From assembly GCA_023267045.1 (NCBI GenBank), contig JAHFOB010000009.1:1-34857 (forward strand): 34,857 bases of DNA. Direction: 5' to 3'. The first letter of the stretch is position 1; each line of letters begins with the position of its first letter. A program made the translations under genes and the position numbers. The notes under the pieces are model-generated. The model made no database searches and was not told the DNA's origin. It saw only the letters and a program-made list of their open reading frames with translations. This DNA is from Candidatus Zambryskiibacteriota bacterium. GTDB lineage: Bacteria > Patescibacteriota > Minisyncoccia > Phycocordibacterales > DATDWN01. Below, piece after piece: positions 1-34,857 of this stretch.

Positions 1-2155
1 TTGTGTAAAATGTGCTTGTTGCTGATTGATTGTTGTATTCTGTAGTAATCCAGTCGGCGGAGCGATTTGTATTACTTGTCCGAAACTCATCGATAGAACC
101 CAACCAGTAATTATTTTGGTCACCAGTCCCCCCGCCTGGTGTGAGTGGACTACTAGCATCGTCGTGCATCGTCCCAACCGTTGTTGCTGTACCGTTTGCT
201 ACACCATCTATATATAAGGCATGGCTTCCAGAAGCATAATTGATAACTATATAGTGCCAGTTTCCATTACCTATATTGGTGCTCCCAAGAATTACTTGGC
301 TACCATATGGAGACCAAGACAGATATGCAAGTGATGGGTTGATTCTAGTCGTTTGCATTTTCATTTCAGTAAACGACCCATTTTTTTGCCTCGACACAAA
401 ACCTATACTACCAAGATTGTCAGCCGTCTTTAGCCATGCACTAATACTTCCAGTTTGGATGTTATTTAAGCCCCCACCATTCGGTAGACTTATATATTGA
501 CTACTTGAGCGAACAAACGCACCAGCACCATCTATTTGACCTGCTGTTGCAGTCGGCGTATTTACTAAAGTCCCGTTGTTTGCATTACTGGTAGAGTCAT
601 TAGCAGTTAAGCTTGTCCCATCTGGTAAATGCCACACACCTTTGTAGTTACTATCCCAAGTATTCACTGCATCTTGCTGGTCACTTGCACCAGCATTACC
701 GTAGTACATATAAATAACAGTATCTGAAGCTGTTGCAACTGTCGGTACTTTGACCCATGCGGTCAATCTTCCTGTTGAAGTGGTGTATATTTCTCTTTCG
801 TAAGGGATTTTGGTTGTGCCATCAGATGAGGTAAACAAAATATCGTTACCATTTGAAAGAGCATTTGCTTGGAGATTACTGTCAGTCAAATCTATTTCTA
901 CAGGAAAATTTGTCTGGTCAGTATTCGGCACTTTTGTGTGGTCAATAGTGATAGCTTTTCTATAAAGCCATGACGATGAGTACCATGATGGGCCAGTTGT
1001 TGTGTAGTTGGTCAGTGTTGGATTTTGAATTTGTCTTGCGCTGTATGCATAAAAAGTAGAGGGTGAGTTTTGATTTGCGTATTCAGTGGTAATCCAAGAT
1101 GCAGTACGAGTTATGTTAGAAACTCTGACCTCATCAACGATGCCGTCCGTATATTGACCATTTTGCGTACCTATAACAAATTGAGTTGGTGTTCCGTTTG
1201 GTGTACCCACACCAATACTTTGTACGGTGAGATTATCTCCTAATTTTGCCATGTAACCAGTTGCCGTTCCGTTAGCTTGGTCTATCGTAATAGAAAAGTA
1301 ATACCATTGACCTGTGGTAACCGTCAGATTACTAAAAGAATAGTCTGCTACCCCCCCAAATGTAGCCTCCGGGTGATTGGTGTCGTTAACAACTAGTTCA
1401 TACCCATCGTTCCCCCCACTATTGAATGCTAAAAATGTATGATAAACATTAAGCGAGGATAATTTAAACAAAGCACTCATGGTAATAGGTAACCCTGGAG
1501 CTGTCATTGTTCCATGAATAGATTGTCCAGAAGCTCTTACAAAATTAGCACCGCCATCTATTTGGCCAGTTACAGCAGTTGGAGAATTGCTCAATGTCCC
1601 ATTGTTTGCATTACTTGTAGAGTCAAGTGCAGACAATGTCGTCCCATCAGGCAAGTGCCACACTCCCTTGTAGTTAGAGTCCCACACCCCAGTCGGATTT
1701 GGCTGGTAGGTTGTAGTTTGTGAACCGTAGTACATATATATAGTAGTGTCGTCTGTCGGTGAGAGACTAGGGATTTTAACCCAAGCGATGATTTGTCCTG
1801 TGGTGGAAGCGTAGTATTCTATTTCGTGAGAAAGTTTAGTTGTGCCGTCAGATGAGGTGAATAGTATGTCACCTGCTGTGGAGGAGGCGACGAAACCTCC
1901 ACTGTCTGTGTACTTTAGGTCAGAGTCTGTGACAGAGAAGAGCATTGGGAAGTTTAGGAGTGGTGTTGTGGTTGCTGTGATTTTGGTATGGTCGATAGTG
2001 ATGGATTTGCGATAGGACCAGGTGGAGCCGGAGGAGTACCAGCTAGCAGAGGATTTTTTCGGAGTGTTGAAAATTACTCCAGAGATGACCAAGACAATAA
2101 CAATCAAGATGATTGGGAGAGTTCGTGAGAGAAGTTTTGAAGAGTTGTGAGACAT
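1..2155 (-). CDS. Surface-anchored DUF2341/LamG repeat protein (3' end beyond window)
   Basis: The reading frame is open from an ATG at 2155 to the left edge (about 718 codons), so the C-terminus is missing. The N-terminus has a basic segment and a hydrophobic stretch (about residues 11-29, LPIILIVIVLVISGVIF), which reads as a signal anchor. Two copies of a module follow. Each begins with a DUF2341-like domain (YRKSITIDHTK / YRKAITIDHTK, then ILFTSSDGTTK, WVKVP, IYMYYG) and continues into a LamG/concanavalin-A-like domain (GVWHLPDGT, DSTSNANNGTL, GQIDG, DEVRVSN). The linker WITTEY recurs at the left edge, hinting at a third copy. Such modules are usually extracellular and bind carbohydrate or protein; the ligand is unknown. 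The start codon lies 5 bp from the inverted-repeat end of the adjoining cassette, so its promoter must lie in or beyond that element. Family call is confident, function is not. Confidence 0.8.
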   Translation of the reverse strand, partial: MSHNSSKLLSRTLPIILIVIVLVISGVIFNTPKKSSASWYSSGSTWSYRKSITIDHTKITATTTPLLNFPMLFSVTDSDLKYTDSGGFVASSTAGDILFTSSDGTTKLSHEIEYYASTTGQIIAWVKIPSLSPTDDTTIYMYYGSQTTTYQPNPTGVWDSNYKGVWHLPDGTTLSALDSTSNANNGTLSNSPTAVTGQIDGGANFVRASGQSIHGTMTAPGLPITMSALFKLSSLNVYHTFLAFNSGGNDGYELVVNDTNHPEATFGGVADYSFSNLTVTTGQWYYFSITIDQANGTATGYMAKLGDNLTVQSIGVGTPNGTPTQFVIGTQNGQYTDGIVDEVRVSNITRTASWITTEYANQNSPSTFYAYSARQIQNPTLTNYTTTGPSWYSSSWLYRKAITIDHTKVPNTDQTNFPVEIDLTDSNLQANALSNGNDILFTSSDGTTKIPYEREIYTTSTGRLTAWVKVPTVATASDTVIYMYYGNAGASDQQDAVNTWDSNYKGVWHLPDGTSLTANDSTSNANNGTLVNTPTATAGQIDGAGAFVRSSSQYISLPNGGGLNNIQTGSISAWLKTADNLGSIGFVSRQKNGSFTEMKMQTTRINPSLAYLSWSPYGSQVILGSTNIGNGNWHYIVINYASGSHALYIDGVANGTATTVGTMHDDASSPLTPGGGTGDQNNYWLGSIDEFRTSNTNRSADWITTEYNNQSATSTFYT

Positions 2156-2159
2156 GGAT

Positions 2160-2602
2160 AATTTTTAAATTTTTACTTTAAAATTTTTAATGAATTTTTA
2201 CTTTTTAAAGTGGTTACTATCTTGTGGAAAATTAAAACAAATTCTTGAGCTTCTTTCCAGTACTTTCTTAATTCTTCTTTATTTTCAGGATAATAATTAG
2301 ATAGCATTCTTAGCCAATGCTTACTTTCTTGAGCTTCTTTTTTACAAATATATATTTTATTAGCAAAATCTTTTGGTGAACTTGCCCCATTTGCTTCCAT
2401 ATAGTTTGCACCAATACTCGTTGCTGAACGAATAATTTGTGTTAGCAGTGGCATTACTAATGGATCACGTTTTACTTTGCGACAAAATTGAATAATATTC
2501 TCACCAAAAACAGCTGTTCTTTCTTCTAAATCGTAATTGTTTTTAAATGGTTCATTAGTCATTGGACATTAATTAAAAATTCTAAAGTAAAAATTAAAAA
2601 TT
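2160..2602. mobile_element. Cassette: four-helix-bundle gene bounded by ~31-bp inverted repeats
   Basis: The sequence at 2160-2191 and the reverse complement of 2572-2602 match over about 31 bases with one substitution and one 1-base gap (shared core TTTTTACTTTA, flanked by AATTTTTAA and AATTTTTAAT). The arms bracket the single gene at 2173-2562, and the left arm encodes that protein's last residues. This looks like a small transposable or intervening-sequence-like cassette. The sequences are low-complexity A/T, so some similarity could be chance, but the shared ACTTTA-containing core is not simple repeat. No target-site duplication was established. Confidence 0.5.
2173..2562 (-). CDS. Four-helix-bundle protein (S23 / 23S-rRNA intervening-sequence family)
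   Basis: 129 residues, the usual family length. Family hallmarks are FGENIIQFCRKVK in helix 1, IIRSATSIGANYMEA in helix 2, DFANKIYICKKEAQESKHWLRML in helix 3 and a final amphipathic helix near WKEAQEFVLIFHKIV. Relatives were first found encoded within intervening sequences of 23S rRNA genes; others stand alone, and the Avd accessory protein of diversity-generating retroelements shares the fold. No 23S rRNA, reverse transcriptase or variable repeat is near, so neither role is supported here. The gene sits alone between inverted repeats, and its last codons (NSLKILK) lie in the left arm. Molecular function unknown; RNA or nucleic-acid binding is a guess from the family. Confidence 0.85.
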   Translation of the reverse strand: MTNEPFKNNYDLEERTAVFGENIIQFCRKVKRDPLVMPLLTQIIRSATSIGANYMEANGASSPKDFANKIYICKKEAQESKHWLRMLSNYYPENKEELRKYWKEAQEFVLIFHKIVTTLKSKNSLKILK

Positions 2603-2637
2603 GTTTATTTGGTTAATTGTCTGGGTGTTTTTAATGT

Positions 2638-2665
2638 TTGACATAAATTTTTGTATTGATATACT
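2638..2665 (+). promoter_or_regulatory. Strong sigma70-type promoter for the small RNA
   Basis: A perfect -35 TTGACA (2638-2643), a 16-bp spacer and TATACT (2660-2665) preceded by TGA, making an extended -10. This is the best promoter match in the window. It points into the structured element at 2669-2756 and not at any protein gene on this strand. The predicted start is near G2672, inside the 5' arm of the outer stem. Confidence 0.75.
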
Positions 2666-2668
2666 CTA

Positions 2669-2756
2669 GTTGGCGTTTGGAGGGTTCGCCCTCTCACGGC
2701 TTCCAAGCCGTAGCCAAGCGCCAACAAAGTGTGTCACCTATAAGGTGGCATTTTTT
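2669..2756 (+). ncRNA. Candidate structured small RNA (three-way junction plus terminator)
   Basis: The arms 2669-2680 and 2714-2725 can pair over 12 bp (GTTGGCG with CGCCAAC, continuing through one G-U pair to TTGG/CCAA). They enclose a UUCG-capped hairpin (2681-2692, AGGG/CCCT) and a second hairpin (2696-2711, ACGGC/GCCGT with a six-base loop). A rho-independent terminator follows directly: stem 2732-2739/2743-2750, then six T (2751-2756). With the promoter at 2638-2665 this is a complete transcription unit of about 85 nt with no ORF. It is too short and lacks the T-arm of a tRNA, and I see no SRP or 6S signature. If transcription starts at 2672 the outer stem loses three pairs but stays stable. 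Family unknown. Confidence 0.65.
2732..2756 (+). terminator. Rho-independent terminator of the small RNA
   Basis: TGTCACCT (2732-2739) pairs with AGGTGGCA (2743-2750), one G-U pair, around the loop ATA; six T follow. The reverse strand has no T-run after the stem, so it acts on plus-strand transcripts. It ends at the stop codon of the convergent gene at 2759. Confidence 0.75.
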
Positions 2757-2758
2757 GT

Positions 2759-3043
2759 TTAATCTTCTTCTGGCACGCCATTGTGTAATATTCTGGTCAT
2801 TGTATTTTCATTCATCCCCCAAAATGGAATAATACTCCAAAAGAATTTCTCACCATTATCAATCTGCTTTGCAATCACTCTTACTCTATTTCTTTTTATA
2901 ACTGCAATGAATTCATAATAACTCACTGGCTTTAGAACAGTATCCGTTCTTCCTTTCATACGTATTCTCTCAAACTTTTTAGTTTCTAGAATACCTTCAT
3001 ATTTTTTATTATACTCTAGTTTCATCTTTATTTTTGTATTCAT
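2759..3043 (-). CDS. Unrecognised small basic protein
   Basis: 94 residues, no signal peptide or TM segment. Lys/Arg-rich first half (YNKKYEGILETKKFERIRMKGR), a middle segment of alternating hydrophobic residues that could be beta strands (YYEFIAVIKRNRVRVIAKQI), and a C-terminal motif FFWSIIPFWGMNENTMTRILHNG. I do not recognise the family. It lies 26 bp downstream of the giant fibre gene on the same strand with no terminator between, so read-through is possible. Directly before the ATG are 7-nt direct repeats (ATAAAGT on this strand), which place TAAAGT 7 nt before the start like other genes here. An internal ATG at codon 7 is an alternative start. The ORF is probably real because it is compact, fills the gap and faces a terminator. 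Confidence 0.6.
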   Translation of the reverse strand: MNTKIKMKLEYNKKYEGILETKKFERIRMKGRTDTVLKPVSYYEFIAVIKRNRVRVIAKQIDNGEKFFWSIIPFWGMNENTMTRILHNGVPEED

Positions 3044-3064
3044 ACTTTATACTTTATACTTTAT
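3044..3064 (-). repeat. 7-nt tandem repeat (ATAAAGT x3) upstream of the small gene
   Basis: Three exact tandem copies of ACTTTAT on the plus strand plus a partial fourth fill nearly the whole gap between the giant gene's stop and the next start. Each unit recreates a -10-like TATAAA/TAAAGT at 7-nt steps, so copy-number change would move promoter-like hexamers in register with the ATG. Confidence 0.6.
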
Positions 3065-3069
3065 ACTTT

Positions 3070-6000
3070 TTATTGTTGCGGTATTACCTCAACTGTTCTC
3101 GTAGCAAAACTCCAATTGCCTGCTCCGTCGACTGCACTGTAGACGATTGTGTGAGTAGTCGTTGCCTGCGGTGAGCTTGTCGAAACCGTTGTATCAATAG
3201 AAACTTCGCTTGCATCAGCACCATCAACGTTGAAATGTAAACCTAGATTGTTGTTTACTGCACCAGTCTCGTCTCTGTCTGCTACTGTTGCTCCCATGTC
3301 AGAATAAGTTGCTCCGATTTCTATTGTAGCTGGATTATTTCCTATAATCGTAATTTCAGGAGAAGTTATGTCTGTTGTCGTCGCATTCCCACCTCCTCCA
3401 TTCCCCAAGGGTGACCCTTGGGGAAGGTTTATACCACCGGCAAAAGCAAGTGATTGCCAAGCTGTTTCATCTGGCTGATACAAAGCCATCCAATCAAATG
3501 TTATGTCTTCTGTCGTCGGAGTTTTCATTGTAATAGTAAATCCATCGCCAGTTTTTTCAGTTACTCCGTAGTTTGAGTCTGGCAAACCTTGTGGAGTAAG
3601 AACGACTTTCGGAGCAGATGAGTATGGTTTATCAAATATTACTTTTGTAGAAACTGTGCCAGCTTTTATTGTTGCAGAACCTGCTGTATTTTTACTTGCC
3701 AAGATTATGCCTTTTATAGAAATATCTCCAGCTGATGTGACAGAAAGAACTTCGCCGTCGTTTGCCAAAACAGACAAAACAGGTTTGTTATCTGCTTTTA
3801 GATATTGTGAAGTGATTGCAAGAGTGCCGTCGTTTTTGATAAGCAGTCTGTCAGTGCCGTTCTGCTGAAGTTGTAAGATATTTCCACTTCCCTTCTGGTT
3901 TATTAGGAAAGTTGTGGCAGAAATTTGTGCGCCTGATCCAGACTCGGTTGTAGTTGCACTCGCAAGCTGTCCATCATCCTCACCCAAAACAAATGTGTTG
4001 TTTATTACTTTGTAACCAGTCTGAATGAAAGTTAGAACTGTTGTAATGGTGTTGGATTGCTCAGAACATGTCAACCTGCCAGGTTGACATGTTTCTGGTG
4101 AATCGACATCAGACGGCTCTAAGGCAACACCCAAAACATATCCACTTCGAGTTGCTTTCATGGCATAGCCGGGGTGCTCGGCTGATGTAGTCAAATAATC
4201 ACCGACAGCTATAGCCCCGTTTTCTAGAGAAACTTTTACTGGAACGCGACCAACTAGACCGACTATTTTTTTGAATTTATTTGAGTCATTTCGACCGCTT
4301 GGGTTATTACCTATGAAGGCTGCTTGGTTTGAAATTATACCCAAGATTTTATTGTCATAGGCTTTGTTCGATTTCATTATTGCGCTAACCAGTTTTGATT
4401 TTGCTGATAAACTATTTACTGTGGACGAAGCTTCTTCGTTTACTGCAGAAATATCAGAAGCTTGTGTTGTTGTAGAAAGTCCAGCGTCGGTTATGGCCGC
4501 CGTCATTAAAGCCGGATCCGTGATAGTTGCCACAACAATGTCACCAGTAGAGATAGTTGTATCAAATGTATCAAAATATTCTGCGTAGTCGGCACCAGAT
4601 GCGTTGAATGCTGCTTCACCGTAAACGTTACCGTCACCGCGAACTCGGAAGACAGCGTTTGTTCCATTTCTAGCGGAACCACTGAATGCAGTGATGAGGT
4701 TGTACCACGTTGTGTTTGTTGTCGTTGCTGATTCAACAGTCAAGATACCAGCACTACCTGCGGCAACGGCCGAAGTACATCCAGTTGCCTGACCGACACA
4801 CGGATATGGATTGGCATTTTTTATAAGAGCAGTTGGAGAATCACTATCAAAACTTATAACACGAAGTCCTGAAGCAGTAGATGAACCCATACTTGGGTTG
4901 TTACTTTCGCTAACAGAGAGGTCGCTTATAATATCAACCATTGCTACCCCAGATGTTGTCGTACCAAAAATAAATTTGGAGTTTAGTGTATCAACGTTAA
5001 ACAATGGAACCCCGGCACCACTTTGCAAACGGAATGCTGTTGTTGATGAAATATTTTGCAAGAATCCTCCATCGGCCATGAAAACAGCAAGTGGTGTTCC
5101 TCCTGATGAGAACAAGTTAAATAGATTTCCTGTCTGACTACCACCAGCAGTGACGTCTATTCCAGCGTTTGACGACGACTGTGTTGTGTCAACTGCAAAA
5201 ACTCTGTTGCCGGAACCGTCTTGCAAATCAAGAGCTGTGGTTGATGCAATATTTTGTAAAATACCTCCATACCAACCAATAGTAAGCGCGGCATTTCCTG
5301 TTGATGAGGAAACTTTAAACAAATCACCGATTGTTGCTCCGCCTTGTATGTGCATTAATGCTGTTGGATTTGCGATACCAATACCAACATTTCCAGAAGT
5401 ACCCAAAATAGTAAGTGCGGCGACAGATGTCGTTGCAGTTCCTGCAATAGTTGTTGTCCCAAGATAGAAGTTTCCTCCTGCGTTTCTGAATGCCCACTGT
5501 GCTACTCCTGCTCCTGCAGATAGGGAGAGTTGAGAAGCGGTAGATGAGAATGGATTCAAAAGATATGATGGCGTAGATGTCCCCAACCCTAGTCTGTTGT
5601 TGATTGCATCGAAGTAGAAACTAGATGTTGAAGATGCTTGAGTTAGTCTGTAACCGTCAGAGAATACTACACCACCGTTGTAGAAAGTTGTTGTTGCGGT
5701 GCCACCGTTAAGAAGAGTGTTTGAGAATGAACCACCACCAACACATATTCCGTTATATGCGTAACAACCTGTTGTAATATTAAATCCGACGTTTGATGTT
5801 GATGTTGCTTGACCAACGATGTTTAATCCAAGAATTGTTGTTGTACCAAATCCTGAACCTGAAATAGAAAGTGCTGATACTGATGTCGTTGCTGTTCCAT
5901 CTACTGTTGTCGTACCGAGATAGAAGTTTCCACCTGCGTTTCTGAATGCCCATTGTGCGATACCTGCACCAGCTGACAGTGATAGTTGTGAAGCTGATGA

Positions 6001-9000
6001 TGAGAATGGATTGAGTAGATATGAAGGAGTTGTTGTACCGAGACCTAGGTTGCCGAGGAAATATGAATTGTTTGTTGTTGTTGAGATGAGTGAACCTACT
6101 GTTAGCTGTGATGATGTGGCGATGAGTGAGAGACCGTCAGCAGATGATGTGATGATGGAGTTTAAAGCAAAAGATGTTACGTTTGTTCCTCCTTTTGAAA
6201 CTGGGACTGTACCACCGAGTGTTGAGAGTGACAGACATGTTGTACCAATAGCGTAACATCCACCGGTCAAACTAATGCCGACGTTAGATGTTGAAGTTGC
6301 AAGTCCCACAATATTCAAACCACGGATAGTTGTTGTACCGAAACCACTTCCAGAAATTTCCAAAGCAGAGATGGATGTTGTAGCATAGGCATCTGTTGAA
6401 GTGGCGATGTAGAAGTTGCCACCTTGTGATGCAAATGTCCAATGTTTTGCGTTTGCTCCAGCAGAGAAATCAGACAGAGCAAGTTGTGGTTTGAACCCAC
6501 CAGAAGATGAGGTGGTAGAAAGTTGCATCTGGAAACCCGGAGTTGAAGTACCAACACCGACATTGCCAACAGCATTTATTACAAACTTTGATGTTCCAGC
6601 ATTTTGCAAATCAATAAACTTTCCGTTGAATGACCCGCTGTTATTTCCAAAATTCATAACAAGTCCTGTGCCAGTGTAAGCAGAAGTTTCTTGATAAATA
6701 GAAACTAAGTTTGCAGAAGTTGCGTTGTCACTGTACGCACGAATTGCATTTCCAGATGTTGGCGCAGAGCCGTTGTCTAGATCAGCAAATATCGCAGCTG
6801 GGCTCGAGACTCCACCGGCTAGTCCGTCAGTTGTTCCTGTAACACCAAAAGTTTTTCCAAATCCTGCGATACCCGTGTTTGTTCCTGCTGTATTTGTTCC
6901 GGTCCATGCCTGAACTTCAAGTCCTCGCGTCGTGTTTGCTAGAGAAGTGCTATCGACGATTCGTATCAGTGTACCGATCTCACTACCAGCAAGACTCCCG
7001 TTAACTGTGTTTATAAATCTGTTCCCAAATTGTGTTCCACTTGAAGTGTTGTTGTTTAGAGTTAAATCTTGCAAGATGCCGGCAATCGCTCCCGGTCCTG
7101 CTCCAGACGAAGTAGCTGTTCCGGTAATTGCTAGTTTAGCGCCAGGACTTGTAGTTCCAATTCCTACATTACCACCATTACCAACAATAAAGTGTGTGGC
7201 ACTTGATGAACCGATGACAAACTCTGGAACATTTGAGCCGAGTGCGTTTGGATTGATTGAGAATAGCCCCCATGGTGTAGATGTTCCAACACCAATGTTT
7301 CCTGAACTTCCGATTATTGTCAGAGCTGATACTGATGTCGTTGCTGTTCCATCTACTGTTGTCGTACCGAGATAGAAGTTTCCACCTGCGTTTCGGAATG
7401 CCCACTGTGCGATACCTGCACCTGCAGAAAGAGCAAGTTGTGAAGCTGTTGATGAGAATGGATTGAGTAAATATGAAGGAGTTGTTGTGCCGAGACCTAG
7501 GTTGCCAAGGAAATATGAATTGTTTGTTGTTGTTGAGATGAGTGAACCTACTGTTAGCTGTGATGATGTGGCAATGAGTGAGAGACCGTCAGCAGATGAT
7601 GTGATGATGGAGTTTGGTGAAAATGAAGTTGCTCCGGTACCTCCATACAAAACTCCGATAGATGTTGTGGCAGAGACGACGCCGGCGTTTGCTTGGAGAG
7701 GGCCATTGAGAGATCCGACAGTTAAACCACCTTGTGCCGAAAGATTTCCGTTTATTGTAACTGCTCCATCAAACTGTGATGCGCCTGTACCGATTGATAT
7801 TGAATTCCAACGTGCACCAACTGAACCGAGTTTAAAGTTTGCGTTGTCATCAACGTATGGATTCATTGTGGCGTACCAACCAAGTTGGAAATTACCTGTC
7901 AGTAATGCGTAGGCAGAACTCAATCCTGTTTTACTGAACTGAATCCCCCAAGCTGTTGTGGCACCTTGGTCAGCAATAATGGTTGATTGATCACTACCAG
8001 AAGCTAGGACGTGCAATCTGCCGGTCGGTGATGCTGTGCCGATACCGACTTGTCCAGTTCCATCAACAAGAAAATGTGTACCTGTTGATGAACCGATTGC
8101 AAATTCTGGAATGTTTGATCCTGTATTACTTGTGTTAATTGACAATCTTGCCCACGGTGTTGATGTTCCTAAGCCTAGTTTTTGGTTCGTATCATCCCAG
8201 AAAAAAGATGATGTTGATGATGCTTGAGTTAATCTGTAGCCGTCAGAGAAGACGACACCACCGTTGTAGAAAGTTGTGGTCGCTGTACCGCCATTAAGAA
8301 GAGTGTTGGAGAATGATGAACCACCGATACATGTGCTGTTGTATGCGTAACAGCCAGTTGTGATGTTCCAACCTACGTTTGAAGTTGATGTTGCAAGTCC
8401 TAGAATATTCAAACCACGAATTGTTGTTGTGCCAAAACCACCGAGAGCTATTTCTAATGCTGATGTTGATGTTGTTGCTGTTCCTGCTACTGTTGTTGAT
8501 GAGATGTAGAAGTTTGTTCCATCGTTACGGAATACTGTTTGTGCAAATCCCGCTCCGGCTGAGAGTGCAAGTTGTGGTTGATTCGACGATGCAAGAGTTA
8601 GGTTGAATTGACTAAATGGAGAAGTTGTTCCGATACCAAGAGAGGCTGCAATGTAGGATTGAGCTAGAGCGCTTGAATATATTGCATAGTTAGTTGAAGA
8701 AGCCTCGACAGAGGTTATGGCAAGACCATAGTTATTATTTGCGCCGTAAGCAGTAATATTCACTCCATAGTTAGAATCCGCTGTGCCAGTTACAGCAGAC
8801 AAAAGACCGGTTTTTATTTTACTCCCAGCTCCAGTTAAATTATCTGAAAGGACGGACCATAGACCAGAAATGTTGGCATAATCGTTTGCAGCAACTGTGC
8901 CAGTAAATGAAGGGCTTGTTCGTAGGCCGGAAATAATAACACCATTAAAGCTGTTAGGAGTAGAACCAGATAATACTGGTGCAGAGTAAAAACCATACAA

Positions 9001-12000
9001 AGTAGGTGAACCGCCGGCTCCACTCAAAGTACTAGTTACTCTTGGAGATGAATCTATACCTTTAATTGTAGTTGGAGTATTAATTGACCCACTATCTGTA
9101 AAATTACTTAGGAGCCCTGTTAATGTTTTATTTGATTCTGAATTATTAAATTCAATTTGTAACTTTGCTATAGAACCTAATGTCGATGTCCCAATCCCTA
9201 CATTCCCCGCACCATTCACAACAAAGTGTGTCGCTGATGTTGAACCAATAACAAATTCTGGAACATTTGAACCAAGAGCGTTTGGATTGATTGAGAATAA
9301 TCCCCATGGTGTTGATGTCCCCAACCCCAATCTGTGGTTCGTATCATCCCAGAAAAAAGATGATGTTGATGATGCTTGAGTTAATCTGTAGCCGTCAGAG
9401 AAGACGACACCTCCGTTGTAGAAAGTTGTTGTTGCGGTGCCACCTGAAGATAGATTGTTAGTAAATACTGAGAGACAATTTCCTCCAATTGCATAACAAC
9501 CACCAGTGATGTTCCAACCTACGTTTGAGGTTGATGTTGCTTGACCGTTTGCTATTGTTAGACCTCTTACTGTTGTGGTGCCGAAACCTGACCCCGAGAT
9601 TTCAAGAGCTGAGATTGAAGTTGTTGCTGTTCCATCTACTGTTGTTGTTCCTAGATAGAAGTTACCTCCTGCGTTTCGGAATGTCCATTGTGCTACTCCT
9701 ACACCATCAGACAGTGAGAGTTGTGGAGCATTTGAGAAGTTTGTTGTTGATGAATACTGTGCTCCGAATATTGTTAGACCGAAGTTGTATCCTGCTGTTG
9801 TTGTTGAGAGGTGTGTTGTTGTTCCGATGCCGACTGGGCCGATGAAGCTTGCTCCTCCTTGGTAGATGTTGAGAGATGGGTTGATATTTACTTCTGATTT
9901 ACCGGAAGACATAGCTTGACCACTGTATGAAACGGCTGCAAAAATTCCATTTCCATATGCAACTGAAGTCCAATAAGTTGCTGGTGCTGCCTGTCGTGCC
10001 GTCCAATTAACACCATCTGGAGATGTCATTACCTTGTTTGTGCCAGATTCAGATGTTGCGACATAAAGTCCGTTTCCATATACAACTGAATTCCAATTAT
10101 TTGCTTCTGATGCTGTCTGAGCTGTCCATGTTACTCCATCTGGTGATGTCATGACACGATGTGAACCGTCATACGAAACTGCGACGAATTGGCCATGAGC
10201 ATATGTAACGGCAGTCCAATTATTTGCTTCTGATGCTGTCTGAGCTGTCCATGTTACTCCATCTGGAGATGTCATGACACGATGGGTACCGGTAATACCG
10301 ACTGCGACGAATTGGCCGTTACCATATGTAACTGCACGCCATGTGTTTGCTTCTGCTGAGGTTCTTGCTGTCCATGTCACTCCATCTGGAGATGTCATAA
10401 TTTCATGAGCACCATCAACTGCAACTGCAACGAATAATCCATTTCCGTATGTTACTGTCCACCAAGTATTTTGTTCGGCTGCGTTTTGGGCTGTCCAGTT
10501 AACTCCATCTGGAGATGTCATGACACGATGGGTACCACTTTGTGCAACTGCGACATAAAGACCATTACCATAAGTTACCGAATACCAGCTATTTGCTTCT
10601 GGCGCATTTCTTGCTGTCCAACTAACTCCATCTGGAGATGTCATGACACGATGAGTACCATTTGAACTAACTGCAATAAATTGACCACCACCATAAGTCA
10701 CTAGAATCCAATTGTTTGATTCTGCCGACGTTCTCGCCGTCCAACTTGTTCCCTTTGAAATAATATTACCGACAACTTCTAATTTCTCTCCTAGTGGTGT
10801 TGTTGTTCCAGGTGTCCCACCAAGACGAGCATTACCAAGAGAATCGATTATGAATGTGTTCCCAGTTGATGAACCGATAACAAATGCTGGTTCACCTGCA
10901 ATGTTGTTAATTGAAAGTTTTGCAAATGGTGTAGATGTACCGAGACCCAGTCTCTTGTTTGTTTCGTCCCAGAAGAAGTTTGAGGCACTAGCTGATTGTG
11001 TAAGTTTCGTTCCGTCAGAATAAACTACACCTCCGTTGTAGAAAGTTGTGGTTGCTGTACCACCGTAAAATAATCCGATAGATGTTGTGGCAGAGACGAC
11101 GCCGGCGTTTGCCTGCAAGGGGCCGTCAAACAACCCTGCCAAAGTCAAAACTCCTGCGTTAGAAAATGTTGAAGTTGCTGTTGCCCCAAAATATGCAGTG
11201 TAAGCAGAGAGAAGTGTTGTCGATGAGTTCCCACTTATTCTGACGTTGCCACCAAAGAAAGAATTTTTGCCGGGAGCGACTTCAAAAATATTTCCTGTAC
11301 CACCTTCTGTTGATGTAGCACTCCCACCCAAAACCAAAATGTTTGATGTGTTAGTTGGATAGATAATCATACTGTTGGTTGAAGTTGACCAAGCAGTCGC
11401 TCCACCACCACCCCCAGAAGTTAAGTCACTCTGCCAACTTGGGACCCCGCCGTTTAATTTCAAAACCAACCCGTCTGTTGTTGCAACTAATTTGGTTAGT
11501 GTAGTTGCACCTGATGCATACAAAATATCGCCTGTTGTGTATGTTGTTTGACCTGTCCCCCCTTGATTTGCCGCAAGTGTTCCAGAAATTGTAGAAAGTG
11601 TTGTCGTGGCAACCCATGTTGGTACTCCATTAACCAGTGCAAGAACTTGGCTATCTGTTCCAGCACTTGTTGTAGCGATTGCGCCTGTTCCATTTCCGAG
11701 TAAAACTGTGTTGGCAACAAAAGAAGTATTTCCTGTGCCTCCGTTTGCTACTGTGTTTGTGAAAGATCCATTACCGATACAGTTTCCTGAAATAGCAAAA
11801 CACCCTGTAGTGATATTGTAACCAACATTTGATGTTGATGTTGCTTGACCGATAATATTTAATCCTCTGATTGTGGTTGTTCCGAAACCTGATCCCGAGA
11901 TTTCAAGAGCAGAGATTGATGTTGTTGCTGTTCCTGCTACTGTTGTAGTTCCTAGATAGAAATCACCTCCTGCGTTTCTGAAAGCCCATTGTGATATACC

Positions 12001-15000
12001 TGCTCCAGCTGAAAGGGAGAGTTGAGCGCCTGTGGTTGAAGCGACTGTAAAGTTATAATAAGGGGTTGTTGTTCCAATTCCAGTTAGACCATTTACAACC
12101 AAACCACTTGTAGGGGCTGTTTGACCAGAAGAATACCCGATCGATGAATTACCGACTACTGCAAGTTTTGCTCCTGGTGCTGTGTCACCTATACCAAAGT
12201 TACCAGCCGAACTAAATCTCATCCTCTCAGCTAACGACCCAGCAATACTTGTGTAGAATAATAGACTTGAAGCATAAGTGGCATTATCGTGGGTATTAAT
12301 TACAGCTTGAATATTTACAGCATCTTTAAATGCTGTAGCCCCAGCACCAGTTGAATCACTTCGGAATGAAAGACTCTCACCATTGTTATCTGTTGTGTCT
12401 GTGTTCTGCATTGCAATAGTTGACGGTGTACCAGAATTTTTTACAACGACATGCAAAGTTCTTTGTGGGTTATCTGTTCCAATACCAACAAATCCACTGC
12501 TACCCAATATCGACAATGCTGATACGCTAGTTGTTGCTGTTCCTTCTACTGTTGTTGTACCGAGGTAGAAGTTTCCTCCTGCGTTTCTGAAAGCCCATTG
12601 TGATATACCTGCTCCAGCTGAAAGTGCGAGTTGAGAGGCACCGCTTGAATATACATCTAAAAGATATGCTGCTGTAGTTGTCCCAACGGCTACATTTCCT
12701 AGAAAATAAGACGTTGCTGATGTTGTTGCGATTATGTTCCCTACTGTTAGTTGTGTACCTGTCGCGATTATATTTCCAGATGAATTTGTTGTGACGATAG
12801 AATTAATCGGCAGAGTTGCTAGTGATGTCAGTGGTAAATTAGAAACTGTAAGTGCTCCAGAAGAATTTGTAAGCCCTGTACCGAGTAAGTTGTTAAATGA
12901 TTGGCCACCTATTACAAGATTTGTTGTTGATGCTGTGACAAATGACGAGTAGTTAGTTGATGATGAATAGTTGAATGTTTGAAGTGCTGTAAAAGTATTT
13001 GATGTATATGTTTTTGGAATTGTTGTAGATGAATTGATATATGAGTTTGTTGTGTTATTTAAAAATGTTGTATCAAGAGTAAGAACGTTGGAAGTATTTA
13101 CCAAACCACTTCCTAACAAATTATTAAATGATGAACCACCAATAACTAAGTTTGTTGTTGACGCCGTAAGAAAAGATGAATATATAGTAGATGAAGAATA
13201 ATTAAATGTTTGAAGTGCTGTCCAGATGTTTGGATCTGCTAGATTTAGTGTTACATTTCCTGCCGAGTATGAAAGTCCGCCAGAAAATGTCGTCGTGGCA
13301 ACCCATGTTGGTACTCCGCCGACAAGTGCTAGAACTTGGCCGTTTGTTCCGGCAGATGTTGTGGCGATTGCTCCTGTTCCGTTTCCGAGCAAAACTGTGT
13401 TAGCAACAAATGACGTGTTGCCTGTTCCTCCATTTGCGACTGTGTTTGAAAATGACCCACTACCAACACAAACTCCGTTTACTGCGAAACACCCGCTTAG
13501 AAGATTTATACCGTTTGAAAATGTTGATGAAGAAATAGTTCCTGTAACATAAAGTGTGTTTGTTGAAAGTCCGCCAGAAAATGTAGATGTTGCCGTTGTT
13601 GATGTTGCAGAAAAATATGATGCAACGATTTGCCCGACAACAGAAAGCGGAGCGTATGGTGAAGTTGTACCGATACCAACATTACCTGAGAAATATCCTA
13701 TTAAAGTATTTGGGTCATACCAAAATTTTCCTGTTGTACTAGAAGTTCCACCAATTACCAAAATATCATTTGTATTATTTGAATAGTTAAAAAGCACTCC
13801 TGGAACTCCAGATGTCGTTGTGGAAAATGTCCCACCAGCAGATCCTCCACCCGAACCATTTCCTATTCCTAGACATACTCCATTTACAGAAACACATCCA
13901 CCAGTCACCGCAATACCACCAGAGAAAGTTGATGTTGATGTGTTTGTGACAATAAGATTTGTGACTGTTGTTGTGCCGAGACTAGCATTGTCAGCAGTAA
14001 TATTTGAAACATTTATTGATGTGCCTGTGATTGACCCCCCTGTGATAGTTGGGTTTGTGATTGTTGTCCCACTTAAACTATTTATTATCTGGCTCTGTGC
14101 TATTTCTTGATAAACATTGGTAATATTCCCACCACTACCAGTTGATAGAGAAGAAAACTGTGCCTGTATTTTATTATTTAATTCTTGAAGTCTAGCTTCG
14201 ACATCTGCTTTTGTAATATCAGATGCCACTGGTCTCTCTATTATTCTTTCAACTACGTTTGTTGTGTTTGTAACGTTTGTATTTTTTGGAGCATTTGGAA
14301 TATTTTTTGTTTGTTCAGCTTTTGTAGCGACATAAACCGTGTTGACTATTGCTGGTGATTTTTTAAAGAAATTTACAATCGGAGAATATATTGATCTATC
14401 GAACCAGTTGTTGACTGTGTCATAAACAACAACACCAGAATGATCAACTGGATTTAGTTTTTCAGAAACTGCCGTTGCAACAGAAGCAGTTAGATTTTTT
14501 GTAGAATCTTTTACGTAAAGATTTGCATATGATGCCCCACCGATAGAATCAGAAATGAAAGCAAAAATTCTAGCGTGAGTATTTGAAATAGAATCGACAA
14601 TAAACATTGCTGTTTTATCTACAAATTTCTTTTCACCAAGAGAAACAGACTGCAAACTATTTACAATATAGGATGGAGGATTTTGTCCAAGTAGGGTTAG
14701 TTGGTTATAAAAAGCGTATGTTGTTTTCTGTAAAAAATTAGATAGTCTTTCATAACCTCCACCAAGTCCACTTGAATAAAAATCAACCAAAGCCGATAGG
14801 TTGTTATAAGCGACTATTGGAGACTTTGAGATAGTCTTTGAAAGATCGCCAAAAGTCAGTCCTTTAGTCTTAAGGTCTTCCTTTATCAAATTCGTCATAT
14901 TTGGCAAGCCAGAAACTGTCTCTAAAAATCTAGACGAGTTGTCTTTGATTGTAATAAGTCCGATAGTCAGTAGAAGAGTCAAAGCTAAACCTAATAGTTT

Positions 15001-15438
15001 TTTTGATATATTCAATTCAGGCACAAACAGCCCCTCATGAATAATTTGCCTATACTTTGGCCAATGTACTTTCTTCCATTCACTAGCTATATAAATATTA
15101 GACGTATGCGCATTTTTAGAAATTACTGGCTCAACCTTTGATGAAAAAAAGTTATTGTCCTTAGAAGGAGTTACTGTAGATTTCCGAGGAGAGACAACAC
15201 TAGTTATATTTTTATTAATCTGAGTTGATACAAAATTAGTCTTATATGACTGACTTGGTAAATTAATATAGTTGAGCAAAGAGTTCTCCTCTACATACCA
15301 AATTTTCCCGATTCTTTTACAATCAACTTTATTTCCTCTACAAAGTTGGCCAATATAATCTTTTGAGTAGCCAGTTAGAGTACTAGCATCTTTAGCTGAA
15401 ATATATTTTCTGTTGTCAAAAAATATTGCAGAATTCAT
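3070..15438 (-). CDS. Giant membrane-anchored fibre/adhesin with N-terminal HTH domain
   Basis: About 4,122 residues. The start chosen is the ATG at 15438, seven bases after a TATAAT; a TTG two codons upstream is less likely. Order: HTH of excisionase/MerR type (residues 11-58, YISAKDASTLTGYSKDYIGQ ending RIGKIWYVEENSLLNYI); basic linker; one TM helix (about 147-163); a membrane-proximal alpha region; a short coiled coil (near ADVEARLQELNNKIQAQ); then a long Ser/Thr/Gly/Asn beta-repeat shaft with eight copies of a QWAFRNAGGNFYLGTTTV-like motif, many GNVGIGTTSP motifs and seven Cys-x6-Cys motifs; a seven-repeat propeller; an ADYAEYF...ILGII...GLVGRVPVKV...GDYLTTS domain as in tail-fibre C-termini; and a last DUF5011-like Ig domain (EITIIG...GDMG-type, AVDGAGN). 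Probable role: cell-surface fibre for attachment. Two short perfect palindromes are embedded in frame. Transcribed away from the putative origin. Confidence 0.85.
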   Translation of the reverse strand: MNSAIFFDNRKYISAKDASTLTGYSKDYIGQLCRGNKVDCKRIGKIWYVEENSLLNYINLPSQSYKTNFVSTQINKNITSVVSPRKSTVTPSKDNNFFSSKVEPVISKNAHTSNIYIASEWKKVHWPKYRQIIHEGLFVPELNISKKLLGLALTLLLTIGLITIKDNSSRFLETVSGLPNMTNLIKEDLKTKGLTFGDLSKTISKSPIVAYNNLSALVDFYSSGLGGGYERLSNFLQKTTYAFYNQLTLLGQNPPSYIVNSLQSVSLGEKKFVDKTAMFIVDSISNTHARIFAFISDSIGGASYANLYVKDSTKNLTASVATAVSEKLNPVDHSGVVVYDTVNNWFDRSIYSPIVNFFKKSPAIVNTVYVATKAEQTKNIPNAPKNTNVTNTTNVVERIIERPVASDITKADVEARLQELNNKIQAQFSSLSTGSGGNITNVYQEIAQSQIINSLSGTTITNPTITGGSITGTSINVSNITADNASLGTTTVTNLIVTNTSTSTFSGGIAVTGGCVSVNGVCLGIGNGSGGGSAGGTFSTTTSGVPGVLFNYSNNTNDILVIGGTSSTTGKFWYDPNTLIGYFSGNVGIGTTSPYAPLSVVGQIVASYFSATSTTATSTFSGGLSTNTLYVTGTISSSTFSNGINLLSGCFAVNGVCVGSGSFSNTVANGGTGNTSFVANTVLLGNGTGAIATTSAGTNGQVLALVGGVPTWVATTTFSGGLSYSAGNVTLNLADPNIWTALQTFNYSSSTIYSSFLTASTTNLVIGGSSFNNLLGSGLVNTSNVLTLDTTFLNNTTNSYINSSTTIPKTYTSNTFTALQTFNYSSSTNYSSFVTASTTNLVIGGQSFNNLLGTGLTNSSGALTVSNLPLTSLATLPINSIVTTNSSGNIIATGTQLTVGNIIATTSATSYFLGNVAVGTTTAAYLLDVYSSGASQLALSAGAGISQWAFRNAGGNFYLGTTTVEGTATTSVSALSILGSSGFVGIGTDNPQRTLHVVVKNSGTPSTIAMQNTDTTDNNGESLSFRSDSTGAGATAFKDAVNIQAVINTHDNATYASSLLFYTSIAGSLAERMRFSSAGNFGIGDTAPGAKLAVVGNSSIGYSSGQTAPTSGLVVNGLTGIGTTTPYYNFTVASTTGAQLSLSAGAGISQWAFRNAGGDFYLGTTTVAGTATTSISALEISGSGFGTTTIRGLNIIGQATSTSNVGYNITTGCFAISGNCIGNGSFTNTVANGGTGNTSFVANTVLLGNGTGAIATTSAGTDSQVLALVNGVPTWVATTTLSTISGTLAANQGGTGQTTYTTGDILYASGATTLTKLVATTDGLVLKLNGGVPSWQSDLTSGGGGGATAWSTSTNSMIIYPTNTSNILVLGGSATSTEGGTGNIFEVAPGKNSFFGGNVRISGNSSTTLLSAYTAYFGATATSTFSNAGVLTLAGLFDGPLQANAGVVSATTSIGLFYGGTATTTFYNGGVVYSDGTKLTQSASASNFFWDETNKRLGLGTSTPFAKLSINNIAGEPAFVIGSSTGNTFIIDSLGNARLGGTPGTTTPLGEKLEVVGNIISKGTSWTARTSAESNNWILVTYGGGQFIAVSSNGTHRVMTSPDGVSWTARNAPEANSWYSVTYGNGLYVAVAQSGTHRVMTSPDGVNWTAQNAAEQNTWWTVTYGNGLFVAVAVDGAHEIMTSPDGVTWTARTSAEANTWRAVTYGNGQFVAVGITGTHRVMTSPDGVTWTAQTASEANNWTAVTYAHGQFVAVSYDGSHRVMTSPDGVTWTAQTASEANNWNSVVYGNGLYVATSESGTNKVMTSPDGVNWTARQAAPATYWTSVAYGNGIFAAVSYSGQAMSSGKSEVNINPSLNIYQGGASFIGPVGIGTTTHLSTTTAGYNFGLTIFGAQYSSTTNFSNAPQLSLSDGVGVAQWTFRNAGGNFYLGTTTVDGTATTSISALEISGSGFGTTTVRGLTIANGQATSTSNVGWNITGGCYAIGGNCLSVFTNNLSSGGTATTTFYNGGVVFSDGYRLTQASSTSSFFWDDTNHRLGLGTSTPWGLFSINPNALGSNVPEFVIGSTSATHFVVNGAGNVGIGTSTLGSIAKLQIEFNNSESNKTLTGLLSNFTDSGSINTPTTIKGIDSSPRVTSTLSGAGGSPTLYGFYSAPVLSGSTPNSFNGVIISGLRTSPSFTGTVAANDYANISGLWSVLSDNLTGAGSKIKTGLLSAVTGTADSNYGVNITAYGANNNYGLAITSVEASSTNYAIYSSALAQSYIAASLGIGTTSPFSQFNLTLASSNQPQLALSAGAGFAQTVFRNDGTNFYISSTTVAGTATTSTSALEIALGGFGTTTIRGLNILGLATSTSNVGWNITTGCYAYNSTCIGGSSFSNTLLNGGTATTTFYNGGVVFSDGYRLTQASSTSSFFWDDTNQKLGLGTSTPWARLSINTSNTGSNIPEFAIGSSTGTHFLVDGTGQVGIGTASPTGRLHVLASGSDQSTIIADQGATTAWGIQFSKTGLSSAYALLTGNFQLGWYATMNPYVDDNANFKLGSVGARWNSISIGTGASQFDGAVTINGNLSAQGGLTVGSLNGPLQANAGVVSATTSIGVLYGGTGATSFSPNSIITSSADGLSLIATSSQLTVGSLISTTTNNSYFLGNLGLGTTTPSYLLNPFSSTASQLALSAGAGIAQWAFRNAGGNFYLGTTTVDGTATTSVSALTIIGSSGNIGVGTSTPWGLFSINPNALGSNVPEFVIGSSSATHFIVGNGGNVGIGTTSPGAKLAITGTATSSGAGPGAIAGILQDLTLNNNTSSGTQFGNRFINTVNGSLAGSEIGTLIRIVDSTSLANTTRGLEVQAWTGTNTAGTNTGIAGFGKTFGVTGTTDGLAGGVSSPAAIFADLDNGSAPTSGNAIRAYSDNATSANLVSIYQETSAYTGTGLVMNFGNNSGSFNGKFIDLQNAGTSKFVINAVGNVGVGTSTPGFQMQLSTTSSSGGFKPQLALSDFSAGANAKHWTFASQGGNFYIATSTDAYATTSISALEISGSGFGTTTIRGLNIVGLATSTSNVGISLTGGCYAIGTTCLSLSTLGGTVPVSKGGTNVTSFALNSIITSSADGLSLIATSSQLTVGSLISTTTNNSYFLGNLGLGTTTPSYLLNPFSSSASQLSLSAGAGIAQWAFRNAGGNFYLGTTTVDGTATTSVSALSISGSGFGTTTILGLNIVGQATSTSNVGFNITTGCYAYNGICVGGGSFSNTLLNGGTATTTFYNGGVVFSDGYRLTQASSTSSFYFDAINNRLGLGTSTPSYLLNPFSSTASQLSLSAGAGVAQWAFRNAGGNFYLGTTTIAGTATTSVAALTILGTSGNVGIGIANPTALMHIQGGATIGDLFKVSSSTGNAALTIGWYGGILQNIASTTALDLQDGSGNRVFAVDTTQSSSNAGIDVTAGGSQTGNLFNLFSSGGTPLAVFMADGGFLQNISSTTAFRLQSGAGVPLFNVDTLNSKFIFGTTTSGVAMVDIISDLSVSESNNPSMGSSTASGLRVISFDSDSPTALIKNANPYPCVGQATGCTSAVAAGSAGILTVESATTTNTTWYNLITAFSGSARNGTNAVFRVRGDGNVYGEAAFNASGADYAEYFDTFDTTISTGDIVVATITDPALMTAAITDAGLSTTTQASDISAVNEEASSTVNSLSAKSKLVSAIMKSNKAYDNKILGIISNQAAFIGNNPSGRNDSNKFKKIVGLVGRVPVKVSLENGAIAVGDYLTTSAEHPGYAMKATRSGYVLGVALEPSDVDSPETCQPGRLTCSEQSNTITTVLTFIQTGYKVINNTFVLGEDDGQLASATTTESGSGAQISATTFLINQKGSGNILQLQQNGTDRLLIKNDGTLAITSQYLKADNKPVLSVLANDGEVLSVTSAGDISIKGIILASKNTAGSATIKAGTVSTKVIFDKPYSSAPKVVLTPQGLPDSNYGVTEKTGDGFTITMKTPTTEDITFDWMALYQPDETAWQSLAFAGGINLPQGSPLGNGGGGNATTTDITSPEITIIGNNPATIEIGATYSDMGATVADRDETGAVNNNLGLHFNVDGADASEVSIDTTVSTSSPQATTTHTIVYSAVDGAGNWSFATRTVEVIPQQ
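3401..3425. repeat. Palindrome inside fibre gene, shared with a terminator
   Basis: Perfect 11-bp arms TTCCCCAAGGG / CCCTTGGGGAA around TGA. It encodes NLPQGSPLGN in the fibre. The inner 21 bases are identical to the core of the terminator at 18939-18977, so this is a dispersed palindromic repeat and not a local coincidence. Confidence 0.7.
4065..4093. repeat. Perfect palindrome inside fibre gene
   Basis: Perfect 14-bp arms AACATGTCAACCTG / CAGGTTGACATGTT around one base. It encodes a Cys-bearing loop, ETCQPGRLTCS, between the domain containing GYVLGVALEPS and the segment TTVLTFIQTGY. It looks like an in-frame palindromic insertion in a permissive loop. Confidence 0.65.
5873..6163. repeat. 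Near-identical 291-bp repeat in fibre gene, copy 1
   Basis: This stretch and 7325-7615 are the same length and differ at scattered positions, with roughly the last 150 bases differing at only a few third-codon-type sites. Copies are direct and about 1.45 kb apart in the same frame, so recombination between them would delete or duplicate whole shaft modules without a frameshift. Confidence 0.75.
7325..7615. repeat. Near-identical 291-bp repeat in fibre gene, copy 2
   Basis: Partner of 5873-6163. It covers the FRNAGGNFYLGTTTVDGT motif and the following segment containing SLIATSSQLTVGSLISTT. A shorter near-exact repeat also links about 8211-8290 and 9361-9440. Confidence 0.75.
9885..10755 (-). 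other. Seven-repeat beta-propeller-like domain within the fibre protein
   Basis: About residues 1560-1850 of the fibre hold seven tandem units of about 40 residues: W-T-A-[RQ], then E-A-N-x-W, V-T-Y-G-N-G-x-F-V-A-V, and T-H-R-V-M-T-S-P-D-G. The final ...SPDG... turn resembles BNR/Asp-box or sialidase-like blades. Seven units suit one closed propeller, a globular head within an otherwise fibrous protein; ligand binding is inferred. Confidence 0.7.
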
Positions 15439-15445
15439 TAACAAA

Positions 15446-15451
15446 ATTATA
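15446..15451 (-). promoter_or_regulatory. -10 element of the giant fibre gene
   Basis: TATAAT on the minus strand ends exactly 7 nt before the ATG at 15438. No Shine-Dalgarno sequence or convincing -35 is visible. Transcription would start at or next to the A of the ATG, giving a leaderless mRNA. Confidence 0.6.
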
Positions 15452-15506
15452 ACGTCAAAAGCTATTAAAAATATGAAAAATGTGTGGATAACAAAGGATT
15501 TCTTGG

Positions 15507-15533
15507 CTATCCGAGAAAATTTTTCTCGGATAG
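15507..15533. promoter_or_regulatory. Perfect 13-bp-arm palindrome upstream of the fibre gene
   Basis: CTATCCGAGAAAA / TTTTCTCGGATAG around one T, about 70 bp upstream of the fibre start. No T-run follows on either strand, so it does not read as a terminator. It could be an operator, or a hairpin if transcription starts further upstream. Confidence 0.5.
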
Positions 15534-15961
15534 AAAAAATCTCAAAATTTTATAAGGTTACTAGACTAATATACAGATCAAAAAGTTTAGTAAAACCAAC
15601 CAACAAGTAACGACCAATTTTGGGTAAAAAAATATGGCTAATATAAACAAATAATTACAATGAATAAATTCTAAATAATTTAGACATTTAAAATATGATA
15701 AAGATTGTTAATGAATTATAAAAGTTTATAAAACTATTAGATATGTTTATTAATGTTTATATATGTACTGTATTATATTTGTAGCCACATTAACCTACTT
15801 CTATAACTTCAGTAAGTGTCTCTAATTTCTTTGGTATATCATATTTTTGGATATAAACTAACCCAATTTTTTATTTAATTTATCTAAACACAAAAGATCA
15901 GAGTCTTTGGAAATATGACTATTTTTATCTTTTTATTGAGTATAATTTGATTAGATTGGAA

Positions 15962-15995
15962 ATTAAAAAACCACCATTGTCAATGATGATTTTTT
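15962..15995 (-). terminator. Rho-independent terminator after gatB
   Basis: On the minus strand ATCATCATT pairs with AATGGTGGT (two G-U pairs) around GAC, followed by TTTTTT and more A/T. It lies 17 bp beyond the gatB stop codon and closes the obg-gatB unit. Confidence 0.7.
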
Positions 15996-16011
15996 GTCCT
16001 CAAAACTATCT

Positions 16012-17538
16012 TTACTTCAATAAATCTAGTGCAATCTCTTTCAAGATTTCGGGATTTGCTGAACCTTTAGATTCTTTCATTCCCTGTCCTACAAAAAACT
16101 GCAGTACTGATTCTTTACCAGATTTATAATCTGAAACAATAGTTGGGTTATCATTTATTATTTTTTGTACTATTATTTTTAATTCTTCTTTGTTGCTTTT
16201 CTGTATTAGATTTTTTTCTTTGGCTATTTCTTCTGCATCACCACCTGACTCAAACATAATTTTTAATGTATCTTTTGCTCCGCGTGAAGATAGATCTCCT
16301 TTTTTAATCATGACTATAAGTGTAGCAAAAATACTTGCCGTTATTTTTCCTGTATTAAACTCTGGCATATTTTTTGAAAGACCTATGAGGTCAGACGTTA
16401 TATAGTTTGAAGCAAGAGAAACCACTCCCCTATCCCCTAAAACTTTTGCTACTTCTTCAAAAAAGTTTCCGGCCAAAATATTGCTGACATAAGTTTCTAT
16501 ATCTTCTGATTTTATTCCAAAATCTTTTGAATATCTTTCTCTTTTTTCTTGTGGCAATTCTGGAAGCTGTGCTTTTAAGTTTGAACTACTGAATTCTGAT
16601 ATTTCTGACAAAACAAGTTTTGGTAGATCAGGATCTGGGAAATATCTATAGTCATGAGCTGACTCCTTGTCTCTTTGTGAAAAAGTCAGTCCCCTATTTT
16701 CATCCCATCCTCTAGTTTCCTGCATGACCTTTTCTCCCTTCTCTAACAAATCTTTTTGTCTTTTGAATTCAAAATCTATTGCTCTTCCTACAGCTCGGAA
16801 TGAATTTATATTCTTTACCTCGACTTTAGTACCTAAAGTCGAGGTCGCTGACTCACGCAGACTTAACGCAGAACTACGCAGACTGAAATAATCCTCTTTT
16901 TCTGCGATCGTCTGCGTCAAGTCTGCGCCTGTCCGCGATTTCTGTGAAACTGAAATATTAACTTCAACGCGCATTTCGCCTTTCTCCATGTTGGCATCCG
17001 ATACTGCAAGATATTGAAGTATGAGTTGTAATTCTTTAGCAAACTTCATTGCTTCCTCACCACTTTTTATAACTGGTTCAGTAACTAATTCCATAAGTGG
17101 TACACCAGCTCGATTGAAATCAACGAGACTAACTCCGGAAGTATTCTTTCCTTCGGGGTGTGTTGAACGAGCTGTATCTTCTTCTAAATGTATACGAGTA
17201 AGTAGAACTCCTAAAATACTACCGCCAGAAATTAATGGGTATTTATACTGACTTATTTGATAACCTTTTGGAATATCTGGGTAAAAATAGTTTTTTCTAT
17301 CAAACTCTGTGAAGTCAGCAACATCACCACCTACCGCAGTACCAACAAGTAAGACTTTTTTTACTGCTTCCTTGTTTATCACAGGAAGTGTCCCGGGATG
17401 GCCCATGCATATTGGGCAGGTGTTAGAATTTGGAGAAGAATCTTCTGGTGAGTTTAAACAGCCACAAAACATTTTGCTTTTAGTTTTCAGTTCGGCATGT
17501 ATCTCGAGCCCAACCGTCATTTTGTAGTCGTCTTTCAT
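16012..17538 (-). CDS. gatB: Asp-tRNA(Asn)/Glu-tRNA(Gln) amidotransferase subunit B
   Basis: 508 residues. GatB of the GatCAB complex binds and activates misacylated Glu-tRNA(Gln)/Asp-tRNA(Asn) for transamidation in the cytoplasm. Visible marks: GLEIHAEL at the start, paired Zn cysteines (C25, C27, C41, C44 in CGC...CPIC), FYPDIPKGYQISQY, HLEEDTAR, DFNRAGVPLMELVTEP, NMEKGEMRVEVNISV, VEVKNINSFRAV, HDYRYFPDPDLP, and the tail-domain end GQGMKESKGSANPEI. Residues of about 200-234 are extra: the family normally goes from NISV almost directly into GT[KR]VE[IV]KN. That segment is encoded by a palindromic repeat. The gene follows obg by 9 bp; TAATAT lies 6 nt before its ATG, overlapping the obg stop. 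gatA and gatC are not in the window. Confidence 0.95.
   Translation of the reverse strand: MKDDYKMTVGLEIHAELKTKSKMFCGCLNSPEDSSPNSNTCPICMGHPGTLPVINKEAVKKVLLVGTAVGGDVADFTEFDRKNYFYPDIPKGYQISQYKYPLISGGSILGVLLTRIHLEEDTARSTHPEGKNTSGVSLVDFNRAGVPLMELVTEPVIKSGEEAMKFAKELQLILQYLAVSDANMEKGEMRVEVNISVSQKSRTGADLTQTIAEKEDYFSLRSSALSLRESATSTLGTKVEVKNINSFRAVGRAIDFEFKRQKDLLEKGEKVMQETRGWDENRGLTFSQRDKESAHDYRYFPDPDLPKLVLSEISEFSSSNLKAQLPELPQEKRERYSKDFGIKSEDIETYVSNILAGNFFEEVAKVLGDRGVVSLASNYITSDLIGLSKNMPEFNTGKITASIFATLIVMIKKGDLSSRGAKDTLKIMFESGGDAEEIAKEKNLIQKSNKEELKIIVQKIINDNPTIVSDYKSGKESVLQFFVGQGMKESKGSANPEILKEIALDLLK
16837..16938 (-). repeat. In-frame palindromic element inside gatB
   Basis: On the plus strand CGCAGACTTAACGCAGA (16856-16872) matches the reverse complement of 16911-16927 at 16 of 17 bases; CGCAGA/TCTGCG hexamers recur three times in each half. 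Next to it is a perfect 13-bp inverted repeat (16817-16829 / 16833-16845), one arm of which is the conserved gatB sequence for TKVEV. The element reads through as about 34 residues (LRSSALSLRESA in its centre) with no stop codon. Confidence 0.75.
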
Positions 17539-17547
17539 AGGCTTATA

Positions 17548-18513
17548 TTACAAGTTTCCTAAAATCTTTACCAACTGATCACTTAGCTCCTTAACAGACT
17601 TATCATCTATTATAGATACAGCGAAAATATATTTGTGACTCTTTTTAAATAGTTTTTTATAAGCCAAGAGAATCTTTTCGTCTATCATATCTGTTTTTGT
17701 CAGAAGTATCACTTCTGGTTTGTCTAAAAGAGTTGGGTCGTATTTTTTTAATTCTTTTCGAATGACATCATAGACTTTTTTTGGATCATCATGTTCACAG
17801 GAAATACAGTGCAGTAACATTTTTGTCCTTGCAATGTGTCTTAGGAATTTATGCCCCAAGCCCTTACCCTCGCCAGCACCCTCTATCAGTCCTGGGATGT
17901 CAGCTAAAACAAAACCATACAAGTCACCTAGATTTGGTACTAAAGTTGTAAATTGATAAGAGCCAACTTTTGCTTTTGCTTTTGTAAGACTATTTAAAAT
18001 ACTAGACTTGCCAGCGTTCGGCAAACCAACCAACCCCAAATCCACAACCAATTTAAGTTCCACAAAAAACTCTCCACCTTCTCCGGTTTTACCAGAAGTG
18101 AACTCTCTTGGACGAATATTTTTCGGGCCACGAAAATGAAAGTTGCCATAACCACCATTACCACCTTTTAGAAAAAGTTTTGGTTCTACAGTTAAAACCT
18201 CTGTTTCTTTACCTGTTTTTTGATCTTTGACAACACTACCTATAGGAAGCTCCAAAATAAGATCCCCGCCTGATTTACCATGCATACAGTTTTTCATGCC
18301 ATTACCACCATCTTGGGCCTTGAAATCTTTTATAAACTTGTACTCTGAAAGACGCCCGATATCTCGGACCCCCTTCAAATAAACGTTGCCACCACGCCCA
18401 CCATCTCCTCCACCAGGACCAGCACGATCTTTACCTTTTTGGTGTATCCAGGAGACAATGCCGTTGCCACCACGGCCTGCGTGTATATTGAGAGTTAGTT
18501 CATCTATAAACAT
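17548..18513 (-). CDS. obg: Obg family ribosome-assembly GTPase
   Basis: 321 residues from the ATG at 18513; an in-frame ATG 12 codons upstream is rejected because Obg proteins start M-F-[IV]-D and a TATACT sits 7 nt before this ATG. Gly-rich Obg fold at residues 1-157 (AGRGGNGIVSW, GPGGGDGGRGG, LFLKGGNGGYGN). G domain: G1 GLPNAGKSS (163-171), G2 around TT (189-190), G3 DIPGL (205-209), G4-like LTKTD. It ends after the G domain with no C-terminal OCT domain. Known role: GTP-dependent maturation of the large ribosomal subunit. It heads a two-gene unit with gatB. Confidence 0.95.
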   Translation of the reverse strand: MFIDELTLNIHAGRGGNGIVSWIHQKGKDRAGPGGGDGGRGGNVYLKGVRDIGRLSEYKFIKDFKAQDGGNGMKNCMHGKSGGDLILELPIGSVVKDQKTGKETEVLTVEPKLFLKGGNGGYGNFHFRGPKNIRPREFTSGKTGEGGEFFVELKLVVDLGLVGLPNAGKSSILNSLTKAKAKVGSYQFTTLVPNLGDLYGFVLADIPGLIEGAGEGKGLGHKFLRHIARTKMLLHCISCEHDDPKKVYDVIRKELKKYDPTLLDKPEVILLTKTDMIDEKILLAYKKLFKKSHKYIFAVSIIDDKSVKELSDQLVKILGNL

Positions 18514-18520
18514 GAGCCCC

Positions 18521-18549
18521 AGTATAGCAGAGGAAATGCTAATTTTCAA
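18521..18549 (-). promoter_or_regulatory. obg promoter (leaderless layout)
   Basis: On the minus strand TTGAAA (18544-18549), 17-bp spacer, TATACT (18521-18526), then seven bases to the ATG. The -35 hexamer overlaps the edge of the inverted repeat at 18547-18622. Confidence 0.7.
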
Positions 18550-18622
18550 TTTTCAATTTTTAATTTTCAAATAATGATCAATGGCTTAATTTTCAAAGTA
18601 ATTCATTAAAAATTGAAAATTG
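18547..18622. repeat. Intergenic palindromic element with 18-bp perfect arms
   Basis: CAATTTTCAATTTTTAAT (18547-18564) is the exact reverse complement of 18605-18622; the 40-base interior holds further TTTTCAA motifs. It resembles the A/T-rich ends of the four-helix-bundle cassette and could be a cargo-less (MITE-like) relative. Confidence 0.6.
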
Positions 18623-18742
18623 TAAATTGTAAATTTGACCCCTATAGTTATCCACACATAGGCCTATTTGCAAAAAATGGATAATTTGGTACAAATATGA
18701 AAATAAAAGATTTGATTAATAATTTAGACAAATTTGAAAAAT

Positions 18743-18940
18743 ATGGATGATGATGAATTGAAACCAATAGACCCTGGAGATCTTGAGGAGGATTTGGAAA
18801 GTGATCTAGATGATGACGCTATTGCTGGAAAGAAAAAACCGAAAAAAGAAGTTGAGGAGGAATCTTTAGATGAGCTGGCTGACGCAGAAGATGAGGAGGA
18901 AGATGAATTCGAAGATGTAGAACCAGAAGACAAATGGTAA
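18743..18940 (+). CDS. Small highly acidic protein, unrecognised
   Basis: 65 residues from the ATG at 18743; a TTG three codons upstream is an alternative start. About half the residues are Asp or Glu (MDDDELKPIDPGDLEEDLES, then a central KKKPKKE patch, then DEEEDEFEDVEPED). It is predicted disordered, with no TM or signal. Function unknown; acidic tails of this kind occur in RNA polymerase delta-like and chaperone-like proteins, but no fold supports such a call. A 17-codon ORF (18697-18750) overlaps its start in another frame. The gene ends at the terminator shared with tyrS. Composition bias makes the ORF less certain, but clean boundaries support it. Confidence 0.6.
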   Translation: MDDDELKPIDPGDLEEDLESDLDDDAIAGKKKPKKEVEEESLDELADAEDEEEDEFEDVEPEDKW

Positions 18941-18977
18941 ACTAAAACCCCAAGGGTGACCCTTGGGGTTTTAGTTT
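18939..18977. terminator. Bidirectional terminator between acidic-protein gene and tyrS
   Basis: Perfect 18-bp stem: AAACTAAAACCCCAAGGG (18939-18956) with 18960-18977 around TGA. A-runs and T-runs at its base make it work both ways. It overlaps both stop codons. Its 21-base core also occurs inside the fibre gene at 3403-3423. Confidence 0.85.
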
Positions 18978-20268
18978 AAAGAACTTTTATTTTTATAAAT
19001 CTCCTTTTGCCAATTTTGTAAACGCCTGACATAGCTTTTATTTCTGGGTCTGTAATTTTTCCTCGCCCCGTAGCGAGCTGTTCACCATGTACTGAGCTTT
19101 GCTCTAGTACTGTGGCTCTGCTACTGGGGTCGCTAGTATCCATATTTGTTACCGCTCCTTCTTCGATTAATCTTCTCCACTCCGTTTTGGAAGAAACTAT
19201 TTTTTCGGCAAGTAAAATATCTACAAGCAAAGTTTCTTTTGCAACTACCACTTCAGAAACTTCATCAGGCACACCACCTTTTGAAAAAGTTTTCTCAAAG
19301 TTTTCCTCGGCTTCTTTTGCAGATTTTTCTCCATAGCAGAGAGTGACAATTTCTTTTGCCAATCTTAATTTAAATTTTTTTGGGTTATCTCCTGAATTTA
19401 AGGATTTTTTTATCAATTCTATTTCATCTATTGCAATGCCTGTCACCAACTCAAAACCAGGAGAAATTAGTTCATCATCCCAACTCATGACTTTCCCGAA
19501 CATCTCTTCTGGGCTTTGGTTTAGAGCAACCATGTTGTTTTCTGTCTTACCCATTTTTCTACCAGTGGGGTCAACTATTAGTTTTGTAGCTACCACAAAC
19601 TTTTCTTTATTTTTGAGTGATTTCATCAAATCACGCCCAGCGAGCATATTAAACGTTTGGTCATTCCCACCAATTTCTCCGTCTACATCCATAGCCACAG
19701 AATCATACCCTTGCATTAGAGGATAGAGAAATTCGTGTATATATATCGGCTCTCCAGCTTCTCTTCTTTTAGCGAACATATCTCTTTTTAGCATTTGGTC
19801 AACAGTCATTAGAGAAGCTAACTCCAAAACATCACCAAAATTCATTTTAGCTAACCATTCAGAGTTAAACTTAAACATAGCTTTATTTGAGCCAGAAAAA
19901 GAAATAAATCTTGAAGCTTGTTTATGGTACTCTTTTAAATTAGCTAAAACTTCTTTTTGTGACAATTTTCTACGAGTAGCATTTTTATCTGTTGGGTCTC
20001 CTATCATTGCTGTAAAATCACCCATAAGAAGAATGATTTGATGACCAAGTTCTTGAAATTTACCCAATCTCATGAGAGGTATCACGTGCCCCAAATGAAG
20101 TGTCGGCCCAGTAGGGTCAATACCTAAATAGATAGTAAGTTTCTCCCCTTTCATCATTTTGGACTTTAAGAATTCTCTGTTGGGGAAAACATTTTCAATC
20201 CCTCTAGATAGAAGTTCGTTAATTTTGGCTTCGTTTGTTGATATTTTTGGTTTTTGAAAGCTAAACAT
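18976..20268 (-). CDS. tyrS: Tyrosyl-tRNA synthetase
   Basis: 430 residues. A class I synthetase that charges tRNA(Tyr) in the cytoplasm. The HIGH motif is HLGH (58-61); the KMSKS loop is KMGKT (238-242); tyrosine-site region includes YLGIDPTGPTLHLGH and GGNDQTFNMLAGRDL, the latter closer to the TyrRZ subtype than to the E. coli form. A C-terminal S4 RNA-binding domain spans about 347-430 (SSKTEWRRLIEEGAVTN ... KITDP ... YKIGKRRFIKI). Inside the S4 domain, residues of about 378-403 are extra and are encoded by an imperfect palindrome; relatives normally run from the V-x-[IN] turn directly into [GE]K-[IV]-x-D. The start is 37 bp from the divergent PBP start; TAAAGT lies 6 nt upstream. Confidence 0.95.
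   Translation of the reverse strand: MFSFQKPKISTNEAKINELLSRGIENVFPNREFLKSKMMKGEKLTIYLGIDPTGPTLHLGHVIPLMRLGKFQELGHQIILLMGDFTAMIGDPTDKNATRRKLSQKEVLANLKEYHKQASRFISFSGSNKAMFKFNSEWLAKMNFGDVLELASLMTVDQMLKRDMFAKRREAGEPIYIHEFLYPLMQGYDSVAMDVDGEIGGNDQTFNMLAGRDLMKSLKNKEKFVVATKLIVDPTGRKMGKTENNMVALNQSPEEMFGKVMSWDDELISPGFELVTGIAIDEIELIKKSLNSGDNPKKFKLRLAKEIVTLCYGEKSAKEAEENFEKTFSKGGVPDEVSEVVVAKETLLVDILLAEKIVSSKTEWRRLIEEGAVTNMDTSDPSSRATVLEQSSVHGEQLATGRGKITDPEIKAMSGVYKIGKRRFIKIKVL
19060..19137 (-). repeat. In-frame palindromic element inside tyrS (S4 domain)
   Basis: An imperfect inverted repeat spans about 19064-19133 and is centred near 19099: inner arms CTGAGC/GCTCTAG and TACT/AGTA, outer arms CCCCGTAGCGAG / CTCTGCTACTGGGG with small bulges. 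It encodes SDPSSRATVLEQSSVHGEQL plus a few residues, without a stop codon. Confidence 0.7.
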
Positions 20269-20289
20269 GCTATTACTTTATCATAAATA

Positions 20290-20298
20290 TGTTAGAAT
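20290..20298 (+). promoter_or_regulatory. Extended -10 of the PBP gene
   Basis: TGT + TAGAAT, then exactly seven bases to the ATG at 20306. Only 37 bp separate this start from the divergent tyrS start, leaving little room for untranslated leaders on either gene. Confidence 0.55.
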
Positions 20299-20305
20299 GC
20301 TAAGG

Positions 20306-22480
20306 ATGAAAAAGGGCTTTTTGGCTAAGCATGGATTGCGTAATATATTCATATTTATACTCTCCTGTGGGGCACTTTTCCTCGGGATTCTTTTTATCTG
20401 GGTTTCAACTTTCAAAATTCCTTCTCTTGATACAGTAGAAGAAAGAAAATTAAGCCAATCAACAAAGATTTACGATAGCACAGGTAAAATTTTGCTATAC
20501 GACGTGTACCAGAACACGAAAAGAACACCGATAGCCTTTGACCAAATTTCACAATATATAAAAGATGCCACGGTTTCTATAGAAGACAAAACGTTTTATA
20601 CAAATAGTGGCATTAGACCAACAGCAATAATACGAGCAATACTGGTTGATCTAACCACACTCAATTTCAGTCAAGGAGGTTCAACCATAACCCAACAGGT
20701 TGTTAAAAACTCTTTACTGACTGGAGACAAAAGTCTGTTTGGTGGCCCAGAAAGAAAAATAAAAGAGTTGGTCTTGTCGCTTAAACTAACTAAAGTTATA
20801 AGTAAGGATCAGATACTTTCTATGTATCTAAACGAAAATGCATATGGAGGAACTTTGTACGGCATAGAAGAAGCTAGCCAGTCGTTTTTTGGCAAACCTT
20901 CGTCTGATGTAACAATCGCAGAAGCTGCCTATCTGACAGCAATCCCCCAAGCCCCTACACATTATTCACCATACGGAACTCATTTAAACGAACTTGAGGC
21001 TAGAAAAAATCTAATCTTAAAGGAAATGTACGATGATGGGAAAATAACAAAAGAACAATATGATTCTGCTCTGGCAGAAAAAGTTGCTTTCTTGCCAAAA
21101 TCAAATACGGGCATAAAAGCCCCGCATTTTGTCATGTTCGTTAAAGATTATTTGGAAAACAAGTATGGCAGCGATGTTTTGGAACAAGGGGGACTGAAGG
21201 TAACAACAACACTAAACTACGACCTCGAAGTCAAAGCCGAAGCTGTGGCTAAACAATACGCTACAACAAACGAGCAAAACTTTAATGGCTCGAACGACGC
21301 TTTTGTGGCAATAGACCCAAAAACTGGTGGAATATTAACTATGGTCGGTTCTAGAGATTATTTTGACACGGCAATTGATGGCAATTTCAATGTAACCACA
21401 GCACACAGACAACCAGGTTCTACATTTAAACCATTTGTCTATTCTGAAGCATTTCTCAAAGGCTACACCCCAGAAACAGTTGTGTTTGATGTACCAACAC
21501 AGTTTGCTGCAAATTGCCCTTTTGATGATTTCACAAGTGGTTCTGAAAACAACTGTTACTCTCCAGGAAACTATGATAACCAATTCCGCGGTCCAATGAC
21601 CCTAAGAAATGCTCTAGCTCAATCTATAAACGTCCCTTCTGTAAAAGTTTTGTATCTTGCCGGTATAAAAGACTCTATTAATCTAGCTGAAAGTATGGGT
21701 ATACAGAGCCTCGGAGATGCTAACCAATACGGTTTAACTCTAGTTCTTGGAGGTGGCGAGGTGTCACTGCTTGATATGACATCGGCCTACGGAGTTTTTG
21801 CTACAGAGGGTATGCGAGTGCCATACACCAGTATTTTGAAAGTTGAGGATAAAAATGGCAAAGTTTTGGAACAAATGAACCCACAACCGTATCAAGTTCT
21901 AGATGCAGAGGTAACCAGAAAAATAACCGATATTCTCTCTGACAATGTTGCTCGAACACCACTTTACGGAGCAAATTCTGTTATTTATTTTGGTGATAGA
22001 CAAGTAGCTGTCAAAACCGGTACAACAAACGACTACAAAGACGCTTGGATTGTAGGCTACACCCCAAGTATTGTAGTGGGCACATGGGCAGGAAATAACG
22101 ACAACACACCAATGGCTAAAAAAGTCTCTGGTTTGATTGTAGCTCCAATGTGGCGAGCTTTCATGGACGAAGTATTGCAAACTGTGCCGGTTGAAATTTT
22201 TAACCCACCACAAAAAGAAGACTCGTATGATATAAAACCAGTTTTGCGAGGTAAGTGGCAAGGAGGAATATCAAATATAGTTCAAAATCCAAACTACGAC
22301 CCAAATATCCCTTATGACTCTGTTCAGGAAATTCTCTCTGGTGGCGTTCACTCAATACTATATTGGTTAAATAAAGACGACCCACGAGGCCTAGCGCCAA
22401 CCAACCCAGCAGACGACCCACAGTTTGATCATTGGGAATATGGTGTTCGTCTCTGGGCACAACAAAATGGTTACCCGTAA
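20306..22480 (+). CDS. Class A penicillin-binding protein (transglycosylase-transpeptidase)
   Basis: 724 residues from the ATG at 20306, chosen because a TGnTAGAAT lies 7 nt upstream; ATGs at 20267 and 20297 would add 13 or 3 residues. Cytoplasmic MKKGFLAKHG, a TM helix (about 12-34), a GT51 domain (EDKTF 93-97 with catalytic E93, GGSTITQQ 124-131, RKIKE, LNENAYGG 175-182 with E177), then a transpeptidase domain (STFK 372-375 with Ser372, SIN 440-442, KTGT 570-573). It polymerises and cross-links peptidoglycan outside the membrane. The usual H in EDxxFxxH is Asn100 here. Two Cys (404, 417) flank a transpeptidase loop. It runs head-on to its neighbours and converges on the DUF721-like gene. 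Confidence 0.93.
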   Translation: MKKGFLAKHGLRNIFIFILSCGALFLGILFIWVSTFKIPSLDTVEERKLSQSTKIYDSTGKILLYDVYQNTKRTPIAFDQISQYIKDATVSIEDKTFYTNSGIRPTAIIRAILVDLTTLNFSQGGSTITQQVVKNSLLTGDKSLFGGPERKIKELVLSLKLTKVISKDQILSMYLNENAYGGTLYGIEEASQSFFGKPSSDVTIAEAAYLTAIPQAPTHYSPYGTHLNELEARKNLILKEMYDDGKITKEQYDSALAEKVAFLPKSNTGIKAPHFVMFVKDYLENKYGSDVLEQGGLKVTTTLNYDLEVKAEAVAKQYATTNEQNFNGSNDAFVAIDPKTGGILTMVGSRDYFDTAIDGNFNVTTAHRQPGSTFKPFVYSEAFLKGYTPETVVFDVPTQFAANCPFDDFTSGSENNCYSPGNYDNQFRGPMTLRNALAQSINVPSVKVLYLAGIKDSINLAESMGIQSLGDANQYGLTLVLGGGEVSLLDMTSAYGVFATEGMRVPYTSILKVEDKNGKVLEQMNPQPYQVLDAEVTRKITDILSDNVARTPLYGANSVIYFGDRQVAVKTGTTNDYKDAWIVGYTPSIVVGTWAGNNDNTPMAKKVSGLIVAPMWRAFMDEVLQTVPVEIFNPPQKEDSYDIKPVLRGKWQGGISNIVQNPNYDPNIPYDSVQEILSGGVHSILYWLNKDDPRGLAPTNPADDPQFDHWEYGVRLWAQQNGYP

Positions 22481-22484
22481 AATC

Positions 22485-22739
22485 TTATTTTATATCTACT
22501 ATTTTAATAGGTAGTGAGGTGGAAATTTCTTTTAGGATTGTTTCTTTATATATAAACAGTTTGTTTTTTACTGCCGGGGAGGATTTTATGTTTATAATAT
22601 AGTTTTTTATTTCCAAATCTTCTGGAGAAATTTTTATTTGTGTTTGTTTTTCAATAATCTCCAGTATTTGTTTATTGAAAACTTCAGTAGATTTTAGGTT
22701 TTTGGAAAACTTTTCTAGAAATGATGAGATGTTGAACAT
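22485..22739 (-). CDS. Small DUF721/DciA-like protein (tentative)
   Basis: 84 residues. The second half, IKISPEDLEIKNYIINIKSS followed by PAVKNKLFIYKETILKEI, matches the pattern of DUF721 proteins: a beta hairpin (short strand, turn, IxIKSSPxxxxL) then an amphipathic helix. DUF721 includes DciA, the replicative-helicase loader/partner found in many bacteria without DnaC. Position directly after dnaN and dnaA supports a replication role. The match rests on pattern only and the protein is shorter than typical DciA, so confidence is moderate. It is separated from dnaN by about 100 bp of A/T-rich inverted repeats. Confidence 0.55.
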   Translation of the reverse strand: MFNISSFLEKFSKNLKSTEVFNKQILEIIEKQTQIKISPEDLEIKNYIINIKSSPAVKNKLFIYKETILKEISTSLPIKIVDIK

Positions 22740-22758
22740 AAAAATAGTTTTAAAGTTA

Positions 22759-22784
22759 AAAGTTATAAAGTTTGTAAAGTATTT
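22759..22784. repeat. 26-bp direct repeat near dnaN, copy 1
   Basis: Begins AAAGTTATAAAGTTTG and ends AAAGTATTT; an exact copy lies at 25602-25627 on the other side of dnaA. Its AAAGTTTGTAAAGT core also has an inverted copy at about 22818-22831. Confidence 0.6.
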
Positions 22785-22837
22785 TAATTATAATTTTTTC
22801 ACTTTATGAACCTTATAACTTTACAAACTTTTGACTC

Positions 22838-23938
22838 TTATTTATTCATTGGCATAACTAGATACAAAAAGGATTTATCCGAAACCCCCCTTACAATCAT
22901 CGGCTTACTTATATCAGCAAAAGTTAGTGTGACGCTGTCTGAATCAATAGAGTTGAAACAGTCTATTATATATTTATGGTTAAAACTCATAGTCATTTCC
23001 TCCCCTTTCAATACAGCGTCTAGTGTATTTGTGTTCTCTCCAATATCCATATTTTTAGTCATTATTTTGAAAGTCTTATTTTTTGGACTGACGTGGAAAG
23101 TAACCTGGCTAAATTTATCAGAGAAAATATTTGATATACGTAAACTACTTATCAGATCTTGTTTCAAAACAACAGCTTCAGTTTTAACCTCCTTTGGGAT
23201 AATTTGTTTGTAGTCAGGAAATGCACCATCTATAACACGTGAGGTTAGATAAATATCGTTATATGAAAAAGCTATTTGATTTTCATTTAGGTAAACTTGT
23301 ACATCATCTTTAACATCTTCTAGAGTTCTTATTATTTCATTTACATTTTTAAAAGGTATAAGTATTTGTGTGAATTCTTTATGTTTTTTAACATTTACTT
23401 TTTTCTCAGCTAGACGAAATGAATCAGTAGCAACAAAAATAACACTGTCTTCTTCTGAAGCTAGAAGTACACTACCTAAAACTGGTCTTATAGTAGAAAC
23501 TGAAGCACTATACATAACAGATTTAAATCCTTTTATTAAGTTCGGCACATTAAATGTAAAAGGTTTATCACTTGAGACTTTTGGAATATTTGGAAAGTCG
23601 TTTACTCCAAAAGCTTTAATGGTTGATTGTGAATGTTTTGTTGATATTTTTAAATTACCAGATACAACTTCGAGTGTTATGTTTTTATCGTTTGTTATGT
23701 TTGAAATAAAATTATATAAAACAGATCCAGATACTGCTACACTACCAGGTTTTATAACTTTAACTGGAATAGTTATTTCAACACCTAAATCTAAATTTGT
23801 AGCTTTTATTGTTAAAATTGAATCTTTTGCTTCAAGTAACACACAACTTAAAATAGGTAAAGTTATATTTTTAGATGTAATCTTTTCAGCTTTTCCTATC
23901 GCGTAAGATAATTTTTCTTTTATACATTCTATATTCAT
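22838..23938 (-). CDS. dnaN: DNA polymerase III beta subunit (sliding clamp)
   Basis: 366 residues, normal length for the clamp. The N-terminus MNIECIKEKLSYAIGKAEKI followed by TSKNITLPILSCVLLEA is typical, as are LTIKATNLDLGVEI, ATDSFRLAEKKV in domain 2, and the end VTLTFADISKPMIVRG...YLVMPM, the usual clamp C-terminus with the VMP[MI] motif. The dimer rings DNA and tethers polymerase III. It lies downstream of dnaA on the same strand, 220 bp away, with TAAATT exactly 7 nt before its ATG, suggesting its own leaderless transcript. Confidence 0.97.
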   Translation of the reverse strand: MNIECIKEKLSYAIGKAEKITSKNITLPILSCVLLEAKDSILTIKATNLDLGVEITIPVKVIKPGSVAVSGSVLYNFISNITNDKNITLEVVSGNLKISTKHSQSTIKAFGVNDFPNIPKVSSDKPFTFNVPNLIKGFKSVMYSASVSTIRPVLGSVLLASEEDSVIFVATDSFRLAEKKVNVKKHKEFTQILIPFKNVNEIIRTLEDVKDDVQVYLNENQIAFSYNDIYLTSRVIDGAFPDYKQIIPKEVKTEAVVLKQDLISSLRISNIFSDKFSQVTFHVSPKNKTFKIMTKNMDIGENTNTLDAVLKGEEMTMSFNHKYIIDCFNSIDSDSVTLTFADISKPMIVRGVSDKSFLYLVMPMNK

Positions 23939-24158
23939 AGTATTTAATTTATCTTTTTAAAACTTTATTACTATTAGTCTTGTTGATAGTGTTATAACTT
24001 TTAAAATATCCTTATTTTTGGCTATATTTTAGTTATTTTTATTGTGTATAACTACTTAAATTCTTTCTACATCTATATTTTAAAGTCTACTTTTATTAAT
24101 TAACCAACAACTTACCCAGACCTTTTTAGTCTGTTATCTACATACTATACACATTCTT
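23939..24158. other. Candidate replication origin (dnaA-dnaN intergenic)
   Basis: 220 bp, very A/T-rich. It holds one perfect DnaA box on the minus strand (24043-24051, TTATACACA) and two one-mismatch boxes (24134-24142 TTATCTACA; 24145-24153 CTATACACA). A/T tracts at 23941-24040 could serve as the unwinding element. The dnaA-rpmH gap (25500-25685) is the alternative but shows only one weak box (25567-25575). Confidence 0.45.
23946..23951 (-). promoter_or_regulatory. -10 element of dnaN
   Basis: TAAATT on the minus strand, exactly 7 nt before the dnaN ATG, no Shine-Dalgarno visible. A weak hexamer in A/T-rich DNA; supported mainly by its spacing, which matches other genes here. Confidence 0.4.
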
Positions 24159-25499
24159 TTAAACAAATATAGAGCGCAATTGGTTTATCTCTTGGATAAG
24201 CATTTCGTCTAACTTCATATCATTTTTTATTTTGTCACACGAATGCATAACCGTCGTGTGGTCTCTTCCACCAAGTTTCTCCCCTATAGCTGGATAGGAG
24301 ATGTTAAAATCTTCACGGAGAATGTACATTATTATTTGTCGAGGTTTTATAATCTCTTTTTTACGAGTTTTGTCGTAAATGAGGTGTTCCTCTATATTGT
24401 AGAAATCTGCTACAGTTTTCACCACTTCCTTCGTAGAGACTAATTTTTTTGGTTTAGCATTATTTTTTACAAAATTTTTGACCTCGGATATATTTACTTC
24501 ACGATCTTTTAGCTGTGATTGAACAGTTATAGAGTTTATTATACCCTCGAGCTCACGAATATTTCCTTGGACTGAATATGCTAGATATTCAACAACTTCT
24601 TTCGATAGTGGATACGGACTTGAACCTGCTTTTGAGCGTATTATAGCTACTCGAGATTCATTATCTGGTGGAGGAATATCTACAACCATCCCAGCGCTAA
24701 AGCGAGATTTTAGTCTCTCTTCCAGGTCTTGGATAAGTGCTGGGTGTTTGTCTGAAGAAAAGATTATTTGTTTGTTGTTTTCGTATAAGTGGTTAAAAAG
24801 ATGGAACAGCTCCTCCTGAATTTTCATTTTGCCAGAGAAAAATTGGATGTCATCCATTATCAAAACATCGTATTTTCTATATTTCTCCTTGAAAAAGTTT
24901 GGTTTGTTTTGTTGTAGGGCGTTTATGTATTCCTGACCGAACTTTTCTGAAGTGGTGTAAAAAACCTTTTTATTACCAGAGTTTTTAAGGTAATTACCGA
25001 CAGCTTGTATGAGATGTGTTTTACCATGTCCAGTTCCTCCGTAAATAAAAAGCGGGTTGTAAACTATGCCCGGTTTTTTTATAACCGCTTGGCTGGCGGC
25101 GTGGGCGAATTCGTTAAAAGGCCCAACAACAAAAGTTTCAAATGTGTATCGAGGGTTTAGATTGTCATCTTTGTTTATATATATTTCAGCAATAGGTAAC
25201 TCTTTGTTAATCTGTTGGATTTTTGAATTTTCCTGTTTTTCTTTTATTTCTTCTTTGGAAATAAGATAGTGTAGGGATTGTATGTTTCCAGAGAGATTGC
25301 GAAGAGTTTTCAAAATAGTATTGTGGAACTTACTTTCGAGCCAGTCTTTAACAAAAGTATTTGGAACTCCTAAGTATATTGCCCCTTCTTCTTGTTTAAC
25401 TACTGCTGTATCTTTGAACCACGTATTGAAATTCGGTTTAGAAAGATTTAATTCCATCTCGACCAGAACGCTGTCCCAGAGTTTTTTGTTTTCCATCAT
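24159..25499 (-). CDS. dnaA: Chromosomal replication initiator DnaA
   Basis: 446 residues from the ATG at 25499 (codon 4 of the longest ORF), chosen because TATAAT lies exactly 7 nt before it and overlaps the upstream ATG. Domain I (WDSVLVEMELNLSKPNFNTW), short linker, AAA+ domain with NPRYTFETFVVGPFNEFAHA, Walker A GGTGHGKT (about 154-161), Walker B LIMDD (about 213-217), sensor region LKSRFSAGMV, and GNIRELEG. Domain IV ends with the DNA-binding signature GGRDHTTVMHSCDKI. It binds DnaA boxes and opens oriC. It faces rpmH across 186 bp and precedes dnaN, the canonical origin order. Confidence 0.97.
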   Translation of the reverse strand: MMENKKLWDSVLVEMELNLSKPNFNTWFKDTAVVKQEEGAIYLGVPNTFVKDWLESKFHNTILKTLRNLSGNIQSLHYLISKEEIKEKQENSKIQQINKELPIAEIYINKDDNLNPRYTFETFVVGPFNEFAHAASQAVIKKPGIVYNPLFIYGGTGHGKTHLIQAVGNYLKNSGNKKVFYTTSEKFGQEYINALQQNKPNFFKEKYRKYDVLIMDDIQFFSGKMKIQEELFHLFNHLYENNKQIIFSSDKHPALIQDLEERLKSRFSAGMVVDIPPPDNESRVAIIRSKAGSSPYPLSKEVVEYLAYSVQGNIRELEGIINSITVQSQLKDREVNISEVKNFVKNNAKPKKLVSTKEVVKTVADFYNIEEHLIYDKTRKKEIIKPRQIIMYILREDFNISYPAIGEKLGGRDHTTVMHSCDKIKNDMKLDEMLIQEINQLRSIFV

Positions 25500-25506
25500 G
25501 GCTACC

Positions 25507-25512
25507 ATTATA
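25507..25512 (-). promoter_or_regulatory. -10 element of dnaA
   Basis: TATAAT, then GGTAGCC, then the ATG at 25499. The hexamer overlaps the first in-frame ATG (25508), which is why that ATG is rejected as the start. Confidence 0.55.
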
Positions 25513-25574
25513 TAGAAAAGGAAAAAAGATAGTACTTGTTAAAATACTACAGATATGTTAGTAATATGTGTATA

Positions 25575-25588
25575 TCCTGTGTACAGGA
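25575..25588. promoter_or_regulatory. Palindrome in the dnaA-rpmH intergenic region
   Basis: TCCTGT-GT-ACAGGA, a perfect 6-bp-arm dyad between the divergent dnaA and rpmH genes, overlapping the end of a weak DnaA-box match. It could be an operator site; no T-run makes it a terminator. Confidence 0.35.
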
Positions 25589-25601
25589 GTAGAAAGTTCA
25601 T

Positions 25602-25627
25602 AAAGTTATAAAGTTTGTAAAGTATTT
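25602..25627. repeat. 26-bp direct repeat upstream of rpmH, copy 2
   Basis: Exact copy of 22759-22784. Degenerate pieces of the same motif (ACTTTATAACT, TTTAAAAACTTTATAAC) continue up to the rpmH start. Confidence 0.6.
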
Positions 25628-25685
25628 GCCCCAAAACTCAATGACTTTATAACTTTTGACTTTAAAAACTTTATAACTCATTTTC

Positions 25686-25826
25686 ATGTCTCAAACATAC
25701 CAACCTAAAAAAAGAAAACGAGCAAGGTCTCATGGATTTCTAGTTCGAAGTAGAACAAAAACAGGCCGGAACACTCTTTTGCGAAGACGCAGAAAAGGCC
25801 GTAAGGCTATAACTACAGTTAATTAG
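25686..25826 (+). CDS. rpmH: 50S ribosomal protein L34
   Basis: 46 residues, the normal length for L34, and almost entirely basic. The sequence runs [20 protein letters not shown], then [20 protein letters not shown] and a short tail AITTVN; the T[YF]QPxxRKRxRxHGF signature and GRxxLxxRRxKGRK are diagnostic. It lies at the start of the rpmH-rnpA-yidC run opposite dnaA, as in most bacteria. TATAAC ends 8 nt before the ATG. Confidence 0.96.
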
Positions 25827-25897
25827 CATATAGCATATAGTGTTTAGGAAAATTCAAAAAACCTATATACTATTCACTAACTACTAACTACTATCCC

Positions 25898-26248
25898 ATG
25901 CTTCCAAAGAAGAGAAGGATTTCTCGAAAAGAGTTTCCATACATTCTCTCAAAAGGGAAAAGATACAACTCCCCTCACCTTTTATTGTATGTAGCTAAAA
26001 TAGACAATAGCCCAGAGACGAAAGATAGTCGCTTTTCCTTTTCTATTTCAAAGAAAGTCCACCCTCTGGCAGTGGACAGAAATAAAAGTCGTCGTCGAGG
26101 ATACTCGATAATCAACAAAAATCTTGCCAAAATAAGGCCTGGTTACCTGTGTTTTTTCTCTTTTAAAAAAGGAAATGGCGAGGTTAGCTTTAACGATTTA
26201 GAGAAAGAAGTTTTGGAGTTACTTTCGGCTTCCGGTGTGATAATATAA
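25898..26248 (+). CDS. rnpA: Ribonuclease P protein component
   Basis: 116 residues. It binds RNase P RNA and helps remove 5' leaders from pre-tRNAs. The N-terminus MLPKKRRISRKEFPYILSKG is typical, as is FSISKKVHPLAVDRNKSRRR, which holds the RNR motif in the variant form DRNKSRRR. The C-terminal helix (NDLEKEVLELL) completes the fold. It lies between rpmH and yidC; the small yidD gene often found here is absent, with only 5 bp to yidC. Confidence 0.93.
   Translation: MLPKKRRISRKEFPYILSKGKRYNSPHLLLYVAKIDNSPETKDSRFSFSISKKVHPLAVDRNKSRRRGYSIINKNLAKIRPGYLCFFSFKKGNGEVSFNDLEKEVLELLSASGVII
26238..26246 (+). promoter_or_regulatory. Extended -10-like element before yidC
   Basis: TGA + TAATAT ending 7 nt before the yidC ATG and overlapping the rnpA stop codon. 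It suggests an internal promoter giving a leaderless yidC mRNA, although read-through from rnpA is also likely. Confidence 0.4.
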
Positions 26249-26253
26249 GACCC

Positions 26254-26973
26254 ATGAGCGCATTTTTCCACACAATAATATCCGTTCCTCTCTACAATGG
26301 TCTTATAGTACTAATGAGTGGCCTGCCATTCTTTGACGCAGGTATTATAGTCATAATTTTTACTATCATTGTAAAACTTATAATGCTTCCCCTTTCAATT
26401 AAAGCTTCAAAATCTCAATTGGAGATGAAACATACAGAAAAAGATCTACAGCTCTTAAAAGATAAGTACAAAGACAATAAAGAAGAACAATCCAGAAAGA
26501 TAATGGAATATTACAAAGAAAAAGGCATCAATCCATTTGCCAGCTTTTTAATATTGATAATTCAATTACCTTTACTTATAGGTCTTTATAGAGTTTTTTT
26601 GAAATCTGGATTGCCCACAATAGACACTTCTCTCTTATATCATTTTGTTCCTGCTCCAGCTCATATTGACATGGTTTTCTTGGGTCTTATAAATATTGCT
26701 CAAAAAAGCATCACACTGGCCATACTAGCTGGTATAACGACATACTTCCAGATAAATTTGGCAAGCGCTGGGACTCAAGGAGGAGGATCTGGGGGTGAGT
26801 TTGGAAAAGCTATGCAAATGCAAATGAAATATTTTTTCCCAGTGCTAATGACCTTTATCGCCTACACCATCTCTTCTGCTGTGGCTCTCTACCTCATAAC
26901 AAGTAATCTTTTTGCTATTGGTCAGGAGATTTATATTAAAAAGAAATACCATAAATCCATCTTTGTCGAGTAA
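26254..26973 (+). CDS. yidC: YidC/Oxa1 family membrane protein insertase
   Basis: 239 residues, the short form without the large periplasmic domain of diderm YidC. TM segments near 29-48, 96-117, 139-166 and 193-226, with the cytosolic coiled region (MKHTEKDLQLLKDKYKDNKE) after TM1. The family core IIFTIIVKLIMLPLSIKASKSQ is clear; the groove arginine of YidC is Lys41 here (VKLIMLPL). INPFASFLILIIQLPLLIGLYRV and the C-terminal YFFPVLMTFIAYTISSAVALY are also typical. It inserts membrane proteins, alone or with Sec. Last gene of the rpmH-rnpA-yidC run. Confidence 0.95.
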   Translation: MSAFFHTIISVPLYNGLIVLMSGLPFFDAGIIVIIFTIIVKLIMLPLSIKASKSQLEMKHTEKDLQLLKDKYKDNKEEQSRKIMEYYKEKGINPFASFLILIIQLPLLIGLYRVFLKSGLPTIDTSLLYHFVPAPAHIDMVFLGLINIAQKSITLAILAGITTYFQINLASAGTQGGGSGGEFGKAMQMQMKYFFPVLMTFIAYTISSAVALYLITSNLFAIGQEIYIKKKYHKSIFVE

Positions 26974-27092
26974 AACTCCCAAATTTAGCGATCTACTCGT
27001 TTCGAAATTAAAAATTCTCGTCACCTTACGACAGTAAGGCTTCTCGCCTTTTTAATTTCTCAACTTCGTATCTCATCTAAATTTGAGAGTTT
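26973..27092. repeat. Nested inverted repeats after yidC
   Basis: Outer arms 26973-26988 / 27077-27092 (AAACTCCCAAATTTAG against CTAAATTTGAGAGTTT, one mismatch), middle arms GAAATTAAAAA (27004-27014) / TTTTTAATTTC (27049-27059), inner hairpin CCTTAC-GACA-GTAAGG (27024-27039). It could act as a terminator-like structure for yidC, or be a palindromic element. Confidence 0.6.
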
Positions 27093-27093
27093 C

Positions 27094-27268
27094 AAAATCT
27101 CGTCGAACCAAAACCTTTTCAGAGCACCCACAGGGCTTGAGCATGGTTTTGTCAATTGATCCTGAACGAAGTGAAGGAGGAAATTGACAAATCAAGCCCG
27201 AGGACAGAACGAAACTTTCGCTGGAAAGTTGAGTGTCTCTGAAAAGGTTTTGGTGATAAAGAGATTTT
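27094..27268. repeat. Large branched palindrome between convergent genes
   Basis: Outer arms: CCAAAACCTTTTCAGAG (27108-27124) pairs exactly with 27237-27253, extended by AAAATCTC (27094-27101) / GAGATTTT (27261-27268). Inside: GGGCTTGA/TCAAGCCC (27133-27140/27192-27199) continuing to TTTGTCAATT/AATTGACAAA (27148-27157/27182-27191), and a separate hairpin AACTTTC-GCTG-GAAAGTT (27213-27230). As RNA it folds into a three-way junction of about 175 nt on either strand. No coding capacity. Bidirectional terminator, structured RNA or mobile palindromic element are all possible. Confidence 0.65.
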
Positions 27269-28494
27269 TATTTCGTCAAATCCAAACTCCAGAGAGAATT
27301 ATCTGTCTTGTTCATAAACACTAGATACTGTTCACTATCAGAAAGTATTGGTTTTATTACATCAATCGATTCCCCGGCGTCACTAGAGAGATTTTCTACT
27401 ATAGAAGCCGTGTTATTTTTTATATCATATTTCCAAATATCATCACTGAAAGACTGGAAGCCCTTATACCACAAAGTTAGGCTGTCTCCCCCGATTGGAT
27501 TTCTTGGCACAGCACAATAAATCACGGTTTTGTCTTTTTTACTCCATACACATTTCTCTGGGGAAGTCGTTGGAGTCGTTACAGTAGATGTTTTTGTCGT
27601 TGTGTCCAACAAGTACATTAGATCACCGTTTCCTTCTATCAAATACAAAACTTTTGTCGCATCTGGACTAACAGAAGTAGATAAACCAGAAATATTTCCC
27701 AAGATTTTTTTAACTGCTCCTGTTGTTGTATCCACAAAATATAGAAAACCCGGGACATTTTGAGCTGGTTTTGTTGTTAGAGCAACAGTTTTTGTATTTA
27801 CAAATTGTGATAAGAGTTCTTTTATATCAGAATTCCAAATCATTTTCTTTTTTGTACCATCAAAGCTTGAAATATATCCTGATGAAGTATTAACTCCTTG
27901 TTGTAAATAGAAAATATTTGTATCAAAAACCGAGACATCACTTATCCCCCCAGGAAAAGCAATACCAGAAATAGTATTTTCTGTACTTGTGCTCGTCGCT
28001 TTTACCGTCAGGGAATAAGTATCGACTGTTTGGTTATCGTCTTTCAAATATCTAGCAACCAAAGAATTATTTTTGTTACCCCAAATAGCATCGTATACAA
28101 CAGGAATTGTGGTGTTTGAAATACGGTTATGTTGTGGAGAAAATAGTTCAACTTCATATATGTGTCCGGTAGCTTTTTCTATATATCTAACAACTGTTCC
28201 AGCTTTGATGTCCAAAGTTCCTGCTCCAGAGACAGGTTCTTTCGAAAGTTTTCGCAGTTTTAGATTAAAATTTTCAGGCGTTTGCGGTGTTTGAGTATTG
28301 TTTTGGTTTGTTGTTGTACTGACTTGACTACTGTTATCACTCCCACTCCCCCCAAAAGGAAAGAAACCTTTGAATCCAGAAATAATTCCTCCAGAAGTTC
28401 CGTTAGAAGCAGGCACCAAAAAATAATAACCAACAAGGCCGAGAAGAACCATTCCTAGAACTATCGATATTATAATTATAAATTTTTTGGACAT
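27268..28494 (-). CDS. Membrane-anchored beta-propeller-like protein (T4SS locus)
   Basis: 408 residues. An N-terminal signal anchor (about 5-27, IIIISIVLGMVLLGLVGYYF), a Gly/Ser/Thr/Asn/Gln-rich linker to about residue 75, then a domain with repeated short beta motifs such as SVSPDATKVLYLIEGNGDLM, SPEKCVWSKKDKTVIYCAVP and LSDSEQYLVFMNKTDNSLWS. The S-P-D-A-x-K-V-x-Y pattern is that of TolB/WD40-like (PD40) blades. The domain would sit outside the membrane. It is the last gene of the VirB4-pilin run, starting 6 bp after the pilin-fusion stop. Function unknown; a structural or sensor part of the secretion or pilus machinery is inferred from position only. Confidence 0.65.
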   Translation of the reverse strand: MSKKFIIIISIVLGMVLLGLVGYYFLVPASNGTSGGIISGFKGFFPFGGSGSDNSSQVSTTTNQNNTQTPQTPENFNLKLRKLSKEPVSGAGTLDIKAGTVVRYIEKATGHIYEVELFSPQHNRISNTTIPVVYDAIWGNKNNSLVARYLKDDNQTVDTYSLTVKATSTSTENTISGIAFPGGISDVSVFDTNIFYLQQGVNTSSGYISSFDGTKKKMIWNSDIKELLSQFVNTKTVALTTKPAQNVPGFLYFVDTTTGAVKKILGNISGLSTSVSPDATKVLYLIEGNGDLMYLLDTTTKTSTVTTPTTSPEKCVWSKKDKTVIYCAVPRNPIGGDSLTLWYKGFQSFSDDIWKYDIKNNTASIVENLSSDAGESIDVIKPILSDSEQYLVFMNKTDNSLWSLDLTK

Positions 28495-28500
28495 TTCAGT

Positions 28501-29271
28501 TTATATAGATAAATGCCAGTGGTCACCGTCAGAGGCCACAGTTCCTCCACAGGTTTGGCCTTTTTGTTCCCATAAAAATGTCGCTACTTGTCCGCCAAGT
28601 GTTTGGGTGTATGTTGTACAACCATTTGAGCTACCAACTACTCCAGTTTTAATATAGGCATTAAGAGCAGAATTGCTAGAAGAAAGGTCTACTGCTCTAC
28701 CTTGGTAATGAAGTGAGTTTACATCATGAGGGCCACCCGTTGTACTTGTTATTAGATTACTAATATTACAATTACCGCACTTTGAATCAAGATCATTTAA
28801 TGCCGTTATGGTTGTGGGTAGTAATGAAGTAGCTCCTGCTGTTGCCCCAGTAACTGTCGCTCCTCCAGTTGTTGATGGCGGAGGTTTTATATCCAACTTA
28901 AAACTAAGAATTTGCGGGTTTATTGTATTTAAAATAACCCAAGCGCCAATAACAATAAGTAATCCCCAAATAGCGTCTTCTATAAACTTCTTACCATCCT
29001 GTTTTTTGAAAACAGAATCTGTCGTAGCATATGTAATACCCCCTAGAGTTATCATGACAAAAGCCATGGCAACTGCTAGACCGACTGCCAGATTAAATGC
29101 CGCAGGAAGATAGGAGGACAGAGTCGCTTTACTACTATCAAGACCTGGTACAGGAAGAGGAACGAGTAGTGTGTAGCCTTTATCAGTTTGAGCAGAAACT
29201 GTAGCAAAAACAGACAAAAACAAAAGAGCTGATATCGTTGCGTATTTAACTGTAAGAGAAATTGATTTCAT
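28501..29271 (-). CDS. VirB2-type pilin fused to an M15-peptidase-like domain
   Basis: 256 residues from the ATG at 29271; a TTG nine codons upstream is rejected because TATAAT lies 7 nt before this ATG. Signal peptide with likely cleavage after VSA (26), then two TM helices (about 56-80, 98-120) flanking a short basic loop (KKQDGKKF), the layout of T4SS pilins (TrbC/VirB2). A Thr/Gly/Ala linker (130-150) leads to a C-terminal domain with SLHYQGRAVDL (H188, D195) and DHWHLSI (H251, H253), matching the SxHxxGxAxD and HxH zinc motifs of M15-type peptidoglycan peptidases; Cys165, 168, 218 and 241 could pair. Topology puts this domain outside. Catalysis is unproven: the residue before HWH is Asp250. 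Confidence 0.75.
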   Translation of the reverse strand: MKSISLTVKYATISALLFLSVFATVSAQTDKGYTLLVPLPVPGLDSSKATLSSYLPAAFNLAVGLAVAMAFVMITLGGITYATTDSVFKKQDGKKFIEDAIWGLLIVIGAWVILNTINPQILSFKLDIKPPPSTTGGATVTGATAGATSLLPTTITALNDLDSKCGNCNISNLITSTTGGPHDVNSLHYQGRAVDLSSSNSALNAYIKTGVVGSSNGCTTYTQTLGGQVATFLWEQKGQTCGGTVASDGDHWHLSI

Positions 29272-29278
29272 ATCTGTG

Positions 29279-29287
29279 ATTATATCA
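29279..29287 (-). promoter_or_regulatory. Extended -10 of the pilin-fusion gene
   Basis: TGA + TATAAT, seven bases before the ATG at 29271. The TGA is also the stop codon of the upstream gene. It implies an internal promoter that lets the pilin be made independently of the rest of the locus. Confidence 0.55.
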
Positions 29288-30340
29288 CTGCACTCCAAGC
29301 TCTATATTGAAATTTCCTGATGCAAACTGCAGAATTTTGCTTGGGTTTTCGATCGAAAGAGAAATGTTTGATGTCCCAACAGTTCCCTGTTTTTGTCTGA
29401 AAATTCTTGTTGTCTGTGTGGTGTCGTTGTCTATCAGCGCGCCATTTACAGTCCATTTATATATTAATCCTTGAGAGTTAGTAGTGCCAAAGAAAAATGG
29501 CATTCCCACTATAGCTACTTCAGAATTACCAAAACTAGCTATACCAGAAAGAGCTTTTTGAAATTCTATGCCATAAAGAGGATTTTTTTGGTAGAAAATA
29601 ACAGATGGATCATCTGGGGCTAGAAATGTTTTAGCAAATCCGACAGAATCTGTGCTAGCACTGGTTACTTCTACCTCAATATCAAAAGGTCTGGAAATAA
29701 GTGGAGAAACAAATGTAAATGTGTTTTTACCATATCCAGAATCACTATCTTGCACTGATCCATTTTTGCTCCATTTATAGACCAAGTTTTTTGGATTTAT
29801 TTCAGAGCCATTTCCGAGAACCATGTGAGGTAGTGCAACAAAGGTTATTTTGTTTTGGTGGCTGAACATTGCTTTACCTTTGTAAAAAGGTGGGACAAAA
29901 CTGTCTGTTTGCCAGACCAGATCCACAGCCACAGGTTTTATGTTTAGAGTTTTTTCAATAGTATTTCCTTCTGCTGTTTGTATAATAACGTCTATCGATG
30001 TTGTTGTATTGACTTCTCCTGTTGTAAAACTGACACTTTTTATTCCAGTACCTTTTTGAACAGTTTTGCCGTTAATTTTCCATGTAATACCGGCCATATT
30101 TAAGTCTGTAACATAGCTGGTTATAGAAGCGTCAACATTCTGGTTTGAGCTAGGATTTTCTGGGTTTATATCAAGGTTTACATCAGCCCCAGATGATCCA
30201 ATAGTTTGGGCGGAAACAGTTTGAGAAGTCAAAAAAACAGAAAACAAAGAAAACACAATAAATAGACTGAAAATAACCTTTTTCATCCCGTTAGAGACAG
30301 GTCGCGATCTATTTTGGCAGTCAATTTTTAGAAATTTCAT
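29285..30340 (-). CDS. Exported Ig-like domain protein (T4SS locus)
   Basis: 351 residues from the ATG at 30340, which has TAAAAT exactly 7 nt upstream. An alternative ATG at 30286 (333 residues) starts right at the signal peptide (KKVIFSLFIVFSLFSVFLTS, cleavage near VSA-Q). The mature part looks all-beta with Ig/PKD-like segments (LDINPENPSSNQNVDASITS; ITWKINGKTVQKGTG; LVYKWSKNGS; LIYKWTVNGALIDNDTTQTT). No TM after the signal. Family not recognised. The extra 18 residues of the long form are encoded by an inverted repeat that lies across the 5' end, so an element may have altered the start. It sits directly upstream of the pilin fusion; an extracellular scaffold role is inferred. Confidence 0.65.
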   Translation of the reverse strand: MKFLKIDCQNRSRPVSNGMKKVIFSLFIVFSLFSVFLTSQTVSAQTIGSSGADVNLDINPENPSSNQNVDASITSYVTDLNMAGITWKINGKTVQKGTGIKSVSFTTGEVNTTTSIDVIIQTAEGNTIEKTLNIKPVAVDLVWQTDSFVPPFYKGKAMFSHQNKITFVALPHMVLGNGSEINPKNLVYKWSKNGSVQDSDSGYGKNTFTFVSPLISRPFDIEVEVTSASTDSVGFAKTFLAPDDPSVIFYQKNPLYGIEFQKALSGIASFGNSEVAIVGMPFFFGTTNSQGLIYKWTVNGALIDNDTTQTTRIFRQKQGTVGTSNISLSIENPSKILQFASGNFNIELGVQ

Positions 30341-30402
30341 CACTAAAATTTTATATTATTACAATAGTTTGAAAACCAACCGTGACCGCGGTCTCTAACG
30401 GG
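30287..30402. repeat. Palindromic element across the 5' end of the Ig-like gene
   Basis: Perfect arms CCCGTTAGAGAC (30287-30298) and GTCTCTAACGGG (30391-30402) 92 bp apart. Next to the right arm is the self-complementary GACCGCGGTC (30384-30393). The G/C-rich ends contrast with the A/T-rich interior, which holds the -10 and the upstream start codon of the gene. Confidence 0.6.
30348..30353 (-). promoter_or_regulatory. -10 element of the Ig-like gene
   Basis: TAAAAT exactly 7 nt before the ATG at 30340. It lies inside the palindromic element 30287-30402, so the element itself may supply the promoter. Confidence 0.4.
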
Positions 30403-30457
30403 ACTCATTGACTTTATTGTACCATATTGACCGTACCCCAATAAGGATTTATACACA

Positions 30458-30985
30458 CTAGGCCGCTTGTTCGTAATCTCCTTCAAGTAAGCTTATGTCA
30501 TTGTTTAACATGCTTATTTCCCTTTCAGTTAAATTGTCCAAGTTTTTGAGTTTTACCTCGGCTTTAGCCTTTCTTTTTTTAGTCAAACGCCAAGCATATA
30601 AAACTAACAGAGTGTTAATTGGTAATAAACTGACTATCGGTAATCCATCAACAAAAAGGCCTAAAACCCAATACCAAAATTTTATTTTCCATTTTAAAAA
30701 CCAGCCTTTACCAAGCATAAAAAAGAATAGAAATGAAGTTAGAAAAAGACCCGTAGCAAAATTAACACCAGGTATTTCTCCGATCAAAAGTAGATCAAGA
30801 ACAATGTCCATGAAATCTTTAAACAATGCGAGTATCATAGCAATCATAAAAGCACTTGTATCATTTCCTTTTGCTATTTCCTCATTTAACTTTTCTGCCA
30901 AGCTTTTAGCTCCAGAAACTATTTTCTTCTTAAGATTTACATCATAGATTATTCCTCCTCTTATAGTTTTTTCTTCATCATCCAT
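30458..30985 (-). CDS. Multi-pass membrane protein (T4SS locus), unrecognised
   Basis: 175 residues. A charged N-terminus (MDDEEKTIRGG, then a helix LKKKIVSGAKSLAEKLNEEI) is followed by about four hydrophobic segments: FMIAMILALFKDFMDIVLDL, NFATGLFLTSFLFFFML, FWYWVLGLFVDGLP and VSLLPINTLLVLYAWRL. A basic, then charged C-terminal helix (KKRKAKAEVKLKNLDN, TEREISMLNNDISLL) ends it. I do not recognise the family; it is shorter than VirB6 and lacks VirB3 features. It starts 26 bp after VirB4 on the same strand, with a weak AGGA about 10 nt upstream of the ATG, and probably forms part of the inner-membrane platform (inference from position). Confidence 0.65.
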   Translation of the reverse strand: MDDEEKTIRGGIIYDVNLKKKIVSGAKSLAEKLNEEIAKGNDTSAFMIAMILALFKDFMDIVLDLLLIGEIPGVNFATGLFLTSFLFFFMLGKGWFLKWKIKFWYWVLGLFVDGLPIVSLLPINTLLVLYAWRLTKKRKAKAEVKLKNLDNLTEREISMLNNDISLLEGDYEQAA

Positions 30986-31011
30986 ATTTTCTATTTCCTA
31001 TATACTATCTA

Positions 31012-34000
31012 CTATTTCCCACTCTGTTCTAAATCCAGTTTAGCTTTTTTGATTTGCAAAATTTGCGATGGGTCAGATGTGATTATTTGGTCCTCTGTGT
31101 ATGAAGCAATTATTTTTACAGCTACGTGCTTTAGTCCAGCGAAAAAGATTCCCTCTCCAACGTCGGATTCCAAAAGCAAATATTTTTCTTCGTCAGTTAG
31201 ATTAAATGTTTGCTGGAGTTTATCGATAGATGTTGGTGATTGCTTGAGCAAAATCTGAATAGATGAGTTTGTAATAATCGGCACACCATAGGGTGATTTC
31301 ATAAAGTCATCAACGTCTTGGGTGATTGTAGCAAGTCCAAGGAAATATTTTCGGCCTCTTTTGGCAAGAGAAAGTAGAAACGACGCTGTGTCTTCTGATT
31401 TCATCATCCACCATGCCTCGTCTATAACCAGCAGTCGCTTTTTCAGTTTTTTCCTGATCAAGTTCCATATATAGTGCATGACAATATACATAGCGATAGG
31501 TTTGAGCTCGTCCTCCATATCTCGCAGTGAAAAGACAATAAACTTTTTGTTTATATCAACGTTTGATGGTTTGTTTATAAAACCTGCCCATGTTCCACGA
31601 GTGTATTTTGTCAGTCTCTGTGCCAGCGAGTCTCCACCCTCCATTCCCGTCAGAACAAGCTCAAAGTCGGACATAAGTGGTGGTTCTACATTTTCAAAGT
31701 TTCCATCGGCTGTGATGTCTTTCAAGGCGTATGTTTCTGTTATCGCTCGGTCAATGATAGCGTCTTCTTCTGGAGAAAGTCCTCCCATCATGATACGGAA
31801 AAGTCCTACTAGGTTTATGATATTTGATCGCAAGACATTTGAAAAAGACTCGCCTTCTCCAGGGGTTGGCAGTTCAAACGGGTTTATATGATGCTCGGAG
31901 TTTAGTGAAATATTAAAATATTTACCACCGACAGCTTCTGCCAGGTACTCGTACTCTTTTTCTGGGTCAATAACGATGACATCTGTATCAAACATCAGGG
32001 TTCGAAGAATTTCCAGTTTTGTTGCGTAGGAATTGTGGACAAACATTCCATTAGAACCGGCCAGAAAGACTTCATTGTCAACCGTTAAATCGTAGACATA
32101 TTTTTCTTTTATATTTTGAGTTTTCTTTATAGCCACAATCGGATCCCAAAAAAGATCGGCAGAAGCAAGTCGTTCCAAATTTTTGAGAATTTCTTCAACC
32201 CGTGGCATTTTAGATGAAATATTCTGGTACGTTTCTTTAATAAAAAGTGCCGCTTCTCGAAGCATGTTATATGAAGTGCGATCTGGTAAATTTTTACGGA
32301 ATGCCACGCCCAAACTCGGATTCATATTTGTTATAGAGGAGTTAAAATCTATAAAACCAGAGTGGATTCGCACAAGAGATTGTTCTATTGTGCCAGCTTC
32401 TTTTTCACCAAGTGTTACTCGAGCCAGAGTCAAGACGTTTGCAAGACCAACCTCTCCCTTATTTCCTTTCATCCATGCCCAACTTGAGCCAAGTTCTTGC
32501 CATAATTTCTGATTGTATTCTCGATTTGATTTACCGAGTTTTATTAGGTCTAGAATATTTGGGAGTGAGCCGAGATCGTTCATTGCTCCCGCAATATTTT
32601 TAAAATGTTCAACTCGTTCTCGAACGCTTGCAATAAGTTTAATCAGTTCTTTTGGTGATGGGTTATAAACTCCGCGTGAAAGAGGTGAAATGTTTGCAAT
32701 ATTGTGAAGCTGACTACCGAAGTGTTCTCGCAGTTCACTAATCAGTGGCGCAATAGTGGGGATAATATTGACATTTGTGTTATAGGAGACAGACAGGGCT
32801 AACTTAAGGGATTGATTTTTTCTGATTGTGACAAAACCAATTTGGCGTGAAAATTTTTCTATATTTTCTTGTCCGGAGATAGTCAATTTCCAAAAAACCT
32901 TTTTTCGTTTGGCGCCAGAATACTTCTTCATTTGTTTGTGGACTCGCGTTATTATGCCAAAGAAATATAACAAATAAGATAGACTGGAAATAAGCTTTTT
33001 AGATTTGGAAAGAGCGGTAACGGTATTTTTTTCCATTCCGCCATCTCCTTCAAAATAAGCTCGTAAAAAAGCGGAAGTTATATTTTTTGGAGCGTTGAAT
33101 AGAACAGATGGCGCCACTTTTTCTCCAGATTTTTTTATTCCGACTAAGATGTGAATCATTTTTATAAATGGTCTGTCAGCTGTGGCAAGAGCATTTTTTA
33201 TTGTATAAAAATTAACGCCTATATCTTGAAAACATTTTTTAATATCACACAAAACCTCCGGATCAATATTGGAAATTATGACAGCACTACTAGTTATAGT
33301 TCCCTCGGCTATAATATAGCCAAGTAAACGAGCAAATGGTTCTGTCACTTTAAACCAAGCTGGCAAGACGCCCTTGCCAGAGGCACTGACAACTTTCAAT
33401 TCACGACAAGTTTTTGGATTAACGGCAATATTTAAGCTGGAGGCAATTTTCAAAAAATAATGAACCGGTATTCGTGAGCCATCTTTATATTTATACAAAT
33501 ATCGGTCTAAATTTTTATGGAGTGGTGTTTTTTTGAGAAGAGCGTAATTTTTTTGGATAATTTTTTCGGTGCCCGTAAGATACATTTGTTTTTTAGGGTT
33601 AGCAAAAAGATCGAGCAAATTAAGAGTGTTTTCGACGATTTTAGGCGCCTCAATCTGTCGTGGCAGAGGAATATATTCTCCTATAGTCACATCAGTGCTT
33701 TTAGCAACCACAATCTCGCCTTCTCGCAGAACTAACATATTGTGATCACCAGTAGTGGTTATTTGTCGACCACTTTGTGTTTCAAATTGATAAAAAGTCT
33801 CTGGAGCCACCTTACGAGCCGCCACAGAAACAGGACTCCATTCCCCCTTCATCTCTTTATTGTAAGTAAAAACTTTTAGACCTGGGTCTATTACTCCTTC
33901 AAGTTCATGATCTATTTTTACCAGCCCAAACTTTTTGATTTTTTGCTCAACCAATTCTTTTATATTTACTAACTTTGTTTCATGACCGTCTTTAACCAAG

Positions 34001-34818
34001 ACCGATTCAGAGCCAAGAATGCTTTTCCCGGCACCAGACTTGGCAAAAGTAATCGAGTTATAGTTTTCAAGTGAAAATCTATCAAACAGAACAAGCGACG
34101 AGTTGTGGCGGTTTATTCCATACAAAATTCCCTTGTCAGATGTTAGATCAAAAGAAACAAAAGGAAAAAGAGATGAAAGTGGTGATGAGTTTAGTTTGCT
34201 ATAGACTTGCAGACCGTCTGTACCCAGAGGAATAGTTGTTTTGAAGGCTTGTTCTTGCTGGAAAAGAGCCGGTTTTACATAAACCAGTTTTGACTCAAGG
34301 ATAGACTTGATTTCTGACTCTATTTTGTCTAGCTCGTTCTCTGAGTCGGCGTATATTGTGATATAGAGGCCTACATCAAACAGTTTTTCTTGGGCTTGCT
34401 GGAGCTGGTCACGGAGGTTTTCCAAGTCCTGATAGGCCGTATCGAGCATCGGGTTTCGTACTAGTCCCTTGGCCTCTCGAGCGTTTATCTGACTCTGAAC
34501 CTCTGCCACTTTCTTTTGAAATGTTCGCAATACTCCAGCTGTTTCAATAGGTGTGACGAAAATAGCGATATCAAATATTTTGTCTAGATTTATGATTGGG
34601 GCAAACCAATTTTCTGTAAGAAATCTCGGGTATGAAATAACAAAAAAGCTTCGCAGTATTTTTTCGCCAAGATTTATGCCTTTTGGAGTTACTTTCAAAG
34701 CGCTCGGTGCAATAATATCTTTCAGTTCAAGTGCACCAGAATCATATATTTCCTGTGGCAATATCGTAGATATTTGAGGTTCTTCGTTTTTCTTTTTTAA
34801 AAAATCAAATAGTGCCAT
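31012..34818 (-). CDS. VirB4/TraC-type T4SS ATPase containing an intein
   Basis: 1,268 residues before splicing, about 604 after. Extein N (1-265): ALFDFLKKKN, the VirB4 N-domain with a coiled segment (VAEVQSQINAREAKGL ... LENLRDQLQQAQEKL), YGINRHNSSLVLFDRFSLEN and the Walker A motif KSGAGK. Extein C (930-1268): SYATKLEILR completing the P-loop as GAGKS, VIVIDPEKEYEYLAE, NPFELP, Walker B RLLVIDEAWWMM, SLAKRGRKYFLGLATITQDV and a C-terminal LLLESDVGEGIFFAG. VirB4 powers substrate transfer and pilus subunit handling at the inner membrane. The protein can bind ATP only after the intein is removed, since residue 266 of the P-loop is the splice junction. First gene of the locus seen here; its upstream region is cut by the window edge. 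Confidence 0.93.
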   Translation of the reverse strand: MALFDFLKKKNEEPQISTILPQEIYDSGALELKDIIAPSALKVTPKGINLGEKILRSFFVISYPRFLTENWFAPIINLDKIFDIAIFVTPIETAGVLRTFQKKVAEVQSQINAREAKGLVRNPMLDTAYQDLENLRDQLQQAQEKLFDVGLYITIYADSENELDKIESEIKSILESKLVYVKPALFQQEQAFKTTIPLGTDGLQVYSKLNSSPLSSLFPFVSFDLTSDKGILYGINRHNSSLVLFDRFSLENYNSITFAKSGAGKSILGSESVLVKDGHETKLVNIKELVEQKIKKFGLVKIDHELEGVIDPGLKVFTYNKEMKGEWSPVSVAARKVAPETFYQFETQSGRQITTTGDHNMLVLREGEIVVAKSTDVTIGEYIPLPRQIEAPKIVENTLNLLDLFANPKKQMYLTGTEKIIQKNYALLKKTPLHKNLDRYLYKYKDGSRIPVHYFLKIASSLNIAVNPKTCRELKVVSASGKGVLPAWFKVTEPFARLLGYIIAEGTITSSAVIISNIDPEVLCDIKKCFQDIGVNFYTIKNALATADRPFIKMIHILVGIKKSGEKVAPSVLFNAPKNITSAFLRAYFEGDGGMEKNTVTALSKSKKLISSLSYLLYFFGIITRVHKQMKKYSGAKRKKVFWKLTISGQENIEKFSRQIGFVTIRKNQSLKLALSVSYNTNVNIIPTIAPLISELREHFGSQLHNIANISPLSRGVYNPSPKELIKLIASVRERVEHFKNIAGAMNDLGSLPNILDLIKLGKSNREYNQKLWQELGSSWAWMKGNKGEVGLANVLTLARVTLGEKEAGTIEQSLVRIHSGFIDFNSSITNMNPSLGVAFRKNLPDRTSYNMLREAALFIKETYQNISSKMPRVEEILKNLERLASADLFWDPIVAIKKTQNIKEKYVYDLTVDNEVFLAGSNGMFVHNSYATKLEILRTLMFDTDVIVIDPEKEYEYLAEAVGGKYFNISLNSEHHINPFELPTPGEGESFSNVLRSNIINLVGLFRIMMGGLSPEEDAIIDRAITETYALKDITADGNFENVEPPLMSDFELVLTGMEGGDSLAQRLTKYTRGTWAGFINKPSNVDINKKFIVFSLRDMEDELKPIAMYIVMHYIWNLIRKKLKKRLLVIDEAWWMMKSEDTASFLLSLAKRGRKYFLGLATITQDVDDFMKSPYGVPIITNSSIQILLKQSPTSIDKLQQTFNLTDEEKYLLLESDVGEGIFFAGLKHVAVKIIASYTEDQIITSDPSQILQIKKAKLDLEQSGK
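32032..34023 (-). mobile_element. LAGLIDADG intein in the VirB4 P-loop
   Basis: 664 residues, Ser266 to Asn929 of the precursor, flanked by GAGK and SYATK. Splicing blocks: A SILGSESVLVKDG (Ser nucleophile), B RQITTTGDHNMLVL with the TxxH-like TGDH, F KYVYDLTVDNEVFLAGSNG, and G FVHN with +1 Ser. Homing endonuclease motifs: LLGYIIAEG (498-506) and FLRAYFEGDGG (584-594), each with an acidic residue in the usual place. Unusually long: about 220 residues of helical sequence (about 670-890) lie between the endonuclease and block F. Frame and motifs are intact, so it looks active. Confidence 0.9.
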
Positions 34819-34857
34819 ATTTTTATTGATTATTCATCTGTATTGGTTTTTCCGTAT

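Follow-up and report, generated by a model that had tools for sequence, protein, structure and literature searches.

The locus headed by virB4

The gene considered here encodes a T4SS pilin that carries an additional C-terminal domain, and lies on the reverse strand of the window, that is, the whole stretch of 34,857 nucleotides that was analyzed, which comes from the Patescibacteria, tiny and probably host-dependent bacteria. Its open frame of 256 aa, counted from an ATG, has the same coordinates as in the preliminary description of this DNA; an alternative TTG start is possible 27 bases upstream. The genome contains a single full-length match to this frame, and no second one. The relevant features are the following.

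28501..29271 (-): whole gene, T4SS pilin with a C-terminal LAS/M15-like domain (open frame, 256 aa)
29188..29271 (-): signal peptide, residues 1-28, ending in TVSAQ (sequence and alignments; putative cleavage site)
28921..29103 (-): T4SS_pilin (VirB2-like) two-helix domain, residues 57-117 (PF18895 above cut-off, model helices, hydropathy)
28828..28905 (-): low-complexity linker, residues 123-148 (pLDDT below 50 over 128-147)
28504..28827 (-): LAS/M15/hedgehog-like domain, residues 149-256 (AlphaFold, profile, weak Foldseek, sub-threshold M15_4)
28687..28710 (-): H188-x6-D195, predicted to supply the first two Zn ligands (invariant in 17 homologues)
28567..28569 (-): E235 (in FLWE), candidate catalytic acid (alignment; placed like Shh E177)
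28513..28524 (-): D250-H251-W-H253, predicted third Zn ligand motif, HxH (H251 in 17/17, H253 in 16/17)
31012..34818 (-): VirB4-type ATPase (CD1110-like) with an intein containing LAGLIDADG domains (NF045971 and Pfam)
30458..30985 (-): 175-aa membrane ORF, located between virB4 and the gene of the Ig-like protein (ORF list)
29285..30343 (-): secreted Ig/PKD-like protein of 352 aa, encoded directly upstream of the pilin-LAS gene (weak PKD_3 match only)
27268..28494 (-): 408-aa membrane-anchored protein, immediately downstream, with the look of a beta-propeller (TolB/Kelch-like; putative family)

The pilin-LAS gene belongs to an operon-like run headed by virB4, with the Ig-like 352-aa gene stopping 13 bases before it and the 408-aa gene following 6 bases after it. 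The VirB4-type ATPase is recognized by NCBIfam NF045971 (E=5.7e-102) and by the Pfam P-loop_TraG and intein families; the 175-aa membrane ORF has no family match in Pfam or NCBIfam.

When 84,980 species genomes were scanned with one peptide pattern, 76 loci were obtained. Because this pattern was drawn from the second pilin helix, the loci were not picked by their C-termini, although the underlying alignment and the ranking by tblastn favor relatives of the window. Many loci of Paceibacteria largely keep the order virB4-(175-aa ORF)-Ig352-pilin-TolB408-yidC-rnpA-dnaA-dnaN, with only one locus giving a match to the 175-aa ORF. Syntenic homologues of the 352-aa Ig-like gene and of the 408-aa gene are present in 36 of the 76 loci each, and virB4 is encoded alongside the pilin in the window and in 50 of the 76.

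Some features of the surrounding DNA can be recorded separately. In the VirB4 of the window (31012-34818, minus strand), the intein spans about residues 269-930; in loci L039 and L044, VirB4 is likewise in two pieces, N- and C-terminal, that lie ~2 kb apart at the same joint, and the VirB4 of L033 is continuous. An ORF of 4124 aa (3070-15444, minus strand) consists of many repeats (FRNAGGNFYLGTTTV... units) and lies near a 718-aa repeat protein (2-2155); together, these two ORFs occupy more than one third of the window, in a genome of 0.75 Mb. The ORF at 20267-22480 appears, by its general look, to encode a PBP-like enzyme of wall synthesis.

A two-helix pilin joined to a LAS-like domain

The encoded protein begins with a signal peptide and a two-helix pilin, which a disordered linker connects to a C-terminal domain of 108 aa. 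The pilin is recognized by T4SS_pilin (PF18895) over residues 57-117, above the cut-off (E=4.4e-7, 30.3 bits against 26.6), and both the AlphaFold model and hydropathy display the plan of T4SS pilins, with a signal peptide and two hydrophobic helices (51-83 and 87-117 in the model) joined by a charged, K-rich loop, KKQDGKK. Residue A27 of the signal peptide is near-invariant in the alignments. PF18895 is detected in 65 of the 71 members of the pilin family, and the second pilin helix holds invariant residues, partly by construction given that the search pattern lay there. The charges suggest a topology in which the K-rich loop would be cytoplasmic and the C-terminus outside; this argument is modest because the loop region holds four basic and four acidic residues.

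Single-sequence searches of the C-terminal domain (Pfam, NCBIfam and phmmer) find M15 only below threshold. The scores are 18.8 bits against a cut-off of 25 for M15_4 (PF13539; E=0.0025 on the domain alone) and 16.6 against 22.1 for HH_signal (E=0.0067), so that the domain is filed in neither Pfam family. By contrast with the single sequence, a profile of 17 homologues (alignment A5) compared with all PDB chains reaches Sonic hedgehog (Shh) at E=3.6e-5, in a match that covers the H-x6-D half of the domain, the HxH half being in register and, taken alone, not significant; a narrower profile of 12 sequences (A4) gives only E=0.027 against the PDB. AlphaFold models residues 149-256 confidently (pLDDT 88, pTM 0.81). 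With this domain model, the two best Foldseek matches in the PDB are both VldE (E=0.043 with probability 0.66, and E=0.11), and the top viral match (E=0.078) is to a phage protein that bears the name hedgehog, none of these being significant; the full-length model, dominated by its helices, retrieves no meaningful match. The viral contigs searched contain no relative of the window protein, and nothing in PHROGs matches its C-terminal domain. Taken together, these comparisons make the domain likely LAS-like.

The motifs themselves are S-L-H188-Y-Q-G-R-A-V-D195 (H-x6-D) and H251-W-H253. The LAS signature comprises H-x6-D and H-x-H, represented in Shh by H141, D148 and H183, along with E177 (PMC6027127), and the ligand residues of VldE are H301, D308 and H375 (PMC11667670). 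Among the 17 homologues, H188, D195 and H251 are present in all and H253 in 16. In four wider relatives (L035, L049, L145 and L150), HFS or HWD replaces HxH; since the last position of the motif is S or D in these proteins, the third Zn ligand could be either H251 or H253. E235 is conserved in alignment A5, gapped or misaligned rows apart, and by analogy with Shh E177 (YYE before HxH) is a candidate catalytic acid; in the wider set, there is no fixed catalytic Asp or Glu at the position three residues ahead of the last His. A loose LAS-type motif occurs in 21 of the 58 pilin C-termini of at least 90 residues, against a background of 2.0% in shuffled C-termini and 2.0% in other ORFs of the same loci. 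Catalysis by this domain is plausible.

The preliminary description had read the gene as a pilin fused on one chain to an M15 peptidase-like domain with SxHxxGxAxD and HxH motifs, to be checked by a profile search against M15, VanY and hedgehog-type families and by the conservation of the Zn ligands. The fusion stands, with PF18895 above its cut-off and the C-terminal domain in the same open frame; the motifs are present, with their ligand positions conserved in homologues, and the 17-homologue profile does reach the hedgehog family, so that neither of the outcomes named there as refuting was observed. The M15/hedgehog-type (LAS) identity is supported as remote profile homology, with the single-sequence Pfam scores for M15 below cut-off. 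The earlier interpretation as a whole is supported in part, in that the domain may cut or only bind the wall, the protein may or may not be built into a pilus, and its substrate could be the host's wall or the cell's own.

Recurrence of the fusion and exchange of its hydrolases

Profile-supported fusions of a pilin with a hydrolase are found in 30 of the 76 loci. In 19 of these, the C-terminal domain is LAS; three carry other M15 domains (L053, L058 and L059, by Pfam M15_4, VanY or M15, with L059 slightly below the cut-off), seven, including L070, carry SLT, and one, L042, NlpC/P60 (22.0 bits against a cut-off of 23). In the majority of the 76 pilin loci, no hydrolase is recognized. The count of 30 leaves out L045 and L088, whose C-termini contain an NPGNIG motif, and L080, in which the LAS motif fits and the profile does not reach; on the VirB4 tree discussed below, L080 is labeled LAS. 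When run against all 3040 ORFs of the 76 loci, the LAS profile matches pilin ORFs only.

Within the family to which the window belongs, 15 of 17 genomes contain a match, most with a C-terminus of LAS/M15 type; one homologue (L015) has a weak Glucosaminidase match. In a spread sample of 380 genomes from the phylum, LAS domains occur in 26, on 28 distinct ORFs (after removal of duplicates by hand), of which 20 also match the pilin profile. A single frame of L166 encodes pilin, LAS and SLT, and in L155 the pilin and LAS are accompanied by an apparent second M15 motif. Both the fusion and the fact that it recurs are solid, and the expectation that it would be found next to virB4 in other Patescibacteria is borne out.

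Several arrangements in the neighborhood of these genes deserve mention in their own right. At L157 and L160, a LAS protein with a single membrane anchor and without a pilin domain is encoded directly downstream of the pilin-LAS fusion. L147 (955-2610, minus strand) encodes LAS followed by a lysozyme-like region (by eye, without a Pfam match), with no pilin domain detected. L090 contains two adjacent pilins (3-671 and 689-5143), the first with LAS and the second, of 1484 aa, with a subtilase (S8) in its C-terminal half; as this is one case, we rejected S8 or another protease as a general theme.

Related pilins in the same place carry hydrolases of different types, namely SLT, NlpC/P60, M15_4, VanY and LAS. 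In a VirB4 tree with 51 tips, at least 11 changes of C-terminal class are counted, and still 11 when the two NPGN loci are merged with those lacking a class, this number being approximate because the tree was built by a quick method and few of its branches have strong support. C-terminal folds differ while VirB4 stays 84-94% identical; for example, the VirB4 cores of L047 (SLT) and L053 (M15_4) are 93.4% identical, and the pilin occupies the same syntenic place. The presence of predicted wall-cutting enzymes of other kinds in this place in relatives suggests that the secretion machine brings its own drill.

Not all pilins in this position carry a recognizable enzyme. The NPGNIG pilins of L045 and L088 also occupy the same syntenic place; their unassigned C-terminal domains have a lysozyme-like look, a reading that we rejected given that neither Pfam nor PHROGs yields a hydrolase match. 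Same-place pilins of L044, L046, L050 and L064 have long, Ala/Gln-rich, probably helical C-termini and no enzyme, and three of these four records are named Taylorbacteria.

Other wall hydrolases and pilins of these genomes form the background to the fusion. The window protein has no SLT domain in Pfam searches, none was found in its genome, and SLT exceeds the cut-off in one of the 17 genomes of the family; the genome of the window encodes three M23 peptidases, which could open the wall. In the phylum at large, SLT genes without a pilin are common, and the claim that SLT domains of the phylum are usually located on pilins was rejected because the best 30 SLT loci are all non-pilin. Most genomes of the family encode five to seven short pilins elsewhere, compared with one long pilin at the virB4 locus, so that, with a separate array of short pilins in the family, the long pilin looks like a specialized subunit. 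No such array was found in the 94.6%-complete assembly of the window, and hence its reading as a minor subunit rests on relatives. In a same-genus genome, L120 and L134 (G007, contig C25) contain an array of short tandem T4SS pilins.

Possible roles and relationships to known systems

The interpretation that we favor, with a probability of roughly two thirds, is that the pilin-LAS protein is a minor VirB2-like subunit of the T4SS of Patescibacteria that carries its own predicted peptidoglycan peptidase and in this respect resembles VirB1. Under this scenario, the protein would be exported by Sec, and the pilin hairpin would anchor it in the membrane or place it in the T4SS pilus, the K-rich loop facing inward and the C-terminus outward. 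On its flexible linker, the zinc LAS/M15 domain would then be able to cleave stem or cross-bridge peptides of the wall around the channel or the pilus tip, accomplishing the local wall opening that a separate VirB1 performs elsewhere, and lineages would exchange wall hydrolases (SLT, NlpC/P60, VanY/M15_4) on the same pilin stem. The sequences show the fusion, the types of domain, the conserved ligand positions, the synteny and the swapping, and from there we infer catalysis, topology, incorporation into the pilus and the VirB1 role. The scarcity of SLT in the family, with none found in the genome of the window, and the separate array of short pilins in most genomes of the family speak for this role; the three M23 peptidases of the genome speak against the interpretation, and the common occurrence of SLT genes without a pilin elsewhere in the phylum counts against a strict replacement of VirB1.

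The alternatives overlap with this scenario as regards the target wall and the choice between anchor and pilus, and the weights given to them are not meant to sum to one. An artefact, whether a chance match of the motifs or two genes joined through misassembly or a frameshift, might be suspected from the sub-threshold single-sequence M15 scores; with the same open fusion, devoid of internal stops, found in independent genomes and contigs, the ligand positions conserved and the regex background only about 2%, its probability is negligible, and the recurrence in many genomes refutes it. A wall-binding or structural pseudo-peptidase, serving to anchor the T4SS in peptidoglycan or to sense this polymer, would accommodate the catalytic acid that is not fixed, the disappearance of the last His in some relatives (L035 and L049) and the precedent of animal hedgehogs, where the same fold serves non-hydrolytic roles (PMC6027127). 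Nevertheless, the three ligand positions and HxH are kept in the window and its close relatives, and the replacements by SLT, NlpC/P60 and VanY in related pilins are hard to explain by binding alone, which leaves such a non-catalytic module improbable.

It is possible, at odds clearly short of even, that the pilin hairpin is nothing but the membrane anchor of a hydrolase that works beside the T4SS. A filament would be crowded if each of its subunits bore a domain of ~108 aa, LAS proteins with a single anchor and no pilin adjoin the pilin-LAS genes of L157 and L160, and the one long pilin at the virB4 locus compares with five to seven short ones in most genomes of the family; yet, the retention of PF18895 in 65 of 71 members and the invariant residues of the second helix go beyond the needs of a generic anchor. 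The favored interpretation also has a sub-case in which the fused pilin, at or near the tip of an extended pilus, locally opens the peptidoglycan of the host bacterium, much as wall-cutting motifs in phage tape-measure proteins do. The fast swapping of folds at 84-94% VirB4 identity is what changes of host would produce, VldE, the closest structural match, has a domain named after TM4 tape-measure motif 3, which aids DNA injection into the target cell (PMC1796659), and T4SS pilins of Saccharibacteria are essential for epibiotic growth (PMC10633639). However, swapping is also expected if any wall hydrolase suffices, the cell's own wall also needs opening, given the PBP-like ORF at 20267-22480, and nothing here puts the protein beyond that wall; we view a host target as less likely than not. 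The broader proposition that the T4SS of Patescibacteria drill the host wall with pilins tipped with swappable hydrolases, exchanged as hosts change, in a manner comparable to tape-measure motifs, is speculative and rather unlikely.

Should the favored interpretation hold, the fusion could explain why, according to published surveys, VirB1 is missing from many Patescibacteria that have VirB2 pilins, a pattern taken there to mean that no VirB1 is needed (PMC12102498): in many lineages, the predicted enzyme is on the pilin itself, and a search for a stand-alone VirB1 would therefore miss the hydrolase. The fusion also offers a concrete, testable entry point to the question of how a T4SS of central importance to epibiotic life gets through a wall, and the exchanges of hydrolase could be compared with the wall types of the hosts. 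In the open-access full texts searched, we found no description of a pilin-hydrolase fusion.

With the VirB2-like pilins already described in Patescibacteria (PF18895; PMC12102498, PMC10633639), the window protein shares the two-helix pilin, the signal peptide and the vicinity of virB4 and dnaA; those proteins are described as small pilins or arrays, and we found no mention of a C-terminal enzyme in the main text of the papers. The VirB1 proteins of Gram-positive systems (PrgK of pCF10 and TraG of pIP501, with SLT and CHAP) share the predicted local opening of the wall and the link to virB4, and their layout of a glycosidase plus a peptidase (PMC12102498) has a counterpart in L166, which likewise pairs glycosidase and peptidase-like domains. 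Here, in contrast, the enzyme is on the pilin, and the predicted fold in the window is LAS/M15, neither SLT nor CHAP. The hedgehog N-domain and the bacterial Hh-like DD-peptidases (M15A) provide the significant profile match, mainly over the H-x6-D half, with SLHYEGRAVD of hedgehog corresponding to SLHYQGRAVD of the window and HIH to HWH. The best, though weak, structural match is the C-terminal domain of VldE/Spr1875 (9flk, 9flm), a LAS-fold zinc L,D-endopeptidase (PMC11667670) that shares H-x6-D and HxH. TM4 tape-measure motif 3, in turn, resembles the pilin-LAS protein as a wall hydrolase inside an injection machine and is a tested precedent for such an enzyme acting on the target cell (PMC1796659); the VldE and TM4 domains, however, belong to a secreted enzyme and a phage tail protein, respectively, rather than to a pilin.
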